Assembly: GCF_000163295.1 (NCBI RefSeq)
Contig: NZ_GG700527.1
Coordinates: 389,453-453,452, forward strand
Reading direction: 5' to 3'
DNA length: 64,000 bases
Source of the DNA: Anaerococcus vaginalis ATCC 51170
Lineage (GTDB): Bacteria > Bacillota > Clostridia > Tissierellales > Peptoniphilaceae
The notes beneath the pieces were generated by a model. The model did no database searches and had not been told where the DNA came from. It saw only the letters and a list, made by a program, of their open reading frames with translations. A program made the position numbers and the translations under genes. Shown here piece after piece: positions 1 to 64,000 of the stretch (the first letter of the stretch is position 1; every line of letters begins with the position of its first letter).

Positions 1-1
1 A

Positions 2-202
2 AAAGACACCTTAACCTTTGAAAAGTATTTTAGATTTTTCTATCTTCATAAGTTTTATCAACCAACTAAGAGAATAAGAAAGGAGGCATATCTTGAAGCA
101 AAGAAAAAAGCAAATCAGCGACTTAAATCTAAGGGAAAAACAATTAAAAAAAGACCGAAAGGAAGTAAGAAGGCTAAAAACAAAGAAAGATCCAACAAAT
201 AG
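2..202 (+). CDS. prgI: PrgI family T4SS protein, C-terminal part (cut by window start)
   Basis: An open frame runs from the first bases to a TAG at 200-202 with no start inside the window. Its beginning (KDTLTFEKYFRFFY) aligns with the C-terminal half of the complete PrgI protein at 38935-39273 (KDGIYFEKYLKYII), and it ends in a Lys/Arg-rich tail. PrgI proteins are small two-helix membrane proteins, taken as VirB3-like parts of the conjugation channel in Gram-positive elements. Only the part after the second membrane helix is visible. The frame overlaps the start of virB4 by about 110 nt, much more than the 4-nt overlap in the second element. The tail beyond the conserved core may therefore be an extension that grew over virB4. 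Confidence 0.7.
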   Translation, partial: KDTLTFEKYFRFFYLHKFYQPTKRIRKEAYLEAKKKANQRLKSKGKTIKKRPKGSKKAKNKERSNK

Positions 203-2516
203 TCTTCTAAGTGTAATTTTAAAGAAAGAGAAAAAGAGATTTACTGTTGAGGATACAATTCCCTATATAAGAATGTTACCAGAGGGCATTTGCCAGTTAG
301 ATGAAAAAAATTATTCAAAGACAATATCATTTCAAGATATAAATTACCAGTTGGCATTGGAAGAAGATAGAGATTTAATCTTTAACCAATTTGCCAACTT
401 TTTAAATTCTTTTGATCCAAGTGTCCACATTGAACTATCATATGTAAATCAATTAGGAAGAAATAAGGACTTACAAGACGCAATTAAAATTGCTGATAAG
501 GGAGACTTTTATGACGATGTAAGAAAAGAGTTTAGGGAGATGTTAAAGCTTCAACTTGCTAAGGGCAATAACGGACTTAAAAAGATGAAGTATATAACCT
601 TTACAACAGAAGCTGATAACCTAGAACAAGCAAGAGCAAAGCTAAATAGACTTGAAGTAGATATTTTATCTAACTTTAAATCTATGGGAGTAAGAGCAGA
701 AAGTCTTGATGGCGAAGAAAGGTTAAGACTTGTTCACGACATGTTAAATCCAGATAAGAACTTTGGTTTTTCATATAAGAATTTGAAGAAGAAAGAGTCT
801 ACAAAATCACATATAACTCCCAATATCTTTAATTTTGCACCAGCAAATAATTTTAAATTTGGGAAATTCATTGGAGCAGTAAGTCATTTTCAAATACTTG
901 CAAGTGAGCTATCAGACAGAATGTTATCTGAGTTTTTAGATATTGATGACAATATTTATGTAGCTTTTCATATAGATGTAGTTGAACAAGCAGAAGCTAT
1001 TAAACTTATTAAGAGAAAAAATACAGACCTAGATAGAATGAAAATTGAAGAACAAAAGAAAGCAGTTCGTGCTGGATATGATATGGATATTATTCCTTCA
1101 GATATAAATACTTTTGGGGCTGATGTTAAGTCCATGTTATCTGACTTACAAAATAGAGATGAAAGGCTCTTTGTAGTTACCATAGTAATGATGAATTTTG
1201 CAAGGACTAATCAAAAATTAGAAAACACCATTGCACAAATCTCATCAATTGCAAATAGACATAATTGTCAGGTAAAAAGATTATCTCATCAGCAAGAACA
1301 AGGACTTGTTTCTGCCTTACCTCTAGGAGTTAACCAAGTCGAAATAAAAAGATTTTTAACTTCATCATCAACGGCAGTTTTTATGCCTTTTACAACAGAA
1401 GAGCTATTTATTGATTCGGCAAATTCTTTGTACTATGGATTAAATGCCCTTAGCCAAAACTTGATTATGGCAGATAGGAAGAAACTTAAGAACCCTAACG
1501 GACTAATATTAGGAACACCAGGTTCTGGTAAATCTTTCTCGGCAAAGAGAGAGATGGCAAATGCAATTCTTGTTACAGACGATGATGTAATTATTTGTGA
1601 TCCTGAGGGCGAGTATTCAAACCTTGTAAAACAATTTAATGGAGAAGTTATTAAAGTTTCAGCAAAGTCAAGGGACTACCTAAATCCATTAGATATTAAT
1701 ATGAACTATGGAGATGGGGACGCACCTTTAAAAGATAAGGCAAATTTCATAATGTCTATGCTTGAACTTGTAGTAGGAGGATCTGGTCTTACTGCTGCAG
1801 AAAAATCTGTTATAGATAGGTGCTTACCGAAGATATATCAAAAATATTTTGAAGACCCAAAACCAGAAAATATGCCTATATTAGGAGATTTATACGATAT
1901 GCTCCTATCTCAAGAAGAGGGAGTTGGTAGGAAGCTCGCAACAGAAATGGAAATTTATGTTAAGGGAAGTCTTAATGTATTTAATAATAGGTCAAATGTT
2001 GACCTAAATAGGCAACTGCTCTGCTTTGATATAAAAGAGCTAGGAACACAACTTAAAAAAATAGGTATGCTTGTAATTCAAGACCAAGTTTGGAACAAGG
2101 TTTCCCTAAATAGAGGAAGCAAGTCTACAAGATACTATATAGATGAGTTCCACCTTTTATTAAAAGACCCACAAACTGCTTCATATTCAGTAGAAATCTG
2201 GAAAAGATTTAGAAAATGGGGAGGTATTCCAACAGGTATAACTCAAAACGTAAAAGACCTTTTAACAAGTCAGGAAATTGAAAATATCTTTGATAATACA
2301 GACTTTGTTCTAATGTTAAATCAAGCGTCTGGAGATAGAGATATTCTTGCTAAGAAATTAAAAATATCGCCTTATCAGTTAAACTATATTACTAATTCAA
2401 ATGCAGGTGAGGGACTCTTATTCTTTGGAAATACTATTGTTCCCTTTATAGATAAATTCCCTAAAGACACCATGCTATATAAGTTAATGACAACAAAACC
2501 AGAAGAAGCTAAGTAG
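93..2516 (+). CDS. virB4: VirB4/TraE-type conjugation ATPase (element A)
   Basis: This is the motor ATPase of a type IV secretion system, acting at the inner face of the membrane in channel assembly and DNA transfer. Residues 1-55 are a basic stretch. The conserved domain starts near 55 (TIPYIRML). Walker A is GTPGSGKS at 474-481 and Walker B is CDPEGEY with Asp503 and Glu505. Further ATPase motifs (YIDEFHLLL, GIPTGITQNVKDLL, ILMLNQASGDR-like) follow in order. At 807 residues it has the normal family length. The TTG start is supported by AGGAGG at 81-86 with a 6-nt spacer and by the matching N-terminus of the paralogue at 39270. It lies 7 nt before the NlpC/P60 gene, so the two are probably cotranscribed. 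Confidence 0.95.
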   Translation: MKQRKKQISDLNLREKQLKKDRKEVRRLKTKKDPTNSLLSVILKKEKKRFTVEDTIPYIRMLPEGICQLDEKNYSKTISFQDINYQLALEEDRDLIFNQFANFLNSFDPSVHIELSYVNQLGRNKDLQDAIKIADKGDFYDDVRKEFREMLKLQLAKGNNGLKKMKYITFTTEADNLEQARAKLNRLEVDILSNFKSMGVRAESLDGEERLRLVHDMLNPDKNFGFSYKNLKKKESTKSHITPNIFNFAPANNFKFGKFIGAVSHFQILASELSDRMLSEFLDIDDNIYVAFHIDVVEQAEAIKLIKRKNTDLDRMKIEEQKKAVRAGYDMDIIPSDINTFGADVKSMLSDLQNRDERLFVVTIVMMNFARTNQKLENTIAQISSIANRHNCQVKRLSHQQEQGLVSALPLGVNQVEIKRFLTSSSTAVFMPFTTEELFIDSANSLYYGLNALSQNLIMADRKKLKNPNGLILGTPGSGKSFSAKREMANAILVTDDDVIICDPEGEYSNLVKQFNGEVIKVSAKSRDYLNPLDINMNYGDGDAPLKDKANFIMSMLELVVGGSGLTAAEKSVIDRCLPKIYQKYFEDPKPENMPILGDLYDMLLSQEEGVGRKLATEMEIYVKGSLNVFNNRSNVDLNRQLLCFDIKELGTQLKKIGMLVIQDQVWNKVSLNRGSKSTRYYIDEFHLLLKDPQTASYSVEIWKRFRKWGGIPTGITQNVKDLLTSQEIENIFDNTDFVLMLNQASGDRDILAKKLKISPYQLNYITNSNAGEGLLFFGNTIVPFIDKFPKDTMLYKLMTTKPEEAK

Positions 2517-2523
2517 GTGTGAT

Positions 2524-5103
2524 ATGGATAAAAAACTAAAAAAAGATTTTCAAAAGAAAATTATACGAAATAGGGACGCTCCTGAAAAGAATCTTGAAAG
2601 TAAACTTGTACATTCAGATGATTATACCAATAAGATTATTAAGACTAAGGATAGGTTCGGAGATAAAATTTCAGAAAAAGAATCTAAACTTATCCATGAG
2701 AATGTATTAGCTAAAGATCAAAAACAAAATAAACTAAAAGACTTTCAGAAGGCTAAAAACAAAGAAAGAATTAGAAAAGATGTTTTAGATAATAAATATA
2801 AGACTGAAGAAACAAAACAAGCTAATCTTGAAATAAGGACAGATGAAAACTTTAAACTTGATGAAGACTTAGGTGTAGACTTCAAAAAGGTGAACTTTGA
2901 TAGTGAAAACAGTAGAAATATTAATTCTAATAAACTAACAACAGATGATATCTCAGCTAAGGCTCAACCAATAAGCAATAAGACGGCATCAAGTAAAAGA
3001 CAAGTTCTTAAAAATTATGAGGATAAACTTATTCATAGTAAGGATAAATTTCAAGACAAAATCAACGAGAAAGAGTCTAAGCGAATCCATACAAGTGAAG
3101 ATAAACCTATTGAAGCGAAGAAAAGTAAGAGAATATATAGAAAAGATAAGCTTGTTAAAGATGAAGTAAGTAAGAACGAGAGTAATACTAATATCGATAA
3201 AAAGCAAAAGCAGAAGCTTTATCAAGAAAAGAAGTTTAGAGATAAGGAAAAATTTTCTAAAGAGATAGATAAAGAAAATAAGCTAAGCGAAGTTGATACA
3301 GATAAGACTTTTGAAAATTCTGAGCTTAAAGATAATAATCAAGAATTTATAAAAGATGAAAAGGAAACAAGCCTTAAACCTTCAGAACAAAAGAAAGTTA
3401 ATAAAAAGAAGACTTACTACAAAAGAAAAAATTATGAAAGTGATAAATTCACTCGAAAGAAAATTGATGACTTAAAAAATGAATCTAAGAAAGTTACAAC
3501 TAAAGATTCTAAGAAATCACAAGATGTTAAAGATTTTATCTCAGATAAAAAGATTGGAGAGCTTGAAAAGTCTAAAAGCAAGCTAAAGGATAATATTTTA
3601 AAGAATAAAACTAAAGGAAGTCTATCTTCTGGGGTTTTATTATCTGGAGCTAAGTCATCAGAGTTAGTGAGAGATTATTTAAGTTCAGGATCTGACAATA
3701 CTGGTGTAGAATCTGGAGAAAAGGCCGCTAATGTAAGCTCTAAACTCCAGCATGGAATAAGGAAGTATAAGCTAGACAAAAAGAAAAAGTCCTTAAAAAA
3801 GCTATCTAAACTTGATAAGAAAATAAGAAAGAGAAAAAGCAAGTTGGAGTTTAAAAGTGGTTTGGAAGATTTAAAAAAGTCAGACGCCTATATAAAGAAA
3901 AATAGATTTAAGAAGTTTTACCAGAGAAAACAAATGAAAAGCATGATAGCTAAAAAGCACGAAACAAGACTGGTAGATAGAGTTAAAAAAGCTATTTTAA
4001 GTTTAGGTAAGGCTTCTAAAGAGCTAATCGTAAGAAAAAGTAAGATGGTTTTATTTCTAGTAATAGGACTAGGTCTTATGCTATCAATCATGATTGGTGG
4101 TGGAAGTGTTGGTATGAGTGGACTAAGCAACTCAGTAAACTCAGTAATGACAACAACATACCTATCACAAGATACAGTTCTAAGTGAAGTTAATCAAGAA
4201 TTTTCATCAATGGAATATGACCTACAATCACAAATAGAAAGTGTAAAAACAAGTCATCCTGGATATGACGAATATATCATAAATAAAGAAGGAGAAATTG
4301 GTCATAATACCCATGAACTTTTATCCTATATAACTTCAAGATGTGGAGAAGTAAAATCAGCATCTGAAGTAAAAGGAATTTTAAAAGAACTTTTCGACAA
4401 GATGTATAAGCTTGACTTTAAAGAAGAAATTGAAATTAGAACAAGAACAGTAGCAAGAACAAGATATGATAGTCGTGGTAATCCTTATACTAGCTATGAA
4501 AAAGAAGAGTACGAATATAAAAAGTTAATTGTAACTTTAAAGAAAAAAGAAATGGATGAAGTAGTTAGGGAAATATTTAAAGATTATCCAGACAATGTAG
4601 TTCATTATGAAGCTCTTCTTGAAGCTAAGGGGAATATGGGTGATGTTTTTGGATCAGGTAATGGGGACTTAGGAGAAATAGTAGATAATCCAAACTTTGG
4701 AAATCCTGGTCTTGCTTTTGATTCAGCTACTGCAAAAGCCTTATTTAATGAAGCAGAAAAACATATAGGCAAAAGATATGTGTTTGGAGCAAGTGGACCA
4801 TCTAACTTTGACTGCTCAGGATTTGTATGTTGGTCATTTACTAAGTCTGGTGTAAAGAGAATGCCAAGAACAACTGCATGGAGAATATACAAAGACTATT
4901 GTAATCCAGTAAGTCCAAGTGAAGCTCAACCTGGAGATATTATATTTTTCCATTCAACATATAACAGTGGAACACCAATATCTCACGTAGGAATATACGC
5001 AGGTAATGGAATGATGATTCACGCAGGAGATCCAATTCAATACACATCAATAAATTCAAAATATTGGAAATCACACTTTTATGGTTTTGGAAGACCTAGA
5101 TAG
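2524..5103 (+). CDS. NlpC/P60 cell-wall hydrolase of the conjugation machine (CD1108-like)
   Basis: A three-part protein. Residues 1-500 are a Lys/Glu/Asp-rich, probably disordered and coiled region. A membrane helix follows at about 508-528 (VLFLVIGLGLMLSIMI). Residues 530-859 are extracellular and end in an NlpC/P60 peptidase domain with Cys764 in DCSGF, His821 in HVGIYAG and His833 in HAGD. Such proteins cut peptidoglycan stem peptides and play the VirB1-like role of opening the wall for the mating channel. It follows virB4 and precedes DUF4315, the usual order in Tn1549-type elements. The last 150 residues are close to those of the paralogue at 42712, while the N-terminal half has diverged strongly. 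No signal peptide is seen; the internal helix acts as anchor. Confidence 0.9.
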   Translation: MDKKLKKDFQKKIIRNRDAPEKNLESKLVHSDDYTNKIIKTKDRFGDKISEKESKLIHENVLAKDQKQNKLKDFQKAKNKERIRKDVLDNKYKTEETKQANLEIRTDENFKLDEDLGVDFKKVNFDSENSRNINSNKLTTDDISAKAQPISNKTASSKRQVLKNYEDKLIHSKDKFQDKINEKESKRIHTSEDKPIEAKKSKRIYRKDKLVKDEVSKNESNTNIDKKQKQKLYQEKKFRDKEKFSKEIDKENKLSEVDTDKTFENSELKDNNQEFIKDEKETSLKPSEQKKVNKKKTYYKRKNYESDKFTRKKIDDLKNESKKVTTKDSKKSQDVKDFISDKKIGELEKSKSKLKDNILKNKTKGSLSSGVLLSGAKSSELVRDYLSSGSDNTGVESGEKAANVSSKLQHGIRKYKLDKKKKSLKKLSKLDKKIRKRKSKLEFKSGLEDLKKSDAYIKKNRFKKFYQRKQMKSMIAKKHETRLVDRVKKAILSLGKASKELIVRKSKMVLFLVIGLGLMLSIMIGGGSVGMSGLSNSVNSVMTTTYLSQDTVLSEVNQEFSSMEYDLQSQIESVKTSHPGYDEYIINKEGEIGHNTHELLSYITSRCGEVKSASEVKGILKELFDKMYKLDFKEEIEIRTRTVARTRYDSRGNPYTSYEKEEYEYKKLIVTLKKKEMDEVVREIFKDYPDNVVHYEALLEAKGNMGDVFGSGNGDLGEIVDNPNFGNPGLAFDSATAKALFNEAEKHIGKRYVFGASGPSNFDCSGFVCWSFTKSGVKRMPRTTAWRIYKDYCNPVSPSEAQPGDIIFFHSTYNSGTPISHVGIYAGNGMMIHAGDPIQYTSINSKYWKSHFYGFGRPR

Positions 5104-5117
5104 AAGGGAGATATTAT

Positions 5118-5357
5118 GTGAACAGAAAACTTATAAGTATTAGAAACAAAAAGAAAAAAATAGAAGATAAATTGAAAGATTTAAATGCAAAATACAAGGA
5201 AATTTGCGATGAAGAAATACAAGTTGAAAATGAAGAAATAATTGTAACTCTTAGGAGGAACAATATCAGCTTGGAAGAATTAATGGAGAAAATCAATGAT
5301 AGAAAAAGAGAAGAAAAATTAAAAGAAAAGGAGAACATTCATAATGAAGAAATTTAA
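5118..5357 (+). CDS. DUF4315-like small coiled-coil protein
   Basis: A 79-residue charged helical protein (NRKLISIRNKKKKIEDKL...) of the kind found between the NlpC/P60 and DUF4366 genes of Tn1549-type elements. Its function is unknown. The start is GTG at 5118 behind AAGGGAG (5104-5110). The nearby ATG at 5116 runs straight into TGA and cannot be used. Its end overlaps the surface-protein start by 14 nt, which suggests translational coupling. The paralogue at 45698 starts with ATG. Confidence 0.75.
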   Translation: MNRKLISIRNKKKKIEDKLKDLNAKYKEICDEEIQVENEEIIVTLRRNNISLEELMEKINDRKREEKLKEKENIHNEEI

Positions 5358-7698
5358 TACAAACAGACTAAGAGCCTTTTTTATGGCTCTTTTATTAGTT
5401 TTAACATCAACTGTGCATACAAGTGTATTTGCAAAGTCTGATGTTACTTGGACGGAAGATGATTTTATGTATTCCTCTGAGGGAAATATAATCGCTTTTA
5501 GTGATAAGGGCTTAGAAAAGAAAGAAAAGACAAATATTCTAGTATTTCCTGAAGGAACGAAGTCTATAAATGGAAATTATTCTTTAAGTCATTCAAACGA
5601 TGAACTTAGATTTAAAAGAGAATTTGGACGTGGCAAACATTGGGATAAAGTAATTATTCCTGATTCTGTTAAGCATTTAGGCTATGCTGCCTTTTACGAT
5701 GCAAGTATAGACGAGGTAAAACTATCAAATAGTCTAACTTATCTTGGTGGTTTAGCATTTTTCAATTGTGGACTTAGAGAAGTGACTTTACCTGATACTT
5801 TGGTAAATATTGAACATAATACTTTTGAAAGAAATAACCTCCAAGAAATAACTATACCGAAGTCTGTGAAGACAATTGAACAATACGCTTTTTCAAGAAA
5901 TAAATTGCACACTATAAAAGTTTTAGGCAATCCAAATATTAACAGTAAGGGAGTATTCCATAATCAAGAAGTTGAATATAGACCAAAACAAAATCCATTT
6001 TACGAAAATCATTTTGGTTTCAAGGGAAATCAAGGATTCAAATCTATTCCTAATGGATTGAGGTATGAAAATGGAGAGTTTGTCTTTGATAAGAATGTAG
6101 ATAGTGTAGAACTTGAATTTGATTATAACAATGATATGTATCAAGGAAAGATGACTATTTACAATCCAAATAAATATTCCATTGATACTCAAACTGATTT
6201 AACAGGTCAAGATATTGATGAAAAGGACAATAAGATTGATGATTTAACTAAAAATATTAAGGACTTAGAAAATCAGATCAAAGACTTAAATGATAAGAAA
6301 CAAGAAGACCAATCAAAGATAGATGAATTAAAGAAAAAGTTAGAATCTTGCAAAGATAATGGAGAAAAACTAAAACAAGAAAAGTCTAAGCTAGAAGAAG
6401 AGATTAGAGATAAAGATAATAAGATTGCTCAATTGAATAAAGAAATTGAGGATCTTAAAAATTCTAATAATAATGATGAACTAATAGCAGAAATTACTCA
6501 GCTTAAAGATGAACTAAAAAGATTACAATATGAAAATGCAAAGCTAAAAGAAGATTATTCATCTACAAAATGGGAGTTAGAAGCTGAGAAAGAAAAGACT
6601 GGTAAAAACGAAAATAAAATTAAAGAAATGCAAGAAAAGCTCGAGTCTTTAGAAGGAGAACTTGCAAAGAAGACTAAAGAAATTGAGGATAAAGACAATA
6701 AAATTAAGGACTTAGAAAAAGCTCTTGATGAAAAAGATACTAAGATAAAAGACTTAGAGTCTAAAAAGAAAGAGACAGAAAATTCTAAGTCAGAATGCTG
6801 TAAGAAAATTGAAGAGCTTCAAAAGGCTATTGATAGTTTAAAAGAATCTTCTGAAAATACAAAAAAAGAATTAGAAGATAAGATTAAAGGACTAGAAGAA
6901 AAACAAAAAGCTTCTGAAGAAGAAATTAAAAAGCTAAAAGAAGAATTAGATAAGAAAATCGAAGAAGCAAAGAAGTTAATCGAGGAAGCAAATAAAAAAT
7001 CGAAAGAAGAACTTGAAAAACAAGCTAAAGATGAAAAAGACAAAAATCTAAATCAAGACTTATCTAAAAAATTAGATGAACTTCTAAAACTCCAAAAAGA
7101 AAACAAAGAAAAGAAAGAAGATAAGAAATCTCAAGATAAGAAGTGGGACGAACTTTTGAAAGCTGATGACAAGAATATCCTAAATCAATTTGATCTTAAC
7201 AAGATGAAAAAGCAAGAGGAACAGCAAGGCAAAAAACAAGTTAAAAATGAAAAAGAATTTGCAGTTTTCCAAGTAGACAAAAACTTTTATAACATTATTA
7301 ACAAAGATGGTAAGACAACAGTCTATATGGATGTAAAAACTTATGTAGACCAAGGAAGAACTATGATTCCAGTAAGATATATTGCTTATACTCTAGGTTT
7401 TAATGTTGAGTATGACAACTCTACTCGTGAAGCCATTTTCTCAAATAAAGAGAATAATATCCTAGCTAAAAAGACATTAAGACTAAATATTGATACTGGT
7501 GTTATGAAAGATTCAGATGGAAAGGTCTACAATTCAGATGTTAAGCCAGTGATTATAAATGGAAGAATTCATGCTTCAATTTCAAATATTGCTAAAGCTT
7601 TTGGGGCAAGTCATGGAGATATTAAAGATGGTAAAAACCAAACAATAGAATGGGACAATGCTAGAAAAGCAGTCTATGTATTTAAAAATGTAAAATAA
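5344..7698 (+). CDS. Secreted surface protein: leucine-rich repeats, long coiled coil, C-terminal copper-amine-oxidase-like (stalk) domain
   Basis: A signal peptide covers residues 1-31 (KKFNTNRLRAFFMALLLVLT ... VFA). BspA-type leucine-rich repeats (LRR_5) lie at roughly 95-195, with units such as IPDSVKHLGYAAF, LPDTLVNIEHNTF and IPKSVKTIEQYAF. A Lys/Glu-rich coiled coil follows at about 285-620. The last ~130 residues resemble the copper amine oxidase N-terminal/stalk domain (VYMDVKTYV...MIPVRYIAYTLGF). There is no LPxTG motif, so wall anchoring may be non-covalent. A role in contact between mating cells is inferred from position and design. The gene is almost identical to that at 45952 through the LRR and coiled-coil part, but not in the signal peptide or C-terminal domain (see findings). 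Confidence 0.85.
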   Translation: MKKFNTNRLRAFFMALLLVLTSTVHTSVFAKSDVTWTEDDFMYSSEGNIIAFSDKGLEKKEKTNILVFPEGTKSINGNYSLSHSNDELRFKREFGRGKHWDKVIIPDSVKHLGYAAFYDASIDEVKLSNSLTYLGGLAFFNCGLREVTLPDTLVNIEHNTFERNNLQEITIPKSVKTIEQYAFSRNKLHTIKVLGNPNINSKGVFHNQEVEYRPKQNPFYENHFGFKGNQGFKSIPNGLRYENGEFVFDKNVDSVELEFDYNNDMYQGKMTIYNPNKYSIDTQTDLTGQDIDEKDNKIDDLTKNIKDLENQIKDLNDKKQEDQSKIDELKKKLESCKDNGEKLKQEKSKLEEEIRDKDNKIAQLNKEIEDLKNSNNNDELIAEITQLKDELKRLQYENAKLKEDYSSTKWELEAEKEKTGKNENKIKEMQEKLESLEGELAKKTKEIEDKDNKIKDLEKALDEKDTKIKDLESKKKETENSKSECCKKIEELQKAIDSLKESSENTKKELEDKIKGLEEKQKASEEEIKKLKEELDKKIEEAKKLIEEANKKSKEELEKQAKDEKDKNLNQDLSKKLDELLKLQKENKEKKEDKKSQDKKWDELLKADDKNILNQFDLNKMKKQEEQQGKKQVKNEKEFAVFQVDKNFYNIINKDGKTTVYMDVKTYVDQGRTMIPVRYIAYTLGFNVEYDNSTREAIFSNKENNILAKKTLRLNIDTGVMKDSDGKVYNSDVKPVIINGRIHASISNIAKAFGASHGDIKDGKNQTIEWDNARKAVYVFKNVK

Positions 7699-7712
7699 GA
7701 AAGGATAGAAAA

Positions 7713-8579
7713 ATGAATAAGAGCATTAAACGAGGAGTAGCCATAGCGTTACTCCTTTTTACATTTACAGTACCAGCAACTACATTTGCGATGACAAATG
7801 AAGGGCAAATAGAAAGTCAAAACGAATCAATCTATGAACCACAAAAAGAAGAATTTGAAAAAATGTTGAAAGATGATGTTTTTACACCGTCAAAAGAAGA
7901 AATTCCTTATCAAGATGTTCCAAGAATACCAGGAAATACAAGTGAAGCAAATAAGCCTTCAAATAATCCTCCAAAGAAAACCCCACTTGTAAAAGGTGGT
8001 AATACAAAGGCAGTAAATAGTCTAGCAACACAGGAAAATAAGGCAAGAGGTTCAGTAATTGAAAATGTAGATAGGAATGGAAAAGATATTACACCAAGTG
8101 GAGATACAGAAAAAGATAAAGAAAATCCAGTAGATGTAAGACAATTTTTAACATTTCAAACTAAAAGTGGAAAAACTATGCACCTAATAGTGGATCACTC
8201 ATCAAATCAAGATAATGTAAGATTATTAACAGAAGTAGGAGAACAAGACCTGTTAAATATGATTGAATCAGAAGATAAAAATACTATAAAGGTTGAAGAG
8301 CCTAAGAAAGAAGAAGTAAAAAAAGAAGAACCTACTGTTGTTCCAGTAAAAGAAGAAAAGAAAAGCGGAATAGGTTCATTTCTAATTATTGCACTTGTAA
8401 TTGGAGGAGTTATAGGGGCAGGATATTATTTTAAAGTAGTCAAAGCAAAAGAAGATAGAATGTTGGAAGACTTTGAAGAAGATGATGAGGATTATATTAG
8501 TGAGTCAGAAGATGAATCTGACAATGATGAAAGTCATGAAGAATCATCAGAAGATGATGAAGATGATGAACTATTATAA
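7713..8579 (+). CDS. DUF4366 (CD1107-like) mobile-element membrane protein
   Basis: A 288-residue protein with a signal peptide (residues 1-26, ending TTFA) and a linker rich in Pro, Glu and Asn. The conserved DUF4366 core covers about 90-190 (KGGNTKA, NPVDVRQFLTF, KTMHLIVDHS, LLTEVGEQDLLNMI). A membrane helix lies near 228-245 and the C-terminal tail is strongly acidic, with many Glu and Asp. The family is typical of Tn1549-like conjugative elements. It is inferred to be an envelope part of the transfer apparatus; no biochemical role is known to me. It follows the surface protein by 14 nt. Its signal-peptide codons contain a terminator-like hairpin (7733-7760). The paralogue is at 48322. Confidence 0.85.
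   Translation: MNKSIKRGVAIALLLFTFTVPATTFAMTNEGQIESQNESIYEPQKEEFEKMLKDDVFTPSKEEIPYQDVPRIPGNTSEANKPSNNPPKKTPLVKGGNTKAVNSLATQENKARGSVIENVDRNGKDITPSGDTEKDKENPVDVRQFLTFQTKSGKTMHLIVDHSSNQDNVRLLTEVGEQDLLNMIESEDKNTIKVEEPKKEEVKKEEPTVVPVKEEKKSGIGSFLIIALVIGGVIGAGYYFKVVKAKEDRMLEDFEEDDEDYISESEDESDNDESHEESSEDDEDDELL
7733..7760 (+). promoter_or_regulatory. Terminator-like hairpin inside the DUF4366 signal-peptide codons (copy A)
   Basis: AGGAGTAGC (7733-7741) pairs with GTTACTCCT (7748-7756) over a 6-nt loop, giving 9 bp with one G-U pair, followed by TTTT. It starts 20 nt after the ATG. The other element has the same hairpin at the same place with pairing-compatible changes. It may be an attenuator opened by translating ribosomes, or a chance result of conserved codons. 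Confidence 0.4.
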
Positions 8580-8595
8580 TAATTTTTAAAAGCTT

Positions 8596-8626
8596 GAGCG
8601 AGAGAGAAATCTTTCGCTCTTTTTTT
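8596..8626 (+). terminator. Intrinsic terminator before topB (A)
   Basis: GAGCGAGAGA (8596-8605) and TCTTTCGCTC (8610-8619) form a 10-bp stem with one G-U pair and a GAAA tetraloop, followed by seven T. It ends the DUF4366 transcript, or works as an attenuator, only 6 nt before the topB ribosome site. Confidence 0.85.
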
Positions 8627-8642
8627 ATTTATGGAGGTATTA

Positions 8643-10364
8643 ATGAAGTTAGTAATAGCAGAAAAACCAAGTGTAGCAGTTACGATTGCAAAAGTAATTG
8701 GAGCAAGAACAAGAAAAAGCGGATATTATGAGGGAGGTGGCTACATTGTTTCTTGGTGTGTAGGTCATTTAATTCAAATGGCAAGTCCAGATAAGATTGA
8801 TGAAAAATGGAAGAAATGGTCAATAGACACTCTTCCTATAATTCCAGAAGGATATATTTATGAAGTATCTAAAAGCACTAAAAAACAATATGGAGTTTTA
8901 AAGAAACTTTTAAACGATAAGAACATCGACACAGTTATAAATGCTTGTGATGCTGGAAGAGAGGGAGAACTTATTTTTAGGCTTGTATATAATCAAGCTA
9001 AATGTAAAAAGAAGATTCAAAGACTTTGGATATCTTCAATGGAAAACAAAGCTATTGAAGATGGTTTTAGAAATCTTAAAAATGGAGAAAACTTTGAAGG
9101 CTTATATAGATCGGCAAGTGCAAGAGCAATTGCAGATTGGCTGGTGGGGATGAATTTAAGTAGGCTTTATTCTTGCATTTACAAGGAAACATATTCTGTT
9201 GGTAGAGTACAAACACCAACTCTATATTTAATAGCCAAAAGAGATAGTGAAATAAACCTATTTAAGAAGCAAAAATATTATACAGTTGACCTATCTTATG
9301 AAGGATTGAAACTTGTATCAGATAGGATTGATAAAATTGAAGTTGCAGAACAACTATTAAATCTGCTAGAAGACGAAATAGTTATTACAGAGGTAGAAGA
9401 CAAAGAAATAAGCACAAAACCAGATAAGCCTTATGATCTCACTACCTTACAAAGAGAAGCAAATAAATATTTTGGGTATTCAGCAAATGATACTTTAAAT
9501 CTGGCACAAGCTTTATATGAAAAAAAGCTAATCACATATCCAAGAACGGATAGCAGGTATTTAACCGATGATATGGTTAATACTATGAAAGAATTATTAG
9601 AAGGACTTGAAGATGATTTTAAAATCAATGAATCAAACTTTAAGTCTATTTTTAATTCATCTAAGGTTACAGACCACTATGCAATTATTCCTACTATATC
9701 AGGTATTGGAAAAGCCAAAGATTTATCTGACAAAGAAAGCAAAATCTATAATCTAATCAAGAATAAATTACTTGCTTCATGTTCGGATAACTTAAAGGAA
9801 TCTAGTAGAAAAATCAGATATGAATATGATAAATTTAACTTCAATGCAAGTGGTAAGACTATAAACTATGAAGGTTATACCAGGTATCTAAAGCCTTATG
9901 GAAAGGAAAGACAAGAAAATGAATTACCAGATGTAAAGACTGGAGATAAAATTAAGCTAACTTCTAAAAATATATCAGAGAAATTTACCAAAGCTCCAAG
10001 TCATTATAACGAAGATACACTTTTAAAGGCTATGGAGAATGCAGGGATTGAATCACTGGATAAAGATATAGAAGTGGAGAGAAAAGGCTTAGGAACACCA
10101 GCTACAAGAGCAGGAATTATTGAAAATCTTATCCATAAGGATCTTATAAGAAGAGATAAGAAAAATCTAATTGTAACAGAAAAAGGCAATAGACTTGTAT
10201 CAATTGTAGAGGATAAGTTTAAATCAGCAGAAACAACATCTGAATGGGAAATGAAACTTGCAAAGATTAGCTCTGGTGAAGTAGATAAAGAAGACTTTTT
10301 AAGAGAAATTGAAGATAGTATAAGGGAGCTTGTAGATAGGTACAAGAATAATCTAAATGAATAA
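8643..10364 (+). CDS. topB: DNA topoisomerase III (type IA), element A
   Basis: A single-strand-passing topoisomerase that would untangle transferred or replicating element DNA. The TOPRIM domain is at the N-terminus (KLVIAEKPSVA with its Glu7; ACDAGREGE for the metal-binding acidic residues). The catalytic tyrosine is Tyr299 in ITYPRTDSRY. The conserved GLGTPATRA block lies near 490. At 573 residues it lacks the C-terminal zinc fingers of chromosomal TopA, as usual for element-borne TopB. The start is ATG 8643 with GGAGG at 8633-8637. An in-frame ATG at 8631 overlaps that ribosome site and is unlikely to be used. The 3' end overlaps the methylase start by 8 nt. The paralogue is at 49617. Confidence 0.95.
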   Translation: MKLVIAEKPSVAVTIAKVIGARTRKSGYYEGGGYIVSWCVGHLIQMASPDKIDEKWKKWSIDTLPIIPEGYIYEVSKSTKKQYGVLKKLLNDKNIDTVINACDAGREGELIFRLVYNQAKCKKKIQRLWISSMENKAIEDGFRNLKNGENFEGLYRSASARAIADWLVGMNLSRLYSCIYKETYSVGRVQTPTLYLIAKRDSEINLFKKQKYYTVDLSYEGLKLVSDRIDKIEVAEQLLNLLEDEIVITEVEDKEISTKPDKPYDLTTLQREANKYFGYSANDTLNLAQALYEKKLITYPRTDSRYLTDDMVNTMKELLEGLEDDFKINESNFKSIFNSSKVTDHYAIIPTISGIGKAKDLSDKESKIYNLIKNKLLASCSDNLKESSRKIRYEYDKFNFNASGKTINYEGYTRYLKPYGKERQENELPDVKTGDKIKLTSKNISEKFTKAPSHYNEDTLLKAMENAGIESLDKDIEVERKGLGTPATRAGIIENLIHKDLIRRDKKNLIVTEKGNRLVSIVEDKFKSAETTSEWEMKLAKISSGEVDKEDFLREIEDSIRELVDRYKNNLNE

Positions 10365-11319
10365 GGTGAAAATATTAGAGCTTTTCGGCGGCATAGGTGC
10401 TATTAGAAAGGCTTTTATTAATTTAAAGATACCTTATGAAGTTGTTGATTATGTAGAAATAGATAAGGCTTGTGTTAAATCATACAATGCACTTTATGGA
10501 GAAGATTATAAGCCAAAATCAGTAGTAGGATATAAAGCACCTAATGAGAAGATAGACTTAATTATGCATGGAAGTCCTTGCCAAGACTTTTCAAGAATTG
10601 GAAAAAAGCAGGGAGGAGTAAAAAACTCAGGAACTAGATCAAGCTTACTATTTGAAACAATTAGAATAATAAAAGAAATGAAAGAAAAACCTAAATGGAT
10701 AATTTGGGAAAATGTAAAGGGAGTCCTTGATAGAAATATGAGGGACTCCTTTTTTATTTATCTAAAAGAACTAGAAAACCTTGGATATGAAAGCAAGTAT
10801 GAAATATTAAATGCAATGGATTTTGGAATACCTCAAAAAAGAGAGAGAATTTTTGTTGTTTCTTGTCTTGGAGCAAATAACTTTTCTTTTAATAAATTGG
10901 AGAGGAAAGAAACAAGACCACTAAGTGATTTTTTAGAAAAGGATGTAAGTGAACTTTATACAATGACCCAACCTTATATGCTCAAATTTTTAAATAAAGG
11001 CATAGATAATAGTTTTAGAGGGCGACTCAAAGTGATTAAAGATTTTTCTTATACTATTTCTACAAAACAGATGAGAGTACCTAATTCTGGAATAATAGAT
11101 ATTGGAAATGGTCAGTATAGGTATTTAACAGAAAGAGAATGTTTAAGACTCATGGGTTTTGATGATAGCGATATAGACAAATTAGAAGAAGTATATCCAA
11201 GAAGAAAAAATTGCACCTCAAGTAAACTATATAAACAGGCCGGCAATTCTATTGTGGTTGATATTTTAATGTGCATTATTAGTTCACTAATGCATGTTAG
11301 TGCAAACTTATTATTGTAA
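10357..11319 (+). CDS. DNA cytosine-5 methyltransferase
   Basis: A C5-cytosine methylase with the family motifs in order: motif I ELFGGIGA (8-15), motif IV GSPCQ with catalytic Cys75, motif VI ENV (118-120), motif VIII QKRER (160-164), and C-terminal motifs IX/X (RECLRLMGF, QAGNSIVV). At 320 residues the target-recognition region is short, so the site is probably short; it cannot be predicted from sequence. No restriction endonuclease is adjacent. It may protect the element from host restriction or serve as partner of the next gene, an ATPase with nuclease-like motif. It overlaps topB by 8 nt, so it belongs to the same operon. The second element has no gene here, marking this as a cargo slot. 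Confidence 0.92.
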   Translation: MNKVKILELFGGIGAIRKAFINLKIPYEVVDYVEIDKACVKSYNALYGEDYKPKSVVGYKAPNEKIDLIMHGSPCQDFSRIGKKQGGVKNSGTRSSLLFETIRIIKEMKEKPKWIIWENVKGVLDRNMRDSFFIYLKELENLGYESKYEILNAMDFGIPQKRERIFVVSCLGANNFSFNKLERKETRPLSDFLEKDVSELYTMTQPYMLKFLNKGIDNSFRGRLKVIKDFSYTISTKQMRVPNSGIIDIGNGQYRYLTERECLRLMGFDDSDIDKLEEVYPRRKNCTSSKLYKQAGNSIVVDILMCIISSLMHVSANLLL

Positions 11320-11354
11320 ATGATATAATAAAATAAAAGACTGGAGGGCATGAT

Positions 11355-13568
11355 ATGGATATTCTAGAATGTAAATTAAAGAATTGTTATGGAATAGATG
11401 AGTTTAACCATGAATTCGATTTTACAAATACAAATGTGATTACAGTATATGCAAAAAATGGATTAATGAAAACTTCTTTTGCAAAAACTTTTAAGAAAAT
11501 TCAAGATGGTAAAGCTGACGAAATACGTGATGAAATATTCGATATAAAAGCAGAAGTTAATGTTAGCGTAGATGGACAAGATATAAGAAAAGAGCAAGTG
11601 TTTGTAATAAAAAGCTTTGAAAATTATTATGAATCTAATAGTATAGCGGATTTATTAGTAGACGAAAAAACAAAAAAATCTATCACAACTTTATTAAAGC
11701 AAAAAAATAATTTTTTAAAAAAGTTAGTGCAATATTCAGGACTAAAAATTGAAAAAACACAACAAGGAAGAAAAATTTATGAATTAGAGCCTACAATAGT
11801 TTCTGAAATGAATTTAAGTGAAAAAAGCTTTTTATTAAGCTTGAAAGAATTAGGTGAAGTTGAAAATAAAACGTATTTACCTAATGTTAAATACTCGACA
11901 ATTTTTGATAATAGTGTAATTAAAAAAATAAAGGACAGTAGTTTTCAAAATAAAATAAAAGAGTTTTGTGAAGCTGCTGAAACTATATACAGTAGTTATA
12001 CTTTTTTTGAAAAAGGTAAGTTCACATTTCCAAAATTGAAAAACGTTGCAAAAAATTTAGATTCAGATAATTTTTTTGTAAGAGATAATAAACTTAATTT
12101 AAATAATAGCATAGTAATTGGTAATAATGATGAACTACAAGAGAAATTATATGAAATAGAAGGGAAAATTAAAGATATTCCAGAGTTTCAACAGATAGAA
12201 AAGTTACTAAGTGATACAAAAGGCATATTATTAAGAGATACAATAGAAAATAATCCTGAGCTAATAGAGTTTTTAAAAATAGAAAATTTAGACAATTTAA
12301 AAAAAGAATTATGGACTTCCTATATAAAGAAAGAAAAGAAATCTTTTGATGATTTATTAGAGATATATAAAGAATTAGAGGAGAATGTTAAAAATCTCAA
12401 TATAGACAATACATTGTGGAATCGTTCTTTAGAAATATTTGAAGATAGGTTTACTGTTCCATATAAGATGAAAATATCAAATTTAAAGGGAGCGATAATA
12501 GGAGAAAACCTCCCACGTGTGGAGTTTATATTTGAGAAGGGTGAAAATCAAGCAAGCTTAGATAGATCAAATTTAGAAAAATTAGACGTGTTAAGTCAAG
12601 GAGAAAAAAGATCTTTATATTTGTTAAATATAATATTTGACATAGAAAAAATAAGAAAAGAAAGCAATGAAATCCTATTTATAGTAGACGATATAGCAGA
12701 TTCTTTTGATTATAAAAATAAGTATGCTATTGTAGAATATTTGTATGAAATGGCAACAATTGATAATTTTAGAATGATAATTTTATCTCATAATTTTGAT
12801 TTTTATAGAACAATTTCTTCTAGACTCAATGTACCTCGTAAATCTAGATTTATCGTTGAAAACAAACAGGATTTAAATTTGATAGAAGAAAAATATCAAA
12901 AGCAACCTTTTATAACATGGAAAAGTAAACCAGATAAATATTCTTTATTTGCACTTATACCATTTGTTAGGAATCTAATTGAATATAGTTATGATAAATA
13001 TGTTAATGATTCAAATTATTATGATAGCGATTATGAGCTATTAACTAATTTACTACACAATAAAGATAATTCAGGAACTATTACTTTTAAAACTTTAGGG
13101 AAAGTATATAAAGAATATTTAGGGAAATTTGATATACCAAGTGAATTTAAAGAGGATGATCTGGTTATAGAAAAGCTTTATGAAACTACTGAAAACTTAA
13201 GTAATAACTTAAATTTACTCGAGCATAAAGTTTTATTATCAATGGCTTGTAGACTTAAAGCTGAGGAAATAATGTTAGATAAAATTAATAATTATAATGG
13301 GATGCTCAATTGGAAAGTGAAAAATAATTTGAAAACAGGAGATAAAGCGGAATTTCTGAATCATGTAGATAAAACTAATAATATGACCAGGGTATTATTT
13401 GATGCATATAAGCAGATTGCGAATGAAGAACAAATTAATATTGTTAATGAAGTTAATATAATGACTCCAGAAAATATTCATATAAACTCTTTTATGTATG
13501 AGCCTATAATGGATATGGATATTAACGAATTATTGAACTTATATAAAAAACTTAAAAAATTAATATAG
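11355..13568 (+). CDS. ABC/SMC-type ATPase with PrrC-like R-x3-E...H motif, candidate anticodon nuclease or other defence effector
   Basis: The head domain is split as in SMC/RecN/PrrC-type ATPases. Walker A is the odd AKNGLMKT at 33-40 (normally GxNGxGKT). A helical insert covers about 95-400. The ABC signature LSQGE is at 413-417, Walker B IVDD with Asp445 and Asp446, and the switch His is 479. After the ATPase come Arg539-x3-Glu543 and, 25 residues later, His568 in LLTNLLHNK. This layout resembles the R-x3-E...H triad described for the anticodon nucleases PrrC and RloC. Position behind a DNA methylase also recalls the prr locus. No zinc-hook CxxC is present. Nuclease action is inference; another ATPase-type defence protein is possible. 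It starts 35 nt after the methylase and ends at a terminator (13593). Confidence 0.65.
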   Translation: MDILECKLKNCYGIDEFNHEFDFTNTNVITVYAKNGLMKTSFAKTFKKIQDGKADEIRDEIFDIKAEVNVSVDGQDIRKEQVFVIKSFENYYESNSIADLLVDEKTKKSITTLLKQKNNFLKKLVQYSGLKIEKTQQGRKIYELEPTIVSEMNLSEKSFLLSLKELGEVENKTYLPNVKYSTIFDNSVIKKIKDSSFQNKIKEFCEAAETIYSSYTFFEKGKFTFPKLKNVAKNLDSDNFFVRDNKLNLNNSIVIGNNDELQEKLYEIEGKIKDIPEFQQIEKLLSDTKGILLRDTIENNPELIEFLKIENLDNLKKELWTSYIKKEKKSFDDLLEIYKELEENVKNLNIDNTLWNRSLEIFEDRFTVPYKMKISNLKGAIIGENLPRVEFIFEKGENQASLDRSNLEKLDVLSQGEKRSLYLLNIIFDIEKIRKESNEILFIVDDIADSFDYKNKYAIVEYLYEMATIDNFRMIILSHNFDFYRTISSRLNVPRKSRFIVENKQDLNLIEEKYQKQPFITWKSKPDKYSLFALIPFVRNLIEYSYDKYVNDSNYYDSDYELLTNLLHNKDNSGTITFKTLGKVYKEYLGKFDIPSEFKEDDLVIEKLYETTENLSNNLNLLEHKVLLSMACRLKAEEIMLDKINNYNGMLNWKVKNNLKTGDKAEFLNHVDKTNNMTRVLFDAYKQIANEEQINIVNEVNIMTPENIHINSFMYEPIMDMDINELLNLYKKLKKLI

Positions 13569-13592
13569 GTCATTTAATTATATTACATTAAA

Positions 13593-13626
13593 GACGGTAG
13601 ATTATTTAAAATCTATCGTCTTTTTT
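13593..13626 (+). terminator. Intrinsic terminator after the ATPase gene
   Basis: GACGGTAGAT (13593-13602) pairs with ATCTATCGTC (13611-13620), one G-U pair, followed by six T. It closes the methylase-ATPase cargo and lies just upstream of the ribosome site of the giant gene. Confidence 0.88.
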
Positions 13627-13650
13627 ATTACTCTAAAAAGGAGGTAGAAA

Positions 13651-16600
13651 ATGCAAGTAAATGATTTTAAGAATATACAAGAAGCAATAAAGTATGAAGT
13701 TTTACAAGATGAAAAAGAATATTTAAAGCTCTTAAAGGTTATAGGTAATAATCAGAAATATGATTTTTCTAGCCAACTAAGTATATACAACAAAGAACCT
13801 GAAGCTAGAGCTTGTGCGACCTTTGATATGTGGAAAAAATATTTTGGTCGAGTTGTTATGAGAGGTCAAAAGGGTATTCCAATTTTAGTTGGAAGTAATG
13901 TAAATCAAAAAATTTCATACATTTTCGATATTAGTCAGACAACATCAATGGATAGGAATATCAATGAGGTTAGCTTATGGCAGTTTGATCACGAAAACCA
14001 TAATGAGGCTTTAAAAGAAATAATAAGAGATTTTTCATTTGAAGCTAGTGATTCACTCAATGAAAATATATTTTCTTTGAGCCGAATTTATGGAGATAAA
14101 TACATTAACTTGGCTCTTGCTGATTTAAGGATAGATATAGAGGATAGACTTAGCTTTGAAAAGTTTATGAGAGACTCAATATCCTATGCGGTAGCTAATA
14201 GGTTTAATACAGTCTATCCTATGGATATGGAAAATTTAAAAAATAATTTTTCTAGGATTAATACAATTTCTTTAGAACAGATAGGTCTTGTAATATCAAG
14301 GGTTAGTGAAGATATTATAGATAGCACAATAGAAAAATCTAAGGAAATAGATCGTGCTAGGCTGCTGACAGAAAGGGCTGCTGCCGACTATAATAGAGAT
14401 ATAGAAAATACAAATGAAGATAGAGGAGGTCAAAATGATTTATATAGACGAGATGATAGGTCAAGAAGTAGAGATGGACGAGTTTTCACAGATGGAAGCG
14501 ACAGAGGAAATAGCGATGAAGATCGAAGAGAAAACCTTGGACATGATGGAGAAGGATATGGAATTTATGGAGAGATTTCCGAATCCGACTTACGCAGTTC
14601 TAAGACTGTCTTATCTGGTAGGCAGCGAGGACATGGAGAACTGGAAGAAACTTCAGGAAATGTACGAGGAGAAAACACTTTTGAATCATCTGAAGGAAAT
14701 TCAGAATCAGGCAGTGGACTTTATCAAGAGAGAGAAAGTGAAAATGATGAAAGCCCAAGGATTGACAGAGAAGATGATGAAAGAGAATCCAGAAGAATAC
14801 CAAGGACAGATGAACAACTTGATGGCAACAGTCAGGAGAATGGCAATCAAGGAATACGTGGAAGCTTAGAAAATGAAATAAGCCAAGAAAAGGAAGCTGA
14901 TGAAGCTTCTTTTTTTGATGATAAAAACATTGAAAATAGAAAAGATTACTGGATTGTAGAATTTAATGAAAACCACGAATTAGTTCCTGATTATAGTGGG
15001 CAGGTAGTAACAAAAGACTTAATCGATATCCTAAGACAAAAGGATATTGATGTTAAAGACCATAATCAAACTCTTGGAGAAAATGAATTTGGAGAAATGA
15101 CTGATGATTATATCGGGTATTTCAAATTCTATTTTGACCACTATATAGATGGCGAAGTTGTCGAGCATTATAGGATTGACCTTGGTGATGGTGAAGAAGT
15201 AAATGAGCGTGATTTTTCATATTTAGAAGAGCAAGTTGAACTAAGCGAGGAAAAATCATTACAAGAAGAAGTTAAGGAAAAGATAGAATCTAAATTTAAG
15301 ATAGGTGATCAGGTTAGATATAAAGATAAGGACTTTACCATTACAGATTTTGATGAACTAAGTGGAGGACTTAAAACTGTCACTATCAGAGATAATATGG
15401 AGTATATGGGAGGTATGATTAGGGGTTCGGAAGTAATTCCATATAGAAATGATTTATACCTTGAAGAAATCTTTGAAAATCTAAGTCAAACATCAGAAAA
15501 ACTAGCAGTAAAAGTTGGTAAGGAATTTATTTTAGAAGATGAGAATACCTTTGATGGAATTAACTTAATTGAAACTGAAACTAAAGTAGAAGTTAATGGA
15601 GAAGAATTTCCTTTATATAAGGGTGAAACATTTGAAGAAAGTAGAAAGATTGATGACCTTTTAGATAGTGGAAACTATGAGATATACAAATTATCTGAGC
15701 ATGAAAAACAAATTGAAAGACAAGTAGAACAAGAAAGCTTTATAGATAACCACAATCCTGAAATTGACCAAATGATGGATAGGTACAATGTGCCTAGGGA
15801 AGCATCCGAAAACTTATTGAGGGGTAAAGAAGATTTAAAGAATCTAGACTATGAACCTAATAAGGAAAGGCTAAGTTTTGCTAGAAATTATGACTTAAAA
15901 AATCATATTTACTCAGAATACCTAACACCATCAGAAAGACTAGATAAAAATATCAAAGCTATTAAAATGCTAAAAAGACTTGAAAATGAAAATAGGAGTC
16001 CAAGAGAGTATGAACAAGCCTATCTTGCTGATTATTTAGGTTGGGGTGGTCTTGCCGATGTCTTTGATGAAGAAAAGGGAGGGCAATGGCTTGAAGCAAG
16101 AAATATTTTAAAAGAAAATCTATCAAATGAAGAGTATTTGAATGCCAAAGAGTCCACTCTTACATCATTTTATACACCTAGAGAGGTAATGGATGGAATA
16201 TATAAGACTCTAACAGATATGGGATTTAAGACTGGAAATATCCTTGAACCGTCTGCAGGGGTCGGTAATTTTATTGGTAATATGCCAAGTGAAATACAAG
16301 GCTCTAAAGTCTATGGAGTAGAAAAAGATAGCCTAAGCGGAAGAATAGCAAGAGAGCTTTATCCTGAAGTTAACATTCAAATTAAAGGCTTTGAAGAAAC
16401 AAACTTCTCAAATAACTTTTTCGATTTAGTTATAGGAAATGTTCCCTTTGGAGATTTTAAAGTTAACGATCGTGAATATAACAGAAATAACTTTCTGATT
16501 CACGATTATTTTTTTGCAAAGTCAATAGATAAGGTTAGGAATGGAGGAATTATTGCCTTCATAACTTCATCTGGAACTATGGATAAAAAAGATGAATCTG

Positions 16601-19600
16601 TTAGAAAATATATTAATGCAAGATGTGAGTTTTTAGGAGCTATGAGGCTACCTAATACAACATTTAAAGGACTTGCTGGTACAGAAGTTACTTCAGATAT
16701 TATTTTCTTAAAGAAGAGAGATTCAGTTATAGAAAGAGATGACGATTGGATACACCTATCAACTGATAAAAAGGGTTTGACTTATAATAAATACTTTGTA
16801 GATAATCCTCAAATGGTATTAGGGGATATGAAAGAAGTATCTGGTAGATTTGGAAATACTATTACTTGTGATGAAAAAGAAGACGAAAATCTAAAGGATT
16901 TAATGGATCTTGCAAGTAAGGAAATATCTTCAAATTCAAAATATGAAGAGGTTGAACTATTGGAAGATGAAGAATTAAGTCTTCCAGCAACAGATGATGT
17001 TAAAAACTTTTCTTACACTATTATTGATGAAGAGGTCTACTTAAGAGAAAACTCAGTCTTAATTAAGCAGAATATATCAGATAAAAACAAAGAAAAGATA
17101 AAAGATTACCTTGATGTAATGAATGCTTTAAAAGATGTAATAGAAAAACAAAAGGAAGATTTTTCTGATGAAGAAATAAAAGAATCACAAGCAAAGTTAA
17201 ATGAAGTCTATGATAACTTTTCAAAGAAACATGGCTTTATTAACTCCCTATCAAACACTAGAGCCTTAAAGGAAGACTCGAACTTTCCTTTGGTTTCATC
17301 AATAGAAATACTTGATGATGAGGATAATTTCAAAGCTAAGAGTGATATATTCTCAAAAAGAACAATAACAAAGGCAAAAGTAGTAGACCATGTAGACACT
17401 TCTCTTGAAGCTTTGGTTTTATCAGTTTCACAAAAGGGATATGTAGATTTTGAATATATGGAATCTATCACAAGTAAAGATAAGGACACCTTAATTGGTG
17501 AGCTTGAGGGCGAAATATTTTTAGATATTAAGGATACAGACCTAATAAATAACAGAATGCCCTTTGAAAACTTTAATAATGACGATCCATTTCATTTTTC
17601 ATATGTATCGGCTGATGAGTATCTAAGTGGAAATATTAGAGAAAAGATTGGTTATCTCAATTCATATATCGGAGAAATTGAAAATGTAATAGATTTAGCA
17701 CCTTCTGAAAAGAAAGACACATTATTAAACGAGTTAGGCAAACTCAAATATCAAAGAGAAAAATTACAAGAAGTTATGCCTGAAGAACTCACTGCTTCTG
17801 ACATAAATGTAAGGTTAGGAGCAACTTGGATACCTCAAAAAGATATAGAAGACTTTACTTTTAATCTTTTAAAAACACCTGGTTATGATAGGTGGAATAT
17901 TAATGTTAGGTTCTCACCACATACAAGTGAATGGAACATTGAAGGTAAAAGTGTTGACTCAACTAATGATCTTGCTAACATGACTTATGGTACAAGTAGA
18001 GTGAATGCCTATAAGCTAATTGAAAATGCCCTTAATCTAAAAGATACGAAGGTATTTGACCAAGTAATAAATGATGATGGTTCTAAGACTTCTGTATTGA
18101 ATAAAAAAGAAACCATGCTTGCAAGTCAAAAGCAGGAACTGATTAAAGAAGAATTTAAGAATTGGATATTTGAAGATCCTAATAGAAGATATAGGCTAGA
18201 AAAGATTTATAATGAAAAATTCAATTCAATTAGAAATAGAGAATTTGATGGTTCTAACTTAACTTTTGATGGAATGAATACTGAAATCAGACTACGAGAA
18301 CATCAGAAAAACGCCATAGCAAGGACTCTTTATGGTGGAAATACACTACTTGCCCATGTAGTAGGAGCAGGAAAAACTTTTGAAATGGTAGCTTCTGCTA
18401 TGGAATCTAAAAAGTTAGGACTTACAAGTAAGTCATTATTTGTAGTTCCTAACCATTTAACCACTCAAATTGGTAGGGAGTTTATGCAATTATATCCGTC
18501 AGCAAACATTATGGTGGCCGATAAAAAAGACTTCCAACCTAAAAATAGGAAAAGATTTATTGGTAGGATTGCAACAGGAGAATATGATGCGGTCATCATA
18601 GGACACTCTCAATTTGAAAAAATACCAATGTCTAAGGAATACCAGGTAAGGCATATACAAGACCAAATAGATGATATAGTTTCCTTTATTGATGAGAACA
18701 AAAGAAATAGAGGAGAAAATTTCACAGTAAAACAACTAGAAAAGACAAAGAAGAAGCTTTTGGTAAGACTGGAAAAACTAAATGATGACTTTAAAAAAGA
18801 TGATGTAATAACCTTTGAAGAACTAGGAGTAGATAAGTTATTTATAGACGAAGCTCATAATTACAAAAACTTATTTTTGCATACAAAGATGAGAAATGTT
18901 GCGGGTATCGGTCAGAGTGAAGCCTTTAAGTCTTCGGATATGTATATGAAATGTAGGTATATGGACGAAATGACAGATGGAAAGGGAGTTGTATTTGCTA
19001 CTGGTACACCAATATCAAATTCAATGACAGAGCTTTATACTATGCAAAGATACCTTCAATATGACGATTTAAAGGCAAGAGGATTAGAACATTTTGACGC
19101 TTGGGCTTCTACTTTTGGAGAAACAGAAAACACCTTTGAATTATCTCCAGAAGGCACTGGATATAGGCAAAAGACAAGATTTTCAAAGTTTTATAACTTG
19201 CCAGAGTTGATGTCTATGTTTAAAGAAGTAGCAGATATAAAGACTTCAGATATGTTAAATTTGCCAGTACCAGAAGCAAATTTTGAAGTTATTAAAACAA
19301 AACCTACTGAGGAACAAAAAGAAATATTAGAAGCTATTTCAGAAAGAGCAGACGCAGTTAGAAATAACCAAGTAGAGCCAACAGAAGATAATATGCTAAA
19401 GATTACAAATGATGGTAAAAAACTTGCCCTTGACCAAAGATTAATAAATCCACTACTTCCAGATGATCCTAATTCAAAGGTAAATGTATGTGTTAAAAAT
19501 ATCTTTTCGATCTGGGATAAGACAAAAGAAAATTCATCTACACAATTAGTATTTTCAGATATGTCTACACCAAAAGGAGATGGAGAATTTAATATCTATG

Positions 19601-21294
19601 ATGATATTAGAAATAAGCTAGTAGATATGGGAATACCAAAAGAAGAAATAGCCTTTATCCACGAAGCAGATACAGACAAACAAAAAGATGAACTATTCTC
19701 CAAGGTAAGAAGAGGAGAAGTAAGAGTATTATTAGGCTCTACTCAAAAAATGGGAGCAGGTACAAATGTACAGAACAAATTAATAGCCTTACACGATTTA
19801 GACGTCCCATGGAGACCGTCTGATCTAGAGCAAAGAAGTGGTAGAATTGTTCGTCAAGGCAATGAAAATGATAAGGTAAATATCTTTAGATATGTAACCG
19901 AGAATACATTTGACGCCTATTTGTGGCAGACAATAGAGAATAAGCAAAAATTCATATCTCAAATTATGACTTCAAAAACTCCAGTAAGAGTTGCAGAAGA
20001 TGTTGATGAAGCAAGTCTATCTTATTCAGAAATTAAGGCTTTAGCTACTGGCAATCCTCTAATTAAAGAAAAAATGGATTTAGATAACGAAGTTACAAAG
20101 CTAAAAATGCTGGAAGCAAACTACAAGTCTAATAAATATAAGCTTGAAGATAAGGTAAATAAAATTTATCCTCAAAGTATTTTAAAAACTGAAATGGAAA
20201 TAAAAGCAGTTAAAGAAGATATTGCAAGTGTAGAGAAATTAGGAGAAGGAGATAGCAAATTTACTTCAATCAGTCTAGGGACAAATAAAATTTTAGATAA
20301 GAAAGAAGCTGGAGAGAAGCTATTAGAAGAAATAAAAAAGGTAAAGATAAATGATAGCAAGGTTATTGGTAAATATAGAAATTTAGACTTACAAGTTTCA
20401 TATAACTTTATGACTAATACTCACACCTTTAAACTTTTAGGAAAAGCAGAATACTTTGGAGAGTTTTCAAACTCTACTGATGGTAATATAACAAGACTTG
20501 ATAATGCCATTGAAAAAATGCCTGCAAGACTTGAGAGGTTAAATCAAAACCTTGAAAACTATAAAGAATCTTTAGAAAATGCCAAAGTAGAACTGACTAA
20601 ACCATTTGAAAAAGCAGATGAGTTAAGGGATAAGACACTAAGACTAGCTGAAATTAATAAACTTTTAGATATGGGAGAAGTAGAAGAATTAGAAAACCAA
20701 TCACCACTATTAGAAGATTTAAAGAGGGCGATAGTTGATTATTCTAACTACGAGTTTTCAGAATCTAATAGCTATGAAGACTTTGACAAATTATATCCTG
20801 ATTTAAGCCATATAGGACTTGCCTATACAGAAACACCTGATGGGAAGCATTCTATTCAATATGAGGTAAATTTGGAAGAAAAAACATGGACTCAGTATGT
20901 AGATAATGTAGCTATTAGAACAGAATCTTTTGTAGAAGAAGATGTATCTAATTCACAAGCTCTTAAAGATATGACTGAAGCCATAAAGATGTCAAGTTTT
21001 GATAATCTGGTATCAGTAGATGAAGAAGATTTAAAACAAGCACTAGGATTAGAAATAGATGATGATGGAAACTTCTATGATCCACTAGCAAAAGATCTAG
21101 ACAATGACGGAATACCAGATAGGTATGACAATGATTTTAAAGATAGTGATTACTTTGAATCAACTTATGATGTAGAGGATAATCTACACGCAAGAGAAGA
21201 GAAACCATCAATATTGGGACAAATATCCAAATTTAAATCAGAAGAAGAAAAAGATAAGAATCAAGAAAAAAGTGAAAAAGGACAAGAACGATAG
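13651..21294 (+). CDS. Giant ArdC-like/N6-methylase/SNF2-helicase fusion protein (element A)
   Basis: A 2547-residue polyprotein-like fusion typical of Tn1549-family elements. Residues 1-120 resemble the ArdC/LtrC-type N-terminal DNA-binding domain ([18 protein letters not shown]...RGQKGIP). Residues 255-410 are a low-complexity Arg/Glu/Gly/Asp linker that overlaps a second gene (14435-14869). Associated domains cover about 430-700. A methylase domain has motif [11 protein letters not shown] near 865 and GNVPFG in place of NPPY. An SNF2-type helicase has Walker A GAGKT (1572-1576), DEAH (1733-1736), ATGTPISNS and the C-terminal GAGTNVQ...[13 protein letters not shown] block. It ends with a calcium-loop-like motif [14 protein letters not shown] near 2485. 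It probably unwinds or remodels element DNA and may modify it after transfer. ATG has AAGGAGG 7 nt upstream. Walker A is preceded by HVV where the paralogue has HEV. Confidence 0.9.
14435..14869 (+). CDS. tnpV: TnpV-like protein overprinted in the +1 frame of the giant gene (A)
   Basis: A 144-residue protein fully inside the giant gene. Its C-terminal half ([10 protein letters not shown]...[29 protein letters not shown], given in pieces) has the layout of TnpV proteins, whose hallmarks are a TLL..L..HL segment, a KxAQGxTExLKxEN segment and a terminal EIxxxE. It starts at ATG 14435 behind GAGGAGG (14423-14429) with a 5-nt spacer, a strong ribosome site inside another gene. An in-frame ATG at 14414 lies upstream of that site. 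The paralogous giant gene has a similar nested gene at 53020 in the same relative frame. TnpV function is unknown to me; the name refers to transposon-associated small proteins. Confidence 0.7.
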
Positions 21295-21295
21295 A

Positions 21296-21320
21296 GGAGG
21301 GCTAATAGCTCTCCTTATTT
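21296..21320 (+). terminator. Weak terminator or attenuator hairpin between giant gene and SSB-like gene
   Basis: GGAGGGCT (21296-21303) pairs with AGCTCTCC (21307-21314) over a 3-nt loop with one G-U pair, then TTATTT. The weak T tract suggests partial termination. The next ribosome site (AAGGAGG) follows within 10-15 nt. Confidence 0.5.
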
Positions 21321-21337
21321 AGTACAAGGAGGAAATT

Positions 21338-21997
21338 ATGGAATACAAAGATATTAGAGAAAATTTAGAAGAAATGATGAATGATAACTACAAGGATTTT
21401 ATAAAAGCACTTGTGAGCATAGAAAAAGGTGTCAATGATGAAAAGGCACTTGAAGAAGTCTATGTTTTATATATGAACAATGACACAACAGGTCTACTAA
21501 GTGATGACTTTGACTATATGATTGATGATATGAAAGAACAAGGAAAGCTCATTGAAAATACCAATGAACTTGAAGAAAAAGACGACCTTATAAATCTCGT
21601 GGGTAATATAGCTGGAAAAGTAGAAAATCTTGAACGAGAAAATGCTAATGGAGAAAAATTCAAAGTAAGTAACTTTTCTCTTGTTTCAAAAGATGACGAT
21701 GGAAATAAAGTTTATACCAATTGTTCAGCATATGGAGATAAGACAAAAGATTTAGAGAACTTAAAACAAGGAGATTTTGTTAAAATATTTGGTCAAGTAA
21801 AAACAAGCATTGACAACAACGGAAAGGAACATAAGAATGTCCGTATTTTGTTTTATAAGCTTTTAAAAGCAAAAGAACAAATGAAAGGACAAGAAAAAAA
21901 GAAAGAGTCTGTGCTTGGAGAAATCAAAAAATATCAGACTGAAGATAAGGGAAAGCCTAAAGAAAAGAAAGAAACATCAAAAGAAGCTGAAAGATAA
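21338..21997 (+). CDS. SSB-like OB-fold protein with N-terminal helical extension (element A)
   Basis: Residues 1-85 are a helical acidic domain (YKDIRENLEEMMNDNYKDFIKAL...DYMIDDMKEQGKL, in pieces). Residues 87-185 look like a single-strand-DNA-binding OB fold (NLVGNIAGKVENLE, KFKVSNFSLVSKDDDGNK, CSAYGDK, GDFVKIFGQV). The Lys/Glu-rich tail ends EAER. It probably coats transferred single-stranded DNA; the fold is inferred from pattern, not shown. It follows the giant gene by 43 nt. A near copy is cut by the window end (63382), and a tail fragment of a third version lies at 27872-28009. Confidence 0.75.
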   Translation: MEYKDIRENLEEMMNDNYKDFIKALVSIEKGVNDEKALEEVYVLYMNNDTTGLLSDDFDYMIDDMKEQGKLIENTNELEEKDDLINLVGNIAGKVENLERENANGEKFKVSNFSLVSKDDDGNKVYTNCSAYGDKTKDLENLKQGDFVKIFGQVKTSIDNNGKEHKNVRILFYKLLKAKEQMKGQEKKKESVLGEIKKYQTEDKGKPKEKKETSKEAER

Positions 21998-22003
21998 ACT
22001 TAT

Positions 22004-22041
22004 GGTCGGTGTGGTCTTAGTACTGCACCGACTCTTTTTTT
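22004..22041 (+). terminator. Terminator after the element A SSB-like gene
   Basis: GGTCGGTG (22004-22011) pairs with CACCGACT (22026-22033), one terminal G-U pair, followed by C and seven T. Confidence 0.8.
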
Positions 22042-22055
22042 GTTTGGAGGAAAAA

Positions 22056-22186
22056 AGAGGAGAGAACACTATCTCTCCATATCCTTGCCCATATAAATTC
22101 CTAGTTTTTTCGTATCCTGTAAAGATCGTCCATTGTTTTTTTGAGGAAGAATACTCTCGCATAAGGGTATTCTTTTTTTGTTCAGT
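22056..22186. repeat. Left copy of a ~130-bp direct repeat (relaxase 3' end)
   Basis: This segment matches 27496-27627 in the same orientation with scattered mismatches and small indels. Shared blocks include CACTATCTCTCCAT, CCATATAAATTCC, TTTTTTCGTATC and TTTGAGGAAGAATACTC. The repeats bracket the regulator/ABC-transporter cassette, which points to duplication or homologous recombination at a relaxase 3' end. The start of the copy includes a hairpin (22059-22078) that works as a terminator on the minus strand. Confidence 0.75.
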
Positions 22187-22196
22187 TTATTAAATC
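22069..22196 (-). pseudogene. Frameshifted 3' remnant of a relaxase gene (left copy)
   Basis: On the minus strand this encodes the last ~40 codons of the relaxase fragment found at 27511-27871, but split between frames. One frame gives LMREYSSSK, another gives DTKKLGIYMGKDMER followed by TAG. The intact version reads LMQEYSSSK...KNYGIYMDKEMER. The stop codon sits in a 7-bp hairpin (GGAGAGA/TCTCTCC) followed by a T tract when read on the minus strand, i.e. the original relaxase terminator. No upstream relaxase sequence remains; the cassette promoter region begins directly after it. Confidence 0.65.
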
Positions 22197-22255
22197 TGTA
22201 TAAAGACAAAATGTAAAAAATGGTTGTAAACAATCTTTTAAAAATCAAATAAAAA

Positions 22256-22284
22256 TTGAATATAATCAATAAAAGTGATATAAT
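22256..22284 (+). promoter_or_regulatory. Promoter of the regulator/two-component genes
   Basis: TTGAAT (22256-22261), a 17-nt spacer and TATAAT (22279-22284) lie 36 nt before the Xre-type gene. This is a near-consensus housekeeping promoter. Confidence 0.65.
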
Positions 22285-22320
22285 TACTCCGAAAATCGTT
22301 ACAAAGAAAAGAGGATTAGT

Positions 22321-22533
22321 ATGGCATTGAATTATAAACCATTATGGATACTATTGGCGAAGAAAAGTTTGAAGAAAACAGATGTAATAGTTATGGCAGG
22401 GATTACCACTAATGTTATGGCACAGATGGGAAAAAATAAGCCTATAACACTTAAAAACTTAGAAAAAATATGTAAGTCTTTAGATTGTACACCGAATGAT
22501 GTATTTTCCTTTGATGATAATTATATTGAATAA
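22321..22533 (+). CDS. Small Xre/Cro-CI type HTH regulator
   Basis: A 70-residue protein that is essentially one helix-turn-helix domain (LKKTDVIVMAGITTNVMAQMG ... ITLKNLEKICKSLDC, in pieces), like the YozG-type small Cro/CI regulators. It is the first gene behind the promoter at 22256 and lies 20 nt before the response regulator. It probably represses or tunes the cassette. Ribosome site AGAGGA precedes ATG 22321. Confidence 0.8.
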   Translation: MALNYKPLWILLAKKSLKKTDVIVMAGITTNVMAQMGKNKPITLKNLEKICKSLDCTPNDVFSFDDNYIE

Positions 22534-22553
22534 GAAGTATGGAGTTATGAGAT

Positions 22554-23252
22554 ATGAGAGAGATAATAATTATAGATGATGATATTGCATTATGTAATTT
22601 AATTAAAAAGTGTTTAAGTACTGATGGATATTCTGTTGATATTGCCAATAATGGATTAGACGGATATAAGAAAATACGAAATGCAAATAATTTGTGTCTG
22701 ATTTTATTAGATATTATGCTTCCTGATTTTGATGGGTTTCAAGTTCTGGAGATGATAAGGGAAGAATGCACTATTCCGGTTTTAATGCTGACTGCGAAGT
22801 CTGATGATGATTCAAAAATTTATGGACTTAAACAAGGTGCTGATGACTATTTGACAAAGCCATTTAATATAAATGAACTTAAGGCAAGAGTTGAAGCTAT
22901 GGTTCGTAGATATATAGATTTCAATCAGAAAAGCACAGACCAGTCTGATATACTCACAATAGATGGTATGCAAATAGATAAGGAAAATAGAATTGTAAAA
23001 ATAAGTGATAATAACATAGAATTAACAAATAAAGAATTTGATTTATTGTATTTTCTTGCGTCTAATAAAGGGAGGATTTTTACAAAAAAACAAATATATA
23101 CGAATGTTTGGGAAGAAGATTATCTTTTTGATGATAGTAATATCATGTCTTTTATCAGTAAGCTTCGAAAAAAAATAGAGCCTAACCCTGAAGAACCAAC
23201 TTATATTTTGACAGTTAGGGGCGTGGGTTATCGTTTTAGTAAGGGGGTATGA
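22554..23252 (+). CDS. OmpR-family response regulator
   Basis: The receiver domain (1-120) has the acidic pocket Asp8-Asp10, phospho-acceptor Asp53 in LLDIMLP, Thr near 79 (LMLTAK) and Lys near 102 (LTKPF). A C-terminal winged-helix DNA-binding domain (about 130-230) ends in VRGVGYRF. At 232 residues it has normal length. Its histidine kinase follows after 3 nt and an ABC exporter after that. By analogy with CprR/VanR/LanR-type systems it likely switches on the exporter in response to peptide antibiotics. The downstream promoter at 24230 carries a direct repeat fit for an OmpR-type dimer. Confidence 0.93.
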   Translation: MREIIIIDDDIALCNLIKKCLSTDGYSVDIANNGLDGYKKIRNANNLCLILLDIMLPDFDGFQVLEMIREECTIPVLMLTAKSDDDSKIYGLKQGADDYLTKPFNINELKARVEAMVRRYIDFNQKSTDQSDILTIDGMQIDKENRIVKISDNNIELTNKEFDLLYFLASNKGRIFTKKQIYTNVWEEDYLFDDSNIMSFISKLRKKIEPNPEEPTYILTVRGVGYRFSKGV

Positions 23253-23255
23253 TAT

Positions 23256-24164
23256 ATGGATGTAAAAATCATCATAATCTTATTATTGATATTTGTAATT
23301 TTTTGTTTGTTAAAAAAAATTACCAACATAAAAAAAGAAATAAACAGTATTCAGGAAGTACTCGTTGATATAAAAAATGGTGATTACAATCGCAGAATTT
23401 TAATTAAGAAAAATGAAACTACAGAAAAGATCTGTCATGATATAAATGAGATAACTCTACAAAGTCAGAACAAGCTAATAGAACAAAAGCAGTCAGAACA
23501 GGCGTATAAATCACTTATGACAAGTTTGTCTCATGATGTGAAAACTCCTTTAGCATCTATGGTCGGGTATTTGGAAGCAGTGCAAGAGGGAATTGTTACG
23601 GGAGATGAGAAGGAAGATTATATAAAAATTTCTTTAAGTAAGGCACATTACTTGAAGGATTTTGTAGAAAAACTCTTTGATTGGGTAAAGTTGGATTCAG
23701 GAGAATGGAAGTTTTCTTTTGTAGATAAAGACCTGAATGAATTAACAAGAAATGTGATAAGCGACTGGATTCCTATTTTTGAAGAAAAACATATAAGTTA
23801 TGAAATTGAAATTCCGGAACAGGAATTCTATATAAAGATAGATGAAAATGCCTATTTTAGGAGCTTAAACAATATTATAAACAATATTATTATTCACAGT
23901 AATTGTGATAGAGTACACTTGAAATTAGAAGAATCGGATACAAAAGCTACTTTGATGATTTTAGATAATGGAAATGGTATAAGTGAAAAGGACTTACCAT
24001 ATATATTTGATAGGATGTATCAGGCAGATAGTTCAAGATTAACAAAAGGATCGGGACTTGGCTTATCAATTGCTAAAGAATTGTTAAGAGTGAATAATGC
24101 CAAAATAAGGGTAAGTAGTATACCTAACATAAAAACTGTCTTTACTGTGGAGTTTGCAATGTAA
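23256..24164 (+). CDS. Membrane sensor histidine kinase with short N-terminal sensor
   Basis: One membrane helix at residues 4-20 (KIIIILLLIFVIFCLL), a HAMP-like linker, then a dimerization domain with His93 in SLSHDVKTPL. The HATPase domain has an N box (NNIINNIIIHS), G1 DNGNGI and G2 GSGLGLSIAKEL. At 302 residues with hardly any external loop it resembles intramembrane-sensing kinases that work with an ABC transporter, which then often acts as the real sensor. It is the partner of the preceding regulator. A terminator at 24179 separates it from the transporter genes. Confidence 0.92.
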   Translation: MDVKIIIILLLIFVIFCLLKKITNIKKEINSIQEVLVDIKNGDYNRRILIKKNETTEKICHDINEITLQSQNKLIEQKQSEQAYKSLMTSLSHDVKTPLASMVGYLEAVQEGIVTGDEKEDYIKISLSKAHYLKDFVEKLFDWVKLDSGEWKFSFVDKDLNELTRNVISDWIPIFEEKHISYEIEIPEQEFYIKIDENAYFRSLNNIINNIIIHSNCDRVHLKLEESDTKATLMILDNGNGISEKDLPYIFDRMYQADSSRLTKGSGLGLSIAKELLRVNNAKIRVSSIPNIKTVFTVEFAM

Positions 24165-24178
24165 GTAGCTGATTTAGA

Positions 24179-24201
24179 AAGCCCCTTTTGGGGCTTTTTT
24201 T
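24179..24201 (+). terminator. Terminator after the two-component genes
   Basis: AAGCCCC, loop TTTT, GGGGCTT, then a T tract. A compact, perfect stem. Confidence 0.92.
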
Positions 24202-24229
24202 ATTGAAACAAGATAAAAACAAGGGTGTC

Positions 24230-24261
24230 GCAAGATTATGGCAAGGTTAATCATTTATAAT
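24230..24261 (+). promoter_or_regulatory. Activator-dependent promoter of the ABC transporter operon
   Basis: TATAAT at 24256-24261 has no recognisable -35 box at the right distance (AGATTA there). Instead GCAAGA (24230-24235) and GCAAGG (24241-24246) repeat at an 11-nt step over the -35 region. One helical turn is the usual spacing of OmpR-family half-sites. I infer control by the regulator at 22554. Confidence 0.5.
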
Positions 24262-24283
24262 ATTTATTGTAAGGAGGTGCGAT

Positions 24284-25051
24284 ATGTTCTTGATAAAAGC
24301 TGAAATAAAAAAATGGAAGAGAAGTAAAATTTTGATAGGTATTATTATACTAACTGTTATCTTGAATTTGTTTGCAATTGAAAGAGCATTTTCAATTTCA
24401 AGAGAAAGTCCTATCATGGATAGTTTTGGAGACTTATATTGTTTAGCGTTTAAGAATATAACTTTTGTGTTCTTGCCAATCGTAATTGGAATGATTTCTA
24501 CAATGTTATTTTTTGACGAAAGGAAGAATGACACTTTAAAGAATGTACTAATAACTTCGGTTAGTAGATTTGAAGTATTTTTTGCGAAATTTATTTTGAT
24601 AGAATTACTGACTATATTTTTGATGGTATTAACATATATGTCATCAGTTTTGGGTGCAGTATTAAGTGCCGGATTCGTAGATTTTAATTTAATTACATTA
24701 AAAGAGGCAGCAATATTATATATGCTTGCAGCTTTATTAATTCCGATTGCAATGCTTCCGGTAATTTATATTGCTACTTTTTCTAAGAGTTATGTTTTAC
24801 CTATTTCTATGTGCTTGCTTTATTTAGGAATTGGGATATTTGGAGCTTCGATATTAGTTCATATACATCCGCTTGCAAGTTTATTAGGGGTTTATCAAAA
24901 TGTATCATCGGCTGCCAAAGAAATGGTAGAAAACAGTATAGGTGGATATTCATTAAATGTATCGCAGTTTAGTTGTTTGTTACATATTTTAACAATTGGA
25001 ACACTATTTTTTGTGTTCTCTATAAAATCTATGAAAAGACAAAATTATTAA
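24284..25051 (+). CDS. ABC-2 type permease (lantibiotic-immunity/bacitracin-export type), first of three
   Basis: A 255-residue membrane protein with six predicted helices, starting with a basic segment (KAEIKKWKRSKI) and helix IGIIILTVILNLFAI. Between helices lies the DERKNDTLKNVLITSVSR stretch seen in LanE/LanG/MutE-type permeases. It would form the membrane part of an exporter that removes peptide antibiotics from the membrane. Start ATG 24284 with AAGGAGGTG upstream. The ATPase gene follows after 14 nt. Confidence 0.85.
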   Translation: MFLIKAEIKKWKRSKILIGIIILTVILNLFAIERAFSISRESPIMDSFGDLYCLAFKNITFVFLPIVIGMISTMLFFDERKNDTLKNVLITSVSRFEVFFAKFILIELLTIFLMVLTYMSSVLGAVLSAGFVDFNLITLKEAAILYMLAALLIPIAMLPVIYIATFSKSYVLPISMCLLYLGIGIFGASILVHIHPLASLLGVYQNVSSAAKEMVENSIGGYSLNVSQFSCLLHILTIGTLFFVFSIKSMKRQNY

Positions 25052-25065
25052 GGAGAAAAAAGAAA

Positions 25066-25989
25066 ATGAAAAACTATATTATTGAAACAAAGAATTTAAC
25101 AAAAATGTATGGAGAACAAAAGGCTGTAAATTCGGTAAATTTACACATTGAAAAAGGTTCTATATACGGGCTATTAGGACGAAATGGAGCAGGAAAGACC
25201 ACTATTATGAAGATGATACTGGGACTTACTGATATTACGAATGGTGAAGTAAGTGTTTTTAACCAAAATATAAAAGGTAATGAGAAAAAGATTTATCCAA
25301 GAATTGGTGCGATTATTGAAACACCCGGATTTTATCCTAATCTTACAGGGACGGAGAATTTGGAAATATTTGCACTGCTTAGAGGAACGGCTTTCCCTGA
25401 TGCGGTAAAAAATGCTTTAGAAGTAGTTGGCTTACCACATAAAGATAAGAAACTATTCGGAAATTACTCTTTAGGAATGAAGCAGAGACTTGGGATTGCT
25501 AATGCAATTTTACATGATCCAGAGGTTTTAATTTTAGATGAACCGACAAATGGCTTAGATCCCATTGGAATAGCGGAAGTTAGAAATTTTATAAAAGATT
25601 TAAGTATAAAAAAAGGAAAGACAATTTTAATCTCCAGTCATATTTTATCTGAAATAACACTTCTCGCTGATACAGTTGGCATTATAGATAAAGGGGTTCT
25701 TTTAGAAGAAAGCAGCATGGAAGAATTAAATAAAAAAAATAGAAAGTATATTATGTTGGAAGTGTCTGATGTATCAAAGACGACTATTGTGTTGGAAAAA
25801 GAGTTCGGAATAACCAACTATTCTGTTGAAGATAATAATCATGTAAAGATATATAGTCACGGATTAGATATGGCAAAAATTAATAAGTCATTAGTTATGA
25901 ATGGAATATCGGTGGCTTCATCACAAACCTGTAATGATTCTTTGGAAGATTACTTCAAGAAGATAACCGGAGGAGAGGGAATTGCTTAA
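25066..25989 (+). CDS. ABC transporter ATPase (LanF/BcrA/CprA type)
   Basis: A 307-residue ATPase with Walker A GRNGAGKT, signature YSLGMKQRLG, Walker B LILDEPTNGLDP and switch SSHILSE. The C-terminal part matches bacitracin/lantibiotic exporter ATPases. The start is ATG 25066 behind AGGAG (25051-25055). A longer frame back to 24973 would overlap the permease and lacks a ribosome site. Its end overlaps the next permease by 8 nt, so the ATPase and the following permease are translationally coupled. Target peptide unknown. Confidence 0.92.
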   Translation: MKNYIIETKNLTKMYGEQKAVNSVNLHIEKGSIYGLLGRNGAGKTTIMKMILGLTDITNGEVSVFNQNIKGNEKKIYPRIGAIIETPGFYPNLTGTENLEIFALLRGTAFPDAVKNALEVVGLPHKDKKLFGNYSLGMKQRLGIANAILHDPEVLILDEPTNGLDPIGIAEVRNFIKDLSIKKGKTILISSHILSEITLLADTVGIIDKGVLLEESSMEELNKKNRKYIMLEVSDVSKTTIVLEKEFGITNYSVEDNNHVKIYSHGLDMAKINKSLVMNGISVASSQTCNDSLEDYFKKITGGEGIA

Positions 25990-26713
25990 TTTAGTTAAAG
26001 TAGAGTTTCTAAAATTGAAAAGGAAAAAGATTGTTTGGATGATGTTTCTGGCAACACTCTTAATGCCATTGCTTGCCACTATATACTTTGGGAATATAGA
26101 CCTTTCAGACAATGCAATGAAATATTTCAAATGGACAATCTTTAGTTATAATTTATGGCTGATTTTACCAATTATATTAGGAATATTTTCCACAATGATT
26201 GTGTCTATGGAGTATGAAAATGACACTTTTAAAGCATTATGGATTGTTCCGATACAAAAGACGAAGCTTTTAATTAGCAAATTTATAATTGTGTTTTTAT
26301 ATACTTTAGTCTTTATGGGTTTATCAATTCTCTTTACACTTCTTTTTGGAAGAATTATTCATCATATAGAGATGGATCACTTTTTGTTGATTTTTCTCAT
26401 TAGAAAGTGTTTTGAGATTAGTGGACTTTTATCAGTTTCCATGCTGCCTATTTTATCTATCGCATTTTTAACAAAAAAATACATTTTACCGATTTGCATT
26501 ACGATTGTTTATGCCTTTTCGGGATTTGTAATTTTAATGGTTAATATGTATATACACCCATTATCAAGCTCTACAGCAATTGTTTTGAGGGATGTCCCGG
26601 GAATAATATTAAATCAGGATATAAATATATTTTATTCTCTTCTTTGTATAGGGATATGGGTCGTCGGATTTACAATAGTTACAAAATTATTATTGAAAAG
26701 GAGAGGATGGTAA
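25982..26713 (+). CDS. ABC-2 type permease, second of three
   Basis: A 243-residue six-helix membrane protein with the same internal landmark (MEYENDTFKALWIVPIQK) as its neighbours. TTG start at 25982 behind GGAGGAGAGG, overlapping the ATPase stop by 8 nt. It resembles LanE/LanG permeases. Three permeases with one ATPase recalls CprABC-type and LanFEG transporters, which give resistance to lantibiotics and other cationic peptides. Confidence 0.85.
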   Translation: MLNLVKVEFLKLKRKKIVWMMFLATLLMPLLATIYFGNIDLSDNAMKYFKWTIFSYNLWLILPIILGIFSTMIVSMEYENDTFKALWIVPIQKTKLLISKFIIVFLYTLVFMGLSILFTLLFGRIIHHIEMDHFLLIFLIRKCFEISGLLSVSMLPILSIAFLTKKYILPICITIVYAFSGFVILMVNMYIHPLSSSTAIVLRDVPGIILNQDINIFYSLLCIGIWVVGFTIVTKLLLKRRGW

Positions 26714-27466
26714 ATGAAGACACTTTTATTAGCTGAATATAAAAAACTTCACAGATCAAAATTGATATTTTTGCTTGTATTTGCACTCATAATGACTTTG
26801 GGAGTTGTTTTTCTTCAAGGACAATTTACATTTAGTGGGGAAAAGTATATAGACACATTTGGATGGTATATTTTACAGGTGCATTCTTTGACCACATATT
26901 TTGTCTTGCCAAGTTTGATAGCATTGTTTGGAGGATATATTATTTGTCGTGAGGAACAAGAAGATGTACTGAAATCATTAAGGCTAATACCGATAGACGA
27001 GAGTAATATGATTACTGCAAAAATGATAATTACTCTATTAGGTAGTATTTTTGTTTATTTAATACTATTTACGGCATCCTTAATTATAGAAGCGGTATTG
27101 CATTTACACGCAGTAAATATGAGTGAAGTAGTTCACTATTTTGTTGTATATGTATTAACTGGAATAAGCGTTTTTATGGTAATATCTCCAATTATTGCAC
27201 TTATTGGACTTGTTAAAAGGAGCTACTGGATAGCTCTGATTATCGCTGAGATATACTCTTTTGTGGGAATATTTTTTGCCTCAAAGGAAATTGTAAGAGC
27301 CATTTATCCAATATCATCTGTGTTTATTTTGTCAGGAGCGTATGAAACATCCATGTTGGAATTTGCGATTAGTGTACTTGTAAATTTTGGTTGTTGCTTT
27401 ATTTCATATAAAATATTAAAGGGCATGAAAGTTGGCAAAAAGAAAATAATTAGCAAAAGAAAATAG
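26714..27466 (+). CDS. ABC-2 type permease, third of three
   Basis: A 250-residue six-helix permease beginning LLLAEYKKLHRSKLIF, with CREEQEDVLKSLRLIPIDE after helix 2. It starts directly after the previous stop codon (TAAATG). It is the last gene of the operon. Downstream lies the right copy of the relaxase 3' repeat, whose hairpin (27501-27520) may also slow plus-strand transcription. Confidence 0.85.
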   Translation: MKTLLLAEYKKLHRSKLIFLLVFALIMTLGVVFLQGQFTFSGEKYIDTFGWYILQVHSLTTYFVLPSLIALFGGYIICREEQEDVLKSLRLIPIDESNMITAKMIITLLGSIFVYLILFTASLIIEAVLHLHAVNMSEVVHYFVVYVLTGISVFMVISPIIALIGLVKRSYWIALIIAEIYSFVGIFFASKEIVRAIYPISSVFILSGAYETSMLEFAISVLVNFGCCFISYKILKGMKVGKKKIISKRK

Positions 27467-27495
27467 TTGGAAAAATAAGTTGAAAGTAATTTTAA

Positions 27496-27627
27496 AGAGA
27501 GGAGAGGACACTATCTCTCCATCTCCTTATCCATATAAATTCCGTAATTTTTTCGTATCTTATAAAACTCATCCATAGTGGATTTTGAGGAAGAATACTC
27601 TTGCATAAGGGTGTTCTTTTTTTCTTG
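27496..27627. repeat. Right copy of the ~130-bp direct repeat (relaxase 3' end)
   Basis: Direct counterpart of 22056-22186. It is part of a longer relaxase fragment that continues to about 27871, so the left copy is the shorter one. Confidence 0.75.
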
Positions 27628-27871
27628 TAATTTATCGAGGTTTGATAGTATTTCTTTTGTGTTTGGCAGTTTTTTATAGTTTTCTAAAATTTCTTTAGCA
27701 GCTATTTTGTAGACGGAAAGTTCGCTATAATATTCTTCTGCAAATTGTTTGTCCTCAGGATTTTTCTTGTGGTATTTATATATTTCACGATACTTATTTA
27801 TAGTATTTACATTTTCCATATCTTGGGATAAACTCTTCATTTCAGTTTCAATTTTCTTTCTTTTGTCTTCT
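27511..27871 (-). pseudogene. C-terminal fragment of a MobA/VirD2-type relaxase (right copy)
   Basis: The minus strand encodes about 120 residues (LEDKRKKIETEMKSLSQDM ... DKQFAEEYYSELSVYKIAAK ... KNYGIYMDKEMER, in pieces). These match the coiled C-terminal tail of Tn1549-type relaxases: the IETEM..L, EKF/KQFxEEY.SEL..Y..A and LPN segments. Tyr-containing catalytic and HUH-type histidine motifs lie in the missing N-terminal part. The open frame runs back to about 27880 without a start of its own, and there it meets an SSB-like gene tail in the opposite orientation. ATG 27840 could give a 109-residue product, but nothing supports its expression. Confidence 0.75.
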
Positions 27872-28009
27872 AAGCTCTTAAAAGCAAAAGAACAAGTAAA
27901 GAGTCAAGGTAAGGATAAAAAGTCCATATTAGGGCAAATAAAAAGCTTTAAGACAGACGAGAAAGCTAAATCAAATAAGAAAGACCATAGCAAAGGTGCA
28001 GAGAGATAA
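27872..28009 (+). pseudogene. 3' fragment of a third SSB-like gene
   Basis: Forty-five codons (KLLKAKEQVKSQGKDKKSI ... KKDHSKGAER) match the tail of the SSB-like protein at 21338-21997 (KLLKAKEQMKGQ...EAER) but are clearly a different version. They also differ from the copy at 63382. The OB fold is gone; the fragment starts at the junction with the relaxase remnant. It ends at TAA and its own terminator (28015), so the 3' border is intact. Confidence 0.75.
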
Positions 28010-28014
28010 ATACC

Positions 28015-28043
28015 GGCAGTCTTCGGACTGCCTTTATTTTTTT
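28015..28043 (+). terminator. Terminator after the SSB-like fragment
   Basis: GGCAGTC, loop TTCG, GACTGCC, then TTTATTTTTTT. A perfect stem with a UUCG tetraloop. Confidence 0.9.
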
Positions 28044-28098
28044 GCTATATTTTAATAGATTGTATAATGACGTTATATAATTATTATAGATATTAATA

Positions 28099-28223
28099 CA
28101 CAAAAGTTAGCTGAAATTAAATCTTAATGTATCTATAATATTATTGAATGCTGAAGTTAAAATACAAACACAAAAAGTTTACGATACATTAAAATTTGTA
28201 ATTTGCAATAGGATTTAATGTAT
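28099..28223. promoter_or_regulatory. Repeat-rich control region upstream of the NarL-type two-component system
   Basis: Within this non-coding stretch (28044-28309) I see a 19-bp sequence CACAAAAGTTAGCTGAAAT (28099-28117), repeated perfectly at 30476-30494. There is also a TTAATGTAT motif at 28124-28132 and 28215-28223, with the inverted form ATACATTAAA at 28184-28193. The last two make a 10-bp inverted repeat, and the downstream arm touches TATAAT (28221-28226). These look like regulator binding sites, probably autoregulation by the response regulator at 29829. Confidence 0.5.
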
Positions 28224-28309
28224 AATTTTAATAGATCCTTTTTTCGGAATTAAGAAAATCGAATTGTATATATAAAGATTATCAGATTAAAATTTAAAAG
28301 GAGGTCAAG

Positions 28310-29857
28310 ATGAAAAAACAAAATTTAATTTTAATTATTCATATATTATTGCAAGTTGTTTTGTTTATTCCCATAGCAGCACTTATAAGATATCAGCAGA
28401 CATTAGATATTGGGATTTTAATAGTATTTTTACTAAGTGTTATAAACTTTTTAGCTTATATTATATGCGTGCTAAATACTGAAAAAAATTATATACTGAT
28501 GCATAGCTTGGTTGTTGAATTATTTATTACTTTCATTTTTTCACAAGATTTAATATTAAGAAATCTTTCGATAGGAAAGTATATCGAACTATTAATCTAT
28601 AGCTTGATACTATTTGCAAGTTTCAATCTTTTAAGCTCATCGAGTAGAATTAAGTTCGTTCCATTAATTACAACAATGGGGATTATCATATCAATAATAG
28701 TGATGAAATTTAATACTTATTTGGCATCTTCAATATTCAATTATATTGTGATTATTTTATTATTGACTCCAATCATATTATATTCAAAGGATAAAAATAT
28801 TCGAAAATATGAAAGTAAGACAATTATAATATTGCAAACTTTATTTATAATAGCTTTTTTCGTATACAAGAAGTATGAATCTGAGGGACTTATTTCTATA
28901 AGTGAGTATCAACTATTTACATGTATCTTCATTGAGTCTATATTACTGTATAGGATTGGTAAGACAAAAATCAAAAGCGGTTTATTATTTTTCTCCCGTT
29001 CTTTGAAAAAAATATTTCCTGAATTTATAATTTTGTTTCTAATGCTCTACTTTACATTATTATCTTTTTCGGGAGTTATAGTATTTTCTTTAAGCTTTTT
29101 CATGTTTTTGGTATCATTTAGCTTGTTCGAAAAACATAAAAAATCCAATTATATAACTTTTGAGGAGATGTTGGATAACTATTATGTTGAAAAACATAGA
29201 AATTTAGAAATTGAAAAACTGAATACTCTAAGGATACAGACATTTTTACATGATGATATTCTACAGATTATAATAGCTATAAGAAGGTGGATAGAGGATA
29301 ATCTTTCAGGATCTGGCAAAAAATACATTATAGAAAATCTGGATAAGTTAAACAATCTGATTCGCCATGAAATAAATTCATTCAATCCAATGCTAAATGA
29401 TTATAGCTCTTTATATGACGCATACAACAGACTTATAGTAGATATAGAAAACATGTATTTAGATAATGAAATGCTTATAGAATTTGAATGTGATAGAAAC
29501 ATAGATTTGCCTAGTCCATATGCTGAGTTAATTTATAAATGCATTAATGAATTATTGATAAATTCATTAAAACATTCAAAAGGATACAGTACGGATATTG
29601 TTCTTATAAATTTAGAAGATAAAATTTATCTTACCATAAAAAATTATGGAGATTATTTAGAAGATGAAGAAAAAATAGTAGAGGGAAATATAGGATTAAA
29701 TATATTAAGATTGAACTTAAGAGAATATGATGGAAAATTTGATTTCGATTTTTCCAATAACCAAAATGAACTAGATGAATCGTTTGTAGAATTTAAAATA
29801 GAAGTTCCAATAGAGAGGAGTGTAGTAAATGAAAATCTTATTAATAGAAGATCATAA
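28310..29857 (+). CDS. Multi-helix sensor histidine kinase (NarL-partner, HisKA_3-like)
   Basis: A 515-residue protein. Residues 1-285 contain about nine membrane helices. The dimerization segment has His314 in FLHDDILQ, the HD..LQ pattern of kinases paired with LuxR-type regulators. The HATPase domain lies at about 395-505 (NELLINSLKH as N box; GNIGLNILR as G box). The signal is unknown; multi-helix sensors of this layout often respond to peptides or membrane state. Ribosome site AAAGGAGG precedes ATG 28310. The response regulator overlaps its end by 29 nt. Confidence 0.88.
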   Translation: MKKQNLILIIHILLQVVLFIPIAALIRYQQTLDIGILIVFLLSVINFLAYIICVLNTEKNYILMHSLVVELFITFIFSQDLILRNLSIGKYIELLIYSLILFASFNLLSSSSRIKFVPLITTMGIIISIIVMKFNTYLASSIFNYIVIILLLTPIILYSKDKNIRKYESKTIIILQTLFIIAFFVYKKYESEGLISISEYQLFTCIFIESILLYRIGKTKIKSGLLFFSRSLKKIFPEFIILFLMLYFTLLSFSGVIVFSLSFFMFLVSFSLFEKHKKSNYITFEEMLDNYYVEKHRNLEIEKLNTLRIQTFLHDDILQIIIAIRRWIEDNLSGSGKKYIIENLDKLNNLIRHEINSFNPMLNDYSSLYDAYNRLIVDIENMYLDNEMLIEFECDRNIDLPSPYAELIYKCINELLINSLKHSKGYSTDIVLINLEDKIYLTIKNYGDYLEDEEKIVEGNIGLNILRLNLREYDGKFDFDFSNNQNELDESFVEFKIEVPIERSVVNENLINRRS

Positions 29858-30434
29858 GATGGTTGCAACTTCTTTAAAAATGAGCTTAGAGACGGACGAA
29901 TCTATTTCTGTAGATATAGTAAATGATGTTAAAGAACTTAGTATAAATGAATCCGTATTTAACTATGACTTATTACTTATAGATATTAATTTGACAGGAA
30001 TAGAAGGAACAATAAATGGTTTAGATCTAGCTGAAAAATTAATAGAAAAGTATGAGGAAATTAAAATTGTTATCTTAACTGCATATAAATTAGACTTTTA
30101 TATTAAAAGAGCAAAAAGAATTGGATGTAAAGGATTTATTTCCAAAGAAGAAGAGACATCTAAACTAATAGAAAATATAAAATCTATCGCCTTGAAAGGC
30201 AAAGCGATCTTTCCAGAAGATAATCATATGTTAGAACCATTAACAAAAAGTGAAATTCATATAGTTAAACTATATTCAAACGGACTATCAAGGAAAGAGT
30301 TAGCTAAACAACTAAATACAAATGTAAGAAGTCTGGCAGTATCTTTATCACGAATATATCAAAAGTTAGGTGTTAGAAATTATCAAGAAATGATAGATAA
30401 AGTGCGTGAGTTAGGATATGTTGATTCATTTTAG
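29829..30434 (+). CDS. NarL/LuxR-family response regulator
   Basis: The receiver domain has Glu7-Asp8, phospho-acceptor Asp52 in LLIDINLTG, Thr near 83 (VILTAY) and Lys near 106 (ISKEE). A C-terminal LuxR-type helix-turn-helix covers about 140-200 (LTKSEIHIVKLYSNGLSRKE...). At 201 residues it has normal length. ATG 29829 lies in the kinase gene with GAGAGGAG upstream, so the pair is coupled. The 19-bp repeats on both sides of the pair are candidate binding sites. The likely target operon on the right survives only as a truncated ABC ATPase. Confidence 0.9.
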   Translation: MKILLIEDHKMVATSLKMSLETDESISVDIVNDVKELSINESVFNYDLLLIDINLTGIEGTINGLDLAEKLIEKYEEIKIVILTAYKLDFYIKRAKRIGCKGFISKEEETSKLIENIKSIALKGKAIFPEDNHMLEPLTKSEIHIVKLYSNGLSRKELAKQLNTNVRSLAVSLSRIYQKLGVRNYQEMIDKVRELGYVDSF

Positions 30435-30440
30435 AGACAA

Positions 30441-30472
30441 GCATTAGAATTTTATAATTCTAGTGCTTTTTT
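30441..30472 (+). terminator. Terminator after the NarL-type system
   Basis: GCATTAGAATT (30441-30451) pairs with AATTCTAGTGC (30456-30466), one G-U pair and a 4-nt loop, then six T. Confidence 0.88.
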
Positions 30473-30475
30473 ATT

Positions 30476-30494
30476 CACAAAAGTTAGCTGAAAT
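30476..30494 (+). repeat. Second copy of a 19-bp direct repeat
   Basis: CACAAAAGTTAGCTGAAAT is identical to 28099-28117 and in the same orientation. It stands at the head of the 330-nt non-coding stretch 30435-30764, which otherwise holds AT-rich sequence with no supported gene. It may be the operator of the operon that began at 30765, or a duplication boundary. Confidence 0.55.
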
Positions 30495-30764
30495 AGAATT
30501 CAAAAAAATATAAAATTAGGGAAAGGTGGAAATTAATAACATTTAAGGTTGGTAAAGCAATGAATTATTCTAGTAAACTGAAAAAATAAATAAAAATAGT
30601 TGGGAATAACTAAAGAATAAGAACTAAAGACTTTAGATTTTAATGAAGTATAAGTTTGTGTCAATGCTGCTGATAGTAAACGATTTATAGTATGTATGAT
30701 TATTTTGATGATACAATTGTGAATCAACAGATAAATAGATTTTCAAATTTAAGGAGGATGTTTA

Positions 30765-31016
30765 ATGACTTTAATTATAGATAAAGTGAAAAAAATATAC
30801 AAACAAGGAGAAGTAGAAGTCAAAGCAGTAAATGATGTAAGTTTTACTGTTAAGGAAGGAGAATTTTTATCTATTATTGGAGATAGTGGTTCGGGGGACA
30901 GTGATATAATGATGACAGATACAATAAATCCATTAAAATCAAAGTTTAAAGGCTTCCACAAAACTTTTAAACAAGACGATTTAGGATTAAGTCTGTCATC
31001 TTTTTTATTAAATTAG
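30765..31016 (+). pseudogene. Truncated ABC transporter ATPase (MacB/LolD type) with lost Walker A lysine
   Basis: The first 44 codons are a good N-terminus of an export ATPase (LIIDKVKKIYKQGEVEVKAV, then EGEFLSIIGDSGSG). At the point where GSGKST should follow, the sequence reads GSGDSD and all similarity stops. The remaining 38 codons (INPLKSKFKGFHKTFKQDD...) are not ABC-like and I do not recognise them. A deletion fusing two genes near 30897 explains this. An AAGGAGG site upstream shows the start was once real. ATP binding should be lost. Confidence 0.75.
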
Positions 31017-31059
31017 CAAAAAAGAAAAGAAAACATAAGTAATAAGGATTGAAGAGAAT

Positions 31060-31350
31060 ATGATAATATTTAGAAATTTTTTCAAAATCATATTGTTTCC
31101 TATTAGTATAGCGTTAAGTATCATCACTCTATTTTTAACGTTTGTATTAGGACTTAGTACAATATTTTTTAAACTGATTTCATTTATCGCTATTATGGGA
31201 TTTTTGGGATCTGTTTATCATGGAGAAAAAGCACTCGCTATAGAGGCAATTATACTAGCATATCTTTTTAGTCCTTATGGTTTACCAGTGCTAGGATATT
31301 TTATTATAGAAGTGATAGAAGAGGTGAATGAAAGAATAAAAGCAATTTAA
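31060..31350 (+). CDS. Small membrane protein, CD1845-like
   Basis: Ninety-six residues with two or three membrane helices (FKIILFPISIALSIITLFL; LISFIAIMGFLGSVYHG; AIILAYLFSPYGLPVLGYF) and an acidic end. The HGEKALAIEA...SPYGLP pattern matches the CD1845-type proteins of Tn1549-like elements, which sit close to the replication gene. Function unknown. It is the first recognisable gene of element B and ends at the terminator at 31381. Confidence 0.75.
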   Translation: MIIFRNFFKIILFPISIALSIITLFLTFVLGLSTIFFKLISFIAIMGFLGSVYHGEKALAIEAIILAYLFSPYGLPVLGYFIIEVIEEVNERIKAI

Positions 31351-31380
31351 ATATAAAAATAAATAGATTAAAACGATGAA

Positions 31381-31413
31381 AAAGAGATAGCAAAATCAAA
31401 GCTATCTCTTTTT
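31381..31413 (+). terminator. Terminator in the repA leader
   Basis: AAAGAGATAGC (31381-31391) and GCTATCTCTTT (31401-31411) form an 11-bp perfect stem with T tract. It ends 10 nt before the repA ribosome site. A 4-codon frame (ATG at 31376, MKKR) stops inside the 5' arm, so a leader-peptide role is conceivable, though it lacks a clear ribosome site. Confidence 0.85.
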
Positions 31414-31436
31414 ATATGAAAAGAAAGGGGGTTATG

Positions 31437-32414
31437 ATGAAAGAAATAGTTAAATTTGAATACTATTATGGCAATGAAGCAGAACAATATTCATTTTTTA
31501 GGATTCCCAAAACTTTATTTACCGACTTAAATTTTAAAAAACTATCCGTAGAAGCAAAAATTCTTTATGGAATTCTACTCGATAGAATGAGCTTGTCAAT
31601 TAAGAATAAATGGTTAGATGAAGAAAACAAGGTATACATCATCTATACCATAGAAGAAATTATGGAAGTATTAAATTGGGGGAGAAATAAATCGGTCAAA
31701 GTAATGAAAGAAATTGAAGAGATAGGATTATTAGAAAAAAAGAGGTTAGGACTTGGAAAGCCAAATTTACTCTATGTAAAGAACTTTATTTACACAGAAA
31801 ATAATAAAACTACAGAAGTTTCAAAAGCAAACCTCAAGAAGTTTAAAAAACAAACTTCAGGAAGTTTAGAAAACAAACCTCAAGAAGTTTCAAAAGAGGA
31901 CTCTAATAATACTAATATTAATAATACTAAAACTAATAATACTGATTTTAATAATACCACCCCCATATCCCCCTTAGAAAAGCTAGGAGAAAAATCAAAA
32001 AAAACTTTGGAGGAGGAAGAATTAAAAGAAACTATAAAAAAGAATATATCTTATGAAACCTTTGAAAAAGTAAGAATAGAAGAAAAGAAGCAAGTAGATG
32101 TAATGATAAATGTACTTGTAAAGGCATTAACTAGCTTTACAAAGATTAAAATAGGAGGGATGCATATATCCAATGAAAATTTTAAAGAAAGATTTCTAAG
32201 TCTTAACTATAAACACATAGACTATGTTTTGAAATACCTAAGAGAAAATGCTCCAAAGGATATTAAAAACATTAATGCCTATCTACTGACTCTCTTATAC
32301 AATGCAGATGAAAATATTAGAAACATAGAAGTCATAAAGAGAGAAGATCAGAAAAGAGAAAATTATGACTATAGTAATGATGAGGATATCTGGAGAGAAA
32401 TTTTAAATACTTGA
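31437..32414 (+). CDS. repA: RepA_N-family replication initiator
   Basis: The N-terminal domain (about 1-120) is the RepA_N winged-helix type (YSFFRIPKTLF, LSVEAKILYGILLDRMSLS, YTIEEIMEVLNWGRNKSVKVM). A low-complexity linker covers about 125-180. A C-terminal domain (about 200-300, NINAYLLTLLYNADENI) resembles those of element-borne RepA proteins. It would bind the origin and start replication of the circular element. The start is chosen at ATG 31437 because AAAGGGGG (31424-31431) gives a 5-nt spacer; ATG 31434 and 31416 are alternatives. The linker-coding DNA carries four 23-bp iterons and an AT-rich repeat, i.e. the probable origin lies inside the gene. Confidence 0.92.
   Translation: MKEIVKFEYYYGNEAEQYSFFRIPKTLFTDLNFKKLSVEAKILYGILLDRMSLSIKNKWLDEENKVYIIYTIEEIMEVLNWGRNKSVKVMKEIEEIGLLEKKRLGLGKPNLLYVKNFIYTENNKTTEVSKANLKKFKKQTSGSLENKPQEVSKEDSNNTNINNTKTNNTDFNNTTPISPLEKLGEKSKKTLEEEELKETIKKNISYETFEKVRIEEKKQVDVMINVLVKALTSFTKIKIGGMHISNENFKERFLSLNYKHIDYVLKYLRENAPKDIKNINAYLLTLLYNADENIRNIEVIKREDQKRENYDYSNDEDIWREILNT
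31815..31906 (+). repeat. Four 23-bp iterons inside repA (probable replication origin)
   Basis: GAAGTTT recurs at 31815, 31838, 31861 and 31884, exactly 23 bp apart. Units 1-3 share GAAGTTT...AAAC(C/T)TCA with inverted arms GAAGTTT/AAACTTC (perfect in unit 2). Because 23 is not a multiple of three, the repeat is read in shifting frames and cannot reflect a protein repeat. RepA_N initiators such as that of pSK41 are known to bind iterons in the middle of their own gene. Confidence 0.85.
31904..31957 (+). repeat. AT-rich 15-bp repeat next to the iterons (possible unwinding region)
   Basis: TAATAATAC starts at 31904, 31919, 31934 and 31949, a strict 15-bp period. It encodes NNT-containing pentapeptides, so a protein-level cause is possible. 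Its place directly beside the iterons and its extreme AT content suit an origin-melting element. Confidence 0.5.
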
Positions 32415-32428
32415 TAGGAGATGAGTAT

Positions 32429-33286
32429 ATGGAGTTAATAAAAGAAATCCTAGAACAGAAAATAAAAAATGCAGAAACAAATAGTCCATCAAATGATGAA
32501 GAAAATAGGAGTTATATAGATCAAGAAACAGGATTAAAATATTGTGCAAAATGTAAAACACCAATTGAAAAAGAAATAGACTTCTTTGGAGAAATAAAAA
32601 AAGTTGGTATTTTATGTCAATGCAAAAAAGAAAGACAAAAATTAGAGGAAGAAAAAAGAAAAGAAAATAAAAGGCTTTTAAAAATTGAACACTTAAAAAA
32701 AGAGTGTTTTTCTGATCCTATCTTATTAAATTGGAATTTTAAAAATATGGACAAAGATAGTGAGCATGAAAAAGTAGCAAAAAACTATGTGGAAAAATTT
32801 GATGAAATATATGAAAATAATATAGGATTAATTCTCACAGGGAATGTGGGATGTGGAAAAACATATCTTGCAAGTTCTATAGCAAATGCTTTACTAGAAA
32901 AAGAAATATCAGTTAAAATGACAAATTTTTCAGTAATTTTAAATGATATGACCAACTTTGAGATTGATAAAAGCAAGTATATAGATAACCTAAATCATAA
33001 GAAACTATTAATTATTGATGATTTTGGAATGGAAAGAGATACAGATTTTGCAGCTGAGCATATCTTTAACATAATAGATAGTAGATATAGAAGTTGGAAA
33101 CCTCTAATTATAACAACAAACTTAAATATATCAGCTTTAACTAATCCTGAAACTATAAAAGATAAAAGAATTTACTCAAGGATACTTGAAATATGCAGTC
33201 CCATTATATTTACAGGAGAAAATAGAAGAATAGAAAAAATGAAGGAGAAATCAAAATTAGCCTATGAAATATTAAAAAAAGAATGA
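32429..33286 (+). CDS. DnaC/IstB-like helicase-loader ATPase with zinc-binding N-terminus
   Basis: Residues 30-65 hold CAKC...CQC, a zinc-knuckle-like element. The AAA+ domain has Walker A GNVGCGKT (138-145), Walker B LLIIDDFG with Asp197 and Asp198, and a sensor region (IITTNLN). Such proteins load the replicative helicase at an origin opened by the initiator. The gene follows repA by 14 nt, the standard replication pair of these elements. ATG 32429 has AGGAG at 32416-32420; a TTG at 32411 is less likely. The length (285) is normal. Confidence 0.9.
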   Translation: MELIKEILEQKIKNAETNSPSNDEENRSYIDQETGLKYCAKCKTPIEKEIDFFGEIKKVGILCQCKKERQKLEEEKRKENKRLLKIEHLKKECFSDPILLNWNFKNMDKDSEHEKVAKNYVEKFDEIYENNIGLILTGNVGCGKTYLASSIANALLEKEISVKMTNFSVILNDMTNFEIDKSKYIDNLNHKKLLIIDDFGMERDTDFAAEHIFNIIDSRYRSWKPLIITTNLNISALTNPETIKDKRIYSRILEICSPIIFTGENRRIEKMKEKSKLAYEILKKE

Positions 33287-33300
33287 AAGTAGGTGAGTGA

Positions 33301-33792
33301 ATGCAAAATGATGATATAAATAGCAGAACAATAGCCATAGTAAAAAAAGCAAGTATAGTAACAGCCAAGCAAGTTATAAATTTGATGAAGAAAATATTAG
33401 AAATAAATAAACATAAAGCGCAGACAGAACAGTCAAGACCCTTAGAAAAATTTAAAAAAGTAAAAGTAAAAGACCTTGTAAAAAAAGGTAAAGTAGAAAC
33501 CTTAGAATTAAATGACATAGACTTAAAAGCATTGAAAAAAGAACTAAAAAGATATGGCGTGAAATTTTCCATAAAGAAAGATTTAGAAAATGGAAACAAC
33601 ATTATCTTTTTTCAAGCAAAAGATATAAAAGTAATGGAACAGGCTTTTAAAAAGACAGTCCAGAAATTTACTAAAGATAAGTCAAGAAAAAGGAAATCTG
33701 TAATAGAAAGGCTTAATAACTTCAAGGATAAAGTCAAAGATACTATTGACAGTGATAAGGTTAAACATAAGCATCAGGAACAAAGTTTATAA
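33301..33792 (+). CDS. pcfB: PcfB-like (DUF3801) conjugation protein
   Basis: A 163-residue basic protein starting NSRTIAIVKKASIVTAKQVI, with LNDIDLKALKKELKRYGVKFSIKK in the middle and a Lys-rich tail. This is the pattern of PcfB/DUF3801 proteins. In pCF10, PcfB works with the relaxase and the VirD4-type protein PcfC at the transfer origin and channel. Here it precedes virD4 with two small genes between, as usual. AGGTGAGTG upstream serves as ribosome site. Confidence 0.82.
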   Translation: MQNDDINSRTIAIVKKASIVTAKQVINLMKKILEINKHKAQTEQSRPLEKFKKVKVKDLVKKGKVETLELNDIDLKALKKELKRYGVKFSIKKDLENGNNIIFFQAKDIKVMEQAFKKTVQKFTKDKSRKRKSVIERLNNFKDKVKDTIDSDKVKHKHQEQSL

Positions 33793-33833
33793 TAAAAATA
33801 CTTGGCTATATATAATATAGATGATGAGAAGGC

Positions 33834-33973
33834 ATGAATAGCCTTATTGTTGGATACTATGAAAAAGAAGATGGGAGCCATCCAGTAGAAGAATTTCTCT
33901 TATCTATAGATAAAAAATGAGAGAAGAAGCATTAGGAAAGAAACTAAAAGCTACCTTTGAAAGTAAAGTATAA
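33834..33973 (+). pseudogene. Frameshifted HigB/Gp49-like toxin remnant
   Basis: The first frame (NSLIVGYYEKEDGSHPVEEFL...IDKK) resembles the N-terminus of Gp49/HigB-type RelE toxins (...PVEEFLDSLDKKMR...). It stops at TGA 33918. From ATG 33917, one frame over, the reading continues MREEALGKKLKATFES and stops at 33973. The switch falls in an A-run, the classic place for a slip. The core toxin domain and any antitoxin are missing, so this is a dead fragment. Confidence 0.5.
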
Positions 33974-33982
33974 GTGTATGAA

Positions 33983-34186
33983 ATGAAGAAAAATATTTGC
34001 CCAAAATGTAAAAGAAAGATGAAACAACAATTTATAGGATTACTACATTGCAAGTGTGGTATAAGCTATCATAAAGATTTAGGATATTTTAAAAGAAATG
34101 AAAATATGATGTTTGTCTTGGAAAGAAAAAAGATAGGTAAAAAAATAAAACAAGTTCCAGTAATAAGATATAAAAAAGATAAATAG
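33983..34186 (+). CDS. Small zinc-ribbon-like protein
   Basis: A 67-residue protein with CPKCKRK and HCKCG, enough to bind one zinc ion, followed by a basic tail (GKKIKQVPVIRYKK). I do not recognise a named family. ATG 33983 is chosen; a GTG nine bases earlier is equally open and neither has a strong ribosome site. It lies between pcfB and virD4. Confidence 0.6.
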   Translation: MKKNICPKCKRKMKQQFIGLLHCKCGISYHKDLGYFKRNENMMFVLERKKIGKKIKQVPVIRYKKDK

Positions 34187-34204
34187 GATAAATAAGATGC
34201 TAAT

Positions 34205-34228
34205 GGGTAGAGAAATCTACTCTTTTTT
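34205..34228 (+). terminator. Terminator directly before virD4
   Basis: GGGTAGA (34205-34211), GAAA tetraloop, TCTACTC (34216-34222, one G-U pair), six T. The virD4 ribosome site begins 3 nt further on. Confidence 0.8.
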
Positions 34229-34239
34229 ATGGAGAGGAA

Positions 34240-36042
34240 GTGATTGATTCGAAAATACTAAATGAAATAATAAAAGATATAAAAAATGTTTTTAAGATAA
34301 GAGATAAGAAGAAATTTGTATTAGAAAATTTTCCTTACCTCTTATTTTTTTATATAGGAAATATCTTTACAAGCCATGTCAACTCTTATATAGGAGGAGA
34401 TATAATAGATAGAATTCTAGTAGCTTTTAGTCAAATAGATACTTTAAACTATATTCCATCATTAAAAATAAAAAACCTGATACCTGGTCTAATTCTATCA
34501 GTAGTTATTAAGATAATCCTTATACAGAAAAAGAAAAAAGCAAAAAAGTTTAGAGAGGGCAGAGAATATGGATCGGCAAGATGGGGAAATGAGAAAGACA
34601 TTGAGCCATACATTGACAGGAAGTTTGAAAACAATGTGCTACTAACTCAAACTGAAAGACTTACCATGAACAATAGACCTAAAAATCCAAAATATGCTAG
34701 GAATAAAAATGTATTGGTAATTGGAGGTTCTGGTAGTGGTAAAACAAGGTTCTTTGTAAAGCCAAATCTCATGCAAATGCACTCTTCATATGTAGTGACC
34801 GATCCAAAAGGAACATTAGTCCTAGAATGTGGGAAAATGTTGGAAAGAAATGGATATGAGATAAAAATACTAAACACAATAAACTTTAAAAAATCCATGA
34901 GATATAATCCCTTTGCATACTTGAAAAGTGAAAAAGATATTTTGAAATTAGTACAAACAATAATCGCAAATACCAAGGGAGAAGGAGAAAAATCAACTGA
35001 GGATTTTTGGGTGAAAGCTGAAAAACTCTATTACACAGCACTTATAGGATATATCTGGTATGAAGCTCCTAAAGAAGAACAGAACTTTACAACTCTACTT
35101 GCTATGATAGATGCAAGTGAAGTAAGAGAAGAAGATGAAAATTTTAAAAATGCAGTAGACTATATGTTTGAAGCATTAGAAAAAGAAAAGCCAAACCATT
35201 TCGCAGTAAAACAATATAAGAAATACAAACTTGCAGCAGGAAAAACTGCCAAATCAATCCTTATATCCTGTGGAGCAAGGCTTGCTCCTTTTGATATTGA
35301 AGAATTAAGGGATCTTATGAAAGAAGATGAGCTGGAGCTTGATACACTTGGAGAAAAGAAAACAGCTTTATTCGTTATAATATCAGATACAGATGATACA
35401 TTTAACTTTGTAGTATCAATAATGTACTCACAATTATTTAATCTATTATGTGATAAAGCAGATGACGAATACGGCGGAAGACTTCCAGTTCATGTGAGAT
35501 GCCTACTTGATGAATTTGCAAATATCGGCTTAATTCCTAAATTTGAAAAGCTTATTGCAACTATTAGAAGTAGAGAAATATCAGCTTGTATAATATTACA
35601 AGCACAATCACAACTAAAAAGCATCTATAAAGATAATGCCGATACTATAGTTGGCAATTGTGACTCAACACTCTTTCTAGGAGGAAAAGAAAAAACAACA
35701 TTAAAAGAATTATCTGAAAGTTTGGGAAAAGAAACAATAGACCTATATAACACATCGGAAACAAGATCAAATCAAAGGAGTTTTGGTTTAAACTATCAAA
35801 AAACTGGAAAAGAATTAATGAGTCAAGATGAGATAACTGTAATGGATGGTGGGAAATGTATTTACCAATTAAGAGGAGTTAGACCATTTCTTTCAGATAA
35901 ATTTGACATAACCAAACATAAGAATTATAAGTTCCTTGAAGATTATGATAAGAGAAATATATTTGACATAGAGAAATACCTACAGAGAAAAGATGAGGTT
36001 AAGTTAAAAGAGAGTATGGTAGTTGAAATATTAGATGAATAA
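34240..36042 (+). CDS. virD4: VirD4/TraG-type coupling protein
   Basis: The membrane ATPase that recruits the relaxase-DNA complex and feeds it to the channel. The N-terminus carries two membrane segments (FPYLLFFYIGNIF near 30-42; LIPGLILSVVIKIILI near 80-95). Walker A GGSGSGKT is at 162-169, with YVVTDPKG downstream. Walker B LLDEFANIG has Asp424 and Glu425, followed by RSREISACIILQAQSQL. At 600 residues the length is normal. The GTG start is preceded by GGAG at 34231-34234. No counterpart from element A is in the window. Confidence 0.95.
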   Translation: MIDSKILNEIIKDIKNVFKIRDKKKFVLENFPYLLFFYIGNIFTSHVNSYIGGDIIDRILVAFSQIDTLNYIPSLKIKNLIPGLILSVVIKIILIQKKKKAKKFREGREYGSARWGNEKDIEPYIDRKFENNVLLTQTERLTMNNRPKNPKYARNKNVLVIGGSGSGKTRFFVKPNLMQMHSSYVVTDPKGTLVLECGKMLERNGYEIKILNTINFKKSMRYNPFAYLKSEKDILKLVQTIIANTKGEGEKSTEDFWVKAEKLYYTALIGYIWYEAPKEEQNFTTLLAMIDASEVREEDENFKNAVDYMFEALEKEKPNHFAVKQYKKYKLAAGKTAKSILISCGARLAPFDIEELRDLMKEDELELDTLGEKKTALFVIISDTDDTFNFVVSIMYSQLFNLLCDKADDEYGGRLPVHVRCLLDEFANIGLIPKFEKLIATIRSREISACIILQAQSQLKSIYKDNADTIVGNCDSTLFLGGKEKTTLKELSESLGKETIDLYNTSETRSNQRSFGLNYQKTGKELMSQDEITVMDGGKCIYQLRGVRPFLSDKFDITKHKNYKFLEDYDKRNIFDIEKYLQRKDEVKLKESMVVEILDE

Positions 36043-36098
36043 ATTTAAAATTAAATAAGAAGTAAGATAGATATTTAGGAAAGATTAAAAGAAAATAC

Positions 36099-36127
36099 TT
36101 GACAAAAAATATTTTATAACATATAAT
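36099..36127 (+). promoter_or_regulatory. Full-consensus promoter of the abiF RNA
   Basis: TTGACA (36099-36104), 17-nt spacer, TATAAT (36122-36127): both boxes match consensus perfectly. I see no other perfect promoter in the window. Transcription should begin near 36134, just before the structured RNA. Confidence 0.9.
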
Positions 36128-36133
36128 AATTTC

Positions 36134-36180
36134 AACAGCACCCGACACGCCTCTTAACAATGCGGACCAAGTCGGGTCAT
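36134..36180 (+). ncRNA. Structured RNA upstream of abiF (AbiF-RNA-like)
   Basis: ACCCGAC (36140-36146) pairs with GTCGGGT (36171-36177) in a perfect 7-bp stem. It encloses CGC (36148-36150) with GCG (36162-36164) over an 11-nt loop, and a free GACCAA that could join a pseudoknot. It starts about 6 nt after the predicted transcription start and ends about 10 nt before the abiF ribosome site. A conserved RNA upstream of abiF genes has been described. An RNA-antidote role for such RNAs against HEPN toxins is known from related work; applying it here is inference. Confidence 0.7.
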
Positions 36181-36198
36181 TTGATTTTAGGAGAAAAA

Positions 36199-37065
36199 AT
36201 GAAAAAAATTCATCAAGAACCGATTAGTATAGAAAATCAAGTAAAAAATTTAATAGACTTAGGACTTTTAGTAGAAGATAAAACTTATGCTAAGAAAATT
36301 CTTGGAAGAATATCCTATTACAGGCTGATTAAAGCTTATAGTATCACATTAAAAAAAGATGGAAGATATATATCAGGAATAAGTTTTGAAGATATTGTAA
36401 GTTTATATAAATTTGATAGAGAACTTAGACAACTCATATTTGAAATAATAGAACATATTGAAGTTTCTTTAAGAGCAGTTATCACAAACTATTTTTCTTT
36501 AAAATATGGAAATTTTGGCTACAAAGATTTGTCAAATGTGGGAAAATATAAAAACAGATATAAAGAAGCATTAAATGATTTAGAAAGAGAAACAAAAAGA
36601 AATAGACGCTCACCATTTATAAAAAACTTTAAAGACAATTATGAAGGTGGAGAAATTCCGCTCTATGCAGTGATAGAAGTAGCAAGTTTTGGAACTTTAT
36701 CTAAAATGTATAAAAATATGAAAAATGAAGATAAAAGTAAAATTGCAAAAGTCTTTCATACAGACTACCATTACTTTGAATCTTGGATAGAAAATTTTGC
36801 CTATATAAGAAATATATGTGCCCATTATGGCAGGCTATATGGAGCAAAGCTTACAAAATCACCAAAGCTATATAAAGAATATTTAAAAAAGAATATTTCA
36901 AACAATACAATATTTGCTACATTAGTTAATCTTAAAATAGTTTCTGAAGAAGAAAATTACAAAAAATTTTATCATGATCTAACGGAACTAATAGCAAGAT
37001 ATGAAAATATTGAACTAAGGCATGTTGGCTTTATAGAAAACTGGAAAGAATTACTAAAACCATAA
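36199..37065 (+). CDS. abiF: Abi_2 family (AbiD/AbiF-type) abortive-infection HEPN protein
   Basis: A 288-residue helical protein of the Abi_2 family (family length about 300). Landmarks are the N-terminal QVKNLIDLGLLV, ISYYRLIKAY, YKFDRELRQLIFEIIEHIEVSLRAVI and, near the C-terminus, the HEPN RNase motif Arg204-x4-His209 in YIRNICAHYGRLY. It probably cleaves RNA and halts growth on phage infection, kept in check by the RNA just upstream. The start is ATG 36199 behind AGGAG (36189-36193). An in-frame ATG at 36160 lies in the RNA structure and should not be used. It is inserted between virD4 and the SSB-like gene and has its own promoter and terminator, so it is a self-contained cargo unit. Confidence 0.88.
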   Translation: MKKIHQEPISIENQVKNLIDLGLLVEDKTYAKKILGRISYYRLIKAYSITLKKDGRYISGISFEDIVSLYKFDRELRQLIFEIIEHIEVSLRAVITNYFSLKYGNFGYKDLSNVGKYKNRYKEALNDLERETKRNRRSPFIKNFKDNYEGGEIPLYAVIEVASFGTLSKMYKNMKNEDKSKIAKVFHTDYHYFESWIENFAYIRNICAHYGRLYGAKLTKSPKLYKEYLKKNISNNTIFATLVNLKIVSEEENYKKFYHDLTELIARYENIELRHVGFIENWKELLKP

Positions 37066-37083
37066 AATTAAATAGAGAAATTT

Positions 37084-37113
37084 ACACCGAAAAAAACATT
37101 TCGGTGTTTTTTT
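37084..37113 (+). terminator. Terminator after abiF
   Basis: ACACCGAAA (37084-37092) pairs perfectly with TTTCGGTGT (37099-37107), then a T tract. Confidence 0.9.
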
Positions 37114-37131
37114 ATTCCCAAAGGAGGAAGA

Positions 37132-37164
37132 ATGAAATATATACGAGATGAGCCGAAAAAATAA
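37132..37164 (+). CDS. Possible leader peptide (10 codons)
   Basis: ATG 37132 has AAGGAGG (37121-37127) 4 nt upstream and encodes MKYIRDEPKK before TAA. It is followed 40 nt later by a terminator (37205). Good ribosome site plus short frame plus terminator is the layout of a transcription attenuator. Alternatively it is the stump of a decayed gene. No longer frame continues. Confidence 0.35.
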   Translation: MKYIRDEPKK

Positions 37165-37204
37165 GATACAGAGAAAAATGAAATATTAATGAATTAGAAG
37201 TAGA

Positions 37205-37232
37205 AGCGATAGAGAAAACTATCGCTTTTTTT
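37205..37232 (+). terminator. Terminator before the SSB-like/Maff2/VirB6 operon
   Basis: AGCGATAG (37205-37212) pairs perfectly with CTATCGCT (37219-37226), six-nt loop, T tract. The next ribosome site (AAGGAG) begins at 37241. Confidence 0.88.
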
Positions 37233-37255
37233 ATGGAATAAAGGAGATAGAACAA

Positions 37256-37579
37256 ATGGAAAGAGAAATGCTAAATATTAATGGAAATCTAGTAGGAGAA
37301 ATAAAAACAACTGCAATAGATACAAAGGAAGGAGAAAAAGAGGTAGCTAACTTCACAATAGTTAGGAAGAACAAAGAAGAAGGAAAGGTTAAAAAAGAAT
37401 ATATCTACTGTAATCTCTACGGGGAAAAGGCAAAAAGTGTGAAGGAATTTAAAAGTGGAGAATACATCCATATTTTTGGATATTTTAAGGAAACAAAAAA
37501 AGAAGACAAGACATTTAAAAATTTTATAGTAAAGCACATAAATAAAATTGAAAAAGAAGAAAAAGAGGAGGAAATATAA
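37256..37579 (+). CDS. Small SSB-like OB-fold protein
   Basis: A 107-residue protein (LNINGNLVGEIKTTAID...VANFTIVRKN...YIYCNLYGEKAKSV...GEYIHIFGYF, in pieces) with the strand pattern of SSB OB folds, ending in Lys/Glu repeats. It may bind single-stranded element DNA. It directly precedes maff2 (ATG immediately after the stop). It is distinct from the larger SSB-like protein at 63382. Confidence 0.75.
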   Translation: MEREMLNINGNLVGEIKTTAIDTKEGEKEVANFTIVRKNKEEGKVKKEYIYCNLYGEKAKSVKEFKSGEYIHIFGYFKETKKEDKTFKNFIVKHINKIEKEEKEEEI

Positions 37580-37795
37580 ATGGAATTTTTTACACAAGCA
37601 GTAAATGTATTAAAAATATTAGTTACAGCAATTGGTGCAGGACTTGGAGCATGGGGTGTTATCAACCTGATGGAAGGTTATGGGAATGACAACCCTGGTG
37701 CTAAATCTCAAGGTATAAAGCAGCTTATGGCTGGAGGGGGAATTGTACTCATAGGTTTAAAACTAATACCGCTATTAGCAAACGTGTTAAAATAA
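37580..37795 (+). CDS. Maff2 family small membrane protein
   Basis: A 71-residue protein with two membrane helices (ILVTAIGAGLGAWGVINLM; GGGIVLIGLKLIPLLANVL) joined by a polar loop. This is the Maff2 family found before the VirB6-like gene in Tn1549-type elements. Its size and two-helix form resemble VirB2/TrbC pilins, so it may be the pilin-like channel part; that is inference. It starts directly at the stop of the SSB-like gene. Confidence 0.85.
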   Translation: MEFFTQAVNVLKILVTAIGAGLGAWGVINLMEGYGNDNPGAKSQGIKQLMAGGGIVLIGLKLIPLLANVLK

Positions 37796-37796
37796 A

Positions 37797-38660
37797 ATGT
37801 TTAATATAGTAGATAAGATCAAAGAGTTTTTTTCGGAGATACTTATTGATATGATCAAGGAAAATTTAAGCGGAATGCTCCTTGATATAAATGACAAAGT
37901 ATCAACGATAGCAAATGAGGTAGGAAAGACTCCGAGTGGATGGAACTCGGAGGTTTTCCACTTCATAAAGTCTATTTCAGAAAATGTTATACTTCCCATA
38001 GCAGGTCTTATCATAACGGCTGTACTATGTATTGAATTAATTCAAATGGTAATGAACAAAAATAATATGCATGACACAGATACCTTTGATTTTTTTAAAT
38101 ATATGATAAAAATGTGGATAGCAGTATGGCTTGTATCTCATGCTTTTGACTTTTCTATGGCAGTATTTGATGTGGCACAGAATTTAATAGGAAAGGCAGC
38201 AGGTGTGGCAAATGCTAGTGCAAAAGTTTCTCCAGGTGATATAGCTAATATGGTAGATAGCCTAAAAGGAGAGTCAATAGGAAAATTAATGACTATAGTA
38301 CTAGAGACATCAATTGTAAAGATGATAATTCAAGGGATATCAATACTAATTACAGTTATTCTATACGGCAGGATGATAGAAATATATATTTATACTTCAG
38401 TTTGCGCCATACCTTTTGCCACAATGGGTAATAAAGAATGGGGAAGTATTGGAACAAACTATATAAGAGGGCTCTTCGCACTTGGCTTGCAAGGTTTATT
38501 CCTACTTATATGCGTAGGAATTTATGCCGTACTTGTTAAGACTTTAAATATATCAGACATACACAAAAGTATTTTTGAATTACTAGGATACACCTTAATA
38601 CTTGGTATAACTATGATGAAATCAGGAAGTATTGCAAAATCAATTTTAAATGCTCATTAA
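37797..38660 (+). CDS. VirB6/TrbL-like multi-helix channel protein (CD1112-like)
   Basis: A 287-residue polytopic membrane protein with about six helices (VILPIAGLIITAVLCIELIQM; MWIAVWLVSHAFDF; IVKMIIQGISILITVILYG; GLFALGLQGLFLLICVGIYA, and others). Such proteins form the inner-membrane pore of type IV secretion systems. It starts one base after the maff2 stop, so the two are cotranslated. An N-terminal amphipathic segment (1-50) precedes the first helix. Confidence 0.85.
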   Translation: MFNIVDKIKEFFSEILIDMIKENLSGMLLDINDKVSTIANEVGKTPSGWNSEVFHFIKSISENVILPIAGLIITAVLCIELIQMVMNKNNMHDTDTFDFFKYMIKMWIAVWLVSHAFDFSMAVFDVAQNLIGKAAGVANASAKVSPGDIANMVDSLKGESIGKLMTIVLETSIVKMIIQGISILITVILYGRMIEIYIYTSVCAIPFATMGNKEWGSIGTNYIRGLFALGLQGLFLLICVGIYAVLVKTLNISDIHKSIFELLGYTLILGITMMKSGSIAKSILNAH

Positions 38661-38674
38661 TAAAAAAGGAGAAG

Positions 38675-38935
38675 ATGATGAAAATTAGAAGAAAAAAGGA
38701 CAAAAAAATTAATTTAAAAACACTTGGAACAATAGGACTCCCAATACTTTTAATAGGGGGATATATTACAAGAGAAATACAAAATAGAATGATTATAAGA
38801 AAAACATTGGAAGTTTTAGATAATAGAGAAGAAACGAATGAAAAAGTCTTAGAAATAGCAGTGAATATGGGAAAATCATTAGAAGATCTGAACAGAGAAG
38901 ACATATATGGCTTTTACTTAGAGGGTTTAGAATAA
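38675..38935 (+). CDS. Small single-helix membrane protein of the transfer operon
   Basis: Eighty-six residues: a basic start (KIRRKKDKKINLK), one membrane helix (TIGLPILLIGGYI), then a charged helical tail (REETNEKVLEIAVNMGKSLED). I do not recognise a family. Its stop overlaps the prgI start (TAATG), so it belongs to the channel operon. Ribosome site AAAGGAGAAG precedes tandem ATGs at 38675 and 38678. Confidence 0.65.
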   Translation: MMKIRRKKDKKINLKTLGTIGLPILLIGGYITREIQNRMIIRKTLEVLDNREETNEKVLEIAVNMGKSLEDLNREDIYGFYLEGLE

Positions 38936-39273
38936 TGGCTTATGTAAATGTCCCAAAGGACTTAACAAAAGTAAAAACAAAGGTAGCTCTAAATCTAACA
39001 AAAAGACAATTAATTGGCTTTACAATTGCAGGTCTAATAGGCTTTCCAGTATATTTAATGGTAAAAAAAGTGCTGCCTAATGACCTATCTATGTTAATTA
39101 TGATAGGTGTGTCTTTTCCTATAATATTTGCAACTCTTTATGAAAAGGACGGGATCTATTTTGAAAAATATTTAAAGTATATTATAGATAAGAAAAGACA
39201 GACAAGTATAAGGATATACAAGACAGAATGTATTTATGATATAAAGAAACAAAGAAAGGAAAGGAGTAAATGA
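38935..39273 (+). CDS. prgI: PrgI family T4SS protein (element B)
   Basis: A 112-residue protein with conserved start YVNVPKDLTKVKTKVALNLT and two membrane helices (QLIGFTIAGLIGFPVYLMV; LSMLIMIGVSFPIIFATLY), then a basic cytoplasmic tail. It is regarded as the VirB3 equivalent. Its end overlaps virB4 by 4 nt (ATGA). Confidence 0.9.
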   Translation: MAYVNVPKDLTKVKTKVALNLTKRQLIGFTIAGLIGFPVYLMVKKVLPNDLSMLIMIGVSFPIIFATLYEKDGIYFEKYLKYIIDKKRQTSIRIYKTECIYDIKKQRKERSK

Positions 39274-41765
39274 ATCAAATACAGAAAAAACAACAGAAAA
39301 AATTAAATCAAGAAAAAAGAAATTTAAAAAAACAAAAAGAAGATTTAAAAAGCATTAGTATAAGTCAAAAAAAGATGAAAAAAGCAAATATTTCTAAAGA
39401 AAAAGGAAAGCCCAAAAAGAAGCTTTCCTTTTTTGGTGGGAAGAAGAAAAAGAGCGTTCAGGAAACAATCCCTTATTTAAGAATGTTGAGAAATGGGATT
39501 TGCCAAGTTGAGAAGAACAAATTTAATAAAATGATACGTTTTTTAGATATTAACTACCAGCTTTCAACAGAAGAAGATAAGGAAAGTATATTTAATGAAT
39601 TTTCAAGTTTTTTAAACTATTTTGATCCAAGTGTTGATATAGAACTTTCATATATTAATCGCATAGGAAAAAATGAAGAAGTAGAAAAAAACATCAATGT
39701 TCCGGATAGAAACGATTCATATAATGAAATACGAAAAGAGTACAGGGAAATGCTAAAAAATCAGAGTCAAAAAGGAAATAATGGACTTACTAAATATATG
39801 TATATAACCTTTAGCTTACAAGCACAAGATTTAAAAGAGGCAACTACAAGACTTGAAAGAATGGAAATGGATATATTAAATAACTTTAAGCAGATGGGAG
39901 TAAAAGCTTATGTATTAAGTGGATATGAAAGGTTAAAGGTTATTCACGATATCTTAAATCCAAATAAGAATTTTGTTTTTTCATTTGAAGACCTAAAATA
40001 TAGTGGACTATCTACTAAGGATTATATAGTACCAGCATCATTTAACTTTTCATCTAACAATCAATTTAAAATTGGAGAATACTTTGGAGAAGTAAACTTT
40101 CTACAAATTCTAGCACCTGAATTATCAGATAGATTATTATCAGAATTTTTAGGAGTTGAAGAAAATATGATTGTAACATTTCATATAAATTCCATTGATC
40201 AAACAGAAGCTATAAAGATGATTAAAAGAAAAATAACAGACTTGGATAAAATGAAAATTGAAGAAAATAAGAAGGCTATAAGATCAGGATATGATATTGA
40301 TATTCTTCCAAGCGATTTAATTACCTATGGTAATGATGCTAAGAAACTGTTAGTAGAACTTCAAAATCATAATGAGAGAATGTTTGTCATAACTATTTTG
40401 TTTACAAATATGGAAAAAAGTAGAAAGAAATTGAGTAATATAATTTTTCAACTAAATTCAATAGCAGGTAGACATAATTGTGTATTGAAAAATCTTAACT
40501 ATAGACAGGAACAAGGACTAATTTCCTCCCTGCCACTCGGAAAAAATGAAATCGAAATAAAAAGAGGACTTACAACTAGCTCTACAGCAGTCTTTATTCC
40601 TTTTACAACAGAAGAGCTGTGCTTAGAAGGAGAGAGCTTATACTACGGATTAAATGCTTTAAGTCGTAACATTATTATGACAGATAGAAAGCTTTTAAAG
40701 AATCCAAACGGTTTAATACTTGGAACGCCTGGTAGTGGTAAATCTTTTTCGGCTAAAAGAGAAATTACCAATGCTTTTTTAATCACACAAGATGACATCA
40801 TTATATGTGATCCGGAAGGGGAGTATGGAAATTTAACTAAGGCACTAGGTGGAGAAGTTATAAAAATATCGCCAACAAGTAAGGATTATATAAACCCGTT
40901 GGATATAAATGTAGACTATGCCGATGAAGACAATCCCTTATCTTTAAAGTCTGACTTTATTCTTTCACTGTTTGAACTTGTAGTAGGAAAGGAAGGGTTA
41001 AGTGCAGAAGAAACTTCAGTAATTGATAGATGTCTTCCAATATTATATAAGAATTACTTCGACAATCCTATTCCTGAAAATATGCCAATTTTAGAAGATT
41101 TATATAATTTACTTTTAAAACAAGAAGAAAAGGTAGGGAAAAAATTAGCAGTAGAAATGGAAATTTATGTCAAAGGTAGTCTTAATGTATTTAACCATAG
41201 GACTAATGTAGATACAGGCAATAGAATTCTTTGCTATGACATTAAGGAATTAGGAAAGCAACTTAGAAAAATAGGTATGTTAATTGTTCAAGATCAAGTA
41301 TGGAACAGAGTAACTATTAATAGGAATAAGAAGGAAACCAGATATTACTGTGACGAATTCCATTTGCTTTTAAGAGAAGAACAAACAGCCTCATATTCCA
41401 TAGAAATCTGGAAAAGATTTAGAAAATGGGGTGGGATTCCAACAGGATTAACACAAAATGTAAAGGACCTTTTAGCCAGTCCTGAAATAGAAAATATATT
41501 TGATAACACAGATTTTATCTTAATGCTTAATCAAGCTAGTGGTGATAGGGAAATTTTAGCGAACAAGTTAAATATATCTCTTTATCAGTTATCCTATGTA
41601 ACAAATTCCAATGAGGGAGAGGGATTACTATTCTACGGAAACACAATAGTACCTTTTGTAGATAGATTCCCTAAAGATACAAAATTGTATAAGTTAATGA
41701 CAACTAAACCAGAAGAATTAAAGGAAGGGATAGAAATTGATAGACAGAGAGAAGTTAAAAACTAA
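39270..41765 (+). CDS. virB4: VirB4/TraE-type conjugation ATPase (element B)
   Basis: An 831-residue paralogue of the protein at 93-2516: same basic N-terminus, same order of motifs, Walker A GTPGSGKS (485-492), Walker B CDPEGEY, then YCDEFHLLL and GIPTGLTQNVKDLL. The two proteins are clearly homologous but differ at many positions, far more than the two surface proteins do. Its 3' end overlaps the methylase start by 29 nt. Confidence 0.95.
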   Translation: MNQIQKKQQKKLNQEKRNLKKQKEDLKSISISQKKMKKANISKEKGKPKKKLSFFGGKKKKSVQETIPYLRMLRNGICQVEKNKFNKMIRFLDINYQLSTEEDKESIFNEFSSFLNYFDPSVDIELSYINRIGKNEEVEKNINVPDRNDSYNEIRKEYREMLKNQSQKGNNGLTKYMYITFSLQAQDLKEATTRLERMEMDILNNFKQMGVKAYVLSGYERLKVIHDILNPNKNFVFSFEDLKYSGLSTKDYIVPASFNFSSNNQFKIGEYFGEVNFLQILAPELSDRLLSEFLGVEENMIVTFHINSIDQTEAIKMIKRKITDLDKMKIEENKKAIRSGYDIDILPSDLITYGNDAKKLLVELQNHNERMFVITILFTNMEKSRKKLSNIIFQLNSIAGRHNCVLKNLNYRQEQGLISSLPLGKNEIEIKRGLTTSSTAVFIPFTTEELCLEGESLYYGLNALSRNIIMTDRKLLKNPNGLILGTPGSGKSFSAKREITNAFLITQDDIIICDPEGEYGNLTKALGGEVIKISPTSKDYINPLDINVDYADEDNPLSLKSDFILSLFELVVGKEGLSAEETSVIDRCLPILYKNYFDNPIPENMPILEDLYNLLLKQEEKVGKKLAVEMEIYVKGSLNVFNHRTNVDTGNRILCYDIKELGKQLRKIGMLIVQDQVWNRVTINRNKKETRYYCDEFHLLLREEQTASYSIEIWKRFRKWGGIPTGLTQNVKDLLASPEIENIFDNTDFILMLNQASGDREILANKLNISLYQLSYVTNSNEGEGLLFYGNTIVPFVDRFPKDTKLYKLMTTKPEELKEGIEIDRQREVKN

Positions 41766-42702
41766 CTATATTATTAATTTAGATGCAATTTCTGCTCTAA
41801 AGGAATTTCCAGATAAAATATTTGATTGCTGTATTACATCTCCTCCATATTATGGACTTAGAGACTATAAAGCAGAAGGACAAATTGGAAGAGAAGAAAG
41901 TCCGGAGGAATATTTAAATAAATTAATTGAAGTCTTTAGAGAAGTAAAAAGAGTATTAAAAAAAGAAGGAACACTTTGGGTAGTTATTGGAGATTCTTAT
42001 GCAGGGACAAGAAGCAAAAAAGAATATAAAGATCCTAAAAACATAGAAGGAAGAAGTGGTCAAAAAGAGTTTATTACAGAAAAACTCAGTGGCTACAAGG
42101 CAAAAGATTTAATGGGGATACCTTGGCAACTAGCTTTAAAATTAAGAGAGGACGGTTGGTATTTACGAAGCGATATTATTTGGCATAAGGAAAATGCCAT
42201 GCCTGAGTCTTGTAGAGATAGACCATCAAGGTCCTATGAACATATCTTCCTACTATCAAAAGCAAGAAAGTATTTCTATAACTTTGACGCGATGAAAGAA
42301 CCAATAAAAGAAATAAGCAAGAAAAGATATATGAGGGCAAGAGGAAAAGATAATAAGTATTTACAAGAAGGTACAGGAGCTAAAAGACAGAGCATAAATG
42401 AAGCAAGAGAGTATGGAGAATATATAGGAGATAATGTCCCTAAGTTTAGAAACAATAGAGATATTTGGACTATTAACACCAGTGCATTTAAAGGAAAACA
42501 CTATGCTGTATTTCCACCAAAACTGGTAGAACTTTGTATAAAAGCAGGATGTCCTAAAAAAGGCTTAATTATTGATCCCTTTATGGGTTCAGGAACTGTT
42601 GGAATGGTAGCTATTAGGATGGACAGAGAATATATTGGAATTGACATAAACAAAGACTACTGTCAAATAGCTAAAGAAAGGATTGAAAAAAATATGAAAT
42701 AG
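41737..42702 (+). CDS. DNA methyltransferase, beta class with SPPY motif
   Basis: Motif IV SPPY at 35-38 comes first and motif I DPFMGSGT at 280-287 last, with the target-recognition region between: the beta order. SPPY is commonest in N4-cytosine methylases but also occurs in N6-adenine enzymes, so the product base is open. At 321 residues the length is normal. TTG start at 41737 with GGAAGGG upstream, inside the end of virB4. No restriction partner is adjacent; an anti-restriction role for the element is likely. Element A has no gene at this place, where only 7 nt separate virB4 and NlpC/P60. Confidence 0.88.
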   Translation: MIDREKLKTNYIINLDAISALKEFPDKIFDCCITSPPYYGLRDYKAEGQIGREESPEEYLNKLIEVFREVKRVLKKEGTLWVVIGDSYAGTRSKKEYKDPKNIEGRSGQKEFITEKLSGYKAKDLMGIPWQLALKLREDGWYLRSDIIWHKENAMPESCRDRPSRSYEHIFLLSKARKYFYNFDAMKEPIKEISKKRYMRARGKDNKYLQEGTGAKRQSINEAREYGEYIGDNVPKFRNNRDIWTINTSAFKGKHYAVFPPKLVELCIKAGCPKKGLIIDPFMGSGTVGMVAIRMDREYIGIDINKDYCQIAKERIEKNMK

Positions 42703-42711
42703 GAGGTATAT

Positions 42712-45678
42712 ATGAAAAAGAAAGGGAAAGTAAACCCAAGAGATGTACCAAAGACCAAGCTTATATCAGGAAAGAAAGAAGAAAGTAATGAAAAATTCAG
42801 TGATACAGAGAGACCATTAGATTTTTCAAAAAAAGAAATAAATAAAGTAAAAAGCAGGAACAACATAGACAATAATGTTGAAAACTCTAAATATTACTCA
42901 GATCATTTGCAAGAAAATAGTCAGGATTTATTCAAAGAAAAAGAAAAGCCAAATAGAGAAAGAAGACAAAGAAAAATCCATGAGGAAAAATTTGCAGAAT
43001 CCTCCTATCATAATGAATATCAGCCGGAATATTCGCAATGGCAGCATAGAAAAATGGAAGAAAATGAGGAAAGTAGATATGGTGAATATCACGGGCAAGA
43101 AACAGAATATAGGCTAAGTAATTTTAAAGAAGATTTTAATAATGGAGTAATTTCAACTAACTCTAATATAAAAAGTAGCATTTCTCCCCAAAAAAATTAC
43201 AAGGGGAATAGTAATTTAAAATTGAAGAAAAACGTTGAGAGTGAAAGTTTTAATGATGTGCCAGATAAAAAAATAAGGAGATTTAGAAAAGAAGAAGATA
43301 AGAATTTTAATATAGAGGTAAGTTCAACATATGATCCCTTATCGCAGGACTCAGATAATGATGGTGTCATAGATCGCTATGACATGAACTTTAGTGATAG
43401 CAATGTATCATATAGGGACACAAGAGATGACTATAAGTATTTACCATCTTCTGATGTGCAAAGAAAAAATTGGGATGGTTCTTCTATTCTTGGTAATAAA
43501 GGGAAAGAAAGCTTTCAAAAAAACACCTTAAAAAAACTTTATCAATCTCAAAGTCAGTTTAAGGACAAAGGGGAAAAAGCAGAATTAAAATCTTTAAATG
43601 GGAAGTTTAGAAGAAAAGACTTATCATATAAGGCAAATGAAGAAGATAAAAAAATAATTCAAGATCTGAATACTAATAAAAAACAAAATAGCAAATATTT
43701 CAAAGGCAAAGTTAGAAATTTAGAAGAAAAAAATATGCTAATGGGTAGGGTTTCTAGTGGGAAATTTAGACAGGATAGCCTATCTGAAGGATTTAAAAGT
43801 GAATCTGAAAAAAATAAAGATAAATATAATATAAATAAAAAGAATCAAGAAAAAATAGGCACGAAAAAAGAAATCTTCAAACAGGAAAAAAACGTAATAA
43901 AAAATGAGAATCTTGAAGTAGATGAACTTGATTTAAATCATAGTGGAATTTCTAATAAAAACAAGGGAAAGAAAAGACAAATAAAAGACGCTTTTGATAA
44001 TACTATAAAGAAAAGCAACTTTGATCCAAAGAAAGAATACACCAGGACAAAAAAAGAAGTACAGGATTCTAAAAATGTATCTGAAGAAAATAAGGTAGAT
44101 ACAAAAAATAAAACTAAATTCCATTCTAAAAAAGATAACAAAAGTGAAAAAGATAAGTTTTATAAAAAGGAAGATAAAGTATCAAAACTATATGAGAAAA
44201 AGAATAAAAAGGAAAAAGAGTTAATTAAGGATAAGAAAAAGTCAAAAAAAGCGGGTTTAGAAAAACCTATTACTTTTGCGAGTGCTATGACGGCAAACTA
44301 TCTATATAGTGGGAAAGATGATAATGCAGGCGTTAACGCTGCTTATAAGCTTAGTAGAACTACCGAAGTTGTAGGCAGAGAAATTAGCCATTTTAGAAGA
44401 AAAAAACCTTTAAAAACTCAAAGAAAAATAAAATCTTTAGAAGGAAAAATTTATAAGAAAGAAAGTAAACTCCTCTTTCAAAGAAATTTTGAAGAATTGA
44501 AGAAGACTAAAGCTTATCAAAACTCTAATAAATTGAATCGATTTTTTATGAAAAAGAAGTTTCAGAGAGATTTTAGGAAGAAACACGGGGAAGGTTTAGT
44601 AAATAGAATAAAGAAATCTTTCGCTAATATTGGAAAGAAAACATTGGAAGTTTTAAAAAACAAAGGATATAAGCAAATTTTAATTGCTCTTTGTATTTTA
44701 GGACTTTTTTTTATGCTATTTCAAGGAATTAGCAATGTTGGCAGTCTTACTTCAGGATTAACAAGTAATGTTATAGCTACAAGCTATCTATCAAAAGAAG
44801 AAGTTTTAATGGATATTAATAATGAATTTACAAGTTATGAATATGCATTACAAGATGAAATAGATAGTATTAAAGAAAATTATCCAAATTATGATGAATA
44901 TCATATAAAAGGAGATTCTGTTGGTCATGATCTACACGAGCTTTTTAGCTATTTAACAGCAAGATATGGAGAGATTAAGTCAGCTGAAGAGATACAAAAG
45001 GAATTAAAAAAACTATTTAATCAAATGTATGAGAAAAAATATACTTCAAAGTCTATTACAAAATATGACAGTGAAGGAAATCCATATACCTATAGAATTC
45101 TAACATTAACTATAAAAAAGAAAAGTGTTGATGAAATAGCAAGAGAAGAATTTGCAAACTATGAAACAAATATGGCTCATTATTTAGCTTTACTTGATAG
45201 TCAGGGAAATATGAGTGGATATTTTGGATCAAGCTATGGGAACTTGGGAGAGATTATAGACAATCCAAACTTTGGAAATCCCGGTCTTGCTTTTGATTCT
45301 GAAACTGCCAAAGCCTTATTTAATGAAGCAGAAAAGCATATAGGTAAAAGATATGTGTTTGGAGCAAGTGGACCATCTAACTTTGACTGTTCAGGTTTTG
45401 TATGTTGGTCATTTACAAAGTCTGGTGTAAAGAGAATGCCAAGAACTACAGCTTGGCTTATTTATAAAAACTATTGTAATCCAATATCTCCAAGCGAGGC
45501 AAAACCTGGGGATATTATTTTCTTTAAAGGCACATATAATTCCGGTACGCCAATTTCTCACGTAGGGATATATGCCGGAAATGGAATGATGCTCCATGCA
45601 GGAGATCCTATCCAATATACCAGTATAAACTCAAGATACTGGAAAAATCACTTTTATTCCTTTGGTAGACCAAAATAA
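42712..45678 (+). CDS. NlpC/P60 cell-wall hydrolase of the conjugation machine (element B)
   Basis: A 988-residue protein. Residues 1-640 are charged, low-complexity and mostly disordered. Near 206-230 they contain a calcium-loop-like motif (DPLSQDSDNDGVIDRYD) that also ends the giant helicases of both elements but is missing from the element A hydrolase. A membrane helix lies near 654-674 (ILIALCILGLFFMLF). The extracellular part ends in NlpC/P60 with Cys893, His950 and His962. It opens the wall for DNA transfer by family analogy. Ribosome site AGGAGG precedes ATG 42712; it follows the methylase by 9 nt. Confidence 0.9.
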   Translation: MKKKGKVNPRDVPKTKLISGKKEESNEKFSDTERPLDFSKKEINKVKSRNNIDNNVENSKYYSDHLQENSQDLFKEKEKPNRERRQRKIHEEKFAESSYHNEYQPEYSQWQHRKMEENEESRYGEYHGQETEYRLSNFKEDFNNGVISTNSNIKSSISPQKNYKGNSNLKLKKNVESESFNDVPDKKIRRFRKEEDKNFNIEVSSTYDPLSQDSDNDGVIDRYDMNFSDSNVSYRDTRDDYKYLPSSDVQRKNWDGSSILGNKGKESFQKNTLKKLYQSQSQFKDKGEKAELKSLNGKFRRKDLSYKANEEDKKIIQDLNTNKKQNSKYFKGKVRNLEEKNMLMGRVSSGKFRQDSLSEGFKSESEKNKDKYNINKKNQEKIGTKKEIFKQEKNVIKNENLEVDELDLNHSGISNKNKGKKRQIKDAFDNTIKKSNFDPKKEYTRTKKEVQDSKNVSEENKVDTKNKTKFHSKKDNKSEKDKFYKKEDKVSKLYEKKNKKEKELIKDKKKSKKAGLEKPITFASAMTANYLYSGKDDNAGVNAAYKLSRTTEVVGREISHFRRKKPLKTQRKIKSLEGKIYKKESKLLFQRNFEELKKTKAYQNSNKLNRFFMKKKFQRDFRKKHGEGLVNRIKKSFANIGKKTLEVLKNKGYKQILIALCILGLFFMLFQGISNVGSLTSGLTSNVIATSYLSKEEVLMDINNEFTSYEYALQDEIDSIKENYPNYDEYHIKGDSVGHDLHELFSYLTARYGEIKSAEEIQKELKKLFNQMYEKKYTSKSITKYDSEGNPYTYRILTLTIKKKSVDEIAREEFANYETNMAHYLALLDSQGNMSGYFGSSYGNLGEIIDNPNFGNPGLAFDSETAKALFNEAEKHIGKRYVFGASGPSNFDCSGFVCWSFTKSGVKRMPRTTAWLIYKNYCNPISPSEAKPGDIIFFKGTYNSGTPISHVGIYAGNGMMLHAGDPIQYTSINSRYWKNHFYSFGRPK

Positions 45679-45697
45679 GGGGAAGGAGTAAAAATCT

Positions 45698-45955
45698 ATG
45701 AATAAAAAATTAATCAGAAACATAGAAAAACAGAAGAAATTAAGAAAGAAAAAAGAAGAAATTGAAATAGAACTTCAGTTATTAGTAGAGGAACAAGAAG
45801 AAATAGAAAATTTAGAGGTCATCAAGGAATTTCGAAGTCGAAAAATATCTCTTGATGAATTTTTATTTATTGTTAGAAAAAATAAGGAAGAAGAAAATAG
45901 AGAAAGACAAGAACTTAAAAAAAAAGATATAAATGAAAGTGAGGAAAATTTATGA
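45698..45955 (+). CDS. DUF4315-like small coiled-coil protein (element B)
   Basis: An 85-residue Lys/Glu-rich coiled protein (NKKLIRNIEKQKKLRKKKEE...), the counterpart of 5118-5357. Ribosome site AAGGAG precedes ATG 45698. Its stop overlaps the surface-protein ATG by 4 nt. Function unknown. Confidence 0.75.
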   Translation: MNKKLIRNIEKQKKLRKKKEEIEIELQLLVEEQEEIENLEVIKEFRSRKISLDEFLFIVRKNKEEENRERQELKKKDINESEENL

Positions 45956-48306
45956 AAAAAATAACCAGTGGGATTTTAGCTGTAATGATGCTACTTGTAA
46001 GTCTAGTGAATATAGTTGCTGTAAGTCCTGTATATGCAAAAACAGATGATAAGGTGGAGTGGACGGAAGATGATTTTATGTATTCCTCTGAGGGAAATAT
46101 AATTGCCTTTAGTGATAAAGGCTTAGAAAAGAAAGAGAAGACAAATATTCTAGTGTTTCCTGAAGGAACGAAATCTGTAAATGGAAATTATTCTTTAAGT
46201 CATTCAAACGATGAACTTAGATATAAAAGAGAATTTGGACGTGGCAAACATTGGGATAAAGTAATTATTCCTGATTCTGTTAAGCATTTAGGTTATGCTG
46301 CCTTTTACGAAGCAAGTATAGACGATGTAAAACTATCAAATAGTCTAACTTATCTTGGTGGTTTAGCATTTTTCAACTGTGGACTTAGAGAAGTGACTTT
46401 ACCTGATACTTTGGCAAATATTGAACATAATGCTTTTGAAAGAAATAACCTCCAAGAAATAACTATACCTAAGTCTGTGAAGACAATTGAACAGTATGCT
46501 TTTTCAAGAAATAAATTGCACACTATAAAAGTTTTAGGCAATCCAAATATTAACAGTAAGGGAGTATTCCATGATCAAGAAGTTGAGTATAGACCAAAAC
46601 AAAATCCATTTTACGAAAATCATTTTGGTTTCAACGGAAATCAAGGATTCAAATCTATTCCTAATGGATTAAGTTATGAAAATGGAGAATTTGTCTTTGA
46701 TAAGAATGTAGATAGTGTAGAACTTGAATTTGATTATAACAATGATATGTATCAAGGAAAGATGACTATATACAATCCAAATAAATATTCCATTGATACT
46801 CAAACAGATTTGACAGGACAAGATATTGATGAAAAGGACAATAAGATTGATGATTTAACTAAAAACATTAAGGATTTAGAAAATCAGATCAAAGACTTAA
46901 ATGATAAGAAACAAGAAGACCAATCAAAGATAGATGAATTAAAGGAAAAGTTAGAATCTTGCAAAGATAATGGGGAGAAACTAAAACAAGAAAAAGCTAA
47001 GCTAGAAGAAGAGATTAGAGATAAAGACAATAAGATAGCTCAATTGAATAAAGAAATTGAGGATCTTAAAAACTCTAACAATGATGAACTAGTAGCAGAA
47101 ATTACTCAGCTTAAAGATGAATTAAAAAGATTACAAGATGAAAATGAAAAACTAAAAGAAGATTATTCATCTACAAAATGGGAGTTAGAAGCTGAGAAAG
47201 AGAATACCGATAAAAACGAAAATAAAATCAAAGAAATGCAAGAAAAGCTCGAGTCTTTAGAAGGAGAACTTGCAAAGAAGACTAAAGAAATTGAGGATAA
47301 AGACAATAGAATTAAGGACTTAGAAAAAGCCCTTGATGAAAAAGATACTAAGATAAAAGACCTAGAGTCTAAAAAGAAAGAGATAGAAAAGACTAAGTCA
47401 GAATGCTGTAAGAAAATTGAAGAGCTTCAAAAGGCTATTGATAGTTTAAAAGAATCTTCTGAAAAGACGAAAAAAGAATTAGAAGATAAGATTAAAGAAC
47501 TAGAAGAAAAACAAAAATCTTCTGATGAAGAAATTAAAAAGCTAAAAAAAGAGTTAGATAAGAAAATTGAAGAAGCAAAGAAGTTAATCGAGGAAGCAAA
47601 TAAAAAATCGAAAGAAGAACTTGAAAAGCAAGCTAAAGATGAAAAAGATAAAAATCTAAATCAAGACTTATCTAAAAAATTAGATGAACTTCTAAAACTC
47701 CAAAAAGAAAACAAAGAGAAGAAAGAAGATAAGAAATCTCAAGATAAGAAGTGGGACGAACTTTTGAAAGCTGATGATAAGAACATTCTAAATCAATTTG
47801 ATCTTAACAAGATGAAAAAGCAAGAGGAACAACAAGACAAAAAGCAAGTTAAAGATGAAAAAGAATTTGCAGTTTTCCAAGTAAACAAAAACTTCTATAA
47901 CATTATAAAAGATGGAAAGAAAACTACTGTGTATATGGATGTAAAAGCATATATTAAGGATAATCGCATTATGCTACCTGTTAGATATGCAGCTTATACT
48001 CTTGGGTTTAATGTAGAATATGATGATAGTAAGAGAGAGGCTATCTTTTCAAATAAAGAAAATACAGCCTTACCTAAAAAAACTCTAAGATTAAATATAG
48101 ATACTGGTGTTATGAAAGATAGTCAAGGAAACATTTATCATTCTGACACTAAACCTGTAATTATAAATGGAAGAATTCACGCATCTATTTCCAATATAGC
48201 TAAAGCTTTTAATGCAAGCTGTGGGGATATAAGAGATGAAAAAGATCAAAGTATAGAATGGGATAATAGCAGAAAGGCAGTTTATGTCTTTAAGAATATA
48301 AAGTAA
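45952..48306 (+). CDS. Secreted surface protein with leucine-rich repeats, coiled coil and stalk domain (element B)
   Basis: 784 residues, the same length as its paralogue at 5344. The signal peptide (1-29, ending VYA) differs from the paralogue. Residues from about 37 (WTEDDFMYSSEGN) through the LRR part and coiled coil to about 650 are nearly identical. The last ~130 residues (stalk domain, YMDVKAYIKDNRIMLPVRYAAYTLGF, in pieces) have diverged again. There is no LPxTG motif. Function as in the paralogue: probable surface contact protein. Confidence 0.85.
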   Translation: MKKITSGILAVMMLLVSLVNIVAVSPVYAKTDDKVEWTEDDFMYSSEGNIIAFSDKGLEKKEKTNILVFPEGTKSVNGNYSLSHSNDELRYKREFGRGKHWDKVIIPDSVKHLGYAAFYEASIDDVKLSNSLTYLGGLAFFNCGLREVTLPDTLANIEHNAFERNNLQEITIPKSVKTIEQYAFSRNKLHTIKVLGNPNINSKGVFHDQEVEYRPKQNPFYENHFGFNGNQGFKSIPNGLSYENGEFVFDKNVDSVELEFDYNNDMYQGKMTIYNPNKYSIDTQTDLTGQDIDEKDNKIDDLTKNIKDLENQIKDLNDKKQEDQSKIDELKEKLESCKDNGEKLKQEKAKLEEEIRDKDNKIAQLNKEIEDLKNSNNDELVAEITQLKDELKRLQDENEKLKEDYSSTKWELEAEKENTDKNENKIKEMQEKLESLEGELAKKTKEIEDKDNRIKDLEKALDEKDTKIKDLESKKKEIEKTKSECCKKIEELQKAIDSLKESSEKTKKELEDKIKELEEKQKSSDEEIKKLKKELDKKIEEAKKLIEEANKKSKEELEKQAKDEKDKNLNQDLSKKLDELLKLQKENKEKKEDKKSQDKKWDELLKADDKNILNQFDLNKMKKQEEQQDKKQVKDEKEFAVFQVNKNFYNIIKDGKKTTVYMDVKAYIKDNRIMLPVRYAAYTLGFNVEYDDSKREAIFSNKENTALPKKTLRLNIDTGVMKDSQGNIYHSDTKPVIINGRIHASISNIAKAFNASCGDIRDEKDQSIEWDNSRKAVYVFKNIK

Positions 48307-48321
48307 GAAAAGGAGATAACT

Positions 48322-49200
48322 ATGAAGAAAAAAAGATTAGGGGTAGCCTTAGTGCTACTCCTTTTACTATTAAGTATGCCAAGCATATCCATAGCTAAGA
48401 GCAATGATAATGAAATAAAAAATCAGTCAAATGATATTTATTTGCCAGAAAAAAGTAAAGAATTAGAAAGCTTATTTGATGAAGATATATATGAACCATC
48501 TAATGAGAGTCAAAAAATTCCTTATCAGGAAGTGCCGAAAATACAAGAAAATAACATAAAAAATGAGCAAGTAGATAAAAAAGAAAAGCCATCTAAACTT
48601 GTTAAAGGTGGCAATACTAAAGCAATTAATCCATTAGCTACAAAAGAAAATAAGGCAAGAGGAACAGTTATAGAAAATGTAGATAAAAATGGACAGGATA
48701 TTACACCGAAAGTAGAAGATCAAACATCAAGAGATGAAAAAAAGGAAAATCCAATAGATGTTAGACAATTTTTAACCTTTCAAACAAAGAGTGGAAAAAC
48801 TATGCACCTCATTGTAGATCATTCGGAAAATCAAGAAAATGTACAATTACTAACAGAAGTTGGAGAACAAGATCTACTAAATATGATTGAAGGAGAAAGT
48901 GAAGTAAAGCCAAAAGAAGAAGTAGTGAAAAAAGAAGAACCGGTGGAGGAAAAACCGAAGAAAGAGGAGAAAGAAGAAAAGAAATCAGGGGTAGGACTTT
49001 ATTTATTTATGGGTTTAATTATTGTTGGTGTAATGGGTGCAGGATATTACTTCAAAATCTATAAAAAAAATGAAGAGGAAAGTTTTGAAGAGGAGCAAGA
49101 TTATAATGAATTAGAAGATGATTATGAATCTGAAGGGGAGGATTATGATCTTGAAGATAAGGAAGATACAGAAATTATTCCAGATGAAGATGAATTTTAA
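48322..49200 (+). CDS. DUF4366 (CD1107-like) mobile-element membrane protein (element B)
   Basis: A 292-residue paralogue of 7713-8579. It has a signal peptide (1-25, ending SIAKS), DUF4366 core about 95-195 (KGGNTKAINPLATKENKARG, NPIDVRQFLTF, LTEVGEQDLLNMI), a membrane helix near 232-250 and an acidic tail. Ribosome site AAGGAG precedes ATG 48322. Role unknown, probably envelope part of the transfer apparatus. Confidence 0.85.
   Translation: MKKKRLGVALVLLLLLLSMPSISIAKSNDNEIKNQSNDIYLPEKSKELESLFDEDIYEPSNESQKIPYQEVPKIQENNIKNEQVDKKEKPSKLVKGGNTKAINPLATKENKARGTVIENVDKNGQDITPKVEDQTSRDEKKENPIDVRQFLTFQTKSGKTMHLIVDHSENQENVQLLTEVGEQDLLNMIEGESEVKPKEEVVKKEEPVEEKPKKEEKEEKKSGVGLYLFMGLIIVGVMGAGYYFKIYKKNEEESFEEEQDYNELEDDYESEGEDYDLEDKEDTEIIPDEDEF
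48339..48365 (+). promoter_or_regulatory. Terminator-like hairpin inside the DUF4366 signal-peptide codons (copy B)
   Basis: AGGGGTAGC (48339-48347) pairs with GCTACTCCT (48354-48362) over six nt with one G-U pair, followed by TTT. Compared with copy A, the two differing stem positions both keep pairing. Confidence 0.4.
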
Positions 49201-49406
49201 TCTTCTCAATGATTTAAGCAGTAGATTAAGGACAACAATAAACTCAATTATCGTGTAAATTTATAAAAAAAGTACAATTAGAATTCTGGAACTTTAATAA
49301 AAAACGATGAACAAAACGACAGCACAAACTTAATATATAAGTAAAGCTAAGTTGAAATGATTGATTGTATAATTAAGAATTTGATATAGATAAAATCATA
49401 AGTTTA

Positions 49407-49547
49407 ATGAGAATGCTAAAAACGGATCAAGCTTTTTTATACAGATGGAATTCTTATTCGAAGAAAAATCTTTATGTTAGAGACATAAAGTTTGAAGATG
49501 TAATAGATAATGGAATAAATATTATAGAAAAAATAAAAAATCAGTAG
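49407..49547 (+). pseudogene. Short frame, possible gene remnant
   Basis: Forty-six codons (RMLKTDQAFLYRWNSYSKKN ... NGINIIEKIKNQ, in pieces) with protein-like composition but no ribosome site. The frame is open upstream to a TAA at 49374-49376. Family not recognised; it may be the end of a lost gene. Confidence 0.3.
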
Positions 49548-49559
49548 AGCTATAAAAAG

Positions 49560-49593
49560 ATGAGGGATTGAAAATTTAATCTCTCATTTTTTT
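49560..49593 (+). terminator. Terminator before topB (B)
   Basis: ATGAGGGATT (49560-49569) pairs with AATCTCTCAT (49578-49587), one G-U pair, T tract. It holds the same position as the terminator at 8596 in element A, with unrelated stem sequence. Confidence 0.82.
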
Positions 49594-49616
49594 ATTAAAA
49601 AATTAAAGGAGGAAAA

Positions 49617-51323
49617 ATGAAATTAGTAATCGCAGAAAAACCAAGTGTTGCAGCATCAATAGCAAAAGTTATAGGAGCAAAAAATAGAAATAATGGATAT
49701 TATGAGGGAAACGGATATATTGTTTCATGGTGTGTTGGACATTTAGTACAAATGGCAAATCCTGATGTGTATGATGAAAGATATAAGAAGTGGAGAATTG
49801 AAGATTTACCTATTATCCCAAAAGAATACAAGTATGAGGTAACGAAGACAACTAAAAAACAGTTTAATATTCTTAAAAGGCTAATGAATAGTAATGAAGT
49901 TGACACCATTATTAATGCTTGTGATGCTGGTAGAGAAGGAGAAGCTATCTTTAGACTTGTATATATGATGGCAAATTGTAAGAAGAAAATGAAACGTCTT
50001 TGGATTTCCTCAATGGAAGACTCTTCCATAAAAGAAGGATTTAGCAACTTAAAAGATGGAAGTAATTATGATAATCTTTTTGATTCAGCTAAGGCTCGTG
50101 CCATAGCTGATTGGCTTGTTGGAATGAACATAAGTAGACTTTACTCCTGTCTATATAATGAAAATTATAGTGTAGGCAGAGTACAAACACCAACTTTATC
50201 AATGATTGTGAATAGAGATGATGAGATAAATAGTTTTAAAAAAGAAAAATATTATACAGTGGAGATTTCTATGAATGGATTTACACTGTCGACAGATAGA
50301 ATTGATGACAAGATAGTGGCAGAGCAGCTTAAAAATTTAATCGGAGAAAAAATTGAAATAACCGATGTAATTAAAAAAGAAAAGATTACAAAGCCTAATC
50401 TGCCCTTTGATCTAACAACACTTCAAAGAGAATGTAATAAGTATTTTGGATACAGTGCAAAACAAACCCTAGATTATGCCCAAAGCCTGTATGAAAAGAA
50501 GTATATTACCTATCCACGAACAGATTCAAGATATTTGACAGTAGACATGATAGAAAGCACTGTAAATAATATTATAGGGAAAAATGATTTTGATACAGAA
50601 AGAATTAAGGTTGTTTTTAATACTGAAAAAGTTACAGATCATCATGCAATAATTCCAACGATAAGTTCGTTAAATAAGGATATTTCAGATCTTCCGGAAA
50701 GTGAAGCCAAAGTATATAGACTTATAACAAATAAACTCTATGCAAGTTTTGGATACCCACTTGTAGAAAATACAACAAAGATAGTGGCTGAATTTGACGG
50801 GTTTGAATTTATAAACACTTATAAAATAATTGCTGAAGAAGGATTTACAAAATATTTAGAAGAATATAAATCAAAGAAGAAAGAAGATATACAACTTCCT
50901 GATGTAAAAATAGGAGATTTTTTATATATTGAAAATAAAGATATAAAAGAGAAGTATACAAATCCACCTAAACACTTCACTGAAGACACACTCTTAAAAG
51001 CAATGGAAATAGCTGGGAATGATGAATTAGTTAAGGATGTTGAAGTTGAGAGAAAAGGACTTGGTACTCCTGCTACAAGAGCGGGAATAATAGAAAATTT
51101 GATATACAAAGGTTATATAAAAAGAGAAAAGAAAAACCTAATATCAACTAGAAAGGGATTAAACCTAGTGACTATAGTTATAGATGAGTTTAAATCTCCA
51201 AAGACAACAGCAAAATGGGAAATGAGATTAAGTGATATAGCAAAGGGTAAGGAATATAAAGAGAATTTTTTAAAAGAAATTGAAGAAGAAATAAAAAATA
51301 CTATATGTAAATATTATAAGTAA
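49617..51323 (+). CDS. topB: DNA topoisomerase III (type IA), element B
   Basis: 568 residues, a close relative of the protein at 8643. TOPRIM KLVIAEKPSVA and ACDAGREGE; catalytic Tyr299 in ITYPRTDSRY; GLGTPATRA near 480. AAAGGAGG precedes ATG 49617. In this element no methylase follows; instead there is a 341-nt gap with a terminator. Confidence 0.95.
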   Translation: MKLVIAEKPSVAASIAKVIGAKNRNNGYYEGNGYIVSWCVGHLVQMANPDVYDERYKKWRIEDLPIIPKEYKYEVTKTTKKQFNILKRLMNSNEVDTIINACDAGREGEAIFRLVYMMANCKKKMKRLWISSMEDSSIKEGFSNLKDGSNYDNLFDSAKARAIADWLVGMNISRLYSCLYNENYSVGRVQTPTLSMIVNRDDEINSFKKEKYYTVEISMNGFTLSTDRIDDKIVAEQLKNLIGEKIEITDVIKKEKITKPNLPFDLTTLQRECNKYFGYSAKQTLDYAQSLYEKKYITYPRTDSRYLTVDMIESTVNNIIGKNDFDTERIKVVFNTEKVTDHHAIIPTISSLNKDISDLPESEAKVYRLITNKLYASFGYPLVENTTKIVAEFDGFEFINTYKIIAEEGFTKYLEEYKSKKKEDIQLPDVKIGDFLYIENKDIKEKYTNPPKHFTEDTLLKAMEIAGNDELVKDVEVERKGLGTPATRAGIIENLIYKGYIKREKKNLISTRKGLNLVTIVIDEFKSPKTTAKWEMRLSDIAKGKEYKENFLKEIEEEIKNTICKYYK

Positions 51324-51664
51324 ATTGATTATAAAAACTTGAATATAATTATAGGAATTAAGAAAGGAATGATTTATGAAAGAAATAGGGTATAATATAA
51401 GTGATAAACGAGTAGGCATTAGGAAATTTGCTTATTTGACATTACTATAAATATACGTTATACTCTTATCAGATAAAGATGGTGTCCCGCTACCGTTAAA
51501 GGTGGAGCATTAAAGAAGGTGTATCACTATCTACATCCCAAAGGTAAAATATTAAAGCAAACAGAGAGGTTAAAACCTTTCTATTTTTTTATTCCAATTT
51601 CTTCTGCAAAGGAAAACGCAAAAAATGAAAGAATGTTTCTGATGAGCATTTTTTAATTTATGAA
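51324..51664. other. 341-nt gap after topB (B) with decayed sequence and a terminator
   Basis: A 24-codon frame from ATG 51376 behind AAGGAATG (KEIGYNISDKRVGIRKFAYL) ends early and looks like a truncated gene start. A terminator follows at 51562-51589 (AGAGAGGT, loop TAAA, ACCTTTCT, T tract). I see no complete gene. It is the same slot that holds the methylase and ATPase in element A. Confidence 0.45.
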
Positions 51665-51931
51665 GTGATCGATGATAGTATTACTATAGATGGAGATATT
51701 TACAGATATTATTCTGATAAAGAAAAAATGCACATATTATCTATATTGGATATTAAGAAAATGATTCCTGTACCGACTGATTGTTATGAAAGAATTGATT
51801 TTAACGAACTTGAAGATATCAGATATAAAGACTTATTTCAAAAAGAATATGCTTTTTGTTTAAAAATAAAAACAAAGATCTTGATAAAGGTAGAAAAATA
51901 TACAAAAATCAAAAGAAAACAGGAATTATAA
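51665..51931 (+). CDS. Hypothetical protein, possibly a truncated gene
   Basis: Eighty-eight codons from GTG 51665 (DDSITIDGDIYRYYSDKEKM, KMIPVPTDCYERIDFNELED, basic end). The frame stays open upstream to a TGA near 51625 without an ATG, and the GTG lacks a ribosome site. It may therefore be the 3' part of a longer decayed gene. I do not recognise the family. Confidence 0.4.
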   Translation: MIDDSITIDGDIYRYYSDKEKMHILSILDIKKMIPVPTDCYERIDFNELEDIRYKDLFQKEYAFCLKIKTKILIKVEKYTKIKRKQEL

Positions 51932-52003
51932 GAAGAGCAAATTGCAATTTTTCAAAGTTAGAAAAAGCAATGTTGTGTTGGAAGTAATAGAATAAAGGCA
52001 GTT

Positions 52004-52042
52004 AAAGTGATTAAAAAAGTAAAAAATCTAATCACTTTTTTT
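52004..52042 (+). terminator. Terminator upstream of the giant gene (B)
   Basis: AAAGTGATTA (52004-52013) pairs perfectly with TAATCACTTT (52029-52038), then T tract. The following 140 nt to the giant gene are AT-rich and must contain its promoter if it is not read from upstream. Confidence 0.8.
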
Positions 52043-52184
52043 ATTGTAATAAAAAGATAGAGTAAATGACATTTTAAAGTTATCTTTTGCTTACAGAAAT
52101 TTAAAAAATAGAAAGAAATAAAGTTTAATAAATAAATATATAAAAATTTAGTTCATTTTTATCACTATAATGAGGAGGGATAAA

Positions 52185-55100
52185 ATGCCAAGATATGATA
52201 TAGTAGATTTAAGCAGAACAATCTATCTTGCAAAAGAAGAATTTAAGAAAGATATAAAAAAATATGAGGAATATTTAAAGGTATCAGGCAATAACTATAA
52301 GTATCCATATATACATCAAATATCTATATACAATATGGATCCAAAAGCAACAGCCTGTGCAGAATTTGATTATTGGAAAAGTATAGGTAGAAGCGTTAAA
52401 AGAGGCGAAAAAGGAATACCACTTTTAGATATAGATAGTGGAAAAATAAAATATATATTCGACATAAGGCAAACAGTAAGTATTAATCATAATATTTCTG
52501 AGTTAAAGCTATGGAAATATGATAGCAAAAAGCATTTAAACTTATTAGATGAACTGATAGATAAGTTTAAAGAAAAAGATAGTAATCTTCTATTAAGCCA
52601 AGAAGATAAAATTGATGCCTTAGTAGAAAGTAATGTTAGAGGAAAATTCAATAAAATTATAGAAAGTCTATCTGATGAAAGTTTAAAAAGCATTCAAAAG
52701 GTAGACCTTTTTAATTTGTTAAAAGAATCCGTAAAAATTTCCATAAGCGAGAGAATGGAGATTTCATATCAGCTAAAAGAAGAAAACTTGTCCTTACTGT
52801 CTAAAATATCAAGTTCGGACGTAGACAAAGTATTAAGTATAAGCTCTAACATAAGTAAAAATATCTTACTTGACTTGGGAAGGGAAATAAAAAGATTAGA
52901 AATTTTAGAGAAAATTCAAGAAAGAAAAGATTTGGAGCAGACAAAAGAGCTTAAGGAGCGTTATAATAAATTAAGTTCTGATATAAACGGTGAAATAAAT
53001 TTTAAAGGAGGCTTGGAAGATGAAAGAGAAATTAACATTGGCAGGCAAGGAATACCTCATGGAGGAGGGGATTTACACACCAATCGTCAAGGAGAATTCC
53101 TTCGAGAGACAGGGAGGGACATACAAGATGGAAGAATTGGAGGAAGGCATGGAAGTCCTAATACCCAATATGGCAATTCCCAAGGAAATAGATTTAAAGA
53201 AACTCAACAGATGGGGAAGGATGAGATTGAACTTTCTCAAGGAGAACAAAGAAGAGGATTATCAGATAATGTATTTGCAAGGGACATTGATGGATCATCT
53301 TCTATCAAAGGAAAAAGAGATAGAGGACTTTATCACGAGGGAAGAAGTCAAAATGATGGAAACTTGGGGTCTGACAGAAGAACTGAAAGAAGAGGACTAT
53401 CTGAAATATCTGAGATTGAAGAAGAACATGGATATGACCCTACAAGAAATAGGGGAAAGGGAGATAATCCTAATCTAAAAAATGAGGAAGTAGAGTCTAC
53501 TTCCTTTTTTTCTGCTAAAAATCATGGAGAGCAAATATCCTTCTCAAATCCAATAAGTCAAAGAGAAATAGATACATTTTTAATACATGGAGGAAATCAT
53601 GAAGATGGAAGATTAGCAGTAATAGCAGAATTTTCTAAGGGTAAATCTTTAGAAGAACAGGCAAACTTTTTGAAAGAAATATATAGGGGAGCCAATGGTC
53701 TTGAAATTGAAGGAAGAAAGATATCTGCATGGTTTGGAAAGGAAGGAGCAATTTTTAAAGATGGAGATGAGGCAAGATATAGAGAAGGGCAAATAGTTTC
53801 TTGGAAAGATTTAGCTAATAATATTAATAATTTATTAGATAGAGGAGAATTTGCTAGCAATGTTGAGATTGTAGAAAGTGCGACATATGAAAGAGAAAAA
53901 ATAGCAGAAAAATTATTGTATTTAAAGAGAGATCTTACTGATGAAACTAAGGATAGATATTTAGCGATTCTTAATGATATAAAAGGAAGAGGCTTCCCAG
54001 ATGAAAAAGAAAATCTCGGGAAAAAACTTGAAGATAAAAATTTTATAAATAAACTCAGAAAAGAATACGAGGTATTTTTAGAAGAATATAAGATTAATCC
54101 TGATATTTTAAGATTTCATCATTATAAATTATCTAAAATCTATAATGATATCAATGATTTAGAAATAGAAAGAAAATTATATAGGTCAAATTTAAAGGAT
54201 ATTGCACCTATTCAGAGTTTTATAACACAAGATGAAATAGATGAAAGCCTAAAAAGAGGAAGCGGGTTTTCTGATGGAAAGAAAAGAATATATGAATTTT
54301 TTACTGAAAAGCATGATTTAAAAGAACAAGCAGATTTCTTGAAAAATGAATATGGCGTAGGTGGAAGTTCTCATGTACTATCTGCTGCAAGAGAAAGTGG
54401 TGAGTGGCACGATGCGAAGGGAATAAAATATAATAAAGGTAATGCAAAAGAAATACTACTATCTTGGTCTAATGTTGCAAGAAGAATTAATGACCTTATT
54501 AAAAAGAATAGATATATAGATGAAGAAAGTTTTGAAGAAAATAGGAAGAAAAAAACAGATCAGGAAATAAATAAAACAGAAAAAGAAAGCCAGGAGTATA
54601 TAAATTATCAAGATGATTTGCCTCCAACTGATAATGATGTATATATAGAAAGAACAAATAATAGTTCTATATATTATTATCAAGGACAGTCTGTAGCAAG
54701 TATAGGTGATGATGGAAAACTTATCATTTATGATGAATTTATGCCAAACTTTTTAAAAGAAGAAATATATTCCATAGCCTTTGAAAAACAATTAGATATA
54801 CCATTAGACCAGTTAGACGATGGAATTATTCTTGAGGGAATACATGACACTTTTTATATTAAAGAAAAGGAAGAAATAGAAGGAAGAGAATATTACCTTT
54901 TAGAAAGTCAAAGTCGATATGATGATATTCCAAATATTGTAGTTAATTCTAACAAAGAAGTTATAGATGATGATATAGTAAATGGTTTTGAAGAATTTAA
55001 GGAATTTTATCCTAATAAAAATAAAGAGAATATAGGTTTTGATTTAGATAGCCATAGAAAAGATGATTATTGGATAATTGAGTTTAATGAGGGTTCAAGT

Positions 55101-58100
55101 CTAATAGAAAAAGATTATGCAGGACAAAGGCTGACTAAAGAACTATTAGATGAAATAAGGGAAATAGATGAAAAGATAAGACTTCATAATAAGACCTTAG
55201 GAGAAGATGAATATGGGCAGATGACTGATAAGTGGGAGGGGTATTCCAAATTCTATTTTAACCATATAGTAGATGGGAAAATAGTTGATCACTATAAGAT
55301 AGACATAGGTGATGGAAATGAGATCAACCAAAGAGACTTTGAATTTCTTTATGAACAAATAGGAAAAAGTCAGATAGAACTTAATCAAACTATAGAAGGA
55401 AATAAGATAGATGAAAAAATAATTTCAATAAATCAAATTGAAGATAGAATTTTTGATGTATTAGTTAAGGATAAAGTTTTAGAAAATGAAATTATAAAGG
55501 CAAGAGAAAACTTAGGAAATAATACCTTAGCAAGTTTTAACTCTGTATTCCAAAGAGAATATGTAAAAATCATGAGAGAAGTTGCCGATAAACAGGGAAA
55601 TCTTCCGGATGATATGAAGGCAATAGATAAGGTTAAAGAATTAGCTATTAGAATAGAAAATAGATATAGAGAATATTTAAATAATTCACATGAAAACAAT
55701 ATAGAAGATGATAAGGAGATACTCTCTATAAAAGTGGGAGATATAGTTAGAACAGAGGATAATAAATATTTAAAAATAAAAGATATTTCCAGTGGATATG
55801 ATAATAACCATAATCAAATAATATATTATTCATATGATGCCTATTTTGATAAGGACTTAAAACTATTCTCACATTCCTTTAAAGAAAGCGATTTAAAAGC
55901 TTTAGAAGTATTAAGAAATGAAGTAGAAGAAAAATTAACAAAAGAGATTGTAGAAGATAAAATAGCAGTAAAAGTAGGATTTTATTATGCTTTAGTAGAT
56001 AAATATAAAACAAAGGATATAGAATTAGAAGAAACAGGAATTAGAGTTTATCCAAGAAAGGAAAACTCACAAGGAAAGATCTATACTTTATATAAAGGGA
56101 AATCTTTTGAAGATAGCAAAAAAATAGACAGTTTGTTTGATGAAATTACTGCCAAAATGAAAGAAGCAAATCTTACAAATTTAAATGATGTATTAGAATT
56201 GGAAAGGGAAGGTTTATTTGAAATTACTGATGATAAAGTTACAAAATTTGAGGAAGGCTATGATATAGATGTTCAAAGCTTTAATCAGCAATTTCCAGAT
56301 TATTATAATGATATATATGTTTTTAATAAAAATCTTGAAATCAATGGAGCATATCAAAATTTAGCACATATAAATGAAGAAAATAAAATCACTTTTAATA
56401 TAAATTTATCGCAAGAAGAAAAATCCAAAATTGAAGAAATAAGAGATAAGAAACAAGTTCTTTCCATGTTAATAGATAAGGATATCAAAGAAAAAAGAGA
56501 ATACTATTTTGATCCTCAAGATGAAGAATACTTACTACTGTCAAAGAAAATAGAAGATGGATTATTAAAAAAACCAGAAAATATTATAGATGGAAAAGAA
56601 GGGTATAAGGTAGAGCTAATCTTAGATGTTAAGGGAAAATCTCTTAAACAAAATTTACGATACAATGGGTATATTTTAAATTCTAATCAAGCTATAAAAT
56701 ATAAAAGTTATAAGGACATATTAAGTAACTTACCTTATTTACTTGATGATAAACATAGAGAAGTGCTTTTAAATGGATATTTAAATCAGCAAATTGAAAA
56801 TGATAGAACAAGGCAAGAAGAAAATCCATTTAAAGAAGGTATGAATGTTAGATACAAAGGAAAAGAATACACTATAACTGCCATTAACGATACTACAAGT
56901 CCTAAAACTATAGAACTAGAAGATAGCACAGGACTAATGAATGGTTTTATTACCGGAAGTGAAATAATTCTTTTTAATGACTACAAAGATCTTGATTTGG
57001 AAGTTATAAAAAAAGAGGAATTAATTCCGTTAGAAATAGAAGATTATAGTCTTTTAGGATTACCAGTTCAATTTAGAAATAAGGAATATTTAATTAAAGA
57101 AAATGAATTTAATGAAGCTGGAATGGGTAGATTAGCTTTAAGTACAATAGATAAGAGTGGTATTACTGAAGTAATATATAGTAGAGAAAGACCTGTTTCT
57201 AATATCTTTGTAAGAAAGGAAGATTTAGAAGAATATAAATCTAGTGAAAAAGATATATTAAGTAAAAAACAATCTATCGATAAAGAGGAATTAGTAGAAC
57301 AAATTAGCTTTGAAGATATTGACAATAATAACGAAGAAAAAGTTAAAAAAGACAATTCAAGGCTTTTACATAAAAGCCTTGATGTAATAAATAATAAATC
57401 TTCTCTTATTGCTGATCAGTTTATAGTAAGAGTTGATAATGAAAAGGAAGAATTTTTAGTATATAGTTCGTCTAATCCAAAAAATTATAGGGAATTTACT
57501 CTACCTTTTTCTTACCTCAAAGGAATCGACAAAATTGACGGAGATGGTAATTCATTGAAATTAACCACTCATAGAAAAGAAACTATTGATAAGAAGTTAG
57601 AAGAATATAAGGAATGGAAAGAAAATAATAATTTAATAAGGAATGATAGAGAAAATATAGAAGGGGTTTCTGAAGTTTCTTTAGAAAACTATAAAATTAT
57701 TAATGAAGAGGAAAACCTACCACCTTCACAGAGATTAAAAAACAACATTGAAGCTATAAATGTCTTAAAGGCTTTAGAAAAAGAAAATAGAAGTGCAAGA
57801 AAAGATGAACAGGAAATTTTGGCAAAATATATCGGCTGGGGAGGACTTTCTGATGTATTTGATGAAGAAAAGGAAGGTCAATGGCTTGATGCAAGAAACT
57901 TTTTAAAAGAAAATCTAACTGGGGAAGAATATAATAGGGCAAGAGAATCAACCCTAACAGCTTTTTATACGCCGAAAGTAGTTATAGACGCTATCTATGA
58001 AAGTCTTTCTAATCTTGGCTTTGAAAAAGGAAATATATTAGAACCAAGTGCTGGGACAGGTAGATTTATAGGAAATCTACCTGAAGAAATGAAAGAGTCA

Positions 58101-61100
58101 AACTTTTATGGAGTTGAATTAGATAGCATTAGTGGACAAATTGCCAAAGAACTTTACCCTAATTCCAATATACAAATAAAAGGCTTTGAAGAAACCAATT
58201 TTTCTAATAACCTATTTGATGTGGCCATAGGAAATATTCCTTTTGGAGAATTTAAAATAGCAGATCGTGAGTACGAAAGAAATAACTTTCTAATTCACGA
58301 TTATTTTTTTGCTAAAACTTTAGATAAGGTTAGAGATGGCGGCATCATTGCCTTTATAACATCTTCAGGAACAATGGATAAAAAAAGTGAAGATGTTAGA
58401 AGATATATATCGGAAAGAGCAGAGTTTTTAGGAGCAATAAGACTGCCAAATACTACATTTAAAGGGGTAGCTGGAACAGAAGTAACTTCAGATATAATCT
58501 TTTTAAAAAAGAGAAATAGGCTATTAAAGATAGATGAAGACTGGATAAAGCTAGACAAAGATGCAAAAGGACTAATATATAATAAATACTTTGTAGATAA
58601 TCCTCAGATGGTAATAGGGACTATGGAAGAAATACCGTCAAGATTTGGGACAAGCCTTGCATGTATTGAAAATAAAGATATTTCTTTAGAAGAAGGACTA
58701 AAAAAAGCCATTAAAAATATCCAAGGTAGGTATGAAGAAGCTCAAATAAATGATGATTTAGGAGAAGAAACAATACCAGCTGATGATAGTGTTAAAAACT
58801 ATTCTTTTGCTTTAGTGGATGATGAAATATATTTTAGAGAAAATTCAATTATGCAAAGAATATCCTTAAACCAAAAGGATAAAGATAAGGTAAAAAAATA
58901 TTTAAGATTAAATGAAAGTCTAAGGAAAGTTATAACCTATCAAAGAGAAGACTATTCAGATGAAGAGATAAAAAAAGAACAAGAAAATCTAAATAAATTC
59001 TACGATGATTTCAATAGCAAACATGGAAGACTAAATTCAAAAACCAATAAAAAGTTATTTAGAGAAGATGCCAATTTTTCTTTAATTTCAACTTTGGAAA
59101 AATTAGATAAAGAAGGCAACTTTATAGGAAAATCTGACATCTTTAACAAGAGAACTATAAAAAAAGCTGTAATAATAGATCATACAGATAGGGCAATAGA
59201 TGCTCTGGTACTCTCTATTAGTCAAAAAGGTAAAATAAATTTTGATTATATGGAAGAATTGACAGGAAAAACAAGAGATAAATTAATAGAAGAATTAAAG
59301 GGAGAAATATTTTTAAATTTAGATTCCTTTGAACCTAATGATATAAATCCATTTAAGTCTGCTAATGAGCTAGGAGATTTTTCAAGACCTTACGTAAGTG
59401 CTGATGAATACTTGTCAGGAAATATAAGAGATAAAATTGAAGTTGTAGACTCTTATATTAAAAACATCGAAAAAGAGTTAGGAAAGGAAGAAAATCTAGA
59501 GGATAGTAAACTCTTAAAAAAAGAATTAGAAGAGTTACATTTTCAAAAAGCAAAGCTAGTGGAAGTAATGCCTAAAGCACTAGATGCAAGTGAGATTACA
59601 GTTAGAATGGGTGCAACATGGATACCGGAACAAGATTACAAAAAATTTATGTTTGATTTGTTGAAAACACCAGTTTCATCAAGGTGGAATATAGATATTA
59701 AGTATTCTGACTTTACAGGAGAATATAGAGTTGAAGGAAAAAGCTCTGATAGGGACAATGACCTTGCTTCTTTTACCTATGGTACAAATAGGGTAAATGC
59801 CTACAAATTGATAGAAGATACTTTAAATTTAAGAGATACTAAGGTATTTGACCAAGTAGAAGACAGTGATGGAAAGAAAAAATCTGTGCTTAATCAAAAA
59901 GAAACAATGCTTGCAAGAAGTAAGCAAGAGATGATAAAAGAAGAATTTAAAAGCTGGATATTTGATGATGTGGAAAGAAGAAATAGATTAGTAGAAGATT
60001 ATAACGAAAGATTCAATTCCATAAGACAAAGGGAATATGATGGATCTAATCTTACTTTTGAAGGAATGAATCCTGAAATAGAATTAAGAGCACATCAAAA
60101 AGATGCCATAGCAAGAGGTTTGTTTGGTGGAAATACTTTACTTGCCCATGAAGTAGGAGCAGGAAAAACCTTTGAAATGATAGGTATAGCCATGGAGTCA
60201 AAAAGACTTGGTATGAGTAATAAGTCAATGTTTGTTGTTCCTAACCACATTGTAGAGCAATTTGGAAGAGAATTTAATGAACTTTATCCAGGAGCTAATG
60301 TATTATGTGCTACAGAAAAAGATTTTACACCAGATAGAAGAAAAAGATTTTGTAGTCGTATTGCTACAGGAAGTTTTGATGCTGTTATTATAGGGCACAG
60401 TCAATTTGAAAAAATTCCTATATCAAAAGAAAGACAAGAATATGAATTGCAAGGTCAAATTGATGAAATCATTGACTATATAGATGAATATAAGAGAGAA
60501 AGGGATCAAAGATTTACTGTAAAGCAATTAGAAAAAACAAAGAAAAAATTAGAGACAAAGTTAGAAAAACTAAATGCTGATTATAAGAAAGATGACGTTG
60601 TAACCTTTGAGGAACTGGGAGTAGATAAGTTATTTGTAGATGAAGCCCACGCATACAAAAACCTCTATCTATTTTCTAAAATGAGGAATGTAGCAGGAAT
60701 TACTTCTACAGATTCACAAAAATCATCAGATATGCTTATGAAATGCCGCTATATGGATGAAATAACTAATAATAAAGGATTAGTATTTGCCACAGGTACA
60801 CCAGTAAGCAACAGTATGGCTGAACTTTATACCATGCAGAGATATTTACAGTATGATGAATTAAAAAAGATGAAATTGCAACATTTCGATTCTTGGGCGT
60901 CTACTTTTGGAGAAACAATAACGGCAATAGAATTAAATCCTGAGGGTAATGGTTATAGGAGCAAAACCAGATTTGCAAAATTTTATAATCTTCCTGAACT
61001 TATGAATACTGTAAAAGGATTTATGGATATTAAAACAGTTGATGTTTTAAATCTTCCTACACCAATTGCCCATTATGAAACTATAAAAACAAAGCCTACC

Positions 61101-63119
61101 GAAGAACAAAAAGAAATTCTTGAAACTTTTTCCGAGAGAGCAGATAAGGTTCGTGATAAGCAGGTAGATGCAAGTGTTGATAATATGCTTTTGATTACAA
61201 ATGACGGAAAGAAAATGGCACTTGACCAAAGGTTAATCAATCCTTTACTTTCTGATGATCCTAATAGTAAGGTGAATACCTGTATAAAAAATGTATTTAG
61301 CATTTGGGATAAATATAAAGATAAAAAATCTGCTCAATTAATATTTTGTGATATGTCTACACCAAGTAATGATTTTAATATCTATGATGATATTAAAACA
61401 AAACTTATAGATATGGGAGTACCTGAAAATGAAATAGAATTTATTCATAAGGCAAAAAACAATATGGAAAAAGACGCTATCTTTGATAAGGTAAGAAAAG
61501 GAGAAATAAGAGTCTTACTTGGTTCAACACAGAAAATGGGAGCAGGTACTAATGCCCAAGACAAACTAATTGCAATTCACGATCTTGATATACCATGGAG
61601 ACCTGCTGATCTTTCTCAAAGGGCAGGCAGGATTGTGAGGCAGGGAAATGAGAATAAGGAAGTCCATATATTTAGATATGTAACAGAAAATACTTTTGAT
61701 GCCTACCTATTCCAAACCTTAGAGAATAAACAAAAATATATTTCCCAAATTATGACTTCAAAGACTCCTGTAAGAGTTGCAGAAGATGTAGACGAAGCCA
61801 CATTAAACTATGCCGAAATCAAAGCTCTTGCAACAGGAAATCCATTAATAAAGGAGAAGATGGACCTTGATGTTGAAGTTTCTAAACTTAAAATGCTAGA
61901 GTCCAATTTCAAATCAAATCTTTACAAGCTGGAAGATAAAGTAGTTAAATTTTATCCAAAGGAAATAGAAAGATTAAAAGAAAGGATAGAGAACTTAAAG
62001 GAAGATATTAAAAATGTTGAGCCTTATAGAGAAGTAGATAAAAATTTAAAAGAAGATAATAAATTTACCTCTCTAATTATTGACGGAAAGAAGTATATAG
62101 ATAAGAAAATAGCTGGAGAGTTTTTGTTGAACAAAATTAAGGGAGTTAAAATATATAGGGAAATGGATAAAGATGGAGAAAAAATAGGTGATTATAGAAA
62201 TTTTGATTTATCCATAAAATATGATTCTTTTTTCAATAAATATAACTTTATATTAAAAGGTAAGGGAGAATATAGAGGAGAGTTTGGAACAGATGAAATA
62301 GGTAATATAACAAGAATGGATAATGTATTGGATAAATTACCAGAAAGATTAGAAAATACAATTTCAAAACTAAAAGATATAGAGGAGCAATTTCAAACAG
62401 CTAAAATTGAAATACAAAAGACATTTCCACAAGCTGAACTTTTAAAGGATAAGACACTAAGACTTGCAGAAGTAAATAATTTACTAGATATGGGAAAAAG
62501 TGAAGATATAAGCCAAGATAATCCATTGCTAGAAGAAGTAAAGGAAGAATTGATAGATTTCCTTAACAGAGAATATGATGAAGAAAACAGGTTAGAGGAC
62601 TTTGATACTATATTTCCTGACTTAACAGATATAGGAATAGCTTATACAACTACACCAGATGAAAAACATGAAATACAAGTAAGTTTAGATTTAATAAATT
62701 ACAAGATGAACACCTATGTAGATAAGAACCTAATTGACAGCTTTCAATACACCTATGATCCCTTAGATGCAAGTGATTTGGAAGAGTTAATACAAATAAA
62801 GACGGATATTGGCTTTTGGGATTTTAGTGAGCTTTTAGCAGTTGATGAAAAAAAGTTAAAGGAAATTCTTGGATTTGAAATAGATGATGAAGGTAATTTT
62901 TATGATCCATTAAATTTAGACTTGGATAATGATGGAATTCCTGATAGATATGATAATGACTTTAAAGATTCTGATTATTTTGAATCTACTTATGATGTTG
63001 AAGATAATTTTCATGCTAAAGAAGAAAAGCAGTCTATATTAGAAAAAATTGCAGAATTTAAAGAGCAAGAAAGAATAGAAGAGATAAAAGATAAAAATGA
63101 TAAGATACAAGAAAGGTAA
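52185..63119 (+). CDS. Giant ArdC-like/N6-methylase/SNF2-helicase fusion protein (element B)
   Basis: 3644 residues, about 1100 longer than its paralogue at 13651. The order is: ArdC/LtrC-like N-terminal domain ([20 protein letters not shown]); low-complexity linker overlapping a second gene (53020-53478); two copies of a domain absent from element A (about 456-570, [15 protein letters not shown]; about 680-790, [15 protein letters not shown]); large associated domains; methylase motif [10 protein letters not shown] near 1953 with GNIPFG; SNF2 Walker A GAGKT from 2658; DEAH from 2819; [23 protein letters not shown]-terminal [14 protein letters not shown]. It is probably the DNA-processing helicase of the element. 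ATG 52185 is chosen since AGGAGGG lies at 52173-52179; ATG 52170 overlaps that site. Confidence 0.9.
53020..53478 (+). CDS. tnpV: TnpV-like protein overprinted in the +1 frame of the giant gene (B)
   Basis: A 152-residue protein inside the giant gene. It follows the TnpV layout along its whole length: EEGIYTPIV near the start, then [54 protein letters not shown] and a closing EIGEREI. The start ATG 53020 is preceded by AAGGAGG (53005-53011). It shares position, frame and C-terminal pattern with 14435-14869. The overlapped part of the giant protein is low-complexity, which suggests that the small protein carries the constraint. Confidence 0.75.
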
Positions 63120-63163
63120 TAAGAGGGTCAGATTTTGTTCTTATATTTATTTTAAAGGTAGAT

Positions 63164-63379
63164 ATGGGATTTGAAAAAGATAAGTTTGAAGATTTTCTTA
63201 GAGGGAAAATTTACATTTGATGTAAAAATTCAAAAAATTAATATCAAGCTTATTAGAACAGGAAATAGAAAATTTAGATAATAATAAATTTTAGTTAACA
63301 GATTTTATCGAAAAAGATGTAGACGAACCAGTATTAACATTGGATAAAATAAAGCAATTTGAAATACAGGAGGATAAAT
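63164..63379 (+). pseudogene. Decayed small gene before the SSB-like gene
   Basis: ATG 63164 opens GFEKDKFEDFLRGKI and stops. Adjoining frames continue FTFDVKIQKIN, then SSLLEQEIENLDNN, a stop, then LTDFIEKDVDEPVLTLDKIK running in frame into the SSB-like start. At least two frameshifts and one stop break it. Element A lacks it: its giant and SSB-like genes are only 43 nt apart. Original function unknown. Confidence 0.45.
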
Positions 63380-63381
63380 AT

Positions 63382-64000
63382 ATGTATTACAAAGATATTA
63401 GAGAGAATATTAAAAAAATGGCAAATGACAATTACAAGGATTTTATAAAAGCGATTGTAGGTATAGAAAAAGGAATAGATGACGAAAAGGCTCTTGAGGA
63501 GATATATGATAAGTATATGGAAAATGATACAAGTGTATTATTGAGTGAAGGTTTCGATTATATGATTGATGAAATGAAAGAGCAAGGGAAAATTGTTGAA
63601 AATGAAAATAGTATTGAAGAAAAAGATGATTTAGTAAATTTGGTAGGAAATATAGTTGGAGAAGTTAAAAATCTAGAAAAAGAAAATGCAAATGGTGAAA
63701 AATTTAAAGTAAGTAATTTTTCAGTAGTATCAAAAGACGAGAAAGGAAATAAAATCTATACAAGATGTTCGGCTTATGGAGAAAAAGCAAAGGATGTAGC
63801 AAACTATAGAAAAGGAGATTTCGTAAAGATATTTGGACAAGTAAAGACATTTATAGATAATAATGGAAAAGAATATAAGAACGTGCGTATTCTATCTACT
63901 AAACTTTTAAAAACAAGAGAACAGTTAAAGAAGAAAAATAAAGGAAAGAAATCTATATTAGGGCAAATAGGCGATTTAAAAAGTAAGAATAAAGAAAATA
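63382..64000 (+). CDS. SSB-like OB-fold protein (element B), cut by window end
   Basis: 206 codons from ATG 63382 behind CAGGAGG (63367-63373), without a stop in the window. It is a strong paralogue of 21338-21997: YKDIRENIKKMANDNYKDFI, EKDDLVNLVGNIVGEVKNLE, KFKVSNFSVVSKDEKGNK, GDFVKIFGQVKTFIDNNGKE. Most of the protein is present; only the end of the charged tail is missing. Single-strand binding is inferred from the OB-fold pattern. Confidence 0.8.
   Translation, partial: MYYKDIRENIKKMANDNYKDFIKAIVGIEKGIDDEKALEEIYDKYMENDTSVLLSEGFDYMIDEMKEQGKIVENENSIEEKDDLVNLVGNIVGEVKNLEKENANGEKFKVSNFSVVSKDEKGNKIYTRCSAYGEKAKDVANYRKGDFVKIFGQVKTFIDNNGKEYKNVRILSTKLLKTREQLKKKNKGKKSILGQIGDLKSKNKEN

Follow-up and report, generated by a model that had tools for sequence, protein, structure and literature searches.

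Introduction

RepA_N replicons account for about 80% of 160 theta plasmids of Staphylococcus aureus, according to the passages of PMC5703833 that deal with these plasmids. The same passages describe pSK41, in which four Rep boxes in the middle of rep are bound by the Rep N-domain; the origin is placed inside the coding sequence of rep, at these boxes. The encoded linker is dispensable, and the C-terminal domain of pSK41 Rep is DnaD-like and binds DnaG (PMC5703833, same passages). RepA_N genes are also carried by integrated conjugative elements (ICEs) of the Tn5252/Tn1549 group, for which episomal replication has been suggested; the section of PMC4701971 on these elements states, citing Guerillot 2013, that it has been reported for TnGBS. 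Two further systems resemble the locus described here in part. In Streptococcus phage CHPC931 (L100), too, a gene with a helicase-loader annotation comes after the RepA_N gene; this locus differs in having just two weak 22-bp units and a best lag of 14. The PLE satellites of Vibrio cholerae are integrated elements for which RepA_N and an iteron both appear in the literature, a likeness drawn from partial descriptions.

Any extrachromosomal replication of such ICEs would decide their stability after excision, their control, and whether two of them can share a cell. In this study, we analyzed a repA gene with internal repeats in a 64-kb window, meaning the whole stretch of DNA that was analyzed (64,000 nucleotides). 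Like the Tn5252/Tn1549-group ICEs and TnGBS, it belongs to a conjugative element carrying a RepA_N gene. The ICEs in the relevant section of PMC4701971 are streptococcal and are described there with no in-gene iteron array, whereas the ICE of the window probably comes from a Peptoniphilus relative. The array is a probable further case of the known in-gene RepA_N origin design. The new part is the covariation between recognition helix and repeat arms, which held in lineages fetched after it had been proposed. A literature search on in-gene iterons in RepA_N ICEs, with the main RepA_N plasmid papers outside its reach, found no paper; a search on the RepA_N recognition helix found none on RepA_N specificity, its one match being, in the text retrieved, about another protein.

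Materials and methods

RepA_N genes were sampled from public genomes, plasmids, phage records, and viral contigs. The final tally comprised 182 genes whose products extend at least 60 residues beyond the N-domain, grouped into 62 lineages at 80% N-domain identity. An array was scored as significant when the 22/23-bp self-match after the N-domain exceeded that of all 100 synonymous shuffles over lags 12-40; L183 and L199 were significant when lags 22/23 were considered by themselves but no longer so once all lags were included. In an earlier tally of 133 genes, 15 truncated or partial genes were removed ahead of clustering, and the second-largest cluster (28 members) scored as non-significant because it was represented by an aberrant ORF, L124.

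The covariation test asked whether lineages sharing an N-domain residue also share arm bases. It covered 80 variable columns in 28 lineages and was restricted to the 369 lineage pairs with less than 65% identity. Thirteen of 51 representatives were left out before motif registration, as they had no 22/23-bp array. From the 38 arrays, 28 were kept after four with weak cores (L070, L072, L100, and L156) and six near-duplicates had been dropped. The hold-out set consisted of 17 new lineages fetched later; four without a significant array were dropped and 13 were tested.

Results and discussion

The repA gene lies in an integrated conjugative element

The window is part of contig C6 (1,884,085 bases) of a 1,891,767-base genome. 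Similarity to 23 of 25 relatives starts at 30,838-30,896, and that to L025 and L026 starts later. The left end interrupts the Walker-A codons of an ABC-type gene, the remainder of which is found at about C6:504,165. Since the halves of this gene lie at both junctions, the element is integrated, and the two junctions give an estimated length of ~84 kb. The start of repA is ~540 bp inside the left end. Three Resolvase-family (serine-recombinase) matches at C6:498172-502064, near the right end, may be the recombinases that act on this element. A tyrosine integrase for the element was considered and rejected, as the two PF00589 matches of the genome fall outside it.

Pfam matches at 33301-51320 comprise a VirD4-type coupling protein, TrbL/VirB6, Maff2, DUF3801, a CD1107-like protein, NlpC/P60, and a topoisomerase, a conjugation gene set that we take to mark the Tn1549/Tn5252 group. 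ORFs of 470 aa and 122 aa at L103:8924-10704 resemble a relaxase and an accessory protein (named by eye). The features of the repA locus are listed in Table 1.

Table 1. Positions of the element end, repA, and associated features in the window.
Feature	Position	Strand	Basis
Element left end, junction GGGG / GACAGTGATATAATG; exact base uncertain within the G run	30897		Similarity start of relatives; junction reading
Terminator-like hairpin just 5' of the repA ribosome-binding site	31379..31413	+	13-bp perfect arms; core dG -9.9
repA, 325 aa (RepA_N domain, disordered linker, DUF6017 domain)	31437..32414	+	Pfam profile matches; AlphaFold2 model
Recognition-helix codons, aa 83-96 (83 R; 84 N = 31686-31688; 85 K)	31683..31724	+	AlphaFold2 model; arm covariation
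Iteron dyad 1 (left arm degenerate), AAAACTACAGAAGTTT	31806..31821	+	Sequence reading
Iteron dyad 2, AAACCTCAAGAAGTTT	31829..31844	+	Sequence reading
Iteron dyad 3, AAACTTCAGGAAGTTT	31852..31867	+	Sequence reading
Iteron dyad 4, AAACCTCAAGAAGTTT (same 16-mer as dyad 2)	31875..31890	+	Sequence reading
A+T-rich 15-bp repeats (three-plus; NNTxx codons)	31903..31957	+	TRF 31904-31957, period 15, score 80
DnaC/DnaI-like (IstB-type) helicase-loader gene adjoining repA	32429..33286	+	PF01695, 9e-13

A 23-bp array inside repA is constrained at the DNA level

The original prediction held that four GAAGTTT motifs with inverted-repeat arms recur at 23-bp steps inside repA, and that selection there acts on DNA rather than on protein. 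GAAGTTT was found at 31815, 31838, 31861, and 31884, so the step is exactly 23 bp. Tandem Repeats Finder placed the array at 31814-31895 (period 23, 3.6 copies, score 122), at the top of 85 rows for the window. The inverted arms are also present and can be described more closely: each unit is a dyad, AAACyTC-n-rGAAGTTT, with a 16-mer core centred on TCnrGA. The first dyad is degenerate, and the array effectively begins at 31806, its four 23-bp units running to 31906.

The lag-23 self-match score of the array was 43. When synonymous codons were shuffled with the protein fixed, the best score over lags 12-60 had a mean of 19.2 and a maximum of 32; codon shuffles of repA reached at most 24, and in neither case did any of 1000 shuffles attain 43. 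The runner-up short-period repeat of the window scored 37 (600-base windows, lags 12-60). A chance origin of the array was therefore ruled out by the shuffles together with the window-wide scan. Since 23 is not a multiple of 3, neighbouring units are translated in different frames; this out-of-frame period and the synonymous shuffles support selection on DNA.

A scan of public genomes with the window RepA returned 31 loci, 25 of which keep the GAAGTTT array, and with it the predicted 23-bp spacing (all four units in 24 of them; in L021 a run of N follows the second). The six loci without the motif (L028-L033) are only 36-52% identical to the window RepA. Arrays of 22/23 bp with other arms are significant in L028, L030, and L032; the 23-bp signal is weak in L029, L033 has no signal, and L031 ends early at a contig edge. 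The protein is 97-99% identical in 20 of the 25 array-keeping relatives, which therefore hold little information on selection. At third codon positions, comparison with L025, a more distant relative, showed 20/21 conserved in the dyad cores versus 179/275 elsewhere (Fisher p = 0.003); the corresponding values against L024 were 18/21 and 223/275 (p = 0.78). The proposed check on synonymous sites thus favoured constraint in the first comparison and was neutral in the second.

RepA and the features around the array

The N-domain of RepA matched PF06970 (1.2e-29, 102.5 bits against a cut-off of 30, aa 19-92), and the C-terminal DUF6017 domain matched PF19481 (1.1e-15, aa 166-296). The N-domain was modelled with confidence, and Foldseek matched it to 4PQL (E = 1.9e-8), the 5KBJ Rep-DNA complex (3.5e-7), 4PT7, and 4PTA. 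By these profile and fold matches, the repA product is a RepA_N initiator with a predicted winged HTH, as had been proposed. The linker (aa 120-187), which includes the iteron-encoded part, is of low confidence in the model and presumably disordered. In this it is like the linker reported as dispensable in the pSK41 passages of PMC5703833; the likeness to pSK41 is drawn from its description, and sequence comparison was made with L096 and L209.

Modelled alone, the C-terminal domain had a pTM of 0.71. A DnaD-like fold was not adopted for this domain, because Foldseek and VIA-align gave no convincing match and the RepA C-domain entry 4PQK was weakly matched. A profile search of solved sequences with this domain gave no relevant match.

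The A+T-rich 15-bp repeats 3' of the array are a candidate unwinding region. Among 20 genes with arrays, chosen by hand, the A+T content of the 60 nt 3' of the array (0.733) exceeded that of the remainder of the gene (0.667; Wilcoxon p = 0.0007), from which the array itself did not differ. The 15-bp repeats were in codon frame at all 13 loci with the motif (38 examined). As they are always in frame, a peptide-level cause is enough to account for them, and DNA-level selection on them is unsupported by the reading-frame test. Of 34 lineages with sufficient flanking sequence, 10 have the loader gene beside repA, and a helicase loader as a general partner of repA was discarded on that count.

In-gene arrays recur across the RepA_N family

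A significant 22/23-bp in-gene array was present in 34 of the 62 lineages (32 at 23 bp and two at 22 bp), plus the window gene, whose own lineage scored as non-significant because its representative, L021, is N-masked. The best lag exceeded all shuffles in 37 lineages, at 23 bp in 30, at 22 bp in two, and at 14, 15, 33, 33, and 36 in the others. In 28 of the 62 lineages the representative had no significant 22/23-bp array, seven of these being borderline (p = 0.02-0.08). The genes of pCF10 (L094), Lactococcus (L097), and Lactobacillus (L178) gave no array signal; in L178 an array had been looked for to test an arm prediction.

Of 24 testable loci in a later set of viral contigs, which include some duplicates of each other or of known lineages, 18 reached p ≤ 0.01 at lag 23. 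The first viral-contig scan, with the window protein as the sole query, gave no relative, and searches around further genomes added only relatives of known genes and one short partial gene.

In most array-bearing lineages the array starts about 15-130 nt past the N-domain codons. Arm sequences vary strongly between lineages, while array position and period persist; the 23-bp period is common to plasmid, chromosomal, and phage-like-contig genes with other arms. The units share a core, TCnAGA, which in the 22-bp lineages is the odd dyad TCAGA; exact core frequencies are biased towards it, because unit registration was seeded with a TCnAGA-type core.

Two of these genes connect the array to solved structures. 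The RepA N-domain of the pSN32 plasmid gene (L096) is identical to solved chain 4PTA over 131 residues, and a 23-bp array lies just past its N-domain codons (score 48; at most 33 in shuffles). L209, which encodes the 5KBJ protein, has a four-unit array at the same place (score 64, shuffle maximum 32), composed of GAAGTTCGAAAATCGAACGTCCA units at 23 bp with four GAAGTTCGA sites. This agreement in place and period lends support to the proposed pSK41-like in-gene design. The window thus shares with these staphylococcal theta plasmids a RepA_N protein, about four dyads past the N-domain codons, a 23-bp period, and a TCnAGA-type core. It differs from them in lying in an integrated conjugative element, in its arms (GAAGTTT, versus GAAATGT or GAAGTTCGA in L096 and L209), in its C-terminal domain (DUF6017, versus PF18008 Bac_RepA_C in L096), and in the DnaC/DnaI-like loader gene next to repA.

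The recognition helix covaries with the repeat arms

Residue 84 ranked first in the covariation test and residue 85 second, with family-wise errors of 0.010 and 0.023 for arm positions 3-9 in 28 lineages, which is the unselected test. For arm positions 6-8, picked after inspection of the helix-arm table, the error for residue 84 was 0.0003, and residues 82 and 85 came next. In the hold-out set compared with the old lineages, residue 84 was first of 84 columns (0/5000 permutations for both position choices); as in the tests above, the permutations do not model phylogeny or descent. Among seven strict arm predictions written before fetching, four held (L183, L165, L188, and L181) and those for L174, L177, and L191 failed, L191 being without a significant array. 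The prediction made before the gene of the 5KBJ protein was fetched, that E at residue 84 goes with TCG in the arm, proved correct.

The pairings were as follows: D84 with CGG or CCG arms (TTCGG, TTCCG, or GTCGG), Q84 with (G/A/T)TGA, E84 with TTCGA or TCGG, [G/K]82-[R/K]83-N84-K85 with GTTTG, and KPT/KPV with GTAAAA or GTTAAAA. N84-K85 was also found with other arms (L127, L143, L148, L152, and L173), and arms of the CGG or CCG type were likewise seen with K84 or T84 (L089, L153, L155, and L170). On these sequences, residue 84 alone does not determine the arm. Helix residues 82-85 may instead act jointly, with 84 foremost, to set the outer iteron bases around a TCnAGA-like core. We cautiously lean towards such a RepA_N specificity code, by which the incompatibility group would be readable from one gene.

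If the code is true, a single gene would reveal the incompatibility group of a RepA_N plasmid, ICE, or phage, and helix-arm covariation could allow compatibility groups to be predicted from sequence in RepA_N replicons. A second RepA_N gene of the same genome (L001:1459-2229; C6:367315) has D84, different arms, and a 23-bp period. The window and L001 origins would accordingly be distinct, and under the code the co-resident ICEs (N84 and D84 in this genome) would stay compatible through this difference. The helix-arm covariation is good indirect evidence that every RepA recognizes the array of the gene that encodes it.

A putative origin and its alternatives

The data are best explained by a theta-type origin (oriV) in the part of an ICE repA that encodes the linker, and the array is very probably its RepA-binding core. 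The computational basis of this reading consists of the repeats and the constraint on their DNA, the assignment of RepA to its family, a period and position that recur, and the covariation of helix and arms. By analogy with pSK41 Rep, the gene most likely serves as a theta origin to which its own product binds.

The best-surviving alternative, which we consider improbable, is that the array is a RepA-binding operator or a copy-control or incompatibility locus, acting as a roadblock or by handcuffing, with initiation elsewhere in the element. RepA binding there would account equally well for the repeats and for the helix-arm covariation, and the terminator-like hairpin 5' of repA suggests that expression may be regulated. 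A terminator-like hairpin with a T-run shortly 5' of the repA start was found in 16 of 58 lineages versus 0.9% of mononucleotide shuffles, and that of the window is a possible attenuator of repA. The sites, however, are ~370 nt inside the gene, away from its start, with an A+T-rich stretch 3' of them. The closest system that has been studied, pSK41, has its ori at the Rep boxes in rep (PMC5703833, passages on this plasmid).

It is less probable still that the array is a relic, an idle inherited origin in an element that now persists by integration alone. All 23 copies with a readable left end are integrated, and the contig of the window is chromosome-sized, as a relic would have it. Against this, all of the 25 close relatives but L026 match RepA over its full length (residues 1-325), and the array is kept; in L026, at a contig end, the match spans 10-325. 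DNA identity in the repA region is ~95-98% for most of these 25 relatives, which span several genera of anaerobes, so the element is mobile now or was so recently. The conserved third positions of the dyad cores relative to L025 also argue against an idle array.

A purely protein-level reading, in which slippage produced a repetitive disordered linker that is retained for the sake of the protein and DNA binding plays no part, fits the place of the array in a disordered, poorly conserved linker and the in-frame 15-bp repeats nearby, but is hardly credible given the out-of-frame period, the synonymous shuffles, a period that recurs though arms and peptide change, and arms that track the recognition helix.

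If the array is the core of an origin, RepA would bind each 16-bp dyad in the cell as a winged-helix dimer through its recognition helix. Residues 82-85 would help to select the outer arm bases, and most members would read the shared TCnAGA-like core. The 23-bp phasing, about two helical turns, would allow contact between adjacent dimers, and the A+T-rich stretch just 3' of the array would melt. The C-terminal domain and the neighbouring DnaC/DnaI-like loader would bring in helicase and primase, and the excised or transferred circular element may then copy itself outside the chromosome until it reintegrates. The exact 100-bp array, the initiator, and the arm-tracking residue make the question of ICE replication directly testable. 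The original prediction presented such autonomy as notable for a Tn1549-like element; the surprise is smaller than stated, because RepA_N genes in Tn1549-family ICEs and their suggested episomal replication are already in print (PMC4701971, section on these elements).

Further observations on the element and its relatives

In all 23 copies with a readable left end (the window, L003-L005, L007-L024, and L027; L006, L025, and L026 were left out), the left end directly follows in-frame GxxGxG codons. The interrupted ATPase genes are mostly of the ABC type by eye and mostly different genes, with L003/L007 and L008/L016 alike. The integration site thus seems to be the coding sequence of a protein motif, the Walker-A P-loop.

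Two near-identical repA copies occur at different places of one contig in Mediannikoviicoccus vaginalis (L012/L016) and in Peptoniphilus harei (L014/L017). With two same-type copies per genome, integration tolerates elements of the same type.

The N-domain and iteron block is joined to at least three C-terminal parts: DUF6017, a part of ~80 aa without a Pfam match above the cut-off, and PF18008 (for example, in the window, L001, and L096).

Possible cargo was seen at two places. An Abi_2-like gene lies in the conjugation region (window 36160-37062; PF07751, 3e-54) and may be abortive-infection cargo. Cargo at L103:11743-14794 and in L104 resembles non-ribosomal peptide biosynthesis genes, with thioesterase, adenylation, condensation-like, and carrier domains recognized by eye.
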